Positions 1 through 56,408 of a stretch of DNA of 56,408 nucleotides are shown piece by piece. Every line of letters starts with the position of its first letter. Within the stretch, counting starts at the first letter, position 1. The notes under the pieces were generated by a model that worked only from the letters and a program-made list of their open reading frames with translations, had not been told where the DNA came from and ran no database searches. Source of the DNA: Caryophanales bacterium (GTDB taxonomy: Bacteria > Bacillota_I > Bacilli_A > RF39 > UBA660); contig JAEEKI010000002.1 in NCBI GenBank assembly GCA_016282375.1, positions 1 to 56,408 on the forward strand, given 5' to 3'. Made by a program: the position numbers and the translations under genes.

Positions 1-1700
1 GTAAATGACCAGTCGTTATCTTCATTTAGTTCAGCTTCAAGGTCATTTAACATTACTGTAATACTTTCAGGACGGGTTTCATCAGCGTTATCATTATCAA
101 CCCATTCTTTAGTTACTACGATTTCTTTTACTAAAGTGTTTGTAACTGTGTAACCATCTTCGGTTTCTTCGATTTCTGTTGTGTAATTATCTACTTCGAC
201 TTCTGAAAGTTCGTATTCAATTTCGTTACCTTCTTCATCGTAAACTGGAAGATTCTCAAACGTAAATGACCAGTCGTTATCTTCATTTAGTTCAGCTTCA
301 AGGTCATTTAACATTACGGTGATGCTGTCTGGACGAGTTTCATCAGCATTATTGCCATCGATCCATTCTTTTGTTACTACGATTTCTTTTACTAATGTAT
401 TTGTTATTATATAACCGTTTACAGTTTCTTCAATATCAGTTATATAATCTTCTACTGATACTTCAGATAACTCATATTCAATTGCATTACCATCTTCATC
501 GTAAATAGGTAAATCTTCAAATGTATATGACCAGTTATTATCGTCATTTAATTCTGCTTCTAAATCATTTAACATTACAGTAATACTACCTGGACGGGTT
601 TCATCTGCATTATTACCATCAACCCATTCTTTTGTTACTGTGATATTTTTACCAAGCGTATTGGTAATTAAATAACCGTCTTCAGTCTTCTCAATCTCTG
701 TTGTGTAATTTTCTACTTCGACTTCTGATAGTTCGTATTCGATCTCATTACCTTGTTCATCGTAAACTGGTAGGTCTTCGAATGTGTATGACCAATCGTT
801 GTCTTCATTTAGTTCAGCTTCAAGGTCATTTAACATTACTGTAATACTATCTGGACGAGTTTCATCAGCATTATTACCATCAACCCATTCTTTAGTTACT
901 ACGATTTCTTTTACTAATGTATTTGTGATTGTGTAACCATCTTCTGTTTCTTCGATTTCTGTTGTGTAATTTTCTACTTCGACTTCAGAAAGTTCGTATT
1001 CAATTTCGTTACCTTGTTCGTCATATACAGGTAAGTTTTCAAATGTATATGACCAATCATTATCTTCGTTTAGTTCAGCTTCAAGGTCATTTAGATAAAC
1101 TGTGATACTGTCTGGACGAGTTTCGTCAGCATTATCACCATCAACCCATTCTTTTGTTACAATGATGTCTTTTACTAATGTATTTGTAATTGTGTAACCG
1201 TCTTCGGTTTCTTCGATTTCTGTTGTGTAATTATCTACTGATACTTCAGATAACTCATATTCAATTGCATTACCATCTTCATCATAAATAGGTAAATCTT
1301 CAAATGTATATGACCAATCATTATCTTCGTTTAGTTCTGCTTCAATATCATTTAACATTACAGTAATACTGTCTGGTCTTGTTTCGTCAGCATTATTACC
1401 ATCAACCCATTCTTTTGTTACAATGATGTCTTTTACTAAAGTGTTTGTAATTGTATAACCATTAACTTGGTCGCCTTCAATTTCAGTTGTGTAATCATCT
1501 ACTTCAACTTCAGATAGTAAATACTCAATTGTATTTTCATCATCGTCATATACAGGTAAGTTTTCAAATGTATATGACCAACCATTTTCTTCGTTAAGTT
1601 CACCTTCGATGTCATTTAAGTATACTGTGATACTATCTGGACGAGTTTCATCAGCATTATCGCCGTCAATCCATTCTTTTGTAACAGTTACTTCAGTAGC
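1..1700 (-). repeat. Tandem 261-bp Cna-B repeats (about 6.5 units visible)
   Basis: The block encoding W-S-Y-T-F-E recurs at plus-strand bases 1, 262, 523, 784, 1045, 1306 and 1570. The period is exactly 261 bp except for the last step, which is 264 bp. Nucleotide identity is very high in blocks, and two sequence versions alternate: the units around 523 and 1306 share one version of the YDEDGNAIEYELSEVSV segment, and the others share a second. The array continues past the left edge. Confidence 0.95.
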
Positions 1701-4700
1701 AACATTTTTATTTGTAAAAATAATTGAATAAGAAGTGTTTGTATATTCAATAGTACCACTTACAGTAGGATCCACACTTTCATCTTCATTATTATCTTCA
1801 ACTTCAAAAGTATCATCAGGTGTAGTAATTGTAAGTAATGTTTTTTCTAATTCAAATTTGCTATCAATATTAGTTTCTATAATTGTGTATGTTGAATCTG
1901 TTAATAAATTCATTATACGCAAGTTCCAACCTTTTTTCATTCTTACAATAAATGTACTACCACTTGGTGCATAAAAATATGCTGTTCCGTCTTCTTGACT
2001 AGCACCTTCGACTTCAAGTCCATCATCAAAAGTTATGAAAGATGATGTTGAAGCCTTTGATTCTTTTACTGAGAACCAAATGTCATCATTATTAGGATCT
2101 TCTACAGTAATTGTAAATTCAAATAATTGATTATCAAAATGAGCAAATCCTTCATCATAATTAACTTCTTTTTCAATATCAATCCAAGTACGACGTTCAT
2201 TATAAGCTGTTAGTTCGGCAACATTAGTTTCATTTAAGTCACCAACCACATAGTAATAATTGTCAATCATGTAATATGTACCAGAATCTGGAACTTCTGT
2301 TCCTTTTTTAATTAATAGAGTTAATTCATTATTAATTAACATAGGACGAACTATTTCACTTTTAAGTTCCCAGTTATAAGTATCGCTTCCTAATTCCCCA
2401 AATGAATAGTCATGACCAGTTGCAAGAATTTCAATTGTACCATCTTGACTAACTGTCATAATACCTACAGAAATATATGATGATGCATAGAATTCATTAT
2501 CTTCATTTAATGAGATAGAATTCCATGTAGTACCATCTTGTAATACATTTAATGTTATAGGACTTGCTGTTCTATCATCTAATTCATTTTTCCACTCTTT
2601 AGAAACAGCAAACGATTGTACAGCCATCGTACTTACAGGATCTGGATTATCGTAAGATATTGTGTTTTCACCAGAATTTTCAATTCTAGTATCTGTAAAT
2701 TTTAAAATAGCTGTCGTATTTGTTTTTAATATATATTCACCATTTTCATCTGGATATAAATATTCTTGAATTGTAGCATCCAGTTCATCATAATGTTCTG
2801 GATAATTTTTTAAATCTGCAATTAAGTCTAATGTATATTGACTTGGCCATACTCTAAATGTAACTTGGTAAGTAACACCATTTAAAAGTACGCCATGACT
2901 AGATAAATTCCAGTCAACAGAATCATTTCCCTCTTCGTCAGTAACTAACTGTGCAGCGGTTGGAGCTTCTGGATGTAAATCATTACCTTCATCAGTCCAC
3001 TCCATTATAAACATTTGTTTTTCATCAATTGTTTCAATTTTACCTGTTATTGAATGATTACCATTTTTATCTGTCCATGTACCAACATAGTCATTACCAC
3101 TTTTTGTAAATGCTATTGTATTTCCTGTAGTTGAATTTGTATATGTATCGTTTTGACCTGTAACTGGTGTAACTTCCATTGAAAGATAATATTTAAATGA
3201 ATTTTCATCGATATCAAGTAGATGAACAGCACCAGTTGATGCCGTTACGGATGAAGTAGTACCATCACTAATAGAAACGGAACTAACACCCATTGCTTGA
3301 ATTACCTTTCCTAAAAGATCATTTACAGCTATCTCTAATTGAGAAGTTTCTGCAGCGTTATAATAATTAGGAGCAGACACTGTTGCAGCTGTAGGAGTTC
3401 TTTCTTCACTAGCATCTTTAAATGAATTATACATTAAGTCATCAAGTAAGTCTGCTTCTGTACCATACATATAAATACCATATAGTTCATTCTTATCTTG
3501 ATCAGTTCCTTGAATTGACTTAGCTGTAGATAAAGCAGCACTATATCGATCAATCAAAGTACTTAGAGAAGCACTTGATGGTGCAACAGCATTACTACCA
3601 TTACCAGATGCAGTTGGAGCACCATCAGTAACTAAAATAACAATAGTTTGATCATTATCATGGCCTAGAAGACCATTTGCAAGTGTTAATGCACGGTCCC
3701 AGTTTGTACCATATCCATTATATGTAAAACTTGTCCTTCCATCAGTTCCATTACTATTGAAACGATTACGAAGTGAAGTTAAATCGGTTGTCCACCCACT
3801 TACTGTATCTGCACTAACTGCAAACGTAATTAAGGCCATCTCAATATTATCGCCTTTTTGATATCCTATAAGATCATTGATGAAATTATAAACAACTGCT
3901 TCTGCTTGATCAGCACGAGAATATCCACTTGAGCCAGCATTAGATGTCATACTCTGTGATATATCATAAACAATAATAACATTAACATTAGCAGTTGTAT
4001 CACTTTCTGGAATTGAATCACCTGTAACATCTAAGGACAAAGTATATGTACCATCATGGTTGTCTGTTAAATCTTTATTATGCGCAGGATCGTCACCCGC
4101 TGGATCTGTAACCTTTATAATATAATCATTATTAATTGTATGAATAATAATTGTTTCTTCGGTTGTAAATGAATGTAAGCTCTTAATTGTATAGTCGTTA
4201 GAATTAACAACTCTATTTATACTAATGATTGAATCATCACTAGAATCAATACTTATAACATCTGATAATAAAATATCAATGTGAAGTTTTTGATTTAATT
4301 GAGATAACAATATGGTGCTACCTCCAGGTATACTAACGTGATATTCATCATGAGTAAATATAACTTCATAATTATTACCTACGTTACTATTACCTTCATT
4401 ATTATCTATATCATTTGATGTATTATCAACTGTTGTATTTTCAATAATAGGTGTTTCTTCAATAATGTTTGTTAAGTCTAATTCATTTTCATCATTTTGA
4501 ACTATTTCATTTTCTGTAATATTTGAAATAGTATTTTCTACATTATCTGTAACCTCCATTATTTCATTTTCTTTATAAACTGTTGATGGATCTTCTAATG
4601 CAAGCATTCCGCTATATTCATCATCGTGTATAAAGTCAGTAAAATCTACTATTTCATTTTCATTATCTACACTATCTAACTCTTCAGCATAAGTATTAAG

Positions 4701-4757
4701 TGTGAAAGCAAAAAGTGAAATAATAAATACTATTAAATACGTAAATATTTTTTTCAT
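1..4757 (-). CDS. Large VWA / Cna-B repeat surface adhesin (partial, C-terminus off left edge)
   Basis: At least 1,585 residues are open to base 1, so the C-terminus, where a sortase sorting signal would be expected, is not visible. Residues 1-24 form a signal peptide ending in TYA, followed by an acidic Asn/Glu-rich stretch to about residue 140. A von Willebrand A domain begins near residue 255; its MIDAS motif DISQS has Asp265, Ser267 and Ser269, with a later VTDGAP strand. Residues about 590-1010 contain further Cna-B or SpaA-like beta domains. From about residue 1020 there are 87-residue Cna-B repeats, each with Lys in VTKEW, Glu in YELSEV and Asn in TITNT, the residues that form intramolecular isopeptide bonds in this fold. 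The start follows AGGAGG inside the end of the upstream sortase gene. The likely role is a sortase-anchored adhesin or pilus tip protein. The domain calls are firm; the binding partner is unknown. Confidence 0.9.
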   Translation of the reverse strand, partial: MKKIFTYLIVFIISLFAFTLNTYAEELDSVDNENEIVDFTDFIHDDEYSGMLALEDPSTVYKENEIMEVTDNVENTISNITENEIVQNDENELDLTNIIEETPIIENTTVDNTSNDIDNNEGNSNVGNNYEVIFTHDEYHVSIPGGSTILLSQLNQKLHIDILLSDVISIDSSDDSIISINRVVNSNDYTIKSLHSFTTEETIIIHTINNDYIIKVTDPAGDDPAHNKDLTDNHDGTYTLSLDVTGDSIPESDTTANVNVIIVYDISQSMTSNAGSSGYSRADQAEAVVYNFINDLIGYQKGDNIEMALITFAVSADTVSGWTTDLTSLRNRFNSNGTDGRTSFTYNGYGTNWDRALTLANGLLGHDNDQTIVILVTDGAPTASGNGSNAVAPSSASLSTLIDRYSAALSTAKSIQGTDQDKNELYGIYMYGTEADLLDDLMYNSFKDASEERTPTAATVSAPNYYNAAETSQLEIAVNDLLGKVIQAMGVSSVSISDGTTSSVTASTGAVHLLDIDENSFKYYLSMEVTPVTGQNDTYTNSTTGNTIAFTKSGNDYVGTWTDKNGNHSITGKIETIDEKQMFIMEWTDEGNDLHPEAPTAAQLVTDEEGNDSVDWNLSSHGVLLNGVTYQVTFRVWPSQYTLDLIADLKNYPEHYDELDATIQEYLYPDENGEYILKTNTTAILKFTDTRIENSGENTISYDNPDPVSTMAVQSFAVSKEWKNELDDRTASPITLNVLQDGTTWNSISLNEDNEFYASSYISVGIMTVSQDGTIEILATGHDYSFGELGSDTYNWELKSEIVRPMLINNELTLLIKKGTEVPDSGTYYMIDNYYYVVGDLNETNVAELTAYNERRTWIDIEKEVNYDEGFAHFDNQLFEFTITVEDPNNDDIWFSVKESKASTSSFITFDDGLEVEGASQEDGTAYFYAPSGSTFIVRMKKGWNLRIMNLLTDSTYTIIETNIDSKFELEKTLLTITTPDDTFEVEDNNEDESVDPTVSGTIEYTNTSYSIIFTNKNVATEVTVTKEWIDGDNADETRPDSITVYLNDIEGELNEENGWSYTFENLPVYDDDENTIEYLLSEVEVDDYTTEIEGDQVNGYTITNTLVKDIIVTKEWVDGNNADETRPDSITVMLNDIEAELNEDNDWSYTFEDLPIYDEDGNAIEYELSEVSVDNYTTEIEETEDGYTITNTLVKDIIVTKEWVDGDNADETRPDSITVYLNDLEAELNEDNDWSYTFENLPVYDEQGNEIEYELSEVEVENYTTEIEETEDGYTITNTLVKEIVVTKEWVDGNNADETRPDSITVMLNDLEAELNEDNDWSYTFEDLPVYDEQGNEIEYELSEVEVENYTTEIEKTEDGYLITNTLGKNITVTKEWVDGNNADETRPGSITVMLNDLEAELNDDNNWSYTFEDLPIYDEDGNAIEYELSEVSVEDYITDIEETVNGYIITNTLVKEIVVTKEWIDGNNADETRPDSITVMLNDLEAELNEDNDWSFTFENLPVYDEEGNEIEYELSEVEVDNYTTEIEETEDGYTVTNTLVKEIVVTKEWVDNDNADETRPESITVMLNDLEAELNEDNDWSF

Positions 4758-4761
4758 ATTT

Positions 4762-5496
4762 TTAATCGACCCTCCTAGCGATTATTAATAAATATTTTTT
4801 ATTGTAGTTTGCATATTCGTTTTTAAAACTACATGTTTGTAAAATTAAAATATTATCATTTGGTGATATCTCTTCACCGGTATCATAAAACGATCTATTT
4901 TTTAAATCATTAAAGTGATTATATTTTTCTTCATCATCTTTAAAATCTAAATTCATATAATCCCAGTTTTCAGTTTCAACATAAACCGAAAATATTTTAT
5001 ATCGCCATGCATGCTGTTCCGTTATTAAGTCTATATATTTATGATTAAGATAAAAATCTTCATCATAATAATTTTCTAATTCTTTAAAAGGAACATCATA
5101 CGTATCTGAGTTGTGACCATATATTAAAAGTTTAGATGATGAGTTGATATTCACTCGGTAATCTAAAAATGGATTACCACGGACATCTCTCTCACCGTAT
5201 ATATTATTAATTAAATACTTATTGTTATCAGTTGCTTGTGTAACAAGTACTTTTAAATTTGTATCATTTATTTTTAAAAGACCAACAATGTCTTTATTTT
5301 CATATTCATTTCTTATCCTAATAAAATCATTCGGTGAATAATAATCAAGGCTTTCTATATTATAAGCTATAAGATTAGGAGATAAAGCATTTACTTTGTT
5401 CAACTTGACCAGTAGATCACTATTATAGATGCTTCCAACTATCAGTATGCCAGATAGTGCAAGTAAACAACTAATTAAAAAACTTCGTTGCTTCAT
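4762..5496 (-). CDS. Class B sortase
   Basis: This 244-residue membrane-anchored transpeptidase would join sorting-signal proteins to the cell wall or to each other outside the membrane. Residues 6-24 are an N-terminal membrane anchor. The catalytic triad is visible as His128 (YGHNSD), Cys222 (LQTCSF) and Arg241 (IARR), with the spacing and C-terminal TC motif of sortase B. The open frame extends 31 codons further upstream through a TA repeat, but ATG at 5496 follows AAAGGAG at good spacing and starts a proper signal anchor, so it is chosen. The gene ends 4 bp before the VWA/Cna-B adhesin, which is its obvious candidate substrate. The AGG-AGG codons of Arg241-Arg242 also form the Shine-Dalgarno of the adhesin. 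A strong promoter lies at 5616-5644. Confidence 0.92.
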   Translation of the reverse strand: MKQRSFLISCLLALSGILIVGSIYNSDLLVKLNKVNALSPNLIAYNIESLDYYSPNDFIRIRNEYENKDIVGLLKINDTNLKVLVTQATDNNKYLINNIYGERDVRGNPFLDYRVNINSSSKLLIYGHNSDTYDVPFKELENYYDEDFYLNHKYIDLITEQHAWRYKIFSVYVETENWDYMNLDFKDDEEKYNHFNDLKNRSFYDTGEEISPNDNILILQTCSFKNEYANYNKKYLLIIARRVD

Positions 5497-5518
5497 ATTA
5501 ACTCCTTTCTTTATACCC

Positions 5519-5541
5519 TTATATATATATATATATATATT
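5519..5541. repeat. TA dinucleotide tract in the sortase leader
   Basis: About ten uninterrupted TA units lie in the untranslated leader between the sortase promoter (5616-5644) and its ribosome site. Such tracts can change length by slippage, and this one can also fold on itself. Confidence 0.85.
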
Positions 5542-5615
5542 GTAAGAATTACCAATTATATGATTTCCGGTTAAACCAAAAATACGCACAAAAAAATTTT
5601 AACGAATTTGCTTTT

Positions 5616-5644
5616 ATATTAATCAAACCAATACTAAAAGTCAA
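5616..5644 (-). promoter_or_regulatory. Promoter of the sortase-adhesin operon
   Basis: Reading the minus strand, TTGACT (5639-5644) is followed after exactly 17 bases by TAATAT (5616-5621). This predicts a leader of roughly 110 nt before the sortase start at 5496. Confidence 0.75.
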
Positions 5645-5839
5645 CAACATTTACATCATTTTTACAGTATCAATATTGTAGACTGTAATCGGACCAAAAA
5701 GGACTTAGTCTAATTTGTCACAGTATCAAAGTTATAATCAAATGACTAGTGCTTCAAGAACAAGTCATAAAAATAGGTAGAAGATATCTTAGATAAATTA
5801 TATACCATCATATAGGCATTATTCCGGGGGGTGGTTATT

Positions 5840-5902
5840 ATGGTAATTTTGTTTTTTTGCCTTTATTTCTATAATGTTTTAAGAAATCACCCCCGAAATT
5901 AA
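5840..5902 (+). CDS. Candidate 20-residue hydrophobic mini-protein (type I toxin-like layout)
   Basis: The frame starts at ATG 5840 and encodes 20 residues: a Phe/Leu/Tyr-rich hydrophobic half (MVILFFCLYFY) and a basic tail (RNHPRN). A perfect-spacing Shine-Dalgarno, GGGGGGTG, lies 6 nt upstream and can pair with the 16S tail over eight positions using G-U pairs. The last codons contain CACCCCCGAA, complementary to that Shine-Dalgarno and its flanks apart from two bulges, so the full-length RNA could close its own ribosome site. A hairpin terminator follows at 5912-5945. The layout matches type I toxin mRNAs, but no known family is recognised and no clear promoter is visible. It may be chance. 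Confidence 0.35.
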   Translation: MVILFFCLYFYNVLRNHPRN

Positions 5903-5911
5903 TGTGCAAAA

Positions 5912-5945
5912 AAAATTTACAAGTACTTTGTAAATTTTTCTTCTT
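5912..5945. terminator. Bidirectional hairpin terminator
   Basis: A stem of AAATTTACAA with TTGTAAATTT around a 5-base loop carries T-rich sequence on both sides. On the minus strand it ends the Ig-like stalk gene; on the plus strand it would end a transcript covering the mini-ORF at 5840. Confidence 0.7.
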
Positions 5946-5948
5946 TCA

Positions 5949-8423
5949 TTAATCACCGTTTGATGGAACTGTTGGTTCTGTAGTTTCAATTATATTCTCT
6001 ATAACAATATCTACTTCAGTACCATTACCTACTAGGTCAAATACAATAACACTTTCTGTAGTATTTTCTGTATATGTGTTTGAAATAGTTACATCATCAA
6101 CTTTATTCCATCCTTCAACTTCATCGATTGGTTCATCAGATGTTATGGTAACTGTTACTTCTTCAACTGGTTCAGTTTCTTCACTATAAGTTACTTCCAA
6201 AGCTGGAGCAGTTTTATCTATATTTGTAATCTCAACATGAGCAGTAGTAGTTTCTCCATTTAAACTACTAACCGTAATATCCTCTTCAACATTATCAGTA
6301 TATATATGAACATATGTAGTTTCATCAACAATGTTCCAATCAACTATTGGTTCAATTTCTTCGCTTGCTGTAATCCTTACAAGCACATCTTCATTAGTTG
6401 GTTCAGTTGTACTGTATGTAACATTAGCAGTTAATGATGAAACTACTATGTTAGAAATTGCTATATTAACATCTGTACTATTACCTGCTAGATCACTAAT
6501 GCTAATTACTTCAGACGTATTTTCTGCATATACTTTTGTTAATGTTGTAGCATTTGCTTTTGTCCATCCTTCTAATTCTGCAATTTCTTCATTTGCAGTT
6601 AGCGTAACTGTAACACTATCGTTTGTTTCATCAGTCGGAGCATAAGTTACCTCGATAGCTGGAGCTTCACGATCTATATTTATAACGCTAATATTTATTA
6701 TTGTAGAATTACCAACTAAGTCATTGATAACTATTTCTTCATAGTCAATGATTTCAGAAGTTTCTGTATCAATCGTTACTTCGGTAATTGTATTTTCACT
6801 ATACACTTTTGTATATGTTTTCTCATCTACTTTATTCCAACCTTCTAACTCAACAATTTCCTCATTTGCAGTTATCGTAACTGTTACATCACTATTAGTT
6901 GGATCAGTCGTGCTATATGTTACTTCAACTTCTGGTACTTCTTTGTCAATATTACCAATGACAATTTCGACATTGGCTGTATTACCTGCTAAGTCCGTAA
7001 TTGTTATTGTATCATTAGCGTTACCTTCATATTCTTTTGTGTATGTCACAGCATCTACACTCGTCCAACCATCAAGTGGAGTTATTTCTTCACTTGCTAC
7101 TAATGTCGCAGTAACATTTTCATTTGTCATGTCAGTTGGTTGATATGTTACTGTTGCTTCTGGCACAACTTTATCTATATTATTAATCACAATATTTGCT
7201 GATGCAGTATTACCTGCTATATCAGTAACGTTAACTGTTTCTTCAGCATTAGCCTCATATGTCTTAGTATAAGTTAATGAGTCAATATTAGTCCATCCAT
7301 CTAAACCTTGAACAACTTCACTAGTGGTTAATGTAACTATGACATTTTGATTTGTCATATCCGTTGTACTATAACTAACACTTAGTACAGGACTAGTCTT
7401 ATCGACAATCACATTTATTGTTGTACTTCTAGAAGTTAAATCAATAGCTGTTATTGTATAAATGCCATCTTTATCAAGAGTGAAACTTGCACCTTCCTCG
7501 GAATCTTCTTTTGTTGAATCATTATGTACGCTTACTTTATCAAGAGTCAAATCATCAACAACAATATTCAGATTACTATTTACTATAGTGTTATCTTCAA
7601 CATTAAATATCGGTGCTGTCGTATCCACAATAAAGGAAATACTAACTTCATTAAAAGCATCGTCTACTACTGTTAATGAATAAGTTCCTTCATCTAGCTC
7701 ATCGCCACTCGTAAAATCTATTACTTCTCCATTCTTAGTTAACTCAGCTGTATAATCATTGTCGTCTGTAATCTCTACAACTGTCTTTTCACTTAGAATA
7801 GCTCCATCTTCAATATTTACTTCTGGAGGAGTATTATCCTTTAAAAGATTACTTAACTCCTCGTATTTTTCTTGAAGTTGTTCTTTTAAATCTTCATTAG
7901 TTAATTCAGCTATTTTATCAGCTATGTTATTTTCTTCATCATATGATCTTGCTTGATCTAAATCTTCTTTACTTTCTGATAAACCTAACTTTTCTTCTAA
8001 CTCGTCAAGAAGATTACTAACCTCAATTGCATTTTTAATCTCTTCTAAACGTTTAGATAATTCTTCTTTCTTTTTGACATCAGTAACTTGATTAACAAGA
8101 TTTTGGGCATTTGTCAAAGAAGTATTATCTAATTTTGATTCTGCATCATTTACTGCTGATAAGGCTTCATTGTATGAATTATCAATTACTTGTACTGGTG
8201 CAGGCGTATAAGCAGTTTGATTAGACACACCATTATCAACAGGTTTTTCATCATTATCATCTTTAGTTGTATTAGTTGTCTTATTAACTGTATTTGTATT
8301 AGTATTGTTATTTGTATTATTATCATCGTCTTTATGACCTTTACCAAAAACCAACCCTAATATAAGTAAAGCTAAAAGTATTAATACAATAATTGTTATA
8401 ATGATGCCTTTCTTATTTTTCAT
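5949..8423 (-). CDS. Membrane-anchored Ig-like repeat stalk protein
   Basis: The protein has 824 residues. Residues 8-27 are an N-terminal membrane segment without a clear cleavage site, followed by an Asn/Thr-rich linker to about residue 75. Residues about 75-195 are rich in Glu, Lys and Leu and look helical or coiled-coil. From about residue 200 there are bacterial Ig-like beta domains (DDTTAPIF-type motifs), then about six units of roughly 75 residues marked by YSTTDPTN, TANEEI, EGW, YTK and DLAGNS. The C-terminus (TVPSNGD) has no sorting signal, so it is probably held by the N-terminal helix and extends outward. ATG follows AGGAGG. It has its own promoter and terminator and sits between the sortase pair and the peptidase-like gene. 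Its ligand is unknown. Confidence 0.85.
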   Translation of the reverse strand: MKNKKGIIITIIVLILLALLILGLVFGKGHKDDDNNTNNNTNTNTVNKTTNTTKDDNDEKPVDNGVSNQTAYTPAPVQVIDNSYNEALSAVNDAESKLDNTSLTNAQNLVNQVTDVKKKEELSKRLEEIKNAIEVSNLLDELEEKLGLSESKEDLDQARSYDEENNIADKIAELTNEDLKEQLQEKYEELSNLLKDNTPPEVNIEDGAILSEKTVVEITDDNDYTAELTKNGEVIDFTSGDELDEGTYSLTVVDDAFNEVSISFIVDTTAPIFNVEDNTIVNSNLNIVVDDLTLDKVSVHNDSTKEDSEEGASFTLDKDGIYTITAIDLTSRSTTINVIVDKTSPVLSVSYSTTDMTNQNVIVTLTTSEVVQGLDGWTNIDSLTYTKTYEANAEETVNVTDIAGNTASANIVINNIDKVVPEATVTYQPTDMTNENVTATLVASEEITPLDGWTSVDAVTYTKEYEGNANDTITITDLAGNTANVEIVIGNIDKEVPEVEVTYSTTDPTNSDVTVTITANEEIVELEGWNKVDEKTYTKVYSENTITEVTIDTETSEIIDYEEIVINDLVGNSTIINISVINIDREAPAIEVTYAPTDETNDSVTVTLTANEEIAELEGWTKANATTLTKVYAENTSEVISISDLAGNSTDVNIAISNIVVSSLTANVTYSTTEPTNEDVLVRITASEEIEPIVDWNIVDETTYVHIYTDNVEEDITVSSLNGETTTAHVEITNIDKTAPALEVTYSEETEPVEEVTVTITSDEPIDEVEGWNKVDDVTISNTYTENTTESVIVFDLVGNGTEVDIVIENIIETTEPTVPSNGD

Positions 8424-8490
8424 ATAAACCTCCTAAATAATAATTTAGAAAAGGTATAGACGACATACCCTTTTATCTAAACTTAGTCTC

Positions 8491-8519
8491 ATTATAAAAA
8501 AAATATCGAATTTTGTCCA
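8491..8519 (-). promoter_or_regulatory. Promoter of the Ig-like stalk gene
   Basis: On the minus strand TGGACA (8514-8519) is separated by 17 bases from a perfect TATAAT (8491-8496), about 70 nt before the start codon. Confidence 0.7.
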
Positions 8520-8557
8520 TGCTTTACATGTAAATTCGACACTTTAAAAATCTATAA

Positions 8558-9079
8558 TTAATAATTTTTAATGATACCAATTTTATTAAGCGGCCATATT
8601 CGTACAACGGCTTTACCGAAGATATCTTCCTTCTCAATTAAGCCTACGCTTTCATCGCGGCTATCAAAAGAATGAAGACGATTATCGCTTAAGATAAAGT
8701 ACATATTCTCAGGTATTTTCTCTATGATATAATCTTCAGTATTTTCCTTCTTTAAATAAAACTCATCAATATGTTCATCATTAACATACAACTTACCATC
8801 TTTAAATTCTATTTTTTCACCAGGCAATCCTACTACCCGACCAATCAAATAACTAGGATTCTTATAAAAGAAAGTAACCACGTCACCTCGTTTAATATCA
8901 TTAAATCGATAAGATAGTTTATCAATTAAGATCCAGTCATCTTTTTCTAATGTTGGACTCATATATGTATACTTGTTTTCTTTTACTCCTAAAACAAACA
9001 TGTATATTCCTATCAAGACTAATACAAAAAGCACACACTTAATTGCATTAATAATAAATTTTATTAAACCTGTAATCAT
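8558..9079 (-). CDS. Signal peptidase I-like protein lacking the catalytic Ser-Lys dyad
   Basis: This 173-residue S26-family protein has an N-terminal membrane helix (residues about 9-31) and the conserved boxes of type I signal peptidase: YMSPTL, KRGDVV, GRVVGLPGE, and SDNRLHSFDSRDESVG. In active enzymes these read SMxPTL and KRVxGxPG. Here the Ser position is Tyr39 and the Lys position is Gly80, both confirmed from the codons. It should therefore be unable to cleave. Known precedents are staphylococcal SpsA and the streptococcal pilus chaperone SipA, which has Asp and Gly at these positions. Lying beside a class B sortase and a Cna-B adhesin, a SipA-like assembly role is a reasonable inference. 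ATG follows AGGAG. Confidence 0.88.
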   Translation of the reverse strand: MITGLIKFIINAIKCVLFVLVLIGIYMFVLGVKENKYTYMSPTLEKDDWILIDKLSYRFNDIKRGDVVTFFYKNPSYLIGRVVGLPGEKIEFKDGKLYVNDEHIDEFYLKKENTEDYIIEKIPENMYFILSDNRLHSFDSRDESVGLIEKEDIFGKAVVRIWPLNKIGIIKNY

Positions 9080-9143
9080 ATCAAAACTCCTATCATAACA
9101 AACTCAGTATATCATAATTATTTATAAATGTAAATCAATCAAA

Positions 9144-9170
9144 AAAACCAGTTTATCATCACTGGTTTTT
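9144..9170. terminator. Terminator closing the candidate structured RNA
   Basis: A 9-bp stem AAAACCAGT / ACTGGTTTT with an 8-base loop is flanked by T runs on both strands. It lies about 440 bp downstream of the ttcA-like gene, so it most likely ends an RNA from the gap between them. Confidence 0.7.
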
Positions 9171-9515
9171 TATACAAATATGCGTCTAAATATATTTTAT
9201 GCATCAATTATATTTAAACGTTTACACCTTTATGGATTTTGACTTATCCATACTCACTACTTGCTATTTGAAGATATTGTGACGGTTAATGAGCTTAACA
9301 CTTCATAATTCATATTCAAACATAATCCTACCTTAAGTTTTATATTATTAATATCACTACTAATAATATATAGCGCTAAAACTAAACTTGAATACTGTTA
9401 ACTAATCATAAAATGCTAAGGGTGTACCTTCAAATTAAGCACTATAATATTTCTATTATAATACCTAATCTTGTTACAGAATAAATATCGGTACTTTCAT
9501 ATCTATATTTTTCTT
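9144..9515 (-). ncRNA. Candidate structured non-coding RNA of unknown class
   Basis: The 535-bp gap between the peptidase-like and ttcA-like genes has no coding frame of note but is full of strong inverted repeats. In minus-strand order they are a 13-bp stem capped by a GAAA tetraloop (9437-9465), a perfect 10-bp stem (9341-9370) closed again outside by AAGTTT/AAACTT (9384-9389 with 9335-9340), a TATGGAT/ATCCATA hairpin (9231-9252), a 12-bp stem with one G-U (9183-9220), and the terminator at 9144-9170. A TATAAT lies at 9522-9527. The GNRA loop and the final terminator favour the minus strand. It does not match tmRNA, SRP RNA, RNase P RNA or 6S RNA as far as can be judged by eye. Confidence 0.45.
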
Positions 9516-9614
9516 ATAACAATTATATACTATCATAATATTATAATAATGTCTACCCTTTTTTGATAATTTTTTTTAAAAATTTTTTTGATTGTCAAAT
9601 TTTGTCAAACGCAT

Positions 9615-10463
9615 CTAGAACTTATCTAGAAAACTAGTATATTCTCCATCTTGTTTATAGCCCAATACACAGTTAAGATTAACATTATTAAGCGAGGTAA
9701 AAATATTGTTATCTACATCAGGATTTATCTCCCGTAAATTAGCAATTAATTCTTTAATTTCTTTTCTTTTACTCGTATTAATATTTTTTATTTGATTGTC
9801 GTGAACGAACTTACATGCACAATTAATAAACTCTAAATTGTTACTTTTAACCCAGGCTTGAATTGCGTTTTCTTTGACAAGATATAATGGTCTAATTAAA
9901 TCAATACCTGGAAAGTTCTCACTATGTAATTTTGGTAACATGGTTTTTACTTCTGAACCGTAGAACATAGAAAGTAATGTAGTCTCAATAACATCATTAA
10001 AGTGATGACCTAAAGCAATTTTGTTGCAACCTAATTTTTGGGCGTAATCATATAGATAACCACGTCGCATCCTAGCACATAAATAACAAGGGCTTTTTTG
10101 GGCTATTGCATCTACCGAAGCAAAAATATCTGATGCAAAGATTTCTAATGGAATATTTAAAAGTTTAGCATTGTTTTCTATCTTTTCGCGATTTACTTGA
10201 TTGTAACCTGGATCCATTGTTACGTAGAATGCCTCAAAATGAATTTTTCCATGTTTTTTAATTTCTTGAATACATTTAGCTAGTAAAAAAGAATCTTTAC
10301 CCCCGGAAATACAAACCATAATTTTATCGTCTTCCTCGATTAAATTATAATCAGTTACAGCTTTCGTAAATTTTCGCCAAATATCTTTTCGAAATTTTTT
10401 AATAATACTTCTTTCAATCTCTTTATATTCTTCCATAATATACATCGCTTTCTTTTTCTTCAT
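9615..10463 (-). CDS. ttcA: TtcA-family tRNA 2-thiolation enzyme
   Basis: A PP-loop ATPase of 282 residues that would activate a tRNA cytidine by adenylation and insert sulfur. The PP-loop SGGKDS is at residues 53-58. A CxxC pair (Cys126 and Cys129, PCYLC) is followed by the family signature RMRRGYLYDYA, and ALGHHFNDVIET matches the TtcA core. Further cysteines at 215 and 217 could serve as the third iron-sulfur or catalytic thiol. The start is uncertain: there is no clear Shine-Dalgarno, a TATAAT lies just upstream of the first ATG, and Met7 (10445) or Met10 (10436) are alternatives. The family call is good; the exact tRNA position modified is inferred. Confidence 0.8.
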   Translation of the reverse strand: MKKKKAMYIMEEYKEIERSIIKKFRKDIWRKFTKAVTDYNLIEEDDKIMVCISGGKDSFLLAKCIQEIKKHGKIHFEAFYVTMDPGYNQVNREKIENNAKLLNIPLEIFASDIFASVDAIAQKSPCYLCARMRRGYLYDYAQKLGCNKIALGHHFNDVIETTLLSMFYGSEVKTMLPKLHSENFPGIDLIRPLYLVKENAIQAWVKSNNLEFINCACKFVHDNQIKNINTSKRKEIKELIANLREINPDVDNNIFTSLNNVNLNCVLGYKQDGEYTSFLDKF

Positions 10464-10493
10464 AATTATACATTAATAATTATTTTTATGAAA

Positions 10494-10519
10494 GAAAAAA
10501 ACTGATATTTAATCAGTTT
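10494..10519 (-). terminator. Terminator after the PAP2 gene
   Basis: Stem AAACTGAT / ATCAGTTT with loop ATTTA, then a run of T on the minus strand. It ends the four-gene envelope operon, and the stem overlaps the stop codon. Confidence 0.75.
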
Positions 10520-11129
10520 ATACCCACTCTTTCTTATCATTTATGCAAGTAAATATTAATAGTAATGCTAAACTCAAAATAAAACCACCGAAGATGTCAG
10601 AAAAATAATGAGCTCCTAAATAGATTCTTGATATACCAACACATAATATCAATATACTTAAAGCTATACCATAAAAGATTTTGTATTTCTTTGGCATATT
10701 GCTTTTGATGATTATATAAATTAAGAACCCATATAAAGTCGTACTTGCCATCATATGTCCTGAAGGATATGAAAAAGTATTTTCGACAACGGTCATATAC
10801 TCTGGACGTGGTCGACGAATAATTAATTTAACAATGTTATTAGCTAGTGTTGAGACAATTAAAGTACCAACCGTAGAAAAAGCAAGACTCTTTCTCTTTT
10901 TAATCATGATGATAATAAATAAACCACAAGCAAGTCCTACTATAAAAGCCGTACTACCACAAAATGTAAAAGCCTTCATAACTCTAGTAGTAAGTTCACT
11001 ATGTAATTTCATAACACTATTGTGTATAAAAGCATCAAAGTTTGTATATTTATTGCACACAACCAAAATGGTATTGATTATAAAAATAACTAGTAAAGAA
11101 ATAATAATATATAATTTATTTTTTTTCAT
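10518..11129 (-). CDS. PAP2-family membrane lipid phosphatase
   Basis: The product has 203 residues with about six membrane helices. The three phosphatase motifs are present: KLIIRRPRP (around residues 101-109), PSGH (122-125) and SRIYLGAHYFSD (about 167-178), with the two catalytic histidines in the last two. The family removes phosphate from lipid phosphates or pyrophosphates such as undecaprenyl pyrophosphate at the outer membrane face. ATG at 11129 follows AGGTGAG and is preferred to an in-frame GTG nine bases earlier. The gene overlaps the end of the GT2-GtrA gene by 14 bp, so the two are probably co-translated; recycling of the lipid carrier used by that glycosyltransferase is a plausible job. 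Confidence 0.85.
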   Translation of the reverse strand: MKKNKLYIIISLLVIFIINTILVVCNKYTNFDAFIHNSVMKLHSELTTRVMKAFTFCGSTAFIVGLACGLFIIIMIKKRKSLAFSTVGTLIVSTLANNIVKLIIRRPRPEYMTVVENTFSYPSGHMMASTTLYGFLIYIIIKSNMPKKYKIFYGIALSILILCVGISRIYLGAHYFSDIFGGFILSLALLLIFTCINDKKEWV

Positions 11130-12165
11130 TTTTCTCACCTATAAATATAAATTCTCTTTGAATAACAAAGTTGACAATAAAGATTATAATATCTACTACT
11201 ACTTTAATTAATACACTACTAATCTTTGGTAATAATTTAGCAAAATATGTTACACCAATTCCAGATACAAACATTTGAATAATAACTAAAACAACATACT
11301 TAACGAATGATGATTTATTCTTATTCTTAAATACCATATTGGCATTAACTAAATAGTTATATATACTGGAAATAATCCGAGCAATAATCGTGGCTATTAA
11401 AATATAATACTTACCAGTAATCATTTTGCTAAAGATAGCAAATAACGCTATATCAATAACAAACGAAGATACTGAAGCAAAAATATATTTAATAAATAAT
11501 TTATAAATAGCTAGTGAATCTTTGATAGGATTAAAATGGCTTTCTGTATTACCATTAATATAAATAGTCTCGATTGGCACCTCGATGATTGGTACATCTT
11601 TACTTAGTGTATCAATCAATTGATTAGTCTCATATTCAAAGCGATCACCACTTGTAGTCATAAACTTAGTCATAACTTCTCGTGATAACCCCCGAAGTCC
11701 TGTTTGCGTATCGCTTACTCCTACTCCAACAAAAAGTTTAAGAACTCTTCGTGTCATTTTATTTCCAAAACGGTTACGTGCTGGAACATGTTTTTGATCA
11801 AAATCACGACAGCCCATAATTAGTGCATGAGGATTGTCAAGAACTTCTTGCGCACACTTTTTAATGTCATTAACACTGTGTTGTCCATCACTATCGGCAG
11901 TAACTACCCCCTTAATATTAGGATATTCATTTAGGATATAATTAAAAGCATCTTTCATTGCTCTTCCTTTACCTAAATTAATATAGTGATGTAAAACGAC
12001 AATGTCTTTTTTCTCAAGTTTTTTAAAGAACTCTTGATATTCATCACGACAACCATCATCATAAACTAAAATATTTTTAAATTCTTTTTGTAACTTAATT
12101 AAAAATTCTTCTAAGATTTCCACATTAGGATTCAATGTTGGAACAATTACAAATATATCTTTCAT
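11116..12165 (-). CDS. GT2 glycosyltransferase fused to a GtrA membrane domain
   Basis: This 349-residue protein has two parts. Residues 1-215 are a family 2 glycosyltransferase of the dolichyl/undecaprenyl-phosphate sugar type: IVPTLNPN, YDDGCRD, NLGKGRAMKDAF, TADSDGQH, and the DTQTGLRG and RFEYETNQL segments. Residues about 225-345 are a four-helix GtrA domain, a presumed flippase for lipid-linked sugars. The fusion would make a polyprenyl-phosphate sugar on the inside and help present it outside. The start follows GGAGG, one base after the upstream gene. It belongs to an operon with a phosphodiester glycosidase, an anchored unknown protein and a PAP2 phosphatase. Confidence 0.88.
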   Translation of the reverse strand: MKDIFVIVPTLNPNVEILEEFLIKLQKEFKNILVYDDGCRDEYQEFFKKLEKKDIVVLHHYINLGKGRAMKDAFNYILNEYPNIKGVVTADSDGQHSVNDIKKCAQEVLDNPHALIMGCRDFDQKHVPARNRFGNKMTRRVLKLFVGVGVSDTQTGLRGLSREVMTKFMTTSGDRFEYETNQLIDTLSKDVPIIEVPIETIYINGNTESHFNPIKDSLAIYKLFIKYIFASVSSFVIDIALFAIFSKMITGKYYILIATIIARIISSIYNYLVNANMVFKNKNKSSFVKYVVLVIIQMFVSGIGVTYFAKLLPKISSVLIKVVVDIIIFIVNFVIQREFIFIGEKNEKK

Positions 12166-12166
12166 G

Positions 12167-13306
12167 TTATTCCTCCGTAACAGATTTCATTGATATTAAT
12201 CGATAGGCATCATCATAATATGCATAATAAAACATATCATGTAAGGCATCTGTTTTCTTTTGTCCATCAGATAAGGTCATATGTTTTTCTAAATAAATTT
12301 CGACCGAAAAAGCTTGATTATTATAAACCGTAATGTTAGATACTTTTTCATTAGTAAAAGTTTCCTTATCTAATTCATGCACAGAAGTAAATTGAATATC
12401 AATTTGTGTAGCCCAAGAATAAGCTCTTTTATACATTGTGGTACCTTCGATTAAGTTAGGACTTAATTTATAAAATCCCCAACGTTCGCCAGGTAAATCA
12501 GCGGTTAAAAACAAGGACCAATTCTCTGCCCATTTTAAAGGATCAAAATCTTTATGAGCTAATTTTTTAAAGGCATCATCCAAAGAATCGGTATGATAAT
12601 AATCATTAGCATAATATGCTTTATCTTTGTATTCAGCAGTAATCTTTTTACCATCTTTGTCTTTAATGACAACTTCTGGTTTAGAAGTTAGCCCACTTAT
12701 TTTATAATGATTTAGTTTTGGTAATGAGACATATTCATAAGCATCTTCATAACCTTCAATGTCTTCCGTTCCTACTAATTCTTTATCATTAATCTTGTTG
12801 TCATTAATATATACTTGATAATCACTATTAACATAAATATCAAAAGCATATAATCCTTCATCATTATAACTTTCCACCTTGTCTATTTCCCATACATTAA
12901 ATGTCAATAGTCCCAATCTTTTTTCAAGTTTACTATCATCTAGGGTAACCGTAGCAATTAAATTATCATCAGCATATAAATCATAAACATTTTTATTATC
13001 TGTCTTTTTATATGATAACTCAGCATCTTTTAAAAGTTCTTTATACCCCTTTTCTAAAGATGACTTTTTTTCATAATCACTAGAAACATCGGATAGTTCA
13101 AAATACTTATCAATGTTACCTTTTTGGCTAGATGACTTAATATCTGCAAGTAGACTATTTAAATAATTATCAATATCAGATTTTTCAAATAATTTTAAAG
13201 AGTTGTTAACATATATTAAAACAAACTCTCCTCCTATTAAAAGTAATACTGTAAAAATGACAAGTGACTTTTTATATGTAGACCATTTTTTCTTTCTTTT
13301 ACTCAT
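12167..13306 (-). CDS. Membrane-anchored protein of unknown function
   Basis: The protein has 379 residues, a basic N-terminus (MSKRKKKW), one membrane helix at about residues 15-35 and a soluble outer part rich in Lys, Asp and Tyr. Residues about 40-140 look like an NTF2-like helix-strand fold with repeated ELSDVSSDY-type acidic patches; this is an impression only. No family is recognised. ATG at 13306 is chosen because AGGTGAG precedes it; a GTG nine bases upstream is also in frame. The Shine-Dalgarno overlaps the stop of the upstream phosphodiester glycosidase, and the GT2-GtrA gene begins one base after this gene ends, so it is firmly within that envelope operon and may act with those enzymes outside the cell. 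Confidence 0.7.
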   Translation of the reverse strand: MSKRKKKWSTYKKSLVIFTVLLLIGGEFVLIYVNNSLKLFEKSDIDNYLNSLLADIKSSSQKGNIDKYFELSDVSSDYEKKSSLEKGYKELLKDAELSYKKTDNKNVYDLYADDNLIATVTLDDSKLEKRLGLLTFNVWEIDKVESYNDEGLYAFDIYVNSDYQVYINDNKINDKELVGTEDIEGYEDAYEYVSLPKLNHYKISGLTSKPEVVIKDKDGKKITAEYKDKAYYANDYYHTDSLDDAFKKLAHKDFDPLKWAENWSLFLTADLPGERWGFYKLSPNLIEGTTMYKRAYSWATQIDIQFTSVHELDKETFTNEKVSNITVYNNQAFSVEIYLEKHMTLSDGQKKTDALHDMFYYAYYDDAYRLISMKSVTEE

Positions 13307-13315
13307 ACTACTCAC

Positions 13316-14335
13316 CTACTTTGAAATTAAGAATGCTTCAGGTAAACGCCATGATGAATTTGAATAATATAGAGTTACTGAAGTCATTAAATATTTATCT
13401 TTATAATACATCGTAGAGGATGATCCACCATCAATATTGGCAGCATTAACAGCGCCATATCTTTCCATAATTTCAATTAAATCATTAGCCGTAGCTCCCA
13501 AATGTCCTGAAGCTCCCCGACCATCTGTAACCAATAGTAAAACAGTTCCATCTTCTCTTTGACCAATGGCGGTTCTTGGATTTGCCCCCGAACCAAGTCC
13601 ATTAGATTCTCTTTTTTCGCCATTAACAATTAACTTAACAAAATGGTTATTAGCATCAGATGCCTCTTCTTGGAAAGTTACAGCATCTCTGATTTTTTCT
13701 TTCTTAACAAGTTCTTCAACTCCGCTAACACCAAGACCGGAAACAGATATTATTCTTAAAATATTATTTTCATCAAAACCAACTAAGTAATATCCTACTC
13801 CATTAGGACTATTCCAAACTATTTCACCTTTAGAAACAACTACACCCATTGGATAACCACCTTTATTCGCAGAGGATTGATATATACCACCATTGATTCC
13901 TCCAACAGCATCAAATTCGCTAACTAATTCATCTAAAGTTTTTCCATATTCAGAGAAAGGATAAGTTGTACCTACGAATAATTTTGATGGATCATGAACA
14001 ATCATCATTGTTCCATAAAAATTACTTCCAGATACTTCTTCAATTTCAATTTCTTCAGTGGCTTTAACCTCAATTAATTCCGTATCAACATCAGCTTTCA
14101 TTTCGGCTAAAGAATTACTATTAACAATCTCTTGAACTTTACTATCAGGTAGTACTAAACCAACGACAAACTTTAAAGCTCCCGTTTCCAAAAACGTTGT
14201 CACGAAAATATTACGCGCCTTCTTCGAAGGTCCATAGCAAATAAGTAAAAATGTTGCGTATAAAGTAATCACCGCAATAATCACAAATACGAAAACAAAC
14301 GATAATGCTTTCAAAATAAACTTAAATAATTTCAT
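13316..14335 (-). CDS. Phosphodiester glycosidase (NAGPA-like) family protein
   Basis: This 339-residue protein has an N-terminal membrane anchor (residues about 7-33). The outer domain has the family motifs GGINGG (near 145), NPRTAIGQ, LLVTDGRG and NIDGGSSSTM (near 300). This family cleaves phosphodiester-linked sugars, as in the human uncovering enzyme and bacterial exopolysaccharide proteins of the EpsL type. It is the first gene of a four-gene operon with a GT2-GtrA glycosyltransferase and a PAP2 phosphatase, so a role in trimming or remodelling a sugar-phosphate surface polymer is inferred. ATG 14335 has a weak AGGAAG upstream. No catalytic defect is obvious. Confidence 0.85.
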   Translation of the reverse strand: MKLFKFILKALSFVFVFVIIAVITLYATFLLICYGPSKKARNIFVTTFLETGALKFVVGLVLPDSKVQEIVNSNSLAEMKADVDTELIEVKATEEIEIEEVSGSNFYGTMMIVHDPSKLFVGTTYPFSEYGKTLDELVSEFDAVGGINGGIYQSSANKGGYPMGVVVSKGEIVWNSPNGVGYYLVGFDENNILRIISVSGLGVSGVEELVKKEKIRDAVTFQEEASDANNHFVKLIVNGEKRESNGLGSGANPRTAIGQREDGTVLLLVTDGRGASGHLGATANDLIEIMERYGAVNAANIDGGSSSTMYYKDKYLMTSVTLYYSNSSWRLPEAFLISK

Positions 14336-14409
14336 TACTTTCTACTTCCTTTTTAAACAGTTCAATGACACATATATCATACCATATCTTAGTAATTTTT
14401 ATCAACCAA

Positions 14410-14455
14410 GAAAAAAAGAATTTTTATTATAGAAACAAAAACTCTTTTTTTTATT
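14410..14455 (-). terminator. Terminator after the 14504 surface gene
   Basis: An A-rich arm (AAAAAAGAGTTTTT) pairs with a matching arm ending in TTCTTTTTT on the minus strand, followed by more T. Confidence 0.6.
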
Positions 14456-14503
14456 TTTTTAATGTACCTACACTATCCTTCATATAAAACCAATTTAATA
14501 AAA

Positions 14504-15640
14504 TTAATCTAAATAGTCACAGGCTACTTGACCATTGACGTATATATTACATGTTGGTGAGTTAATAGAACTGTCACCAAAATTTGAACATCTCAACATA
14601 CCATCAGTATACAAACTACAATTAAATAAAGTGCTTGTACAGCCAACACCAAAAGGATAACTATTGCAATCAACATCACTAATACCAGCATCAATAAACG
14701 CTTGATACATCGCCTGTTCGGCGCTTGTCAGTTGTTCACTTGTAAAATCGCTATTCAATGTATGACCTTCAAGTCCATATTGCGTATATGGCTGTGATAA
14801 ACATACTTCATGATTGTTTCCATCATTGCCACACAAATAATATTTACTATCGTCTTGACCGATATATACATTAAACCCTGTATCTAATCCATTTGTTTGC
14901 AATGTACCCCCATAATCAGGAAACGTACAATGACTATAGAACGTACAAGTATTTGGATAGTCGTTCCAATAAGATAATGTAGGCTTAACTTTCCCACTTA
15001 CGCATGAGACATTGGCAACTTTAAATCTACCGGAATATGTTTTGCCTGATAATGCACTTTGATCAGCATCTATGTTAATAAAAGTACTGATAATATGCCA
15101 TACAGCGGTACTTGTTGTACTGCCTATTCCACTAATTTGGGCGCCACTAACCACAACGGCACTATTTTGATTGCCGACTAAATCAGCCAAATCAATGCCA
15201 GGAAAACCAGAAGCATAATTCATTCCCTGATTTACATTGTTATTTGGTTCTAAATCCATAAAAACACCAAATTCATAATCAGTGATACCTGGTGAATGAG
15301 TCGTATATCGATCGGTACTTGTCCATTCATAGATAATATCATAGGAACACACCATACTATAATCCGTATTCGGTGTAAAGTTAACCGTTAAAGTAGTATC
15401 GTTTCCGGCCGCTACATTACCTTGTTTAGCTTCCACCATATTGGCGGCCGTTACATTAAGAAATATTTCTCCGCCTATTACATCAAACACCATATTATTA
15501 CGTTCTGTTACGGTATTGGCATTGGCTACATTTGTTATATTCATATTACCTGTTGCAAAGTATGCGTACGTTGCAAAGGTAACTATGGCAAATAATGTAA
15601 TAATGGTTATCGCAATTAATACTATATTATTCTTTTTCAT
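14504..15640 (-). CDS. Modular secreted protein, TasA/SipW-type N-terminus (modules N + C)
   Basis: The protein has 378 residues. Residues 5-28 are a hydrophobic signal ending in ATYAYF, the pattern of signal peptides cut by SipW-type peptidase (as in TasA and camelysin). Residues about 30-210 form module N, recognised by ERNNMVFD, LNVTAANM, QGNVAA, NFTPNTDYS, YEWTS, TSTAVWH and RFKVANVSC. The C-terminal module has YIGQD, EVCLSQPYTQYGL, GHT, DFTSEQ, YQAFIDAGI and then paired cysteines in a tail of about 60 residues. Module N is shared with genes at 20603 and 28843 and module C with 28843. It is a stand-alone gene with its own promoter and terminator. The role is unknown; an extracellular fibre or surface lectin is possible. 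Confidence 0.75.
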   Translation of the reverse strand: MKKNNIVLIAITIITLFAIVTFATYAYFATGNMNITNVANANTVTERNNMVFDVIGGEIFLNVTAANMVEAKQGNVAAGNDTTLTVNFTPNTDYSMVCSYDIIYEWTSTDRYTTHSPGITDYEFGVFMDLEPNNNVNQGMNYASGFPGIDLADLVGNQNSAVVVSGAQISGIGSTTSTAVWHIISTFINIDADQSALSGKTYSGRFKVANVSCVSGKVKPTLSYWNDYPNTCTFYSHCTFPDYGGTLQTNGLDTGFNVYIGQDDSKYYLCGNDGNNHEVCLSQPYTQYGLEGHTLNSDFTSEQLTSAEQAMYQAFIDAGISDVDCNSYPFGVGCTSTLFNCSLYTDGMLRCSNFGDSSINSPTCNIYVNGQVACDYLD

Positions 15641-15665
15641 ATGAGTTCCTATTCTTTACATCATA

Positions 15666-15694
15666 ATTGTAGCATACTAAAAATAGATATACAA
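15666..15694 (-). promoter_or_regulatory. Promoter of the 14504 surface gene
   Basis: TTGTAT (15689-15694), 17-base spacer, TACAAT (15666-15671) on the minus strand, directly beside the end of the xer gene and 26 bases before the start codon. AGGAAC precedes ATG. Confidence 0.65.
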
Positions 15695-16564
15695 TTATTT
15701 TCTTGGCATACTTTTTAAATATACTTCTTTTAAATAATCGCTCGTTATATGCGTATAAACTTCCGTTGTTTTAAGACTGCTGTGCCCAAGCAGTTCTTGA
15801 ACAGATTTGATATCCGCACCATAGTTTAATAAATGCGTTGCAAAGGTATGTCTAAATGTATGGGGTGTAACATTGTTTTTTACTGCCGAACTAAGAGCCA
15901 GTTTATCAATTATTTTTTCAATCCCCCGTACCGTTATTTTATTACCTTGATTATTTAAAATCAAATATTCTTGATTACTATTACGTACTTCCAAATACTT
16001 ATTTAATATACTTTCCGCATATTCACCATAATAAACAATTCTTTCTTTTTTACCCTTACCAAAGACACGAATACTTTTATCATTAAAATTAATATTATCA
16101 AGTTTTAAATTAACCAGTTCGGATACCCGCATACCAGTTGAATATAATAATTCGATAATTAATTTATTACGGATATTTAATATACTATCTTCCGGAATAC
16201 TATCATATATTTGTCGGTATTCTTCATATGATAAAAAATTAGGTAATTTTTTTTCTAGTTTAGGATTACTAATTAATTTAAAAATATTATGCGTTATTTC
16301 TTTTTGCTCGATTAGAAAATCATAATAACTTCTTAAACTACTTAAGATTAAACTAATACTGCGATTCGTATAGTTTTCACTATCGAGATATTTTAAATAA
16401 TCAATTAACTCATCTTTATTTAGTTTATCAAAAGATAATTTATTTACCTTTAAATAATTAAAAAACTGAGTTATATGAATGATATAATTCTTAATAGTAT
16501 ACTCAGAATAATTTAATTCATATTTTAAATAATCTTGGTATTTATTCAAATGCTTATCAATCAT
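15695..16564 (-). CDS. Tyrosine recombinase XerC/XerD
   Basis: A 289-residue site-specific recombinase with the full catalytic set: Arg146 (STGMRVSEL), Lys170 (FGKGKKER), His235 and Arg238 (PHTFRHTFATHL), His261 (LLGHSS) and the nucleophile Tyr270 (TTEVYTHI). The N-terminal SAM-like DNA-binding domain covers about residues 1-100. Length and architecture are typical of the chromosomal XerC/XerD resolvases that separate chromosome dimers, and no mobile-element genes adjoin it. Whether it corresponds to XerC or XerD cannot be decided from one copy. Confidence 0.93.
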   Translation of the reverse strand: MIDKHLNKYQDYLKYELNYSEYTIKNYIIHITQFFNYLKVNKLSFDKLNKDELIDYLKYLDSENYTNRSISLILSSLRSYYDFLIEQKEITHNIFKLISNPKLEKKLPNFLSYEEYRQIYDSIPEDSILNIRNKLIIELLYSTGMRVSELVNLKLDNINFNDKSIRVFGKGKKERIVYYGEYAESILNKYLEVRNSNQEYLILNNQGNKITVRGIEKIIDKLALSSAVKNNVTPHTFRHTFATHLLNYGADIKSVQELLGHSSLKTTEVYTHITSDYLKEVYLKSMPRK

Positions 16565-16607
16565 TATAACCCTACTTTCTAAAGAAAGTATAACATTAAT
16601 AAAATAA

Positions 16608-16636
16608 AAAAATCAATCTTCCGATTGATTATTCTT
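16608..16636 (-). terminator. Terminator after rpmF
   Basis: AATCAATC / GATTGATT stem with a GGAA loop followed by seven T on the minus strand; it overlaps the rpmF stop codon. Confidence 0.8.
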
Positions 16637-16814
16637 CATTTTCAGTTTTAAGTACTGCTTTACCTTTATAGTTACCACACTTTGTACATGCTCTATGAGG
16701 TCTAATTGTTGCACCACATTTTGAACAAGTTGTTAAAGCACCTACTTCTTTCTTAAGATGAGTTCTTCTCATCCTCTTTTTTGTTTTACTAGTTCTTCGA
16801 AAAGGAACTGCCAT
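16629..16814 (-). CDS. rpmF: Ribosomal protein L32
   Basis: A 61-residue protein starting MAVPFRRTSKTKKRMRRTH, the L32 N-terminus, with a zinc ribbon CSKCG ... CTKCG. It lies 2 bp after the yceD-like gene, the usual bacterial pairing; AAGGTGGTG inside the end of that gene is its ribosome site. A terminator follows at once. Confidence 0.97.
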   Translation of the reverse strand: MAVPFRRTSKTKKRMRRTHLKKEVGALTTCSKCGATIRPHRACTKCGNYKGKAVLKTENEE

Positions 16815-16816
16815 TT

Positions 16817-17284
16817 TTATTCACCACCTTTATTATAATAGTCGTATAACTTTTGCATCCGAGGATCAATTTCATCCTCTTTGTCATTATTCGTTATTAC
16901 TTGCCAATTATCACCTTTTAAATTATCAGCATCACTTTTAGTATATCTAATTGGCATCTCCAATACAATATTTTGCCATAAAAGTTCCATAATATCAAGC
17001 ATATTTTGCGTATTTATACAGTTTTCTGGTATAACATCATCGATTGTAAAACTAAAATCATAGTCAACATTTTCAAGTGTAACAGCATCAGTTAAAACCA
17101 TTTTACCTTTTACATCTAAAGATGCCATATATTCATCAACTTCATTTTGATATAAGAAGCCATTAACCTCTACTCCATTAAGTTGTTTAATTTCGCTATT
17201 GGCAAGATATTCTTTGGGATAGTCAATTATCTCATTAACCTCAATTTTATCTTTATAATTTAATGTACCTAAATTAATTTGCAT
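16817..17284 (-). CDS. YceD-family (DUF177) protein
   Basis: A 155-residue protein in the invariant position directly upstream of rpmF. It shows the weak family pattern of an acidic beta-rich first half (VDYDFSFTIDDVIPENC) and an ILELLWQNIVLEMPIRY segment corresponding to the conserved L-LP-P motif. The family is linked to 23S rRNA accumulation in plants and bacteria. The conserved Cys pair seen in many members is absent here. Confidence 0.8.
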   Translation of the reverse strand: MQINLGTLNYKDKIEVNEIIDYPKEYLANSEIKQLNGVEVNGFLYQNEVDEYMASLDVKGKMVLTDAVTLENVDYDFSFTIDDVIPENCINTQNMLDIMELLWQNIVLEMPIRYTKSDADNLKGDNWQVITNNDKEDEIDPRMQKLYDYYNKGGE

Positions 17285-17326
17285 ACTTTCTTACCTTTCT
17301 TAATTATTCTATCATAACTAGTTATT

Positions 17327-19114
17327 TTAATCCATGGCTCTTTTAAACATTTTTTCTAAGTCATAAATAGTAAACTTAATAATCGTAGGTCTTCCATGGG
17401 GACAGTTATATGGATTATCACATTTAACTAATTCATCAAGAATATATTCCATTTCTTCGAAAGAAATATGATGATTAGCTTTAATACTCATTTTACATGC
17501 TAAAGTAATAGCTATTTTTTCTTCGAAACGAACACGATCAAACTTATCTTCGAGAGTTAAAATTAAATCAATAATCTTACGAATGCTTTCTTCCTCATAT
17601 CCTTCCTTTAACCAAGTGGGATGTGACTTAACAACAATCGTATTAATACCAAATTCTTCGATATCAATATTGAGGGATTCTAAAACATCTTTTTTAGTCA
17701 TAAGTTTGAGATAATCACTTGATGACATTTCAATGGTTATTGGTATTAACATATTAACTTTTGCTACATCTTTTTCTTTTAAACGTTTCATATATCTTTC
17801 GTAGTTAATTCTTTCATAGGCAGCATGTTGATCAAGAAGGTAAATACCATCTTCATTTTCGGCAATAATATATGTACCATGAGCAAGTCCAACAGGATAT
17901 AATTTTAAACTTTTTAGTTCAGCATTATGCTCAGTACTTTGTGTACCTAAATCCATAAATATTTGTTCATTTTTTTCTTCCTTTTGTATGACGGGAGTGA
18001 TAATTTCATTACGCTGTTCTTCTTCCTTAAAAGGCAAATCATTATCACTATTTTCGAACGGCAAGTGTTCTTCACTAACACGTGATTCGATACTTGCAAA
18101 CTCGGTGGTTTCCATTGGCTTCATAATTAATAAATTTTGATATAAAGCATCTTTTAAAGTATTCGTTATTAACTCACATAAATCTTTTATTTTTGATATT
18201 TTAACATCTTGTTTTGTCGGATGAATATTGACATCGACAATTGTCGGATCCATCTCTATTTTAAGAACAATAATAGGATATTTATTAACTGGTTTATACG
18301 TATAATACGCATCGTTAATTGCGTTATTAATATCGTTATTACGAACGACCCGATTATTGATATAAGTCATCATATAATTGCGATTAGCTCTTAAGATATG
18401 GGGTTTGCAGGCATAACCAGTAATTTCAAAGTCGTCGGTAACTGCTCTGAACTCTAACATATTGGTAGAAATTTCCATTCCAAATATCTCATGGATGGTT
18501 TTTAATAAATTATTAGAGCCGCTTGTCTTAACTAAAACTTTTTCATCATTAGTTAGAGTAAAAGAAATGTCTGGTTTTGATAATGCAAGTTTTTCAATAA
18601 AGGCTGTACAATTATACAACTCAGTATTTTCACTTTTTAAATATTTTAATCTCGCGGGGGTGTTATAAAAAATATTAGATACTTCGATTTCTGTTCCTTG
18701 CCTTTCAGGGCAGTTCTCAACTTCTAAAATTTCTCCACCTTTTAAGTGAATGTAAGTTGACTCTTTTCCATTGAAAGTTGCCATCTTGATTTCGGACACC
18801 GAAGCGATAGATGCAAGTGCCTCCCCCCGGAATCCTAAAGTGTCGATAAAATATAAATCTTCTTCTTTATAAATTTTACTCGTAGCATGACGTAAAAAAG
18901 CTTTCTTAGCATCTTCCCGATCCATGCCACTTCCATCATCTGTAACCGTTAAGGATTCCATTCCGGCTTTTACCAAATCCACTGTAATATGCTTACTACC
19001 AGCATCGATACTATTTTCGACTAATTCCTTGACCACGGAGGCAATTCTTTCTATTACTTCACCAGCCGCTATCTTATTAGCAAGGAGTTCATCCATTACT
19101 TTAATCTTGCTCAT
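17327..19114 (-). CDS. mutL: DNA mismatch repair protein MutL
   Basis: A 595-residue GHKL ATPase and endonuclease that links mismatch recognition to strand removal. N-terminal motifs are IAAGEVIERIASVVKELVEN, DDGSGM, HATSKI, and TLGFRGEAL; the transducer contains NNRVV and DVNIHPTK. The C-terminal domain has LDQHAAYERI (the DQHAxxE-type endonuclease metal motif), ACKMSIKANHHI and the CPHGRPT motif, so this is the nicking type found in bacteria without MutH. The start codon overlaps the stop of yqeH as ATGA. No mutS is present in the window. Confidence 0.97.
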   Translation of the reverse strand: MSKIKVMDELLANKIAAGEVIERIASVVKELVENSIDAGSKHITVDLVKAGMESLTVTDDGSGMDREDAKKAFLRHATSKIYKEEDLYFIDTLGFRGEALASIASVSEIKMATFNGKESTYIHLKGGEILEVENCPERQGTEIEVSNIFYNTPARLKYLKSENTELYNCTAFIEKLALSKPDISFTLTNDEKVLVKTSGSNNLLKTIHEIFGMEISTNMLEFRAVTDDFEITGYACKPHILRANRNYMMTYINNRVVRNNDINNAINDAYYTYKPVNKYPIIVLKIEMDPTIVDVNIHPTKQDVKISKIKDLCELITNTLKDALYQNLLIMKPMETTEFASIESRVSEEHLPFENSDNDLPFKEEEQRNEIITPVIQKEEKNEQIFMDLGTQSTEHNAELKSLKLYPVGLAHGTYIIAENEDGIYLLDQHAAYERINYERYMKRLKEKDVAKVNMLIPITIEMSSSDYLKLMTKKDVLESLNIDIEEFGINTIVVKSHPTWLKEGYEEESIRKIIDLILTLEDKFDRVRFEEKIAITLACKMSIKANHHISFEEMEYILDELVKCDNPYNCPHGRPTIIKFTIYDLEKMFKRAMD

Positions 19115-20010
19115 AAGCCACCAACAATACTTTGACGAATAGATATATCATTGGGATTATTAATACCAATGTTACATCCCTCTTTTAGATAGATAAATCC
19201 TAAATTTTTAATCGTAATATCACTATAATTATTGGCACTAATGACATGACTATTTTCTTTTCTTATCTTTCTGGTTTTAATCATGGTATCCTTTAAAAAA
19301 TAAAGGACAACAGGAGTGTCTTTTTCAAAGGAAAGAATACAATTATCAATAACAAGTTCATAATCTTTTTTGATAAATAAAGTTTTGGGTTTAATCATGT
19401 GATCTTTACTAATGAGAATGTCATTAATAAACCCGGGGGCATCAATTAAAGTAAAATTATCTTTCTTTAGGCTAATAAATTCTTGGGTTGTATTCTTATG
19501 AGCGGATACAGTTAGTTCATAATCAAATAAGTGATTAATTAAACTACTCTTCCCACTGGAAGTTGGACCACAAAAAATCACTTTTTGATAAGTATTAATT
19601 AAATGCTTAATGTCTTCCATTCCTGTCTCATTTTTAATAGAGCATAAAATAACATTAGAAAGATGATAAGATTCTTTAATACGCATAGTTATTTTTTTAT
19701 AGTCAATATTATTAGGTAATAAATCAACTTTTGTTAAGACAAAATATTTAGGATTATTAATCTTATTAAATAATTCGATTATTATATCATTTAAAGAAAA
19801 AACATCACACATAAAAAGAGAAAAAGCCTTTTTCTTATTAATATTATCACATATCTCATCATTATCTAAATACTTTCCTTCATCATGATAGCCATAATTA
19901 GCAATTTTAAAGCATCTTTCGCAAAGTTTATTAGTAAGTTTAGGTGTGTAACCTAAAGAAGTCTTATCAGTATTTTGTAATACTAAACCACATCCCTTAC
20001 ATTTACTCAT
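19111..20010 (-). CDS. yqeH: Ribosome-assembly GTPase YqeH
   Basis: A circularly permuted GTPase of 299 residues required for 30S subunit assembly. The N-terminal zinc finger reads CKGCG ... CERC. G motifs appear in permuted order: TKVDLL (G4), then GPTSSGKSSLI (G1), TTQEF and DAPGF (G3). It is about 60 residues shorter than the Bacillus protein, mainly in the C-terminal region. ATG 20010 follows AAAGGTG. It overlaps the end of yqeG by 8 bp and mutL by 4 bp, so the three are one transcript. Confidence 0.93.
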   Translation of the reverse strand: MSKCKGCGLVLQNTDKTSLGYTPKLTNKLCERCFKIANYGYHDEGKYLDNDEICDNINKKKAFSLFMCDVFSLNDIIIELFNKINNPKYFVLTKVDLLPNNIDYKKITMRIKESYHLSNVILCSIKNETGMEDIKHLINTYQKVIFCGPTSSGKSSLINHLFDYELTVSAHKNTTQEFISLKKDNFTLIDAPGFINDILISKDHMIKPKTLFIKKDYELVIDNCILSFEKDTPVVLYFLKDTMIKTRKIRKENSHVISANNYSDITIKNLGFIYLKEGCNIGINNPNDISIRQSIVGGL

Positions 20011-20521
20011 AATAAACACCTTTTTCTAAAATACCTTTTTTAGCAAACTTTTTTAAAATAATACCTTCGAAAAAGCGATTAAAACGCGTCCAAATAGGTT
20101 CCTTTGTGCCAATAGAGTTAACCAAGATACTTAAACATCCTACTCTATTTGCACCCCAAATATCAGTCATTAATTGATCACCAATACAAGCCATTTCTTC
20201 CGGCTTAAAATCATAAATCTTCATAATCTTAAGATATTTTTTCTTAAATGGTTTACGTGATGAATATGCTACATCAACATTAAGTATTTCTTTGAAAGGA
20301 CGTAATCTTTTTTTATTAGAATTAGATAATATAATAACTTTAAAATCGTTTTCTAAAGCATGAAATAATTCCTTGACATCACTTGAGGGAACAGATTCTG
20401 TATAGGGAGCTAAAGTATTATCTAAATCAAATAATAAACATTTAATGTTTTGTTTTTTTAACTTTTTATAATCTATTTTATAAATACTTTGTACATACAT
20501 ATCGGGAATAAAAATCTCCAT
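20003..20521 (-). CDS. yqeG: YqeG-family HAD phosphatase
   Basis: A 172-residue HAD subfamily IIIA protein. Motif I is LFDLDNTLAPY, motif II ILSNSNKKRL, and motif III/IV CIGDQLMTDIWGANR. The C-terminal RFNRFFEGIILKKFAK segment is typical of the family. The gene is next to yqeH as in Bacillus. Its substrate is unknown. A start at 20521 (MEIFIPDMYV) gives the normal family length; an ATG seven codons upstream is possible but less likely. Confidence 0.92.
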   Translation of the reverse strand: MEIFIPDMYVQSIYKIDYKKLKKQNIKCLLFDLDNTLAPYTESVPSSDVKELFHALENDFKVIILSNSNKKRLRPFKEILNVDVAYSSRKPFKKKYLKIMKIYDFKPEEMACIGDQLMTDIWGANRVGCLSILVNSIGTKEPIWTRFNRFFEGIILKKFAKKGILEKGVYYE

Positions 20522-20576
20522 GATACCACTTCTTTCATTCAATAATATTTTATCATGATATCCATTTTACTGCAAT

Positions 20577-20600
20577 TAAAAAGCCCAATAGGGCTTGATA
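20577..20600 (-). terminator. Terminator after the 20603 surface gene
   Basis: AAGCCC / GGGCTT stem followed by TTTTT on the minus strand, just after the stop codon. Confidence 0.8.
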
Positions 20601-20602
20601 AT

Positions 20603-21250
20603 TTATTTAGTAATACTACCTTTAGTACACTCCACATTTGCTATTCTAAATTGACCCATGTAGTTTTTACCATAGTGTTCATCTTGATTAGCATTAACGT
20701 TATAGAAAGTACTTTTTAAATTCCATATAGCAGTAGATGTTTCTTCACCCTTGCCATCTATTTGGGCACCAATAACAACTTTACGAGATGGCAAATCGCC
20801 AATGACATCAGCCAGATCTATTTCATCTTTGATAAAGTTTTCTCCCTCTGTAACGTGTATGTTATTAGTAAGAGTAGCCTGCATAGTATATTCTTTCTCT
20901 GTTACACCATCAGAATGAATTTCATAACGGTCTTCACTTACCCAATCATATACAATATCATAACTACATACAACGCTATAATTCGTATTTGGAGTAAAAC
21001 TAATGACAATATTAGCACTATCTTCAGCCGCGATGGAACCACTGTTGGACAGTGCCATATTCTCAATATTTACAATAAGTTTCATCTTACCACCCATGGT
21101 ATAAAAGACCATATTATCCTTTTCTAACGGGGAATTAAAATCAGCAATACTTGCAAATTCCTCTGTTACAAAGTAAGCATAAGTAGATATTGTAATAACA
21201 GATAATAATGTCATAACAAATATGATTATAAATATAATATTCCTTTTCAT
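20603..21250 (-). CDS. Secreted protein consisting of module N alone (TasA/SipW-type signal)
   Basis: The protein has 215 residues. The signal helix (residues about 4-25) ends STYAYF like its paralogues. The rest is one copy of module N: EKDNMVF, GSIAAEDS, SFTPNTNYSVVCSYDIVYDW, VTEKEYT, TSTAIWNLKSTFYNV and GQFRIANVEC. It ends about where the other family members continue into further domains, so it is the minimal member. Two cysteines probably pair within the domain. It has its own promoter and terminator and sits between polC and yqeG. The function is unknown; a TasA-like fibre subunit is a possibility based only on the signal-peptide type. Confidence 0.72.
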   Translation of the reverse strand: MKRNIIFIIIFVMTLLSVITISTYAYFVTEEFASIADFNSPLEKDNMVFYTMGGKMKLIVNIENMALSNSGSIAAEDSANIVISFTPNTNYSVVCSYDIVYDWVSEDRYEIHSDGVTEKEYTMQATLTNNIHVTEGENFIKDEIDLADVIGDLPSRKVVIGAQIDGKGEETSTAIWNLKSTFYNVNANQDEHYGKNYMGQFRIANVECTKGSITK

Positions 21251-21272
21251 ATACCCACTACCATATGTTATT

Positions 21273-21302
21273 ATTATATAATTTATTACTCAATTAATGC
21301 AA
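21273..21302 (-). promoter_or_regulatory. Promoter of the 20603 surface gene
   Basis: TTGCAT (21297-21302), 18-base spacer, perfect TATAAT (21273-21278) on the minus strand. Confidence 0.65.
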
Positions 21303-21313
21303 GATTTTTCCAA

Positions 21314-21342
21314 CAAAAAAAGTCTATTTAAAATAGACTTAA
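21314..21342 (-). terminator. Terminator after polC
   Basis: AAGTCTATTT / AAATAGACTT hairpin followed by TTTTTTT on the minus strand. The polC stop codon lies inside the hairpin. Confidence 0.8.
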
Positions 21343-24300
21343 TTGACTTGTTTCAGGCATGCCTTTAAAGATACCTAATTCTTTCATCTTATCGATTAAT
21401 GTTTGTGAAACCTTGCAACGATTTTGGAAGTCTTCAATACTGATAAATGGATGTTTACTTGCTTCCATTTCAATGTTCTTAGCTACGGTTTCTCCTAAAC
21501 CATCTATCGTAATAAAGGCTGGAATAATTGTATTATCATCTTTTACTCCAAAAGTTAAACCTTTACTTTCATAAAGATCAAATGGTTGAACTTTAATGTT
21601 ACGAGCAGCCATTTCTAAAGCAACATTTAAGCATTCAGATATTCCTTCTTCTTTATTCGTGGCATCATAACCTTTGTTTTTAATTTCTACTAATTTTTCT
21701 TTAATAGCATCATAGCCTTTAATCATCGATTCAATGTCAAAATCTGTTGCTTTTGTTGAAAACCAAGAGGCATAAAAATATGCTGGCATATGAACTTTGT
21801 ACCATGCAATTCTAAAGGCGCTCATGACATAAGCTGTAGCATGCGCTTTAGGGAACATATATTTAATCTTTTGACATGAATCAATATACCATTCTTCGAT
21901 GCCAGCATCTTCCATCGTTTGCCGATGTTCTTTCCAACCTTCAGGGTCTTTTGAGGCTTTTCCTTTACGAACAAATTCCATTATTTTGAATGCTTTAAGT
22001 GGTTTAACGCCATGATATATTAAGTAAACCATAATATCATCACGACAACCAATAACCTCTTTAAATGGAACGATATTGTTTTTAATTAATTCTTGAGCAT
22101 TACCTAACCAGACATCCGTTCCATGAGAAAGGCCAGATATTTTAACTAATTCAGCAAAAGTTGTTGGTTTAGTATCATTAACCATCCCAATCGTAAATGG
22201 CGTTCCAAATTCAGGAATACCTAATGTACCGGTTGGACACATAATTTGATCAGTCGTTACTCCTAGAATATCAGTAGATGTAAAAATACTCATCGTATCT
22301 TTATCATCCATTGGAACATCTAAGACATTAGTTTTACTTAAATCTTGGATTAATCGCAGTTGTGTTGGATCTGAATGCCCTAAAATATCTAATTTAAGTA
22401 AATTCTCTTCGATTGAGTGATAATCAAAGTGTGTTGTTCGCCATGCCGAAGTTGGGTCCTCAGCCGGAAATTGGAACGGTGTTACATCCGATACATCCAT
22501 ATAATCAGGAACAACAACAATACCCCCGGGATGTTGACCAGTCGTTCTTTTAACGCCCGTACAACCAATTGCCAGTCTTTTTATTTCGGCACTTTGTTTA
22601 TTTAATATACCTTTATCTTCGAAATAGCCTCTTACAAAACCAAAGGCTGTTTTATCTGCCACTGTACCGATTGTTCCTGCCCTATATACATTATCTACAC
22701 CAAATAATACTTTAGTATATTCATGTGCATCAGCTTGATTTAAATCAGAAAAGTTTAAGTCAATATCTGGTACCTTATCAGCATTAAATCCTAAGAATGT
22801 TGCAAATGGCATATCTTGTCCATCTTTAAGCATTGGTTTATTACAGTTAGGACAAATTTTATCTGGTAAGTCAAATCCACTTGGATAATTACCACCTAGT
22901 TCATTACCATTATCGTCCTTAAAAATACTTAATTTACAAATTGGACAACGATAATGAGCTGGTAAAGGATTAACTTCGGTTATACCCATTAAAGTAGCTA
23001 CGAAGGATGAACCAACTGAACCTCTGGATCCAACTAGGTAGCCGTCATTATTAGAGTGTCTAACAAGTCTTTGAGCTATTAAGTAGATTGGATCAAATCC
23101 ACCACCAATAATACCACCAAGGGTCTTTTTAACTTTTTTCTTAACGCTATCATCGGTCATTTCACCATCTTCTTCGGTCCAATGTTCTTTGACATAAATA
23201 GCAATTAATTCTTTTACTTTATCAAATCCGGTTTTTAATGTTTCATGTAAATCATTAAATGTTTCATCTAGAAGTTTAGTTTCATCCCAATCTGGATTTT
23301 CTTTTTGCAGTTTTTCAAACCAGTAATTATAAATAGCATCGCCATATAATTCTTTTGATATTCGCTCTTCAATATTATGAGGAAGTGGATTGCCATATAA
23401 CTCTTCGACTTTGGTAAATACTAAATCAGTAACCACCGCCGGGCAATCAAGATAACTTTGGCCATCATCACTGCGAACCCGTGGTGAAAATGGTACTCCA
23501 TGGGTATCAATAATTACTTCGATTTCTTCGACCATATCTAAAACTTTATTAGTATTAGTTACAACAATTTCATAAGCTAAATCTTTATCTAAAAAGGAAA
23601 AATCATTAAGCATTTCTTCAGTAGTTCGAAAATGTTGAGATGGAATATTTTTAATTTCACTTTTAGCAAGAGGATGTCTTCCCCCACCCGGTACTTTTTG
23701 ATTAATAATAATTTCGCGATAGATTTTATCTTCTCTAGTAAAATGATGAACATCACCGGTAGCGACAATTATCTTCCCAGCTTCTTTAGTTAAACGAATG
23801 ATTTTTTCAATATGTTTTTGTAAATCATAAACATTAGCAAAATCACTGGTCTGAATTAGGTGATCATAAACTTCCGGTGGTTGAACTTCAACATAATCGT
23901 AAAAATTAATGATATTTAAGACATCTGAGTCATCTTTACTCTTAGCTTCGGTAAATACTTCTGATTCATAACAACCACTACCAATTAAAAGACCTTCTCT
24001 TAGTTCATTTAATTTACTTCTTAAAATTCTTGGTGTCTTATATAGATAAGTGGTATTAGCAAGAGATATAATCTTAAATAGATTTCTTAAACCATCTCGA
24101 TTAATAGCAATAGCATTAAAATGATAAGTACGACCAAATTTATGTATTTCATCTTTGGAAACTAATTTATCTAAATCTTTAATGGTTTCATAATTTTGGG
24201 CAATAACATTTTTAAGCATCTTAGCAAAAACTAAAGCTGTTCCTTCAGCATCATAATCTGCTCTATGGTGACTTTCTTCATCAAAAGGAACATTATATCT

Positions 24301-25914
24301 TTTTACTAAGGCTGATAAACTATGTCTTGCATAACCTGGTTCTAAAGCCCTAGATAATTCCAAAGTATCAATAACGGTATTTTCAAACGGACCTAAGTCA
24401 TATTTATGCATGGCGCTTTCCACAAAAGAAATATCAAATTTAGCATTATGGGCAACCATCGGAAGTCCTTCAGACCACTCTAAAAATCTTTGCGTTACTG
24501 CCTTTTCATCATCAGCATCTTTAACCATATCATCAGTAATTTCAGTCAAAGCCGTGATTTTATCAGGTATATGTCTTCCAGGATTAATAAATTCATCAAA
24601 ACGGTCAATAATGGCACCATCTTTTAATTTAACCGCTCCGATTTCAATCATTTGGTCACCACCAGCAGCATTAAATCCAGTTGTTTCAGTATCAAATACT
24701 ACAAATGTTGTTCCCTCTAAAGGGGTATCATTACCACGTACAGATATGGCAACCGTATCATCAACTAAAGTAAGTTCTGTTCCGTATAAACCCTTAAAAT
24801 GTTGAGCAGGATCTTCAATACCTTTATTATGCCCTTTAATTATTTGATAAGCAATTGGGAAAGCCTGACAACCATTATGATCCGTAATTGCTACTCCACG
24901 ATATCCCATGTCAATTGCTCTTGAAACTAATTCACAAGTGTGCTTACCTAAATCTATTTTCGTTAAGCCATCCATTTGACTCATCATCGTGTGAGCATGT
25001 AATTCCACTCTTTTAACTTCAGCATTATCGACGATTTTTTCTTCTTTACTAGGTATCTTTTCGATACTCTTTGGCGTAATAACAAAAGAATGTAAAAAAT
25101 CATCCATCTCAATATTACCAAAGATTCTTATCCACATACCCTCTTTAAGTTTTTTCATGATAGCATCATTTTCTTCAAGATTGTATTTAACAATTTTCAT
25201 TAGATAACTATCTGTTTTATCACTTACTTCAATATTGTCAATATAAATGGGACCTTTTTTACCTTTTCTTTCCACTGTTTCAACGCCAAAAATATAACAT
25301 TCTAAAATAACATTATCCGTTTCACCATAAATATTAGAAAGCTTAGTTACTTCCCCATCGCGATGAAAACCAAAAATAACTGGAGAATCTTCTTTTTTAA
25401 TCTCCATCACTTTTTCTTTTTCAATTTCTTCTTTTAAGTTTTTGGCAGCATCTTCATTTAATAAATAATCAAATCGATAATCACGAAAACCATATTTCTC
25501 TAAAAGACTATTTAAATTCTTTAGTTCATCATCCAAAAGTTTTTCTTCCATTTTAGATGTAACATTAATCATAATGATTTTATCTTCTTGTGTTAAAGGC
25601 AAATTACGTAATGACGGTTTCTTAGCAAAATAATCTAAATATATTTCTTGAACATAAGAAAAAACATCTTCATCATTTAAGGATGAATAATGTAATTTAA
25701 CATGACAGGCTTTTTCTCCTTTGATTTTATTTAAGGTTGCTTTAAATAAAGCATCAATTTCACTCTTTTTAATCAGACTATCTGAGGAAATAATTACTTC
25801 ATATTCATCTTTCGAAGAAAAATATATAACTTTTTCTACTTTAGCGTTCATAAAATCTTCGGTAGAAAAATTGATACTCCTAAAAAATCTATTTAACTCG
25901 TCATCTAACATCAT
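21328..25914 (-). CDS. polC: DNA polymerase III alpha subunit, PolC type
   Basis: A replicative polymerase of about 1,528 residues, longer than Bacillus PolC. Order: N-terminal domain, OB domain (about 195-290), PHP domain from about 308 (VELHAHTMMSQMDG and AITDHNGCQAF, metal ligands intact), proofreading exonuclease inserted in it from about 405 (VVFDTETTGF, VAHNAKFDISF, HHRADYDAEGTA), palm and fingers with GSRGSVGSSFVATL, a zinc module CPICK ... CPNC and the catalytic PDIDLNFSD near 1050, and a C-terminal SQLSLF tail that looks like a sliding-clamp binding site. The start is ATG 25914 or 25911. It overlaps the end of dnaE by 14 bp. Confidence 0.97.
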   Translation of the reverse strand: MMLDDELNRFFRSINFSTEDFMNAKVEKVIYFSSKDEYEVIISSDSLIKKSEIDALFKATLNKIKGEKACHVKLHYSSLNDEDVFSYVQEIYLDYFAKKPSLRNLPLTQEDKIIMINVTSKMEEKLLDDELKNLNSLLEKYGFRDYRFDYLLNEDAAKNLKEEIEKEKVMEIKKEDSPVIFGFHRDGEVTKLSNIYGETDNVILECYIFGVETVERKGKKGPIYIDNIEVSDKTDSYLMKIVKYNLEENDAIMKKLKEGMWIRIFGNIEMDDFLHSFVITPKSIEKIPSKEEKIVDNAEVKRVELHAHTMMSQMDGLTKIDLGKHTCELVSRAIDMGYRGVAITDHNGCQAFPIAYQIIKGHNKGIEDPAQHFKGLYGTELTLVDDTVAISVRGNDTPLEGTTFVVFDTETTGFNAAGGDQMIEIGAVKLKDGAIIDRFDEFINPGRHIPDKITALTEITDDMVKDADDEKAVTQRFLEWSEGLPMVAHNAKFDISFVESAMHKYDLGPFENTVIDTLELSRALEPGYARHSLSALVKRYNVPFDEESHHRADYDAEGTALVFAKMLKNVIAQNYETIKDLDKLVSKDEIHKFGRTYHFNAIAINRDGLRNLFKIISLANTTYLYKTPRILRSKLNELREGLLIGSGCYESEVFTEAKSKDDSDVLNIINFYDYVEVQPPEVYDHLIQTSDFANVYDLQKHIEKIIRLTKEAGKIIVATGDVHHFTREDKIYREIIINQKVPGGGRHPLAKSEIKNIPSQHFRTTEEMLNDFSFLDKDLAYEIVVTNTNKVLDMVEEIEVIIDTHGVPFSPRVRSDDGQSYLDCPAVVTDLVFTKVEELYGNPLPHNIEERISKELYGDAIYNYWFEKLQKENPDWDETKLLDETFNDLHETLKTGFDKVKELIAIYVKEHWTEEDGEMTDDSVKKKVKKTLGGIIGGGFDPIYLIAQRLVRHSNNDGYLVGSRGSVGSSFVATLMGITEVNPLPAHYRCPICKLSIFKDDNGNELGGNYPSGFDLPDKICPNCNKPMLKDGQDMPFATFLGFNADKVPDIDLNFSDLNQADAHEYTKVLFGVDNVYRAGTIGTVADKTAFGFVRGYFEDKGILNKQSAEIKRLAIGCTGVKRTTGQHPGGIVVVPDYMDVSDVTPFQFPAEDPTSAWRTTHFDYHSIEENLLKLDILGHSDPTQLRLIQDLSKTNVLDVPMDDKDTMSIFTSTDILGVTTDQIMCPTGTLGIPEFGTPFTIGMVNDTKPTTFAELVKISGLSHGTDVWLGNAQELIKNNIVPFKEVIGCRDDIMVYLIYHGVKPLKAFKIMEFVRKGKASKDPEGWKEHRQTMEDAGIEEWYIDSCQKIKYMFPKAHATAYVMSAFRIAWYKVHMPAYFYASWFSTKATDFDIESMIKGYDAIKEKLVEIKNKGYDATNKEEGISECLNVALEMAARNIKVQPFDLYESKGLTFGVKDDNTIIPAFITIDGLGETVAKNIEMEASKHPFISIEDFQNRCKVSQTLIDKMKELGIFKGMPETSQLSLF

Positions 25915-28738
25915 GATCACTACTTTCTAAATTGACTCTATTGACTACAATTTGGTATTTATCATATCTTTTTGATGATTTTCCATTAATAAATATTATA
26001 TCATTGATTTTGATATTTGCGCATTTTTTCCAAACTTCAGGAAACAATGTTAATTCAATACTACCAGTTTCATCCTCACTTAAAATAAAAGCCATATCTT
26101 CATCTTTTTTAGTTTTGATTACTGTAATTTTTTTAACTAATAAAGCCATATCAATATTTTTAAATAAATACTTTTGCGTATCTTGTACTTTAACAACATT
26201 TTTATATACTGAGGCTGGATGATTACCAATATAAAAACCATAAGAAGTTAATTCATCTTTACGTAATATATCTTTATCATACTCTGGATATTCTTTTAAG
26301 ATGGGTTTGGAAGCATCAGAATCTTCTAAAAGAGCATAATTAAATAAAGTATCTTTATTTTGAATTAAGGTTTGATGATTAATCTTAAAAACATCTAATA
26401 AACCACATCTTACCAAAGCATCATATATTTTATCATTGATTAGCGAATAACATTTATAAATAAAATCATATATATCTTTAAATCCATCTTCTTTTTGATG
26501 AACGATATCCATTAAAACATTACCTGGTACGGTTCTTACCATACTAAGAGGCATTAATAAATAATTGTTTTTAAATTGGTAGGAAAAAGAAGATACATTA
26601 ATATTCGGAGGTAATATCTTTACTTTATTTTTCTTCAATAAATTTAGTAATCTTACTCGATCATTATTATCTTTAGCAAAATCTAAAAGCGTTATATAAA
26701 ATTCATTTGGATAATATGTTTTAAAATATGCAAGTTCATAAGCTATAAGCGCATAAGATACGGAATGGGCTTTATTAAATCCATATTCGGCAAATTTCTT
26801 TATCTTATTAAATAAATCAATAACAAATTCCTTTTCATAACCTTTTTTAAGCGCATTAGAGATAAATTTTTCTCTTTCATTTTCGATAATACTCTCTTTT
26901 TTCTTACTCATCGCATTACGAATATTATCAGCTTCGTATAATGAATAACCTCCGACTATTTCAAGGATTTTCATAACTTGTTCTTGAAAGATAATAACGC
27001 CATAAGTACTCTCTAAAACACTTTTTAAAGAAGGATGAATATTATAACTATTACTCTTTTTATTTTTAACATATTCATCAATTTGATTACTTGGTCCTGG
27101 TCTTAAGAAAGCCATTGTAATACTTAATTCTTCGAAAGATGATACTTGTAACTTTAATAAATTACTTTTAGCATATTTGGATTCAAATTGAAAGATATCA
27201 TCGGTATCAGCATTTTTAAATACTTCATATACTTTAGAATCATTTAAATCAATTGAATTTATATCAAAATTCTTTATTTTTTTAAGAATAGTATCAATAA
27301 TAGTTAAGTTTCGAAGAGCTAAAAAGTCCATTTTCAAAAGGCCTAGTTTTTCTAAATAATCCATCGCAATGCCCGTTTGAGTTACTTCACCATTTTTATA
27401 AATAGGGATTACTTCATCTAAATTAACTGAGGAAATAACAATTCCCGCAGCATGGGTGGAAACATTCTTCTTAAGATTTTCTAAATGCATAGCTATATCA
27501 TATAGTTCATTTAATTCAGAATACATATTTAAATACTTTTGAATTAATTGGTCTTCCCTATTTTCTTCGAGTGTTTTATTTCGATCAATAAATTTAATAA
27601 ACTTTTCAAAAAGATTATTATCTATTTTTAATACTCTGGCTAAGTCTCTTAAAACTAACTTGGCTTTTAAAGTATTAAAAGTTAATCCGGTAGCAACTTT
27701 TTCATTACCATATTTTTCTCTTACATAGGATATTACTTTATCTCTTTTGGTATCTTCGAAGTCAATATCAATATCAGGCATTTTCTTCCGATATGGATTT
27801 AAGAATCTAGCAAATAATAAATCATATTTAATTGGATCAATATCGGTAATACCAATAGCAAAACTAACTAAACTACCAGCAGCCGAACCTCTTCCTGGTC
27901 CTACTAAAACATGATGCTTTTTAGCATATAAAACATAGTCATAGACAATTAAAAAGTAGTCAACAAAACCCATTTGTCTAATTACGGACAATTCTTCTTG
28001 AAGGCGTTCTAAATACTTGGCAGGAACATTATTATTAAGTCTTTTATTAAGACCAAGAGTTGCTAGTTTTTCTAAGTATTCAAAAGAATCAACACTTTTT
28101 TTGAATACTGGTATATATCGCTTATCAAATGGTATTTCCAGATTAATTTGCCTAGTAAATAAATCTAATCTTTTTTGATCATCTTCATCAATATTATTAC
28201 TATAATAACAATCTTCGTCATAATTAAAATCATTACCAATTAATTTAAGATAATCTAAATACTTTAGTTCTTCTTTTTTTAGAACTCTTATTTCTTTAGC
28301 ATAAATGACATTATTTGTTAATAATAAAGCATTAACTTTTTCTGTATTATTTTTATAAGATATATAAACATTATTCTTAAGTTTAAAGTTATCATAGATA
28401 CTACCCTCAACAACTAATAAAAGATTATTATCTTCGATACTTTGGTAAGTATTTTCATTTGTAAATTTTAAAGTATTTATTTTAAGTAATTTTTGATATC
28501 CTTGATAGTTTTTAGGATAAATACATATTCTATGACCATCGATAGTTATTTCTAAACCAATGATAGGTTTAATATTATTTTTTAGACAAGCTTCATAGAA
28601 CTCCATAACACCAAATAATTCATCATCACAAATACCACATGCATTAATATTATGAGCATGTAAAAAATTCATTAATTTAGGAATAGTGATAAGACTTTTT
28701 AAAAGTGAATATTCTGTTTTAATCTTTATTGGTGTCAT
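25901..28738 (-). CDS. dnaE: DNA polymerase III alpha subunit, DnaE type
   Basis: A second replicative polymerase of 945 residues, without an exonuclease insert. The catalytic core shows GPGRGSAAGSLVSF, PDIDIDFEDTKR (near 322), HAAGIVIS, LLKMDFLALRNL and AEYGFNKAHSVSYALIAY; a C-terminal OB domain ends the protein. The N-terminal PHP domain is degenerate: the usual HSEYSLLDG reads KTEYSLLKS and TDHGN reads CDDEL, so the metal-binding histidines are gone. In Firmicutes DnaE extends primers before PolC takes over. Here the two genes overlap and are probably co-translated. ATG follows GAGAGG. Confidence 0.96.
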   Translation of the reverse strand: MTPIKIKTEYSLLKSLITIPKLMNFLHAHNINACGICDDELFGVMEFYEACLKNNIKPIIGLEITIDGHRICIYPKNYQGYQKLLKINTLKFTNENTYQSIEDNNLLLVVEGSIYDNFKLKNNVYISYKNNTEKVNALLLTNNVIYAKEIRVLKKEELKYLDYLKLIGNDFNYDEDCYYSNNIDEDDQKRLDLFTRQINLEIPFDKRYIPVFKKSVDSFEYLEKLATLGLNKRLNNNVPAKYLERLQEELSVIRQMGFVDYFLIVYDYVLYAKKHHVLVGPGRGSAAGSLVSFAIGITDIDPIKYDLLFARFLNPYRKKMPDIDIDFEDTKRDKVISYVREKYGNEKVATGLTFNTLKAKLVLRDLARVLKIDNNLFEKFIKFIDRNKTLEENREDQLIQKYLNMYSELNELYDIAMHLENLKKNVSTHAAGIVISSVNLDEVIPIYKNGEVTQTGIAMDYLEKLGLLKMDFLALRNLTIIDTILKKIKNFDINSIDLNDSKVYEVFKNADTDDIFQFESKYAKSNLLKLQVSSFEELSITMAFLRPGPSNQIDEYVKNKKSNSYNIHPSLKSVLESTYGVIIFQEQVMKILEIVGGYSLYEADNIRNAMSKKKESIIENEREKFISNALKKGYEKEFVIDLFNKIKKFAEYGFNKAHSVSYALIAYELAYFKTYYPNEFYITLLDFAKDNNDRVRLLNLLKKNKVKILPPNINVSSFSYQFKNNYLLMPLSMVRTVPGNVLMDIVHQKEDGFKDIYDFIYKCYSLINDKIYDALVRCGLLDVFKINHQTLIQNKDTLFNYALLEDSDASKPILKEYPEYDKDILRKDELTSYGFYIGNHPASVYKNVVKVQDTQKYLFKNIDMALLVKKITVIKTKKDEDMAFILSEDETGSIELTLFPEVWKKCANIKINDIIFINGKSSKRYDKYQIVVNRVNLESSDHDVR

Positions 28739-28765
28739 AGCCTACCTCTCATAAAATATTATAAC

Positions 28766-28799
28766 AAAAAAAAGTAATGTTTTAAATAACATTACTCAA
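28766..28799 (-). terminator. Terminator after the 28843 surface gene
   Basis: AGTAATGTT / AACATTACT stem followed by eight T on the minus strand; the dnaE start lies just beyond it. Confidence 0.8.
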
Positions 28800-28842
28800 T
28801 TACTAGCATACTAAAATATCAAAACAATTATTAAAAAAATAA

Positions 28843-31212
28843 TTAACTATAATACCATCCTGTACAAAGTGCGATAGACCCTCGATCAAGTACGCAAGTC
28901 GACGAACGGTCTGTATCAGTATTATCATCATAATTATAAGAACTACAGCCAACCTCACCGTACTTATCAATAAAACAAATGAAGCCACTAATATAGCAAT
29001 AAGCATATTCGCCTTCATAATAGCAATCATTATTGATATCAACTGTTATTCCGGCATCATCAAAAGCCTGATAAATAGCTTGTACTGCCCCTGATCCTTG
29101 GGTACTTGTAAAATCATTACCAGGTGTATGACCTTGAAGACCATATTTGGTATATGGTTGACTCAAACACACCTCTTTATTAGAATCAGTTTCTGTTGCA
29201 CAGGCATAATAATCGGTATAATCTTGACCTATATAAGCATAATGTCCAGTTGCTGGTCCACTGCTATACAATGACCCACCAGAGTATGGGAAATAATAAG
29301 ATGGTTCATCTAAAGAAGAACCCATAGACCAGTTTGACATTTCATCGCTTGGATACCAGTATTTTACCGGACTACCTAGTTGATAACTATTTTCAATGCG
29401 ATAAGGATCATCCCATGTACCAGTGCCACCCAAATAATTAACATCACTATTTAGATAAAGCGCTGGTCGAAAATTAGAATGAGTATTATATTGACTAACC
29501 GTAGCTGTTACCAAACTCGTCCCGGCACAAAAAGAATAAACTTGATCACTACGTCCGTTTGTACTCGGAGTTAATGTTAATGAACAAGTCCCTGTCCTAC
29601 TTTGAAATGTATATGTAATTGGTTGATACCTTAGATAGTCTCCCAGTGCACAAGAAGCATAATTAGCCATCGAAGTTTGTAAACAAGTGCTGCGGTCGAC
29701 ATTGCCAGATCCATTTGTTGCATAGCCAGTATCACTTGGATAAAGCAAACCTATCTTACCGTACCATTTAACTGCTCTCTTTTCTCTTCCACTATCAGTA
29801 ACATTAAATACAGAGCCAGTATTATTTATATTTCTTTCCATATTATAAAAATCACTTGGAGAACTTTCATTTGAAGGTGAACCATATAAATCCCATCTTA
29901 CAGTAGCTATTTTGTTTAATGCCGAACTTTGAATTTTACTTAAAATATCTGCAGTTGAAATTTCTGGTGTATAACTACTTGTTGTTGCTAAAGTAGGTGT
30001 ATATAAACTTGTTCCGGTTCCATATAAATAACTATATGTTGCATCATAAAAGTTATAACCATTGCTATCTGATACCATATTATTTGTTATGCTATAACCT
30101 GTATGCAAGCGATTTCCATTGGCATCATAAGCGGTAGTAAGATAATTTGTTCCATTAAGCATTAACATTAACTGACTATCACTCCAATCATTTGAACCAT
30201 CAGACTGATATTGTACCATAACTGCCGACCCTACTCCTGGTGATTTTTTATCAAATGTCAAATCATTTTCGTGTGTTTCCGGGATAGTCCGATTACGAGT
30301 TATCTTAACTAAACTACCAGTGGTCGTTGTATCACACTCAGTTGAAGTTCCGTATGTTCCTGTACAATACTCCATATTTGGCATTACGCCAACTATCAAC
30401 CATAATTCATCATTAAACAATATATAATTATCCGGGTTCTTACCAGCATAACGCCATTCACCAGGATGATCAGAGGTTAAAATCCATGGACTATTTGAAA
30501 TTGCATCAGTTCCACTTTTCGGAGCACTATTTATAAGATAATCTACAAGTGTTTGGGTATTATTTACATTGCCCTTTACACATGATACATTGGCTACTTT
30601 AAATCTACTAGAATATGTTTTTCCTGACAAAGCACTTTGATCGGCATTGACATTATAAAACTTACTGGATAGTGTCCATACAGCGGTACTCGTAGTATTT
30701 CCAATTCCGTCTATTCTAGCTCCACTTACTACCGTAACACTGTTATTTGTATATGAAAGCGTTGCTAAATCAGTTTCACTACTGATACTATTAGTTCCTT
30801 CGATGGCATGTTCATTGCTGGCTAAAACACCTTGAATTGTATATTCGTTATCAGTTACACCACTTGTATGAGTAGTATATTTATCATTGCTTGTCCATTC
30901 ATACACAATATCATATGTACATACTACACTATAACTTGTATTGGGAGTAAAATTTACCGTTAAGATCGTATTATTTTCAGCAGCCACATTACCTTGTCTA
31001 GCATCAGTCATATTTGCCGCGGTTACATTAAGACTCATCTCTCCCCCGATAGTATCAAAGACCATATTATTACGTTCAGTTAACGCACTAATATTAGCGG
31101 CATTAGTAACATTAAAATTACCACTTGCAAAGAAAGCATAGGTTGCTACCGCAATCATCATTATTAAAGTTATGATAGTTACTATTACTAAAATCCTATT
31201 ATTTCTATTCAT
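28843..31212 (-). CDS. Large modular secreted protein (modules N + M + C)
   Basis: A 789-residue protein with a SipW-type signal (ATYAFF at about residues 23-28), module N (ERNNMVFD to RFKVANVSC, to about 215), module M (about 220-600) and module C (about 640-790). Module M begins LVDYLINSAP, then WRYAGKNPDNYI, ELWLIVGVMPNM, VKITRN, WSDSQLMLMLNGTNY, YNMERNI, GLLYPSDTGYATNG, and ends RPALYLNS and GGTGTWDDPY; it is shared with the 40011 gene. Module C (YIGQD, EVCLSQPYTKYGL, YQAFDDAGI, Cys-rich end) is shared with 14504. It is divergent from rpmB, with its own promoter and terminator. The function is unknown; module M has the repeated Trp/Gly pattern of a carbohydrate- or ligand-binding fold seen in many gut Firmicutes surface proteins. 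Confidence 0.75.
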   Translation of the reverse strand: MNRNNRILVIVTIITLIMMIAVATYAFFASGNFNVTNAANISALTERNNMVFDTIGGEMSLNVTAANMTDARQGNVAAENNTILTVNFTPNTSYSVVCTYDIVYEWTSNDKYTTHTSGVTDNEYTIQGVLASNEHAIEGTNSISSETDLATLSYTNNSVTVVSGARIDGIGNTTSTAVWTLSSKFYNVNADQSALSGKTYSSRFKVANVSCVKGNVNNTQTLVDYLINSAPKSGTDAISNSPWILTSDHPGEWRYAGKNPDNYILFNDELWLIVGVMPNMEYCTGTYGTSTECDTTTTGSLVKITRNRTIPETHENDLTFDKKSPGVGSAVMVQYQSDGSNDWSDSQLMLMLNGTNYLTTAYDANGNRLHTGYSITNNMVSDSNGYNFYDATYSYLYGTGTSLYTPTLATTSSYTPEISTADILSKIQSSALNKIATVRWDLYGSPSNESSPSDFYNMERNINNTGSVFNVTDSGREKRAVKWYGKIGLLYPSDTGYATNGSGNVDRSTCLQTSMANYASCALGDYLRYQPITYTFQSRTGTCSLTLTPSTNGRSDQVYSFCAGTSLVTATVSQYNTHSNFRPALYLNSDVNYLGGTGTWDDPYRIENSYQLGSPVKYWYPSDEMSNWSMGSSLDEPSYYFPYSGGSLYSSGPATGHYAYIGQDYTDYYACATETDSNKEVCLSQPYTKYGLQGHTPGNDFTSTQGSGAVQAIYQAFDDAGITVDINNDCYYEGEYAYCYISGFICFIDKYGEVGCSSYNYDDNTDTDRSSTCVLDRGSIALCTGWYYS

Positions 31213-31237
31213 ATATGAATCAACTCCTTTTATCTAA

Positions 31238-31266
31238 ATTATATAATAAAGAGTTAGTATACACAA
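31238..31266 (-). promoter_or_regulatory. Promoter of the 28843 surface gene
   Basis: TTGTGT (31261-31266), 17-base spacer, perfect TATAAT (31238-31243) on the minus strand; AAAGGAG follows before the start codon. Confidence 0.65.
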
Positions 31267-31283
31267 TAATAAGCAGTCATGAA

Positions 31284-31312
31284 TTGACAATTACTACGCT
31301 TTTTGATACACT
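31284..31312 (+). promoter_or_regulatory. Promoter of rpmB
   Basis: Perfect TTGACA (31284-31289), 17-base spacer, TACACT (31307-31312) preceded by TGA as an extended -10 element. Confidence 0.7.
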
Positions 31313-31336
31313 TATAAGCGTTTAGGAGGAACGACA

Positions 31337-31504
31337 ATGGCTACAAAAATTACAAGTAAAAAACCTTTGACTGGTAATAATCGTTCACATGCATTAAATG
31401 CAACAAAGAAAGTTCAAAAACCAAATCTTATTAAAAAGAATATTAATGGTCAAAAAGTTGTTATCTCAGCCAGAGAAGCAAGAACCCTTAATAAAGGAAA
31501 TTAA
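31337..31504 (+). CDS. rpmB: Ribosomal protein L28
   Basis: A 55-residue protein with the L28 hallmark GNNRSHALNATKK, followed by QKPNLIKKNINGQKV and the VISAREARTL end. It begins at ATG 31337 after a strong AGGAGG and is one of the few plus-strand genes here. It has its own promoter and a terminator directly after the stop. It is a little shorter than the usual 60-63 residues, lacking the first zinc-type cysteines. Confidence 0.95.
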   Translation: MATKITSKKPLTGNNRSHALNATKKVQKPNLIKKNINGQKVVISAREARTLNKGN

Positions 31505-31540
31505 AAAACAAACCTCAGATTAGAGGTTTGTTTTTTATAT
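31505..31540. terminator. Bidirectional terminator between rpmB and the histidine kinase-like gene
   Basis: AACAAACCTC / GAGGTTTGTT stem, loop AGATTA, with T runs on both strands; it serves the convergent genes on either side. Confidence 0.85.
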
Positions 31541-33310
31541 CTTTTTAAGTACTCTTTCAAGTTCACTTGTAAGTTTAGATTTCATAATAACATCCTTAAA
31601 TCCATCTTTTAAATAATGAAGTTTAATGAATTCTTTATTATCATCAATCATTATTACTACAGGTATATTAAACTTTTCAATTTTCTTTAATTCATTTAAT
31701 ACATCTAAAGCACTACATGTACTAGTTTCATCATCAAGAATAATAATGTCATATTTATATTTCTTATTAATCTTTTCAATAACATCATTAGCGTATAAGG
31801 AAGATGTAACAATACTGCCCTTATCCTCTAAAAAATGAGAAATTCGGGTAAGTTCTTTAATATCTTCGTCAACAACCATTATTTTTTTATTTAGGTGCAA
31901 TGATTCTTCATATAGATCAAGTTTTTTAGATATTTCTGTTTCAGCTGTTTCAACAATCTTTTGATCAATAATGATACTAACAGTCGTTCCCCGATTATTG
32001 GCTTGAACCATGAAACTACCACCAATTTTATTTGTTAAAACTTTTACTACTTTAAGATTATCAGTTTTATTATCCAAATCAGTATCAGTTTCTAATTCTT
32101 TAAAATTTAATACTTCGTTTACTTTATCAAGTGGCATACCCTTTCCTGAATCAGTTACATCAATAATAAAACGGCATATATCATACTTAATAAGCGTATT
32201 TATTTCGATAGTTATAAATCCTTTTTCTGTATGTTCAATAGCATTATCGACAATCGCCGTTAATATTTGTTTTAGCCTTACACCATCGCCATATACATAT
32301 TCAGGAATATTACTACTTACTTTATATTCAAGTTTTGTATTATTATTAATACTATTCTTAGCTCTAATTCGTATTTCATCAAATAAGTTATGAACGTTAT
32401 ATTTATCATTATAAAGTTTAAGTTTCTTCGTAGATAGTCCAGATAAATCAAGAGCATCATCAATTAAATAGTCTAAATGCTTACTAATATTGTTTATCTC
32501 TTTCATATCATCAGTATTCTTGTCACCGCTAATCTCAATTAAATCTTTGACTGGTTTACGAATTTCTTGGGATATTTTAAACAAGAAATTGGACATATCT
32601 TGATTACTACTTTCAATAATTCGTCGGTTTTCATACAATTCATTAAGCATCATAATATCTGGGTTTTCAATGGTGTGGAACATGATGAAGCATAAGAAGC
32701 TTTCCACAAAACACATAATCATTGTATCAGGCATTATTTTTTGAATAGCTATAGCTATCATACAAAAAACTAAATATACAAATAAAGGTAATACCTTCTT
32801 TTTTGATGTCTTACGTAAGTTTGGAAGTAGTAATGCACAAATAACAACAGACACAACACCAGCAACAATATAAGAATATGTTACAGCCAAGCCATATGTA
32901 TATGCACCTTGGGAAACTGCATCAACATGAACATTAATTGGCAAGAAGAAGGTCAATAGTGCACAAATACCAAAAACGATACTTACAGTATGATTTGTTT
33001 TTTTGACCTTATCTTTTGATATAACCAATACAACCACATAATTTAAAATTAGCATAGCAAAAATAATGAAATATGCCAAAAAGGATTTAAAAATAAATTG
33101 ACAAAAAATCTTAGAGATATTGTCATAATAGAAAGAACAATATTTTGATCCTACTTGTAAGAAAATTCCAATAAGATTGGCAATAAGCATCATTTTATAA
33201 ACATAGTTTTCTTCACTTTTTATTCTTTGCTTGGAAAAATAGATGATTATCAAAGAAACCATATAGATGATACAAAATACCGTTAAATACGTCATCTTTG
33301 TAACAACCAT
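31535..33310 (-). CDS. Hybrid histidine-kinase-like membrane protein without the phospho-accepting His
   Basis: The protein has 591 residues. Residues 1-215 hold about seven membrane helices. A dimerisation helix follows, but the canonical SHEIRTP reads SQEIRKP: the acceptor position is Gln248 (codon CAA). The ATPase domain keeps the N box (VDNAIEHT) and G1 box (DSGKGMP), but the GLGL motif of the second glycine box is lost. From about residue 475 there is a receiver domain with the acidic pair in VVDED, an LDD phospho-Asp strand near 527 and a Lys near the end. It is the second gene after an acyl-CoA-ligase-like gene (28-bp gap). It may sense without autophosphorylating; the signal is unknown. 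Confidence 0.85.
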   Translation of the reverse strand: MVVTKMTYLTVFCIIYMVSLIIIYFSKQRIKSEENYVYKMMLIANLIGIFLQVGSKYCSFYYDNISKIFCQFIFKSFLAYFIIFAMLILNYVVVLVISKDKVKKTNHTVSIVFGICALLTFFLPINVHVDAVSQGAYTYGLAVTYSYIVAGVVSVVICALLLPNLRKTSKKKVLPLFVYLVFCMIAIAIQKIMPDTMIMCFVESFLCFIMFHTIENPDIMMLNELYENRRIIESSNQDMSNFLFKISQEIRKPVKDLIEISGDKNTDDMKEINNISKHLDYLIDDALDLSGLSTKKLKLYNDKYNVHNLFDEIRIRAKNSINNNTKLEYKVSSNIPEYVYGDGVRLKQILTAIVDNAIEHTEKGFITIEINTLIKYDICRFIIDVTDSGKGMPLDKVNEVLNFKELETDTDLDNKTDNLKVVKVLTNKIGGSFMVQANNRGTTVSIIIDQKIVETAETEISKKLDLYEESLHLNKKIMVVDEDIKELTRISHFLEDKGSIVTSSLYANDVIEKINKKYKYDIIILDDETSTCSALDVLNELKKIEKFNIPVVIMIDDNKEFIKLHYLKDGFKDVIMKSKLTSELERVLKKI

Positions 33311-33337
33311 TATACATCACCCTATACCCTACTATAA

Positions 33338-35209
33338 TTAAATTATATCACAATTTCTTTTTCTAGCATATCTATTTTTTGGAATGTATATATATCCGTT
33401 TTCTTCTTCCTTTAAAGCTTTATAATCTCTTTTAGTAGATTTAGCCATTGGAAAAGACTTCCGGATTTTAAATAATTCTGGCACATATACATCGTCATTA
33501 AGTGTGTTCATTACATCTCGTTGAATTTGAAAAAACTTGGCTTCCATATCATCTATTTCTCTTTTAAGTACTATATGTGCACACAACTTGTCATCATGCA
33601 TAAATACTTCACAGTCAAAGATGTCGGGATCTTTTAGAATAGCTTTCTTAACATCAAAATTATATATTTGAACGCCATCGACAACTGATACATCATTTGC
33701 TCGACCTTCATAGATAACAAAGCCATCATCACGAACATAACCAATATCACCCGTATGTTTGTATTTTACGCCATCAGTTTCATCAGTATAAAAAACATCT
33801 TTTAAATCAGGACGATTATAGTATCTTAACATACCACAGTTAGTACTTACAGCAAGTTCACCACGTTCAAAGTATGGAAGTTCATGTTCATCTTTATCAA
33901 TGGCAATAACCGTGGCACCCGGAATGGGAATACCTACTGAATAATCGTAATGTGGTAAGTCATTTAATTCAGCTGTTACAATTGAACCGTTCTCACATGT
34001 ACCATAACTACTGTTAACTATGGCAGGACTACCAATACTTGCAAATAATTTGTTTAATTTAGCCTTATCATTTGGAGTAGATAAAGTTCCTCCAACATAG
34101 GCATTGGTCAATTTGGTATAGTCTAAAACATGTGTACTTAAAAGTAATCTAAATAACTTTTTACGACTTAATTCATCTAATCCATTAAATAATTCCGTAG
34201 TGCCAATTCCCCAATTTGACTTAGATGATCCAATATTTTTTGAAAAAGTAAGGGGGTCAAAACGCGGATCTTGATGAAGAATAGAGCCATAAAACAAAGG
34301 TGATGTCCCATTAGCAACTAGACCTGTCGAAGTCCACACTGGAATCGTTTGATAAAACTTTTGCCCTCTTTTCAAATCAAAACCAAATGGCAAATATGAA
34401 AGTGCTGAGTTATTTATTGAATCATGAGATAATAATACTCCCTTTATATCACCAGTAGTACCCGAAGAGTATACGACAGCAGCAGGCATATCTTTTTCGT
34501 ATGCACACATACTAGGTGCCGGATTATCTTTACCCTCTTTAATGAAATCATTGTATGTAGTGGTATCAGGAAACTTTTTACCCTTCTTTATTTTTCCTAG
34601 TTTAGAGGAATTTAAAGTAGGAACCACAATGATTCTTTCTAATGATGATTTCTCCTTAACTTCATCATAAACATCTTTATATTGATCATATAATACATCC
34701 ATGATAATAAGAATCCGACTGTGATCTTTATTAATATCGGAAATCATTGATTCTTTATTAAGATAAGGTAACATGAAAACACAGGTTGCACCAATATACC
34801 CTGCAGCATATAGTGAATACATTGCTTCAGGAATACCTGGTAAAGTAGCAATGATGCCATCACCTTTTTTAACGCCATTAGCATCAAGTGTCTTAACTAA
34901 TTCTACAATATGTTTAAATAAATCGCCATAACTGATTTTTGTACCAAAATACTCAATGGCAGTATCCTCGGTATGATCAGCATTATTGGCAAACAAAGCT
35001 CTAGTGATTGTCTCTTTAGGTGTCTTTTCTTTATATTTATCAAAATTATAATATGCTAAAGCAGGCTTATCAACGCTTGGATAACCTGTCATTGGCCCTT
35101 GTATTTTACCAGTTGCTAAATCCCTTAGATATTCGTCATGTTGCATTTTTTCTTCTTCTGATAAATTTGCAAATTTTAACTTATATTGTTTTAACTCTTC
35201 ATAATTCAT
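33338..35209 (-). CDS. AMP-forming acyl-CoA synthetase-like enzyme
   Basis: A protein of about 623 residues in the ANL superfamily, which activates carboxylic acids with ATP to an adenylate and usually transfers them to CoA. Motifs: VYSSGTTGDIKGVLLSH (ATP loop), YGTCENG, YKHTGDIGYVRDDGF and GRANDVSVVDGVQIY, with a C-terminal Lys in MAKSTKRDYKAL. The first 80 residues resemble a fatty-acyl synthetase N-terminus. The substrate is not evident; a fatty or aromatic acid is possible. ATG 35209 is preferred, although an upstream TTG at 35221 lies almost on top of the AAGGGAG ribosome site. It is co-oriented with the kinase-like gene and likely forms a two-gene operon with it. Confidence 0.85.
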   Translation of the reverse strand: MNYEELKQYKLKFANLSEEEKMQHDEYLRDLATGKIQGPMTGYPSVDKPALAYYNFDKYKEKTPKETITRALFANNADHTEDTAIEYFGTKISYGDLFKHIVELVKTLDANGVKKGDGIIATLPGIPEAMYSLYAAGYIGATCVFMLPYLNKESMISDINKDHSRILIIMDVLYDQYKDVYDEVKEKSSLERIIVVPTLNSSKLGKIKKGKKFPDTTTYNDFIKEGKDNPAPSMCAYEKDMPAAVVYSSGTTGDIKGVLLSHDSINNSALSYLPFGFDLKRGQKFYQTIPVWTSTGLVANGTSPLFYGSILHQDPRFDPLTFSKNIGSSKSNWGIGTTELFNGLDELSRKKLFRLLLSTHVLDYTKLTNAYVGGTLSTPNDKAKLNKLFASIGSPAIVNSSYGTCENGSIVTAELNDLPHYDYSVGIPIPGATVIAIDKDEHELPYFERGELAVSTNCGMLRYYNRPDLKDVFYTDETDGVKYKHTGDIGYVRDDGFVIYEGRANDVSVVDGVQIYNFDVKKAILKDPDIFDCEVFMHDDKLCAHIVLKREIDDMEAKFFQIQRDVMNTLNDDVYVPELFKIRKSFPMAKSTKRDYKALKEEENGYIYIPKNRYARKRNCDII

Positions 35210-35242
35210 ATTAATATCCAAACTCCCTTCTTTAAAACAATA

Positions 35243-35268
35243 AAAAGATAAACAAATGTTTATCCTAT
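35243..35268 (-). terminator. Terminator after yneF
   Basis: GATAAACA / TGTTTATC stem followed by TTTTTATTG on the minus strand, overlapping the yneF stop. Confidence 0.8.
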
Positions 35269-35474
35269 TTAAAACGATTCATTTGTGCCATAACTTGTTT
35301 TACTTGTTTTTGACTAGGTTTTCTACCCATACTACTCATCATGGCCTCTATCATTTTTTCGTTTATTGGTGGATTTTTTTCTAGTGTTTTCTTTGTAACA
35401 ATTCTTGCAATTAAAAATCCTAGTACTATTCCAACGATCAAAGAAATAATACTCCATATAATTGTTTCTACCAT
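35265..35474 (-). CDS. yneF: YneF-family (UPF0154) membrane protein
   Basis: A 69-residue protein: one membrane helix (about residues 5-25) followed by the family signature TLEKNPPINEKMIEAMMSSM, GRKPSQKQV and QMNRF. The family is widespread in Firmicutes and its function is unknown. Position downstream of tkt and the SirA-like gene repeats the Bacillus tkt-sirA-yneF order. Confidence 0.93.
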   Translation of the reverse strand: MVETIIWSIISLIVGIVLGFLIARIVTKKTLEKNPPINEKMIEAMMSSMGRKPSQKQVKQVMAQMNRFK

Positions 35475-35514
35475 ATCAATCTCCCTAAAGTAATTTTACT
35501 ATATTATTTTGTTT

Positions 35515-35967
35515 TTAACAAGTTATTTCATCTAACCAAAAATAATCTTTATTTTCAAAATCACAAGCAAATAAACTATATCCCTGCAGTTTTCTTAAAA
35601 GCTCAAAGCGACTATTCTTACAAGTACAGATTAAATAACTGTTTTTAACTTCTATTTTACAGGTCTCATCACGATACTTATTATAATAGGAATGCATATT
35701 TTTAGTATAAATATAAAACTGATTATCCAAAAAATTATGAGAGATACGATTATTGACTAATTCTTTATTGAATTTTGATGCTAATTGTTCATATAAATTG
35801 GTTGCTACAAATAAATCTTCCCTACCTGACTTATAAATTGACTCAAAACTTTTAAATAACATATAAGGACTATCTTTCGTTAAAATACTCATTTCTTTAT
35901 TTACATTAAAAATATAATATGTGCGCAATTTTTCTTCACCAACGAAAAAATAACATATTTCTTTCAT
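35515..35967 (-). CDS. SirA/YneE-like protein (putative replication-initiation inhibitor)
   Basis: A 150-residue soluble protein. In Bacillus the gene between tkt and yneF is sirA (yneE), whose product binds DnaA domain I and blocks initiation during sporulation. This gene occupies the same slot, has the same length, starts with the same aromatic type of strand (YFFVGEEKLRTYYIF), and ends with FACDFENKDYFWLDEI, which matches the SirA end LAIDF....Y.WL. The middle is too diverged to align by eye. The name rests on synteny plus the C-terminal motif. No sporulation genes are visible in this window, so the trigger may differ. Confidence 0.65.
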   Translation of the reverse strand: MKEICYFFVGEEKLRTYYIFNVNKEMSILTKDSPYMLFKSFESIYKSGREDLFVATNLYEQLASKFNKELVNNRISHNFLDNQFYIYTKNMHSYYNKYRDETCKIEVKNSYLICTCKNSRFELLRKLQGYSLFACDFENKDYFWLDEITC

Positions 35968-36003
35968 AAAAAATGTCGAATCTAGTTAGATTCGAACATT
36001 TTC
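35967..36003 (-). terminator. Terminator after tkt
   Basis: CGAATCTA / TAGATTCG stem extended by ATGT/ACAT-type pairs, followed by TTTTTT on the minus strand; it contains the tkt stop codon. Confidence 0.75.
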
Positions 36004-37970
36004 TTAATTTTTATCAATATACTATTGTAATCAAAATCGCATACCTTTAAAACATCTTCTTGCTTACTAGCTGTTTCAAAAGAGTCAATACCTACTGCAT
36101 ACTTTTTATCTGAGGCAAAACGATACCATAGTTTATTCGAACCAGCCTCAAGAGTAATAATTTTAACATCTTTAGGTAATAATTTTTCTTCGTATAAAGG
36201 ATTTTGTCTTTCAAACAATTCCATCGATGGCATAGAAACAATCCGTAAATCAATACCGCCCGTAAATAGTTCTTCAGCAATTTTTAAAGCAGTTGTTACT
36301 TCACTTCCGGTAGCAATTAGGACACCATCTAAATGATACTTTTCTTTGCGAACAATGTATGCTCCATATTGAACATATTTACCATTAGTATGTTTTAAAA
36401 TACCTATTTTTTCATTAGATAAAACAATACTTGCAGAACCTTTATTTTTAATAATATATTCCCAAGCACCAATTACTTCATTAATATCGGCCGGTCTAAA
36501 AACAACCATATTAGGCATACTACGCAACATTGATAATTGTTCAACAGGATCACAAACGGCACCTTCGCAGCAATTCTCAATACTATCATTACTAAAAATA
36601 TAAGTGACAGGTAAATTCATTAAGGCACTCATTCGCATGGATGGTTTTAACTTATCAGCATGGCTTAAGAAAGTACTGCCAAAGGAACGAATTCCCAACG
36701 TTGATATACCATTTAAAATAGCTCCCATTGCTGATTCACGAGCACCAAAAGCAATATTACGACCACTAGGGTTATCATCTTTCATTAAGCCATTTTTAGC
36801 GATAGTCACTTTCGTAGCCGTTGCCAAGTCAGCGCTACCGCCTAAAAAGAACGGTGTCTTTGGCGCAATGAAATTCATTGCTTTAAAATTAGATAATACG
36901 CCCTCTTCACAATAAGTGTCATTTATCTTGTAATTGCCACTGTCAAAATCGACTTCAAATTCCCCTCTTTCAAGCAAATTAATAAGAGATAATAGCTTAG
37001 AGTTTTTTCCTTGTTTGGCTTTTTCATATTCCTGCATCCAAACTTCATATTTCTTGCCTACTCTTTTAGCAATTGCTTCGGTTAAATAATTTTTAATAAC
37101 ATCCGAAATCATAAAAGGTTCAGCATACAATTTATTTTTTTGCTTAAGTTCTGCAATTTCATCTTCTTTAAGTAATGCATCATGTGCACTATTTTTACCC
37201 TCGTAAGATGTTCCGTGGCCAATTTTAGTATTAACTATGATAATGGTTGGTAATTCACTATCACGAGCGTCATTTAAAGCACTGGATATACTTGATATAC
37301 TAGAACCATTTTTAACTTTAATTACTTCAAAACCAATCGATTCAAAACGTAATTCAATATCTTCGGTAAATACATCACTAACATCACCATCATGTTGAAC
37401 TTTATTACAATCATATACAACCGTTAATTTATTCAGTTTTTGCATTCCAGCAAATGACAATGCTTCATAGGTTGTTCCATCTTGAATATCATCATCACCA
37501 CACAAAACAAAAGTATGAAAATCAATTAACTGACTTTTTTTATCAACACTTTTGCAAATACTCTCTAAATATCTTTCACCAAGAGCAATTCCTACAGCAC
37601 TGGCAATGCCTTGTCCAGCAAGTCCTGTAGAACATTCAATTCCCAATTCAGGATTTAATTCGGGATTACTTGGAGCATAAGAATCAATATCTCGATAACG
37701 TTTTAAATCCTCGATAGAATAATTAAAACCGGCATGATATAACATAGAATATAAAGCTGCACTAGCATGACCATTGGATAAAACAAAGCGATCTCGATTA
37801 ATCCATGTTGGATTTTGGGCAACCACATTCATTGCATTAAAATATAATGAATAAATAATTGGTGTTGAACTAAATACAACACCTGGATGACCATTACCTG
37901 CCTTTTGAATCATATCAATTGCTAACATCATAATGGAGTTAACTGCTAAATCATTTTTAACCGCCATCAT
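35982..37970 (-). CDS. tkt: Transketolase
   Basis: A thiamine diphosphate enzyme of about 662 residues that moves two-carbon units in the pentose phosphate pathway. Seen: GNGHPGVVFS, LSNGHASAALY, GLAGQGIASAVG, the cofactor motif region ending in VVYDCNKV, GARESAMGAI with the catalytic Glu, and SNDSIENCCEGAVCDPVEQ. In the cofactor motif the usual GDG reads GDD (GDDDIQDG), keeping the metal-binding Asp but losing the following Gly. ATG 37970 after AAGGAAG is used. It lies downstream of an SOS-controlled small membrane gene and may be partly transcribed from its promoter. rpe, the partner pathway enzyme, is also in the window. Confidence 0.95.
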   Translation of the reverse strand: MMAVKNDLAVNSIMMLAIDMIQKAGNGHPGVVFSSTPIIYSLYFNAMNVVAQNPTWINRDRFVLSNGHASAALYSMLYHAGFNYSIEDLKRYRDIDSYAPSNPELNPELGIECSTGLAGQGIASAVGIALGERYLESICKSVDKKSQLIDFHTFVLCGDDDIQDGTTYEALSFAGMQKLNKLTVVYDCNKVQHDGDVSDVFTEDIELRFESIGFEVIKVKNGSSISSISSALNDARDSELPTIIIVNTKIGHGTSYEGKNSAHDALLKEDEIAELKQKNKLYAEPFMISDVIKNYLTEAIAKRVGKKYEVWMQEYEKAKQGKNSKLLSLINLLERGEFEVDFDSGNYKINDTYCEEGVLSNFKAMNFIAPKTPFFLGGSADLATATKVTIAKNGLMKDDNPSGRNIAFGARESAMGAILNGISTLGIRSFGSTFLSHADKLKPSMRMSALMNLPVTYIFSNDSIENCCEGAVCDPVEQLSMLRSMPNMVVFRPADINEVIGAWEYIIKNKGSASIVLSNEKIGILKHTNGKYVQYGAYIVRKEKYHLDGVLIATGSEVTTALKIAEELFTGGIDLRIVSMPSMELFERQNPLYEEKLLPKDVKIITLEAGSNKLWYRFASDKKYAVGIDSFETASKQEDVLKVCDFDYNSILIKIKKMFESN

Positions 37971-38018
37971 TATCACTTCCTTATTTTTAATTCTAGCATA
38001 AAGAAGTGAAAATTGAAA

Positions 38019-38162
38019 CTATTTTGTCATCTCTGTCAATGTGCTAAATTTGAAATCATTATTCTGAATATTACTATTAGGAAAGCACAAATATATTATG
38101 CCAACAATCGCCACAATATAAAAAATAAGTATTCCTCCATAGTTAACCATTAAATTTTTCAT
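38019..38162 (-). CDS. Small SOS-controlled membrane protein at the yneA position
   Basis: A 47-residue protein from ATG 38162 (AAGGATG upstream): residues about 10-27 are one membrane helix (GGILIFYIVAIVGIIYLCF) with a short polar tail. Its promoter is textbook, TTGACA, 17 bases, TAAACT (38185-38213), and the 17-base spacer contains an SOS box. In Bacillus the gene divergent from lexA is yneA, an SOS-induced membrane-anchored inhibitor of cell division. This protein lacks the LysM tail of YneA and shows no clear sequence match, so it is a positional and regulatory analogue. tkt follows 48 bp downstream. Confidence 0.7.
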   Translation of the reverse strand: MKNLMVNYGGILIFYIVAIVGIIYLCFPNSNIQNNDFKFSTLTEMTK

Positions 38163-38184
38163 TTTTATCACATCCTTCATTTAT

Positions 38185-38213
38185 AGTTTAATACGAATAC
38201 TTGTTCGTGTCAA
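38185..38213 (-). promoter_or_regulatory. Promoter of the small SOS membrane gene
   Basis: TTGACA (38208-38213), 17-base spacer, TAAACT (38185-38190) on the minus strand. The spacer is occupied by the operator at 38194-38207. Confidence 0.8.
38194..38207. promoter_or_regulatory. LexA operator (SOS box) 1
   Basis: CGAATACTTGTTCG matches the Gram-positive SOS box CGAACRNRYGTTYG at all but two informative positions and keeps the CGAA/TTCG arms. Binding would block the minus-strand promoter between its -35 and -10. Confidence 0.8.
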
Positions 38214-38221
38214 TTATAAAT

Positions 38222-38235
38222 AAAACATTTGTTTG
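38222..38235. promoter_or_regulatory. LexA operator (SOS box) 2
   Basis: AAAACATTTGTTTG matches the core AACATNTGTT of the Gram-positive SOS box and overlaps the -35 element of the lexA promoter, as expected for autorepression. Confidence 0.7.
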
Positions 38236-38261
38236 ACTTTTGACATTAGTTATTGTAAAAT
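38233..38261 (+). promoter_or_regulatory. Promoter of lexA
   Basis: TTGACT (38233-38238), 17-base spacer, TAAAAT (38256-38261), then AGGAG before the lexA ATG. Confidence 0.75.
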
Positions 38262-38288
38262 GTAAATAGTTAAATAAAGGAGAATCAA

Positions 38289-38912
38289 ATGGAAAAAGAA
38301 AACCTTACAAAGCGACAAAATGATGTTCTTAATTTTTTAAAAAAATATATAGCGGATCATGGTTATCCTCCTACTATCAGAGAAATATGTGATGGTGTAA
38401 ATCTTTCAAGTCCCGCTACCGTTTTTGTTCATATCAAAAATCTAGAAAAAAATGGTTATGTTAAGAGTTCCAATAACAAATTTAGAACGTTAGAGTTACT
38501 TGTTAATAATGAATTCGAAGATAAAAATGACGATGTTGTAAAAGTACCACTTCTAGGAAAAGTTACTGCTGGTAGTCCTATAACGGCCATTGAAACCCCA
38601 AACGAATTTTTTGATTTGCCTTCATCACTTGTTCCACAAACTGGTGAGGTATTTACACTGCATGTTTCTGGTGAAAGTATGATCAATGCTGGAATATTTG
38701 ATAACGATTATGTTATTATTCAAAAACAGAATACAGCTAAAAATGGCGAAATTGTCGTAGCCATGACCGAGGAGAACGAGGTAACGTTAAAACGTTTTTA
38801 CAAAGAAAAGGACCACATTCGTTTACAACCTGAAAATGATACTATGGCACCAATAATTCTACCAAATTGTACCATACTTGGTAAGGCTATAGGATTATAT
38901 CGAAAAATATAA
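38289..38912 (+). CDS. lexA: SOS repressor LexA
   Basis: A 207-residue self-cleaving repressor. The N-terminal winged helix (residues 1-70) has PPTIREICDGVNLSSPATVF and HIKNLEKNGYV. The cleavage bond is Ala94-Gly95 (VTAGSP), and the catalytic dyad is Ser130 (SGESMINAGI) and Lys168 (EVTLKRF). It lies divergent from a small membrane gene, with two SOS boxes between them, and ends in a hairpin terminator that is repeated on the other side of an IS30-family insertion. Confidence 0.97.
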   Translation: MEKENLTKRQNDVLNFLKKYIADHGYPPTIREICDGVNLSSPATVFVHIKNLEKNGYVKSSNNKFRTLELLVNNEFEDKNDDVVKVPLLGKVTAGSPITAIETPNEFFDLPSSLVPQTGEVFTLHVSGESMINAGIFDNDYVIIQKQNTAKNGEIVVAMTEENEVTLKRFYKEKDHIRLQPENDTMAPIILPNCTILGKAIGLYRKI

Positions 38913-38913
38913 A

Positions 38914-38949
38914 AAAACTTCATATCCCAAAAAGATATGAAGTTTTTTT
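38914..38949. repeat. Left copy of the duplicated lexA terminator hairpin
   Basis: AAAAACTTCATATC, loop CCAAAAA, GATATGAAGTTTTTT: a bidirectional terminator directly after lexA. The same 36 bases recur exactly at 39966-40001 on the far side of the insertion element. Confidence 0.9.
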
Positions 38950-39965
38950 TTAATTGAAATCTCAACCGCACCACTTTAATAATTTGATTCTATCTCAAAA
39001 GTTGATTTAAAGTCAAATATTTTTTTAGGCATGAAGTTTATTTCAAAAGCAACATTTTCCAAATAGTATTGATTTATAGTTTTTAATGAATAACCTTTTG
39101 GTATGAATCTTCTTACCATGCCATTCATTCTTTCATTTGTTCCTCTTTGAAATGAGCAATATGGATCACATTTATATAGTTTTACTCCAAGTTTCTTGGC
39201 TGTTAGTCCTAAGGCATTAAATTCAACTCCATTATCAACAGTAATTGACTTAACTGGTATATTATTTTTTAAAATGTAATTGTATATTAATCTATCAGTG
39301 TAATATTCGTTTTTATATTCAGATTTTATTAACCATATTTTCCTTGTGCAACGGTCTACTATCGATATTATTGAGTCATACTCATTCCTTTTTCCAATTA
39401 TTGAATCTATTTCTAAATGTCCTATTTCCGTCCTTTTTTCAATATATTTGGGTCTTAAACTAATAGGTAATACCGTTTTGTGATCTAAGTTCCATTGGAA
39501 ATGTGCCATCATTCCAGTTTTTTTACCTTTTCTTTTTTTATATATTAATTTTTCCTTTGTTAAAAATATTTTGCTTTCATTTATCCAATTATATACTTGC
39601 CTCACACTTGGACAGTTTGCAAAACAACTTCTTTTAAACTTATTAACACATATTTCTACTGAACACGTTTTTCTATCATAATGGTCATACAAATACTTTA
39701 TAAATAGCTCATATCTATCATTTATATTTATTTTTCTTTTCTTATATATTCCTGCTTTATATCTTGATATTGTCGAATGGCTTATTTTTAATCTTCTTGA
39801 TACTTCCCTCATTGAAAGTCCTTGAGCAAGCAATATATCAATTTCTACTTTCTTTTTTTCGGTTAATTGGGTATAATTCATTTGGGAGCCTCCTTGCCGG
39901 GATACGGCTCCTTTTATTGTATCAAAAAACCGCACCCAGTGGTGCGGTTGAAATTTCAATTTAGG
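38950..39965 (-). mobile_element. IS30-family insertion sequence, apparently intact
   Basis: About 1,016 bp. The ends are imperfect inverted repeats: AATTGAAATCTCAACCGCAC at the left (from 38953) against AATTGAAATTTCAACCGCAC read inward from the right (from 39961), both continuing into CACT. It encodes one transposase. It is flanked by exact 36-bp copies of a terminator hairpin, which behave as a long target duplication. The exact outer boundary is uncertain by a few T/A bases. Confidence 0.88.
38976..39881 (-). CDS. IS30-family transposase
   Basis: A 301-residue DDE transposase. The N-terminal helix-turn-helix reads LLAQGLSMREVSRRLKISH and STISRYKAG. The catalytic domain has HLEIDSIIG (first Asp), SITVDNGVEF (second Asp) and NERMNGMVRRFIP (Glu). 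ATG 39881 follows AAGGAGG; the frame is open 34 codons further, into the terminal repeat, but that extension has no ribosome site. All catalytic residues are present and there is no frameshift, so it could be active. The stop lies within the left terminal repeat. Confidence 0.93.
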   Translation of the reverse strand: MNYTQLTEKKKVEIDILLAQGLSMREVSRRLKISHSTISRYKAGIYKKRKININDRYELFIKYLYDHYDRKTCSVEICVNKFKRSCFANCPSVRQVYNWINESKIFLTKEKLIYKKRKGKKTGMMAHFQWNLDHKTVLPISLRPKYIEKRTEIGHLEIDSIIGKRNEYDSIISIVDRCTRKIWLIKSEYKNEYYTDRLIYNYILKNNIPVKSITVDNGVEFNALGLTAKKLGVKLYKCDPYCSFQRGTNERMNGMVRRFIPKGYSLKTINQYYLENVAFEINFMPKKIFDFKSTFEIESNY

Positions 39966-40001
39966 AAAAACTTCATATCCCAAAAAGATATGAAGTTTTT
40001 T
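39966..40001. repeat. Right copy of the duplicated terminator hairpin
   Basis: Exact repeat of 38914-38949. Read on the minus strand it terminates the 40011 surface gene; before the insertion a single hairpin would have served both lexA and that gene. Confidence 0.9.
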
Positions 40002-40010
40002 ATTGTATTT

Positions 40011-41477
40011 TTATTTAAGTGTATATGGATCTGCAAAAGTTCCTGTTCCACCATTAATAATGGCACTAGGTCCTAAATACACAACTGGACGTATTGAATA
40101 AGAGGTTTGAGTTGCTGTACCACTACCTGTATAACCATATCCACTTATCATCATTACATTAGAAGTATTGCTTGTATAGGCAGTTACTGTCCAGAAAGAG
40201 TAAGCAGTTCCCACACTTGAAGACGTAGCGTTTGAATACAATAACCAAGCATTTGATGAACAATAAGTTTTATAGTCGCCATCGCCCCAATTGTATATCA
40301 TTTCCGATAAACAACCAGATCGCGAATATGTTCCTGAAGTTGCTCCATTACCATTTGTTGCATAACCATAATCACTTGGGTACATTAATCCTACTCTGCC
40401 ATTCCACGAACCAGACATTGTTCCAATTTTTCCTCCAGCACCATCAATATTTCGTTCTGCATTATATAAAGCTCCAGCGGTTCCCTTTGAACTAGTGTTA
40501 TAAGTTTCTACTCCATATAATGGCCAAGTAACATAAACAACATTATCAAAAGAACCATAAGCATTATCTAATGTTGTTGGTAATGTTGAAACTGCCCAGT
40601 CATTATTAGATGCTGACGCCCATGCCCCGGCACCGTGCCGATTATTTCTAATTACTTTTACTAAAGAGCCTGCTGTCTTTGGACTATTTTCATCGTATGA
40701 ATATTGCATATTAGGCATAACACCAATAATGCGCCATAGTTCGCCATTAATAGTTATATAATTATCAGGATTTTTACCAGCATAACGATATTCATCCGTT
40801 CTATCCGAAGTCAAAATCCATGGCGTACTTCCGACACTCGAAGTGCCACTTCTTGGAGCATTATTAGCAATATAGTCCGCTAAAGATACTCCACATACGG
40901 CGTTTTTGACTGCTATATGTCCTTTATATTGTTTATTTCGATGAGCAGATTGGTCATAATCCGTTAAATTATAAAACTTAACGGTAGCATCTACTCTTTT
41001 ATTTGCTGTTTCCATATCTAAGGCAGTAATATACCCACTACCAATTTTAGTCTCAGATGTAGTATAATTAGGAACCTGTATGCTAGCACCATCGACTTCA
41101 GCAACAAACTCTAAAGTTGCCCCTGTCGTAAGAGCATAATTATCATAGCCTGATTCCCATATCCAAACATAGTCATATGCACAAGTAATGGGACCCGAAG
41201 AACCATTAACAAGGTTAATGTCAAATGTTGTCGAAGAAGAAGCTGCAACTTTATTTTGCATCGACCATAACATATCACCTTCAGAGATACCAAATACGAC
41301 TTCATTAGCATTGCCACTAACGTCAACAGTTAAATTATATCCGTTGTCAAACGTTGTATTATAGGTAATACTATTTGTTATAGTAGTGGTCATTGTAAAA
41401 TAGGCAAAAGAAAGACTAATCACAATACACGCCAAAATGATTATACCCATTGCTATTATCATTATATTCTTTTTCAT
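40011..41477 (-). CDS. Modular secreted protein (diverged N module + module M)
   Basis: A 488-residue protein. The signal helix (residues about 5-27) ends with SFAYFTM. The N module to about residue 205 keeps only the outline of the family (CAYDYVWIWES, VKFYNLTDYDQS, GHIAVKNAVCG). Module M follows: LADYIANNAPRSG, WILTSDRTDEYRYAGKNPDN, ELWRIIGVMPNM, KVIRNN, YNAERNI, GRVGLMYPSDYGYATNG, SIRPVVYLG, and the closing GGTGTFADPYTLK. It matches module M of the 28843 gene closely. It lacks the Cys-rich C module. It has its own promoter, and its terminator is one copy of the duplicated hairpin. The role is unknown; probably surface exposed. Confidence 0.72.
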   Translation of the reverse strand: MKKNIMIIAMGIIILACIVISLSFAYFTMTTTITNSITYNTTFDNGYNLTVDVSGNANEVVFGISEGDMLWSMQNKVAASSSTTFDINLVNGSSGPITCAYDYVWIWESGYDNYALTTGATLEFVAEVDGASIQVPNYTTSETKIGSGYITALDMETANKRVDATVKFYNLTDYDQSAHRNKQYKGHIAVKNAVCGVSLADYIANNAPRSGTSSVGSTPWILTSDRTDEYRYAGKNPDNYITINGELWRIIGVMPNMQYSYDENSPKTAGSLVKVIRNNRHGAGAWASASNNDWAVSTLPTTLDNAYGSFDNVVYVTWPLYGVETYNTSSKGTAGALYNAERNIDGAGGKIGTMSGSWNGRVGLMYPSDYGYATNGNGATSGTYSRSGCLSEMIYNWGDGDYKTYCSSNAWLLYSNATSSSVGTAYSFWTVTAYTSNTSNVMMISGYGYTGSGTATQTSYSIRPVVYLGPSAIINGGTGTFADPYTLK

Positions 41478-41495
41478 CTTTTCTACCTCTTATAT

Positions 41496-41525
41496 ATCAT
41501 ACCAAAAAAAGCAAATATAAATCAA
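41496..41525 (-). promoter_or_regulatory. Promoter of the 40011 surface gene
   Basis: TTGATT (41520-41525), 18-base spacer, TATGAT (41496-41501) with TGG just upstream as an extended -10. Confidence 0.65.
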
Positions 41526-41528
41526 CAA

Positions 41529-42161
41529 TTAATGTCTTCTTAACATATTAATTGCCATATCATAATTATCACTACATGTTATAAAAGATCCACTAACAAC
41601 GACATCAATATTTTTGTCTTTTATAAGTTCAATAGTTTGATTATCAATTCCCCCATCAATACCTGTTAAAAAATGATATTTTGCTTTTAATTCATTAATT
41701 AAATCTATTTTATCTAATGTACTTTCTATAAAGGATTGTCCCCCTTTACCTGGTACAACACTCATAATTAAAACCTCATCTACCAACTCTAAGAATGGTT
41801 TTAGTAGATCAACATCTTGATCGGGATTAATAGCTATTCCTGCTTGTATCCCCATATTTTTGATATACTCTATTACCTCAAGAGGTTTATTACAACAGTC
41901 AATATGAATAGTAATAGTTTGAATATTTAATAAAGCAAGTTCATCAATGTATTTCATAGGATTTTCAACCATCATATGAATATCAAGCGGCTTAGTACTA
42001 ACTTTAAGTAGTTTAACTAACTCTGAAATAGTAAAGTTTTTACTTTCTACATACTTGCCATCACACATATCAACATGAAGATAATCACCTGAAGTTTGAT
42101 TAATCATTTCAATACATTTTTTGTAATTATCACTTTTTAAAAAACTTACGGCTATTTTCAT
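41529..42161 (-). CDS. rpe: Ribulose-phosphate 3-epimerase
   Basis: A 210-residue TIM barrel that interconverts ribulose-5- and xylulose-5-phosphate. Motifs: YLHVDMCDGKYV (metal His and Asp), LDIHMMVENP, TIHIDC, MSVVPGKGGQSFI and TGIDGGI. It overlaps the end of rsgA by 32 bp, and AAGGAG precedes ATG. It closes the conserved stp-prkC-rsgA-rpe block and supplies the substrate of the transketolase at 35982. Confidence 0.95.
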   Translation of the reverse strand: MKIAVSFLKSDNYKKCIEMINQTSGDYLHVDMCDGKYVESKNFTISELVKLLKVSTKPLDIHMMVENPMKYIDELALLNIQTITIHIDCCNKPLEVIEYIKNMGIQAGIAINPDQDVDLLKPFLELVDEVLIMSVVPGKGGQSFIESTLDKIDLINELKAKYHFLTGIDGGIDNQTIELIKDKNIDVVVSGSFITCSDNYDMAINMLRRH

Positions 42162-42981
42162 AATACTCCTTCATAAATTTAGCATAATTCTCATATCTAC
42201 TTGATAGTATTTTACTATTGTCTTTGATAGAACACCCATCGGTATTTAAATGGTCACAGTCATTATACTCACAAGGATATAAACTAAATTCAATAAAACC
42301 ATTACGAATATCTTCCTTAGATAACTCATTTAAATCCAAAGCACTAAAACCAGGTGTATCCGCAAGATAAAAATCTTTTATTTTGTATAAATTAACATAC
42401 CTTGTTGTATGTACACCACGATTTAAACTTTCAGAAATCGGTTTAGTTTCAAGGTTTAATAATGGATCAATCATATTAATAAAACTAGATTTACCAGCTC
42501 CAGTTTGTCCACAGATAACTACTACTTTACCAGATACGATTTTTTTAAATGCTTCTAATTCTGTATTCTCAATTACAGGAATACCAATATTATGATAGTA
42601 ATTTTGAATTATTTTATATTTACTCTTTTCTTCATCAGATAGTAAATCTATTTTAGAAAAGCAAATCAAAGGTTGAACTTTATAAGCATTTATCATAACA
42701 AGCATTTTATCTAATAATGTTAAATCCAAGTCTGGTTTTTTAACACTAACCATGATAATAGCCATATCAATATTAGCTATATTAGGTCTTTTTAAAAAAT
42801 TAATGCGAGGAAAAATCTTCGTTATCTGAAGATCATCCTCGTTAATTTCTACATAATCTCCGACTAAAGGAGTTATTTTATTTTTACGAAATATCCCCCT
42901 TACAGTGCAATCGTATAGGATATCATCGACATCTACAATATATTTTGTGCTATTGATATTCTTAATACGACCTTTTAACAT
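42130..42981 (-). CDS. rsgA: Ribosome small-subunit-dependent GTPase RsgA
   Basis: A 283-residue circularly permuted GTPase acting late in 30S assembly. It has an N-terminal OB domain, then FSKIDLL (G4), CGQTGAGKSSFIN (G1), GVHTTR and DTPGFSAL (G3), and a C-terminal zinc domain CEYNDCDHLNTDGC. ATG 42981 follows GGAGG and is preferred over a GTG/ATG set five codons upstream. It overlaps the end of prkC by 7 bp. Confidence 0.95.
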   Translation of the reverse strand: MLKGRIKNINSTKYIVDVDDILYDCTVRGIFRKNKITPLVGDYVEINEDDLQITKIFPRINFLKRPNIANIDMAIIMVSVKKPDLDLTLLDKMLVMINAYKVQPLICFSKIDLLSDEEKSKYKIIQNYYHNIGIPVIENTELEAFKKIVSGKVVVICGQTGAGKSSFINMIDPLLNLETKPISESLNRGVHTTRYVNLYKIKDFYLADTPGFSALDLNELSKEDIRNGFIEFSLYPCEYNDCDHLNTDGCSIKDNSKILSSRYENYAKFMKEYYENSRKFFKK

Positions 42982-44744
42982 AATCCTCCATCGCATTCAT
43001 TTTGACCAGTATCTTCTCCATCAGATATATCAATTCTAATAGTGATTTTAGCTCCAGAAGAAACTTTTGAACCAGCTATTCTATTTTGATTTTGAATCTT
43101 ATAATCATTATATTCGTTGGCATTATCTGAACTAATACTGATGGTCTTTCCTGAATTATCTTTAAATGTACATTGAATCTTAAATTCTTCACAGAATTCT
43201 ATAACATCAGATACTGTATAAGTACCGTCAGTAAAATCTGGATAAGTATTTTTAATATTAGGTACATAAAGAATAATGCTATCTCCTGCTGATAATTCTT
43301 TGCCCTCTTCTACAGATTGGTCCATAATAACATCTGCATCATAATCGCTAATATCATCATCAGGATCTAAATCCTTCGTTTCAATGAATACTTTAATACC
43401 TAAAGCTTGTAATGTTCCGCGAACATAGTCAACATTCTCACCAAGGTAATCTTCAATGATAACCGTTTTATTACCAACTGATACATACACTGTTACATCT
43501 GAACCTTTTTTACGTTTGGTATTTTTAACAGGATTAGTTCTTGTAACTTTTCCTTCTGGTACGGTGTTTGATGTTTCATCAATTGTTTGTTTAATTTCAA
43601 AACCTTTTTCTTGAAGTAAATCAGTAGCTTCACTAAGAGTCATGTTGCTAACATCTGGTACCATTACTTGTTCACTCTTAGTAATTTTGGGTAATAATAC
43701 TACCAAGGTAGTAATTAAAACTACTATACCGGTAAATATGGATATTAAGATGATTATAAACTTATTTTGTTTCTTTAAATCACCTTCAGTTATTTTCTTT
43801 GCTATAATCTCTTCACTTTCTTTCTTATTTATTGATGAATCCTTCTTTATCTTAAGCATTTTAGTATCATCATATTCATACTCTGGATACTTATAAACAA
43901 CTTTGCTTTCATTTTTTCTTGCCTCATCTAAGCAAGTCTTTAAATCTTCATACATTTCACGAGCGTCGTTATATCGATTCTTAGGATTCTTAGCTGTGGC
44001 CCTTAAAATAATATTTTCAATCGATTGCGGTATATCAGGAAGTTCTTTACGAATGGATGGCATTGGCTCTTTCAAGTGTTTTAAAGCTATCTCAACAGCA
44101 TTATCGCCCTTAAATGGTAATTTACCAGTTAATAATTCATACATCAAGATACCTAATGAATAGATATCACTTTGAAGGGTTGCGCCTTTACCACTTGCTT
44201 GTTCAGGTGGCAAATAATGAACCGACCCCATAACCGAATTGGTTTGGGTAAGTTGCGTTGAGTTCATCGCTACGGCAATACCAAAATCTGTTAACTTAAC
44301 TAAACCATTTTCCAAAATCATAATGTTCTGAGGTTTAATATCACGGTGAATAATGTATGAATCATGGGCTACGGATAAACCACTAGTAACCTGAAGCATA
44401 ATATCAATGACTTCCGCAATGGTCAGTTTACCACGTTTTTTCAAAAGGTTCTTTAAATGTTTACCTTCAACATATTCCATGACGATATAATATTCACCAT
44501 TATCTTCACCTACATCATATACTTCAACAATGTTCTCGTTAGTCAAGGATGATGCCGATAAAGCTTCTCTTTGAAACCGCCGCACAAACTTTTCATCGGT
44601 AGCTAAATCACCTCTTAGGACTTTGACAGCAACATTTCTTTCTAAAATAGTATCATACGCTAAAAAGACATTAGCCATACCACCTTCGCCAATGCTTTTA
44701 ATTATTTGATAACGATCAGATAATTTATCCCCTTTTGCTATCAC
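42975..44744 (-). CDS. prkC: PASTA-domain Ser/Thr protein kinase PrkC
   Basis: A 589-residue membrane kinase that senses cell-wall muropeptides or lipid II outside and phosphorylates proteins inside. Kinase domain (10-275): GEGGMANVF, VAVKVL, HRDIKPQNIM, DFGIAVA, SVHYLPPEQ. A membrane helix lies at about 325-350. Three PASTA repeats follow (VPDVSNMTLSEATDLL, then two with TVIIEDYLGENV and YPDFTDGTYTVSDV). The tail NECDGGLC contains two cysteines. The start is GTG 44744, overlapping the stop of stp as GTGA. Kinase and phosphatase are therefore made together. Confidence 0.96.
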   Translation of the reverse strand: MIAKGDKLSDRYQIIKSIGEGGMANVFLAYDTILERNVAVKVLRGDLATDEKFVRRFQREALSASSLTNENIVEVYDVGEDNGEYYIVMEYVEGKHLKNLLKKRGKLTIAEVIDIMLQVTSGLSVAHDSYIIHRDIKPQNIMILENGLVKLTDFGIAVAMNSTQLTQTNSVMGSVHYLPPEQASGKGATLQSDIYSLGILMYELLTGKLPFKGDNAVEIALKHLKEPMPSIRKELPDIPQSIENIILRATAKNPKNRYNDAREMYEDLKTCLDEARKNESKVVYKYPEYEYDDTKMLKIKKDSSINKKESEEIIAKKITEGDLKKQNKFIIILISIFTGIVVLITTLVVLLPKITKSEQVMVPDVSNMTLSEATDLLQEKGFEIKQTIDETSNTVPEGKVTRTNPVKNTKRKKGSDVTVYVSVGNKTVIIEDYLGENVDYVRGTLQALGIKVFIETKDLDPDDDISDYDADVIMDQSVEEGKELSAGDSIILYVPNIKNTYPDFTDGTYTVSDVIEFCEEFKIQCTFKDNSGKTISISSDNANEYNDYKIQNQNRIAGSKVSSGAKITIRIDISDGEDTGQNECDGGLC

Positions 44745-45493
44745 CTAATATCACCCTTTTCTTTTTCTAGATAAGCTATCGAAATATTGTCATTCCCCCC
44801 GCGTGCATTACATTTGGTAATTAACCTTTGCACTTTAGCCTCAACTGATAGTTCGGGATCAGTTAAAACCTTTTCAATTTGATCATCACTCATTAGTGAT
44901 GTAAGTCCATCAGAACATAACATAACGCCATCATTATGAATATCAACATCAAAAATATCGATTTCACACTTTTCGGTGGCTCCTAATGCTCTCATTAAAA
45001 CGTTCTTTTTAGGATGAAACTTAGCTTCTTCTTCAGTTAAATTACCAGCTTGAACAAGTAAATTAACTAAGGTGTGATCTTTTGTCACTTTATGCAGTTT
45101 TCCGCTTTTTAAGACATATCCTGATGAGTCACCAATGTTGCCATATATTAAAAAGTCATTTGTCAAAATCGCCACTACCAAGGTACTTCCCATACCTACA
45201 GAATCTTCATGTTCTTTTGTATAATCAATAATGCTTTTATTAAGTTCATTAACATTATCATTAAGCCAGTTAACAGCATCAAGTTTAGTGCCAATACTAG
45301 CAATATCGGTAAATCTTTTTCCTAAATGGGTAAGAGCTATCGAAGAAGCAACTTCGCCTTTACGGTGTCCCCCCATGCCATCAGCCACCATCAAAAGGTA
45401 CTCATTACTCTTGTTTTTTAAGATAGTTACGCTATCTTCGTTGTGTGTCCGGACTTTGCCGGCATCTGTTAAATAAAATGTTTTCACATTCAT
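44741..45493 (-). CDS. stp: PP2C-type Ser/Thr protein phosphatase
   Basis: A 250-residue metal-dependent phosphatase that reverses PrkC phosphorylation. Metal and catalytic motifs: DAGKVRTHNEDS, VADGMGGHRKGEVAS, GNIGDSSGYVL, CSDGLTSL and GGNDNISIA. It overlaps prkC by 4 bp. The start is given as ATG 45493; GTG codons at 45496 and 45487 are alternatives near the AGGTGATG sequence. Confidence 0.95.
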   Translation of the reverse strand: MNVKTFYLTDAGKVRTHNEDSVTILKNKSNEYLLMVADGMGGHRKGEVASSIALTHLGKRFTDIASIGTKLDAVNWLNDNVNELNKSIIDYTKEHEDSVGMGSTLVVAILTNDFLIYGNIGDSSGYVLKSGKLHKVTKDHTLVNLLVQAGNLTEEEAKFHPKKNVLMRALGATEKCEIDIFDVDIHNDGVMLCSDGLTSLMSDDQIEKVLTDPELSVEAKVQRLITKCNARGGNDNISIAYLEKEKGDIR

Positions 45494-45538
45494 CACCTAT
45501 CTTCTCAGAAATATTATATCATTAAAAAAGAAATAATA

Positions 45539-46555
45539 CTACATTTCTTTACTTCTTAATTGACCACAGGCGGCCGAAATTTTAGTGCCAAATTTACGGC
45601 GGACAGTTACATCAATTCCTCTTCTTTTTAAAATGTCATAAAAAATATCAATTTGTTTCTTATCACTAGCTTTGAAATTTAAATTATTTGTTTCATTGTA
45701 AGGAATTAAATTAACATATAAATTCTTCCCATGTAATAAGTCCGCTAACATATTAGCTTGCTTCTCACTATCATTAATTCCTTTTAACATAATATATTCA
45801 ATGGTTACGCGGCGACTGGTTTTATCATAATAATAATCAACAGCATCCATGATTTCTTTTAGTGAATAAGCATTAGCAATTGGCATAATACTTTTTCTAA
45901 TCTCATCTGAGGGAGCATGTAAGCTAATGGCTAAATTAACTTGCAATGGAAAATCCGCAAATTCTCTAATTTTAGGAACTATTCCACATGTAGATATTGT
46001 AATATGACGTGCACCAATAGCCAATGATTTAGGATCATTGATTACTTTTAAGAAATTAATAATATTATCATAATTATCAAACGGTTCACCAATGCCCATA
46101 ATAACAACACTATCAATTCTATCTTGAATATAACTAGAAACCAAAATAATTTGTTCGACCATTTCAAATGTTTGTAAATCCCGAACTTTTTTTAAACGAC
46201 CACTTTCACAAAAACGGCATCCCATATTACATCCAACTTGACTCGAAATACAAATGCTTTTGCCATAGTCATGGTACATTAAAACAGCTTCAATTTTTTG
46301 CCCATCTAAAAGACGAAATAAAAACTTTTTAACATCGGTATCCTCTTCGACTTTTTCAATTTTAATAAAGTCAAAAGAAAAATTATTTTTTAAATACTCT
46401 CGATTTTCTTTTTTAACATTAGAAAAACAATCAATATCATAGACTTTCTTTTGATATACCCATTCATAAATTTGCGTGGCTAAAAACTTATTTTTTCCAG
46501 CCTCAGTAAAAAGTTTTGTTAAATCATCTTTAGAATAATTAAAAAAGTTATTCAT
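45539..46555 (-). CDS. rlmN: 23S rRNA / tRNA adenine-C2 methyltransferase RlmN
   Basis: A 338-residue radical SAM enzyme that methylates A2503 of 23S rRNA. The radical SAM cluster motif is CNMGCRFC (near 110), with GIGEPFDNYDN, TISTCGIVPKI and the C-terminal methyl-carrying Cys in SAACGQL. It is next to stp-prkC as in other Firmicutes. AGGAG precedes ATG. Confidence 0.96.
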   Translation of the reverse strand: MNNFFNYSKDDLTKLFTEAGKNKFLATQIYEWVYQKKVYDIDCFSNVKKENREYLKNNFSFDFIKIEKVEEDTDVKKFLFRLLDGQKIEAVLMYHDYGKSICISSQVGCNMGCRFCESGRLKKVRDLQTFEMVEQIILVSSYIQDRIDSVVIMGIGEPFDNYDNIINFLKVINDPKSLAIGARHITISTCGIVPKIREFADFPLQVNLAISLHAPSDEIRKSIMPIANAYSLKEIMDAVDYYYDKTSRRVTIEYIMLKGINDSEKQANMLADLLHGKNLYVNLIPYNETNNLNFKASDKKQIDIFYDILKRRGIDVTVRRKFGTKISAACGQLRSKEM

Positions 46556-46564
46556 AGTTAACTC

Positions 46565-47710
46565 CTAACGCAAGAAAGCTAGATAACAAAGGAAAGCAAA
46601 AAAGATAAATAGCATGATAATACCATTAATACTATCGTTTTTATCCTTATCATCAGGAATACCTACTGCCATAGCCGCTAAAAAGCCACCTATTAAACCA
46701 CCAATATGACCAGCATTATCAATATTAGGAATCATAAATCCTAAGCAAAGATTAATGATAATAACGGGTAATATTTGACTTTTAATAGATTCTCTTAAAT
46801 ACAAACGAAAACGGAAGCCAAAATAAAGCATTGCTCCTAATAATCCAAAGATAGCTCCTGATGCTCCAACGGAAACAATGTTATCAAATCCGGCACTTAA
46901 TAAGCTACCACATATCGCACTAATAAAATAAATCATTAAAAATCTAATCTTGCCAAATTTAGCTTCGGCTTGCGTACCAATAACATATAACGAATACATA
47001 TTACAAAGCAAATGAATGATTCCAGCATGTAAAAACGCACAAGTAACTAATCGCCACACTTGACCTAGTCGAAGTAATTCAACATTATTAGCACCGTATC
47101 TAACTAGTACAAGAGCACTTTCAGTACTACCACCAAAAATAGATACAAATAAGAAATATAAAACACATAATGCGATTAAAATATAGGTAACCAATATCTT
47201 TTTCGGAGCAAATATTTTCTCATAACGTTTATTATCATTGCTGGTTTTTTCATTAATATCTTTTGTAACATTTAGAATTAATTCAATGCCAGCCGCATCT
47301 TGAATTAAATTATTCTTAATATTAGGAAAAACCTCTAACATCGTTTGATTATTTTCAATGTCCTTTAAATCTTTAACATTAATACTATCAATATTTTTAA
47401 AAGAATCTAATTCTGTTAGGCTTTCGTCTTCATTTAAATTGATATTTAAGGCATTAATGGAAAAAGAAAAAGTCTTCTTTTTGATTTGTTTTAAAATATC
47501 CACAATTTTATATTGATCAAAATTAAATTGTTCTTCATTAATAATTCGATTGCTATTAATACGTATAACACGATAAGGACCGTCTAATTTTTCTAGCCAT
47601 ATTTCATCTTTAACACCATGAACATAGATTGGCGAGTAATTTTCCTTGGTTACAAAATAATGAACTAAACTCATAAGTATTTGGTCTTCTTTACGAACAC
47701 TTACATCCAT
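46565..47710 (-). CDS. Rhomboid-family intramembrane protease (GluP-like)
   Basis: A 381-residue protein with a soluble N-terminal domain (1-165) and about seven membrane helices. The rhomboid catalytic pair is visible: Ser in GASGAIFGLLGA (near 283) and His in NAGHIGGLIGG (near 333). The oxyanion motif region LVTCAFLHAGIIHLLCNMY precedes them. The N-terminal domain of the GluP/YqgP type fits the length. It cuts membrane proteins within the bilayer; the substrate is unknown. It lies between rluD and rlmN, with GGGAGG before ATG. Confidence 0.92.
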   Translation of the reverse strand: MDVSVRKEDQILMSLVHYFVTKENYSPIYVHGVKDEIWLEKLDGPYRVIRINSNRIINEEQFNFDQYKIVDILKQIKKKTFSFSINALNINLNEDESLTELDSFKNIDSINVKDLKDIENNQTMLEVFPNIKNNLIQDAAGIELILNVTKDINEKTSNDNKRYEKIFAPKKILVTYILIALCVLYFLFVSIFGGSTESALVLVRYGANNVELLRLGQVWRLVTCAFLHAGIIHLLCNMYSLYVIGTQAEAKFGKIRFLMIYFISAICGSLLSAGFDNIVSVGASGAIFGLLGAMLYFGFRFRLYLRESIKSQILPVIIINLCLGFMIPNIDNAGHIGGLIGGFLAAMAVGIPDDKDKNDSINGIIMLFIFFAFLCYLAFLR

Positions 47711-47719
47711 ATATCCTCC

Positions 47720-48604
47720 CTATTCTAAACTATTTATAAAATCCTGAAACTCTTTTGGTAAATCACATTCAAAATGCATTTTTTGACCAGTAATAGGATG
47801 TACAAACTCCACTTCTTTAGAATGCAAAAATTGGCCAAAATCATTTCCTGCTTTCTTATTATACACTGGGTCATTATAAATTGGAAAGCCAATATAAGCC
47901 ATGTGGACACGTATTTGATGGGTACGCCCCGTTTCTAAATTTAATTTGACTAATGTATATTTTTTATACCTTTTAATGACTTGCAAATGGGTAATAGCCT
48001 TTTTACCGTCTTCAAAAACACCCATCTTATTAAAATTATTTGGATCTCTTTTAATCGGGGCATCTATGGTAGCACTATTATAAGGTAAGACCCCATCGAT
48101 TAAAGCAAAGTAAGTTCTTTTAATTGCATGTGTTTTAAATCCTTCGGCTAATAACTCATGAGCTTTATTTGATTTAGCTACTAGCATAAGCCCTGATGTA
48201 TCTTTATCAATACGATGAACAATTCCTAAACGAGCAGCACCACTTAAATTACTTAAATCTTGAGTGTAATTCATAAGTCCGTTTAAAAGGGTATGCTCAT
48301 AATTACCATTACCGGGGTGAACTACAAGCCCACTAGGCTTATTAATAACCATTAAATCATTATCTTCATAGACAATATCTAAATCCATCTTTTCTGGCTT
48401 TATTTCTTTATCAATGGTATATGATTCATCAATGTCAATTTCTTGACCATCTTTCAATTTATAACTACCCTTTTGATAAACATCATCCACTAAGACAAAA
48501 CCATTTTCAATCATTTTGCTAACAAATTCTCGTGAATAATCAGTATGTAAGGCAATGTATTTATCTAATCGCAAATTATCAGCATTATTTACGAGTATTT
48601 TCAT
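47720..48604 (-). CDS. RluD-family pseudouridine synthase
   Basis: A 294-residue protein with an N-terminal S4 RNA-binding domain (about 10-75: LRLDKYIALH, SREFVSKMIENG) and a catalytic domain with RLGIVHRIDKDTSGLMLVAK holding the catalytic Asp, and TGRTHQIRVHMAYIGFPIYN. It isomerises uridine in large-subunit rRNA; the RluD name is by family. ATG 48604 follows GGGAG; a longer frame upstream lies inside lspA. It overlaps lspA by 20 bp. Confidence 0.94.
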   Translation of the reverse strand: MKILVNNADNLRLDKYIALHTDYSREFVSKMIENGFVLVDDVYQKGSYKLKDGQEIDIDESYTIDKEIKPEKMDLDIVYEDNDLMVINKPSGLVVHPGNGNYEHTLLNGLMNYTQDLSNLSGAARLGIVHRIDKDTSGLMLVAKSNKAHELLAEGFKTHAIKRTYFALIDGVLPYNSATIDAPIKRDPNNFNKMGVFEDGKKAITHLQVIKRYKKYTLVKLNLETGRTHQIRVHMAYIGFPIYNDPVYNKKAGNDFGQFLHSKEVEFVHPITGQKMHFECDLPKEFQDFINSLE

Positions 48605-49052
48605 TATCTTCTCCCATAAAAATGGCGTATAAAAGCATACATACACCTATACAAATAAAACTATCAGCAAAATTAAAGATTGGATAATTATAATTTAAAA
48701 CATAAAAATCAATAAAATCGATAACGTATCCATGAATAACTCTATCTACTAAATTTCCCAATAATCCCCCAAAGACCAAAGCAAAAGCAAGTATATTGCG
48801 ACGATTTATTTTAAACTTTTGCATATAAAAATACAAAAATATCATGATGATAATACTAATTAAAACGATTAAAATGCGGTGTCCTTGAAGCATGCTAAAA
48901 GAAATTCCATCATTATATGCTTTCGTAATATACAAAAACTTGGCAAAGATATTATAACTTTTCCCTAGAACTAATACTTTATCTAAAATGATTTTAGATA
49001 TTTGATCGACTGCAAAAAATACAATACTAAATATCAAAATTTTCTTTTTCAT
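48585..49052 (-). CDS. lspA: Lipoprotein signal peptidase
   Basis: A 155-residue aspartic protease with four membrane helices that cuts prolipoproteins. Family motifs: FAVDQISKIILD, KAYNDGISFSM, GGLLGNLVDRVIHGYVIDF (first catalytic Asp) and FNFADSFICIG (second catalytic Asp). It is unlike the inactive type I peptidase-like protein at 8558. It is translationally coupled to rluD. Confidence 0.96.
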   Translation of the reverse strand: MKKKILIFSIVFFAVDQISKIILDKVLVLGKSYNIFAKFLYITKAYNDGISFSMLQGHRILIVLISIIIMIFLYFYMQKFKINRRNILAFALVFGGLLGNLVDRVIHGYVIDFIDFYVLNYNYPIFNFADSFICIGVCMLLYAIFMGEDNENTRK

Positions 49053-49096
49053 AGATATTATTTTACCATTTTTTTCATTTAAAGTCTATAAATGCA

Positions 49097-49126
49097 TAAA
49101 AAAAGCAAACTTAATTGCTTTTCTAT
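49097..49126 (-). terminator. Terminator after the thioredoxin gene
   Basis: AAAGCAA / TTGCTTT stem with loop TTAAG followed by T residues on the minus strand. Confidence 0.75.
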
Positions 49127-49422
49127 TTTATTGAATCAAATGTCTCTTTAATTTCCTCAATACCGCGATAACCAATTTCTCTTTCTTGCTCTAAACCCTC
49201 TTTAAAAAAGATTAAAGTAGGAATACTCATAATGCCAAATTTTTTAGCTATCTCTGGATATTCATCAACATTAATTTTTATAACATCAGTAAAATCAACT
49301 TCATCAAGAACTGGTCCTAACATTTTACATGGTCCACACCAATCAGCATAGAAATCCACTATACAAGGATTCTTTTCAATATGAGTTAAAAACTCTTTTT
49401 CATTTTTAATATGTATAATCAT
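49123..49422 (-). CDS. trxA: Thioredoxin
   Basis: A 99-residue cytosolic disulfide reductase. The active site is DFYADWCGPCKML, with the cis-Pro in SIPTLIFF. Length is typical. It begins one base after cvpA ends, and a terminator follows, so the two form an operon. Confidence 0.95.
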   Translation of the reverse strand: MIIHIKNEKEFLTHIEKNPCIVDFYADWCGPCKMLGPVLDEVDFTDVIKINVDEYPEIAKKFGIMSIPTLIFFKEGLEQEREIGYRGIEEIKETFDSIK

Positions 49423-49423
49423 A

Positions 49424-50131
49424 TTATTGCCCCGATTGAACTACTACGCCTGCCATGTTTGGTATCTTACCGCTATCAATAGCGATATTTACATCTCTTG
49501 GATCTACAATACCACGAGAAATTAAAATTCTAAGAATGGCTAAGTTAGCATCTAGTTTATCTTCTGAATCTTTAGCATTCATTACTTCATTATAAATAGA
49601 TTCAGCTGCTACAATGCTTTGAGCATAAACAATATTAACTACTGGAGTTCTTTCAACGATAGTTTTAGCAACCTTACTTTCCATAACGTATTTTTGTGAT
49701 GGCGCAAATTGTAGAGCAACAAATGTGGCAATAAAGATAAAGATTAATGATTCAACTGCTCCTAAAATAGCTCCAATGATCTTTGATGGTAATTCGAGAA
49801 TAATTGTCATCTTAACAAGCAAGTCAAGAATACCAGAAAGATTAACCAAAATATTCAAAACACAATACAGTAATACAAATATTACCGCAAAAGCTATACC
49901 TTCATAAATTAAGAAGTTAACTGTATAAATATCATGAAATACACCACCAAAATTAAAGAATGGTAAATATTTAATCATGATATTCGCAAATAAACCTTTT
50001 AATTGAAAAGATACAATAGCTATGGCAACCAAGCCAATTAAATGAACCAACCCTTTGATAGCACCTTTTTTATATCCTGCAATGGCTCCTAATATAATAA
50101 TTATAATACAAACAATATCCACTATTTTCAT
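49424..50131 (-). CDS. CvpA-family membrane protein
   Basis: A 235-residue protein with four membrane helices in the first 150 residues and the family glycine motif IILGAIAGYKKGAIKGLVH. The C-terminal 80 residues are predicted to be soluble. The family (colicin V production) has no firm biochemical role. It is followed by trxA and is divergent from rnhC. Confidence 0.85.
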   Translation of the reverse strand: MKIVDIVCIIIIILGAIAGYKKGAIKGLVHLIGLVAIAIVSFQLKGLFANIMIKYLPFFNFGGVFHDIYTVNFLIYEGIAFAVIFVLLYCVLNILVNLSGILDLLVKMTIILELPSKIIGAILGAVESLIFIFIATFVALQFAPSQKYVMESKVAKTIVERTPVVNIVYAQSIVAAESIYNEVMNAKDSEDKLDANLAILRILISRGIVDPRDVNIAIDSGKIPNMAGVVVQSGQ

Positions 50132-50242
50132 CTTTATGCCTCTTTCCTATTATAATTATATTATAAATTACGTTAAAAAGTAAAGGTGTTTATTGCAAAT
50201 GTCAAATATAATTTTTTAAAAAGTGAAAAAACGCCATTATCA

Positions 50243-50251
50243 TGGTACAAT
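50243..50251 (+). promoter_or_regulatory. Extended -10 promoter of rnhC
   Basis: TGGTACAAT lies 20 bases before the rnhC start. The -35 is weak (GTGAAA-like), which the TG extension could compensate. Confidence 0.45.
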
Positions 50252-50270
50252 ATATACGAGGTGACAAACT

Positions 50271-51188
50271 ATGAACTGTGTGGTATTTGTCCTAAGTGAA
50301 AATCTTCATAAAAAATTAATGAAATTTTATGAACCATTTAAGTGTGATAAATTTCCTCCCTATTCAAAATTTCAAGCCAAGAATTATGATGTTACGATAA
50401 CTTTATATGAATCTGGGAAAGTAATGTTTCAAGGCATTGGTGCTGATATCGAAGCAAGCATTTGGATTGATGCTGAAAAAAGATTAAATAATAAAAGTAT
50501 TGATACGACCCCTAAAGAAAAGAAAGAAAAAAAGGAAGAAGAAATATTCTTTAATACTTCGACTATTGGTAGTGATGAAACAGGATGTGGCGATTTTTTT
50601 GGACCGATTGTAGTGTGCGCAACTTTTGTATCTAAAGATAATATCGCTTATATGAAAGAATTAGGAGTTAAAGATTCTAAAAAAATAACTGATGATAGAA
50701 TTAAACAAATTGCTCCCCTACTTGTCAAAAAAATACCATATGTTTGTAACGTTCTAGATAATAAAACTTATAATGATAATTATAAAGACATCAACATGGT
50801 TAAACTAAAATGTATATTACATAATAAGGCTTTATGTTCCCTAGTAGAAAAATATAATCCTGAATATAAAATTGCTATTATTGATCAATTCGTTAATAAG
50901 AAAAAATACTATTCTTATCTAGAGGGAGTTCCAAAAGTACTTAAGGATATTGCTTTTTATACTAAAGGTGAGAGTAAATGTATGGCTGTCGCAGCTGCAT
51001 CAATTATTGCTCGTTATGAGTTTTTAAGACAAATTCATAAAATTGAACAAGAAACAAATTATCATATTGTTAAGGGAGCTGGTCCTAAAGTTGATGAATT
51101 AATTACCCAAATTCGTCAAGAAAAAGGCGATGCTTATTTAAAAACAATCGCCAAATTAAACTTTAAAAACTATACAAAGTTATTATAA
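50271..51188 (+). CDS. rnhC: Ribonuclease HIII
   Basis: A 305-residue enzyme that degrades RNA in RNA-DNA hybrids. An N-terminal TBP-like domain (1-85) is followed by a Lys/Glu linker and the catalytic domain with IGSDETGCGDFFGPIVVC (active Asp and Glu), VKDSKKITD and a later Asp in AIIDQF. AGGTG precedes ATG. Its stop codon directly abuts the stop of convergent holA with no gap and no hairpin. Confidence 0.95.
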   Translation: MNCVVFVLSENLHKKLMKFYEPFKCDKFPPYSKFQAKNYDVTITLYESGKVMFQGIGADIEASIWIDAEKRLNNKSIDTTPKEKKEKKEEEIFFNTSTIGSDETGCGDFFGPIVVCATFVSKDNIAYMKELGVKDSKKITDDRIKQIAPLLVKKIPYVCNVLDNKTYNDNYKDINMVKLKCILHNKALCSLVEKYNPEYKIAIIDQFVNKKKYYSYLEGVPKVLKDIAFYTKGESKCMAVAAASIIARYEFLRQIHKIEQETNYHIVKGAGPKVDELITQIRQEKGDAYLKTIAKLNFKNYTKLL

Positions 51189-52133
51189 TTATTCACAAAG
51201 TTCCATTGTTAAAAGTTCTAATATGATACTTTTGTCTAATAAACCACTTTTAAGTTTATAATCATAGTCAGCTAGTCTGATTATGATTTTTTTTAATTCT
51301 TTTTTAGTATATTTATCAGCATTTAGTAAGTAATTCTTCATTTGCCAATCTTCTTTACGAAACATATTTTGTACTTCTCTACTACTCATACTTCCTTTTA
51401 ATAGATTCATTATTTGAAACTCTTTAGCTAACATAATAAGCACCATAGAAGGTTCAATTTTGAGTCTTTCAAAGTTTTTAGAACTATCGATAGCGGTCCG
51501 TAAATCACGGTTAATAACGGCATTAATAAAACCAAATGTGGTGTTCGTTAATGAAGTACTGATGATATTCTCTAAATCCTCTTTGGTAGTCTTTTTCGCA
51601 GGTAATAAAGTATATATTTTCTCTAGTTCGTTAGTCATGATATCATAATTAACATAAGAATTATCGACAATATAACTAGCAGTTTCATAATCTACAACAT
51701 ATCCTTTATTCTTAAGTAAGTCCATACACTTATAAGTCAAATCTTTCTTATTCAAAGGTTCAATGACTATAACATGACCTTTTTCGGTAATCATCTTATA
51801 TAATTTTTTACGTTTATCAGGCATTTCATATGAAGTAAAAACTAGGGTACATTTTTCATTACCATTTTGAAAACAATCTTCAATAATTTTAACATCTTTA
51901 GTGCTATCACTCTTGTTTTCCTCTTTTTTAGCAGTCTTAAATAAATCATCACTATGAATAATGACATATTTGTGTTCATCTAGTAAAGAAAAATAATTGG
52001 CTTCACTAATCGCTTCTTCGATAGAACTGGTTTTTAAATTGTATTTTATGACATTCAAACTCTCACCAGTTATTTTGTTAACTTGTTCTTTAACTAATTT
52101 ATAACTATCTGAGGCAATTAAATATATTTCCAT
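51189..52133 (-). CDS. holA: DNA polymerase III delta subunit
   Basis: A clamp-loader subunit of about 314 residues: MEIYLIASDSYKLVKEQVNK, then CTLVFTSYEMPDKRKKLYK, TYKCMDLL and AIDSSKNFERLKIEPSMVLI typical of HolA. The frame is open 59 codons upstream of this start, but that part crosses a terminator and encodes nothing like the family. ATG 52133 or 52139 gives normal length; neither has a clear ribosome site. Confidence 0.88.
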   Translation of the reverse strand: MEIYLIASDSYKLVKEQVNKITGESLNVIKYNLKTSSIEEAISEANYFSLLDEHKYVIIHSDDLFKTAKKEENKSDSTKDVKIIEDCFQNGNEKCTLVFTSYEMPDKRKKLYKMITEKGHVIVIEPLNKKDLTYKCMDLLKNKGYVVDYETASYIVDNSYVNYDIMTNELEKIYTLLPAKKTTKEDLENIISTSLTNTTFGFINAVINRDLRTAIDSSKNFERLKIEPSMVLIMLAKEFQIMNLLKGSMSSREVQNMFRKEDWQMKNYLLNADKYTKKELKKIIIRLADYDYKLKSGLLDKSIILELLTMELCE

Positions 52134-52165
52134 ATCCATTATTTTATCAAAATATGATAATAAAA

Positions 52166-52192
52166 AAAAGCCTTCCTTAACGGAAAGCCCCA
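52166..52192 (-). terminator. Terminator upstream of holA
   Basis: GCTTTCC / GGAAGGC stem followed by eight T on the minus strand; it ends the 52264 gene transcript. Confidence 0.75.
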
Positions 52193-52263
52193 CTTTAAGA
52201 GTGTTATATATCGACATTGCAAGCAATGTATTATATTGTATGCAGCATCTCTTGTTATGATTA

Positions 52264-53415
52264 TTATCTTTGTCTTTCTTTAGAATATAAATGTTCTTCC
52301 GCCTCTGCAATAAATTTTGCTAGAGCATCATCTTGAGGTAATTTTTTCAAGCGATTAACAAGGTCTTCAATAAATAAGTTAATATATAAATTTTCAACGG
52401 CTATTCTATACATATATTTATCCTCGAAGTTTTCAATTAAAAGCGTATTATACTTACTTTGAATGAAAAATTCTCTTAAATTAAAAATATCACTGTAATT
52501 TCTGATGTCATTAAATTCAATATTCCAAAAATCTCTTTTTTCATGAACAACCATGGTGATTATTTTTTGCATGACATTTTCATATAACTCATGATAAATT
52601 TCATAATCTTCTTCCTCAATGTCTATTAAATTTTTAGTTACTATATGGCTCTCATTCAAATATCTTTTGTATTCATCATCCTCAGGTAATAAGTAAAATT
52701 TTTCATATTTGGCAAAGTTTGGAATAACTGTTTTAATAGCTTGTAAAGTTTTAGCTTTAATACCATGTTTTAACACTTGAAGGAGTTCTCTTTGACTTTG
52801 CGACAACTCTTTTTCTTCCCCATACATCAAAGTTGAGCCAATTCTAACTGGATTGGGAATACGGTATTTGACGGCTTCAAAGATTTTCATAATATCGTTT
52901 GGATCAAATTGATAATCTTTTTCATTGGTTAAAAAATCAATGTACCAAAAACCGGTTTTAGTATCATAAAACAAATTCTTGTTTTTAGCTTCATACCCCA
53001 TCTCAAACAGTTGAAGACCATCACTAATTAACTTGGTATAATGCTTAAAAGGGATTCCCATAATATATGCCAAATCATAACGTGCTCGTGAAAAAGGTGC
53101 ACCATGCTCAAATAAAGATTCGCAGTTTATACCAGGACATTTCTCTTGTAAAACATAACAAACATCTGCTTCATCTTCAACTACTCGTTTAACAGCTAGA
53201 TGTTTAGGAGTATTTACCCCCATTTGATTTTTTTGATTAATGGCCTGCATAATCTCTTCGGAATTTGGTCGAGCATGTTGGCCATCTTTTATATACTTAA
53301 GAGCAAATGTATATTTGACAAGAACAGTATCGCCAAAATCAAAACAGGCACTACCACCATTACTTATATTATCTCTCGTTTTGGATTTTCTTATTGCTTC
53401 TTCTATATCAATCAT
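52264..53415 (-). CDS. Unknown protein, possibly kinase-like fold
   Basis: A 383-residue soluble protein. The first half has a pattern seen in protein- or aminoglycoside-kinase-like folds: a glycine-containing start (SNGGSACFDFG), a strand with Lys (VLVKYTF), a hinge-like YVLQEKCPG, then LQLFEMGYEAKNKNLFYD and GFWYIDFLT at the place of catalytic and metal loops. The exact HxD and DFG residues are not obvious. The second half (200-383) is helical, acidic and not recognised. It has its own promoter and terminator. The kinase suggestion is weak. Confidence 0.6.
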   Translation of the reverse strand: MIDIEEAIRKSKTRDNISNGGSACFDFGDTVLVKYTFALKYIKDGQHARPNSEEIMQAINQKNQMGVNTPKHLAVKRVVEDEADVCYVLQEKCPGINCESLFEHGAPFSRARYDLAYIMGIPFKHYTKLISDGLQLFEMGYEAKNKNLFYDTKTGFWYIDFLTNEKDYQFDPNDIMKIFEAVKYRIPNPVRIGSTLMYGEEKELSQSQRELLQVLKHGIKAKTLQAIKTVIPNFAKYEKFYLLPEDDEYKRYLNESHIVTKNLIDIEEEDYEIYHELYENVMQKIITMVVHEKRDFWNIEFNDIRNYSDIFNLREFFIQSKYNTLLIENFEDKYMYRIAVENLYINLFIEDLVNRLKKLPQDDALAKFIAEAEEHLYSKERQR

Positions 53416-53436
53416 TGGCTATCTCCCACTAATCGT

Positions 53437-53465
53437 ACTATAACATAAAATACGATTATTCACAA
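53437..53465 (-). promoter_or_regulatory. Promoter of the 52264 gene
   Basis: TTGTGA (53460-53465), 17-base spacer, TATAGT (53437-53442) with TGT directly before it as an extended -10; GGGAG precedes the start. Confidence 0.6.
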
Positions 53466-53481
53466 ATTTATAAAATAAAAA

Positions 53482-54519
53482 CTATATTTTGCTTAAACAA
53501 AAATCAACAATTTGAACTATTTTTTTACTTAAATGATCGAGCTTCAATAATTTTGCCATTTGACTTCTAATTGATTCGACTATTAATCCTAGTGCCCATA
53601 TTATAATGGCATATTTTAATACGTGTAATATGCCAATAATCATAACTTCGTCTGCTATATATACAAAAGCATTCAGGATTATGTTATTCCAAATAACTTG
53701 ATTACATTGCAACAAATAAACTCCTAATGATAAGGAACTCAAATAAGCAATGAATCTACTTTTAATCTTGATTCTTTTAAATAAGACAACCATGATAATA
53801 CCACTGAATAAAATAGTTGGCGAAACATAACTAACTATCCATTTCATATCTGTATAAACATAACAATACCATGTAATAAGAATAAGTAATCCCCAAAAAC
53901 ATATAAGAGTAATCGTCTTTTTTCGATCAAAGAGCTCTATTCTATTGGCTAAAGCGCCTAAACAATAAAGAGCAATTAGCCATAATGCAGAATAGCCGGC
54001 CTTAACAAAGAAAGGATCATTAAACATACCCATAAAGGAAAATAAAATCGTAATTAAAATAAAGGCTTTTTTAGCATTTTCCCTGTCAACGCTAAACAAA
54101 AAGCGATTTAATATTGGTATCGAAAAGAATAATAAGAAATAAGCGGTCATATACCAATATTTACTGTTAATTATTGGAAAGGCATTATAAATAATATCTT
54201 TAGAACCAATATTGTCTGCTTTCCCAATTAAAACAAAAAAAGTGGTTATAATAAATGCATAGAAAAAAGTTGTAAACCAAAGATTTATTATTTTATCAAA
54301 TCGACACGGTTTTTCAGAAGCCATATATCCACTAATCAAAGCAAAAGAATCAACCGCACAATAGCATAAAATTTCCATAAGCCAAAATATTGAATAATGA
54401 TTAGTCCCTTCCACACTGTGGGCTAAAATACCACCTTGACCTAATACATGCAATACGCACACCATAAACATTAACAATAAACGTAATAAATCAATTCCAT
54501 AATTATGCTCTTTACTCAT
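53482..54519 (-). CDS. Acyltransferase-3 family membrane protein
   Basis: A 345-residue protein with about ten membrane helices. The N-terminal motif GIDLLRLLLMFMVCVLHVLG has the conserved Arg and His of the acyltransferase-3 family, which moves acyl groups (often acetyl) onto cell-wall or surface sugars. IINSKYWYMTAYF is another family segment. The target is unknown. It is a single gene without a clear terminator. Confidence 0.85.
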   Translation of the reverse strand: MSKEHNYGIDLLRLLLMFMVCVLHVLGQGGILAHSVEGTNHYSIFWLMEILCYCAVDSFALISGYMASEKPCRFDKIINLWFTTFFYAFIITTFFVLIGKADNIGSKDIIYNAFPIINSKYWYMTAYFLLFFSIPILNRFLFSVDRENAKKAFILITILFSFMGMFNDPFFVKAGYSALWLIALYCLGALANRIELFDRKKTITLICFWGLLILITWYCYVYTDMKWIVSYVSPTILFSGIIMVVLFKRIKIKSRFIAYLSSLSLGVYLLQCNQVIWNNIILNAFVYIADEVMIIGILHVLKYAIIIWALGLIVESIRSQMAKLLKLDHLSKKIVQIVDFCLSKI

Positions 54520-54701
54520 TTTTCATCATCATGTCAATATTATATCATACTCAAGTCTATTCTTTGTTTATTATACTTTCTCTATTAATTTGTTCTCTAT
54601 ATCTCTGATTTATTTAATATTTCTTAGCTTGGGTGACTATATGTTTTTTTACACCAGTACTTAGTAGTTAACGTTTATGAATACAAATTTGTACAAAGAA
54701 T
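54520..54701. other. Gap with no recognised feature
   Basis: 182 bases of very AT-rich sequence. No convincing promoter, hairpin or small frame was seen. Confidence 0.5.
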
Positions 54702-55400
54702 CTAATTATGATTACTTTCTTCTAGTGATAACACTCTTGGTTTTGGTTGTTTGCCATCATTTAGAGCATATTTTATAAAGGTGTCATTATCTATATTACG
54801 CAATAATTCTTTTAATTCTGATTCAGACATTTCGTTTAATAAAACCATCAATTCAGCTTTATCTAATGTATCAAAATATGAATACTTCATATTGCTAATA
54901 AATTTATCTTTAATATTTTTAAAGGCTGGTGCCTGTTCTAAATGAGTATAGTATCTTTGAAGCAATAAGTATAAGTATTGTTTTTTTACTTCAAAATCTT
55001 CAAAGTTTAAATTTAAACCAATATCGCCACAATAAACTCCTTGTACACTTTTATCAGTCCAATTAATCGCAAATTGCAGATTAAGATTCTTATTAAGAAA
55101 GTCTATATTCTTAATGAGTTCGTGATCTTTTAAGAGAAAATCAACTATCTCACATATTTCTTCAAAACTGATAATATACGGAATTGATGCACGTTCTGGA
55201 ATACTTGTCTTGAAATTTGAATTTCCAAACATAAACATTATTTGTGAATAGTCATTATTAATACTTATCTCAATATCTAATTGAGGTGCCATTGCATTGC
55301 CTAATAATGATAATCTATCTTCCATATAGGGACAGTATTTTAAGATCACGCTTTTAATAAATGAATTTAAACCATCACGATGCTTTATAATATTACTCAT
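54702..55400 (-). CDS. Protein of unknown function
   Basis: A 232-residue soluble protein, not recognised. An alpha/beta middle (IEISINNDYSQIMFMFGNSN, LQFAINWTDKSVQGVYCGDI) is followed by a helical, acidic C-terminal third (ELMVLLNEMSESELKELL). ATG 55400 has GGGAGG upstream and overlaps a 44-residue frame by 8 bp, suggesting coupled translation. It lies in an accessory stretch with a gene remnant next to it. Confidence 0.65.
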   Translation of the reverse strand: MSNIIKHRDGLNSFIKSVILKYCPYMEDRLSLLGNAMAPQLDIEISINNDYSQIMFMFGNSNFKTSIPERASIPYIISFEEICEIVDFLLKDHELIKNIDFLNKNLNLQFAINWTDKSVQGVYCGDIGLNLNFEDFEVKKQYLYLLLQRYYTHLEQAPAFKNIKDKFISNMKYSYFDTLDKAELMVLLNEMSESELKELLRNIDNDTFIKYALNDGKQPKPRVLSLEESNHN

Positions 55401-55527
55401 AGTTGCCTCCCAAAAATATAATTGCCTTTTCTTGCTTGATTTCTTCTATATAATCTTTTTTCATCCTATAACTCTCTTGCCAACCAATATTCATTTTTAA
55501 ATTCATCAATATGTTTATTTCATTCAT
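55393..55527 (-). CDS. Candidate 44-residue protein coupled to the next gene
   Basis: The frame from ATG 55527 to TAA 55393 encodes 44 residues, helical and charged (MNLKMNIGWQESYRMKKDYI, EEIKQEKAIIFLGG). It overlaps the start of the 232-residue gene by 8 bp (TATGAGTAA). The ribosome site is weak and it begins shortly after the stop of a gene remnant. It could be a real small protein or a leader that couples translation. Confidence 0.4.
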   Translation of the reverse strand: MNEINILMNLKMNIGWQESYRMKKDYIEEIKQEKAIIFLGGNYE

Positions 55528-55543
55528 TTTATCATCTTTATTC

Positions 55544-55723
55544 CTATGGTTCAAACATTTCTACTTGTAATTCATTATTTTTAATCTGAAAAACAATACT
55601 CCCATCCTCATCCGTTCTATATATTTTTGAATTATTTAAGTTTTCTAGTACTTCTTTATTCGGATGACCATATCTGTTATTCTTTCCAACTGGTATTGAG
55701 TGGTTAGTACATACGAATTTTAG
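55544..55723 (-). pseudogene. C-terminal remnant of a ComEC-type metallo-beta-lactamase-fold protein
   Basis: The minus-strand frame encodes VGKNNRYGHPNKEVLENL, then KIYRTDEDGSIVFQI, then a stop at 55544. This is the recognisable end of ComEC/Rec2-like MBL-fold hydrolases (VGKNNRYGHP and IYRTD-DG). The frame closes at TGA 55724 with no start codon and none of the metal-binding HxHxDH part, so only about 55 codons remain. Confidence 0.75.
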
Positions 55724-55728
55724 TCAAA

Positions 55729-55759
55729 GAAAAAAGCTTATAAATTTATTATTTATAAA
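55729..55759 (-). terminator. Terminator after the ADP-ribosylglycohydrolase gene
   Basis: TTATAAAT / ATTTATAA stem, loop AATAA, then GC and TTTTTT on the minus strand, overlapping the stop codon. Confidence 0.6.
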
Positions 55760-56408
55760 CTCTCTTTAATATTTTCACATATTTACTAGGTAACCCTGAT
55801 ATAGCATCTTCTTTTTGGATATCACTCATACCATATATACTTTCTGCAACTGATCCAACTATGCAACAATTAGTATCCGTATCTCCACCCATTAATAATA
55901 TCTTTCTAATTGAATCTTCAAACGAATTAGAATTATAAATTGCATAAAGACAATTACCTAATGTTTCTTTGCAGGTTGTGTTAAACTTTGTAAATGGTTC
56001 ATATTTTACTAATAAATTTAATTTTTTAAATACTTCATCTTTAGTTAATCCATTTCTAAAATAATATATCATTAAAGCAATAATTGTAACAGATTCAATT
56101 GCTTCTTTAGAATTATGTGATGGAATAGTTACTAACCTTGCATTTTCTATTACATCAGTTTCACTATCAAATAAATATCCAACTGGTGATACTCTCATCA
56201 TAGCACCATTGCCTATGCTATCACTTTTTCCATTGTCTTTGGCCCATTTAATTGTTCCAGGTGAAAACGAAGTTTTAAAATAAGGTTCATAATCAGGCTT
56301 GTAATCAATATTATCTAATATATATTTTCTTAAAGTATCTTCATAATTCTTATTATTAATAATTGCATCAATAACTGCAATAGTCTCAATAGTATCATCA
56401 CTATAAAA
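55749..56408 (-). CDS. ADP-ribosylglycohydrolase (partial, N-terminus off right edge)
   Basis: At least 219 residues are visible. The frame is open past the right edge, well beyond the internal ATG at 56201: reading inward it begins with YSDDTIETIAVIDAI (the paired metal-binding Asp motif), then FSPGTIKWA, SIGNGAMMRVSPVGYLF, IESVTIIALMIYY and MGGDTDTNCCIVGSVAE (second metal motif). These are the ADP-ribosylhydrolase (DraG/ARH) landmarks, so both magnesium-binding clusters are intact. The enzyme removes ADP-ribose from proteins or small molecules. Only about 50 N-terminal residues appear to be missing. It sits beside a gene remnant in accessory DNA; no ADP-ribosyltransferase partner is visible. 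Confidence 0.88.
   Translation of the reverse strand, partial: FYSDDTIETIAVIDAIINNKNYEDTLRKYILDNIDYKPDYEPYFKTSFSPGTIKWAKDNGKSDSIGNGAMMRVSPVGYLFDSETDVIENARLVTIPSHNSKEAIESVTIIALMIYYFRNGLTKDEVFKKLNLLVKYEPFTKFNTTCKETLGNCLYAIYNSNSFEDSIRKILLMGGDTDTNCCIVGSVAESIYGMSDIQKEDAISGLPSKYVKILKRVYK

What the first reader, a model, noticed from the sequence alone, without database searches (positions are those of the whole stretch)
1..9079. Pilus-like locus: class B sortase, VWA/Cna-B adhesin, Ig-like stalk and a peptidase-dead SipA-like protein
The sortase has its full His-Cys-Arg triad and starts the transcript of the giant VWA/Cna-B protein. Within 9 kb there is a signal-peptidase-like protein with both catalytic residues replaced. 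In streptococcal FCT pilus islands a class B sortase builds the pilus and the catalytically dead SipA acts as chaperone. Finding the same unusual trio in a reduced gut-type Bacilli genome, with an N-terminally anchored Ig-repeat stalk in place of an obvious backbone pilin, suggests an undescribed surface-assembly system.
Basis: partly seen in the sequence, partly recalled or inferred. Interest (0 to 1): 0.72.

Follow-up and report, generated by a model that had tools for sequence, protein, structure and literature searches.

The report
Sortase adhesin beside a dead peptidase
Two separate cell-surface gene sets lie side by side in an uncultured gut-type bacterium: an ordinary enzyme-plus-adhesin pair that glues a giant sticky protein to the cell wall, and a stalk protein whose usual signal-cutting partner enzyme has lost its active site yet is still preserved by selection, so this is not a streptococcal-style pilus island although the preserved dead enzyme is unusual.

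Summary
The window holds a class B sortase with an intact triad, a VWA/Cna-B adhesin running off the left edge, an Ig-like stalk, and a signal peptidase I homologue with both catalytic residues replaced (Ser39Tyr, Lys80Gly). The adhesin's missing end is on contig C11 (72-base exact overlap) and carries a PPHTG sorting signal.

The FCT-pilus reading is not supported as a system. Across a large family of uncultured Bacilli, the sortase recurs with one neighbouring surface protein, usually with a (P/A)PxTG-like signal, and no peptidase near it (0 of 24 loci). Separately, the stalk recurs next to a catalytically intact signal peptidase, with a cleavage motif ending in Phe-Ala (31 of 31 stalks). 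The window's stalk lacks that motif and its peptidase is dead, so enzyme and site were lost together.

The dead peptidase is not simple decay. One orthologue, in a sister genome at the same locus, is also dead (clade support 100/99), shares two derived active-site changes and is under purifying selection. It is closer to ordinary signal peptidases than to SipA, so its likeness to SipA is convergent. Most likely it is a non-catalytic binding protein whose client, stalk or sortase-anchored adhesin, is undecided.

The parts
1..4757 (-). N-terminal 1585 residues of the VWA/Cna-B adhesin (continues on contig C11; C-terminus ...GTIEPPHTGIETK-hydrophobic-KRKAYIKM)
   Evidence: intact orthologue with PPHTG and the same synteny in G004 (L043:3662-7612)
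4765..5496 (-). class B sortase, 243-244 aa, His/Cys/Arg triad intact (the ORF listed as 4762-5589 has an upstream spurious start)
5905..5942 (-). 15-bp hairpin followed by U-run between stalk and sortase, terminator-like
   Evidence: z = -5.3, 0 of 200 shuffles fold as well; not listed by the simple scan
5949..8423 (-). Ig-like stalk, 824 aa, N-terminal hydrophobic segment without the family's Phe-Ala cleavage motif (LGLVFGKGH)
8480..8550 (-). hairpin plus U-run between peptidase and stalk (terminator-like), overlapped by an 11-of-12 sigma-70-like promoter (8519-8491) for the stalk
8558..9079 (-). signal peptidase I homologue, 173 aa, catalytically dead: Ser39->Tyr, Lys80->Gly, GDNR->SDNR at 131; fold predicted intact

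Best explanation
Two independent surface modules are neighbours. Module 1 is a one-enzyme, one-substrate cassette: the class B sortase cuts the PPHTG signal of its adjacent VWA/Cna-B adhesin and attaches it covalently to the cell wall, where the Cna-B repeats act as an isopeptide-stiffened stalk carrying the VWA head. Presence, order and sorting signal are shown; cutting and anchoring are inferred from the families. Module 2 is an Ig-like stalk with its own dedicated signal peptidase I. Family-wide the peptidase is active-site intact and the stalk carries a [S/T/V/A]-Phe-Ala cleavage site (pairing shown; cleavage inferred). In this lineage the peptidase lost its catalytic residues, and in the window the stalk lost its cleavage site. 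The stalk therefore most likely stays in the membrane by its uncleaved N-terminal anchor. The dead peptidase is kept by selection as a membrane-bound non-catalytic protein, probably binding the N-terminal region of an exported surface protein during its assembly. Which protein it binds, the stalk or the sortase-anchored adhesin, is not settled.
For: Sortase plus one adjacent surface protein recurs in unrelated chromosomal neighbourhoods of many genera, with PPQTG, PPYTG, PPVTG, PPNTG, PPKTD or APNTG-like ends and no peptidase. Genus members G001 and G005 have such sortases but no stalk-type peptidase; G003 has both, on different contigs, with a live peptidase. Stalk next to a live peptidase in 31 distinct loci, every stalk with ...FA; window LVFG. 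Dead pair: one clade, 100/99, inside the stalk-type peptidases; four columns invariant in 37 live homologues (G37, S39, K80, G131) are lost in both dead proteins while most other conserved positions are kept; pN 0.31 against pS 0.73, codon position differences 0.40/0.23/0.56. Fold intact, pLDDT 92.6, best structural match the live SpsB, then SipA. Separate transcription units.
Against: In G004 the dead peptidase has no stalk beside it, while G004's stalk has its own live peptidase 11 kb away. What the two dead-peptidase loci share is the sortase-adhesin cassette and ttcA, not the stalk. V-F-G could still be a poor cleavage site for the housekeeping enzyme. Part of the inferred constraint could date from before catalysis was lost, although the shared Ser->Tyr and Gly->Ser changes argue otherwise. 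The genome is 85% complete, so a live second copy could be missing. The C11-window join lies inside repeats, supported by the overlap and by G004 synteny.
Confidence: 0.68

Rival explanations
1. SipA-like assembly factor, independently evolved: the dead peptidase acts as membrane chaperone that presents the adhesin's signal or sorting region to the class B sortase, so that all four genes form one surface-assembly locus.
For: Both genomes with the dead peptidase have the orthologous srtB-adhesin cassette at the same locus. The replacements parallel those published for SipA: Lys->Gly and loss of the invariant Gly next to the catalytic Lys (Gly272->Asn in SipA, GDNR->SDNR here) (PMC4049620). SipA-using FCT pili are those that use a class B sortase.
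Against: 0 of 24 other srtB loci have any peptidase. Distance is 3.1 kb with two terminator-like hairpins in the window, and 5.9 kb with five other genes between in G004. No backbone pilin. SipA scores only 28.5 bits against 80.4 for a live enzyme. The cleft strand beta-1 is degraded, whereas SipA's cleft is conserved. It is one evolutionary event.
Confidence: 0.25
2. Simple decay: after a gene-pair duplication the redundant peptidase copy lost catalysis and is on its way to a pseudogene; nothing depends on it.
For: Active site and the adjoining beta-1 strand are the most changed parts. Long stem branch, 0.62. G004 keeps a live paralogue.
Against: Intact ORF in two genomes at 51% protein identity; pN/pS well below 1 with second codon positions most conserved; shared derived residues date the loss before the split; fold predicted intact.
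Confidence: 0.15
3. The sortase polymerises the adhesin itself into a covalent fibre rather than anchoring monomers, as reported for the AbpA-SrtB pair of oral streptococci.
For: One sortase with one adjacent adhesin is the AbpA-SrtB arrangement, and SrtB made AbpA ladders (PMC4974636). Cna-B domains are typical of pilins.
Against: No second sortase substrate or base pilin at the locus. The closest motif analogue, C. difficile SrtB with (S/P)PXTG, is described as a wall-anchoring sortase (PMC4155245). Not testable from sequence.
Confidence: 0.15

Closest known systems
Clostridioides difficile SrtB with (S/P)PXTG wall proteins
   Same: class B sortase, PPxTG-type signal, wall adhesins
   Different: here one sortase has one adjacent giant substrate; the genome carries further sortases beside NPNTG and VPETG proteins
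AbpA-SrtB locus of oral streptococci
   Same: adjacent adhesin and cognate class B sortase as a conserved pair
   Different: different adhesin architecture and sorting signal
Streptococcus pyogenes FCT-2/3/4 pilus island with SipA/LepA
   Same: class B sortase, Cna-B protein and a dead signal peptidase homologue within a few kb; Lys->Gly and loss of the Gly next to the catalytic Lys
   Different: no backbone pilin, no shared operon, peptidase not orthologous, cleft strand changed, peptidase's usual partner is another protein
Signal peptidase I (S26), e.g. SpsB, SipS
   Same: fold, N-terminal anchor, box E DNR...DSR; closest relatives are live enzymes
   Different: both catalytic residues replaced

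Membership tests
FCT-type SipA-dependent pilus island | major (backbone) pilin with its own sorting signal in the operon | tested here: not met
   only one protein with a sorting signal at the locus; Cna_B matches in this genome only in the adhesin; SpaA-domain family PF17802 only a sub-threshold match elsewhere in the genome
FCT-type SipA-dependent pilus island | class B sortase encoded with its substrate | tested here: met
   substrate starts about 7 bases after the sortase
FCT-type SipA-dependent pilus island | dead signal peptidase homologue in the same operon as sortase and pilin | tested here: not met
   separate unit in the window; 5.9 kb and five other genes away in G004; absent from 24 other srtB loci
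SipA/LepA protein | both catalytic residues of signal peptidase I replaced | tested here: met
   Ser39Tyr, Lys80Gly
SipA/LepA protein | sequence kinship to SipA over live signal peptidases | tested here: not met
   4n31 28.5 bits, 4k8w 26.4 bits, against 80.4 bits for live 4nv4; tree places it inside local live enzymes (no SipA in that tree)
SipA/LepA protein | peptide-binding cleft conserved | tested here: not met
   strand before residue 39: 4 of 9 conserved columns kept, against 8 of 9 in the live paralogue; strand around residue 80 mostly kept, 10 of 13; SipA reference
SipA/LepA protein | required for sortase-dependent polymerisation | not testable with these tools
   needs experiment
Class B sortase | sortase fold signature with His-Cys-Arg triad | tested here: met
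   PF04203 over cut-off, SrtB structures as best matches; below the TIGR03064 equivalog cut-off
Sortase-anchored adhesin | signal peptide, adhesive head, repeats, C-terminal sorting signal | tested here: met
   VWA, Cna_B; PPHTG, hydrophobic stretch and basic tail; anchoring itself not tested
Signal peptidase I, active enzyme | Ser-Lys dyad | tested here: not met

The most novel reading that the evidence does not exclude
A second, independent origin of a SipA-type non-catalytic signal peptidase recruited as an assembly factor beside a class B sortase, derived from a dedicated stalk-processing peptidase whose substrate lost its cleavage site in the window's lineage.
Probability: 0.25. Interest if true: 0.65.

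Novelty: new variant of a known kind. Interest (0 to 1): 0.4.

Why it matters
How SipA helps class B sortases build pili is unsolved, and binding experiments have failed (PMC4049620). An unrelated pseudo-peptidase that arose from a live enzyme with a recognisable substrate, with live and dead paralogues side by side in one genome (G004), would let the step from cutting to mere binding be tested directly. The family-wide stalk plus dedicated-peptidase pair is also a simple, testable enzyme-substrate pair in bacteria known almost only from metagenomes.

Tried and rejected
(2) Genome-contig scan with the dead protein alone: no relatives; repeated with an alignment. (3) SipA orthology: rejected. 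(4) Conserved sortase-peptidase linkage: rejected. (5) Backbone pilin elsewhere in the genome: PF17802 gave only a sub-threshold match. (6) RNA regulators in the window: no Rfam match. (7) Literature on inactive signal peptidases with sortases: nothing beyond the streptococcal SipA work. (8) dS between the two dead copies is near saturation, so the selection argument rests on pN/pS and codon-position contrasts.

Full report
Check of the observation. The sortase is class B by NCBIfam and by its solved relatives, with its triad intact. The adhesin has one VWA domain, DUF7604 and a run of Cna-B repeats. The 173-residue protein is an unmistakable signal peptidase I homologue, with Tyr in place of the catalytic Ser (residue 39), Gly in place of the catalytic Lys (residue 80) and Ser in place of the invariant Gly of box E (residue 131).

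The missing end of the adhesin. The window is the left end of contig C19 of an 85%-complete, 1.08-Mb genome. Only one other contig, C11, has Cna-B domains. Its right end overlaps the window's first 72 bases exactly, and the reading frame continues to a C-terminus with PPHTG, a hydrophobic stretch and a basic tail. In genus member G004 the gene is uninterrupted: 1316 residues, PPHTG, followed by the same ftsI-type gene and mraY, and preceded by the sortase. The repeat count in the window's organism is unresolved because the contig break lies inside repeats. PPxTG is the motif type cleaved by C. difficile SrtB (PMC4155245).

Module 1, sortase plus one substrate. A family-wide search (145 genomes, nearly all from different genera) found close relatives of the sortase. 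I read the surroundings of 24 such loci. Most have one adjacent large surface protein, clear sorting signals being PPQTG, PPYTG, PPVTG, PPNTG, PPKTD, APNTG or APNTA; a few others have degenerate or cut-off ends. The surrounding genes are mostly unrelated housekeeping genes that differ between loci. None has a signal peptidase in the stretch read (flanks of up to 10 kb, shorter at contig ends). Within the genus, G001 and G005 have the sortase but only the housekeeping peptidase.

Module 2, stalk plus dedicated peptidase. The housekeeping signal peptidase of these genomes lies next to rplS and is intact, in this genome too (L042). A second type forms its own part of the tree and sits immediately upstream of a protein with a short basic N-terminus, a hydrophobic segment, a low-complexity linker, a helical segment and Ig-like repeats. 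In 31 distinct loci the hydrophobic segment ends in Phe-Ala, mostly FTFANP, FVFANP or FSFANP, as expected for signal peptidase cleavage, and all 31 neighbouring peptidases have Ser and Lys. The window's stalk is an orthologue (42% to G004's over 748 residues) but reads LGLVFGKGH there.

The dead peptidase. Among about 145 distinct homologues only three lack the dyad: the window's, G004's syntenic copy next to ttcA, and an unrelated one in Hominisplanchenecus faecis. The first two form a clade with full support inside the stalk-type enzymes of this genus and near relatives, and share Ser->Tyr and Gly->Ser. Four columns invariant in 37 live relatives are lost in both; most other conserved columns are kept. 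pN 0.31 against pS 0.73 and codon-position differences of 0.40/0.23/0.56 show constraint, looser than in neighbouring genes. The predicted fold is confident and matches SpsB first, SipA next. So it is a conserved pseudo-enzyme, not a SipA orthologue. In SipA the equivalent positions are Asp, Gly and Asn, and the cleft is conserved (PMC4049620); here the cleft strand beta-1 is not.

How the two modules relate. In G004 the stalk has a live peptidase at another site, between an xer gene and rpmF/yceD/mutL. The window has the flanking xer, yceD and mutL genes (15695-19114) but no stalk or peptidase between them. Inference: the pair was duplicated in the ancestor of G000 and G004; copy A lost catalysis; the window kept A with its stalk, and G004 kept B plus an orphan A peptidase. 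That orphan still lies beside the sortase-adhesin cassette, which is why a SipA-like role cannot be dismissed. Hairpins followed by U-runs separate the three units in the window.

Conclusion. Ordinary sortase-adhesin cassette (well supported); dedicated stalk-peptidase pair (new as far as I could find, pairing well supported, cleavage inferred); dead peptidase maintained as a binding protein (constraint shown, function inferred). The organism is an uncultured member of the Bacilli; named hits of the family-level searches are mostly 'uncultured Bacilli bacterium' MAGs, several named for rabbit or ruminant gut sources. Order RF39 is my guess, not a tool result.

A side result that may matter more than the finding. 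Beside the adhesin's C-terminus, the ftsI/spoVD-type gene is split exactly at the codons of its catalytic SxxK motif by a serine-recombinase element with an 11-base direct repeat at the junctions. Six relatives of that recombinase abut the same motif in other genera, and others abut a DacA-type TTK motif or the SCN motif.

Noticed in passing
L038 (contig C11:9000-21113): gene halves 2143-3177 and 9252-10151, element between, recombinase 7422-9071, all minus strand; relatives in L247-L252, L254-L256: A serine-recombinase element of about 6 kb splits an ftsI/spoVD-type penicillin-binding protein gene exactly at its catalytic STFK motif, with an 11-base direct repeat (ACTTTTAAAAT) at both junctions; excision would restore the frame. 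Six recombinase relatives in other genera abut the same codons (L247-L252), two others abut a DacA-type TTKIMTA motif (L254, L256) and one the SCN region of the first gene (L255), suggesting an element family aimed at active-site codons of penicillin-binding proteins.
   Followed up: partly
window 14504-15640, 20603-21250, 28843-31212, 40011-41477 (minus strand): Several large secreted proteins share an N-terminus of the type MKKNNIVLIAITIITLFAIVTFATYAYF..., like SipW-dependent (TasA-type) signal sequences; similar genes occur elsewhere in the genome (L040, L041).
   Followed up: no
L039 6675-8270 (contig C16): A 531-539-residue two-part sortase (long N-terminal region plus sortase domain) beside type VII secretion-like genes and a VPETG protein; sortase matches in open frames of about 510-565 aa are frequent across the family.
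   Followed up: no
window about 5515-5540: A run of about ten AT dinucleotides lies just upstream of the sortase's ribosome-binding site; a possible slippage tract.
   Followed up: no
L219 8414-9079 (+), Hominisplanchenecus faecis: An independent signal peptidase I homologue with Ser->Ala and Lys->Arg, upstream of an intact copy.
   Followed up: no
L040 6342-8361 (contig C21): A further sortase next to an NPNTG-ended surface protein, so several sortases of this genome seem to have their own neighbouring substrate.
   Followed up: no
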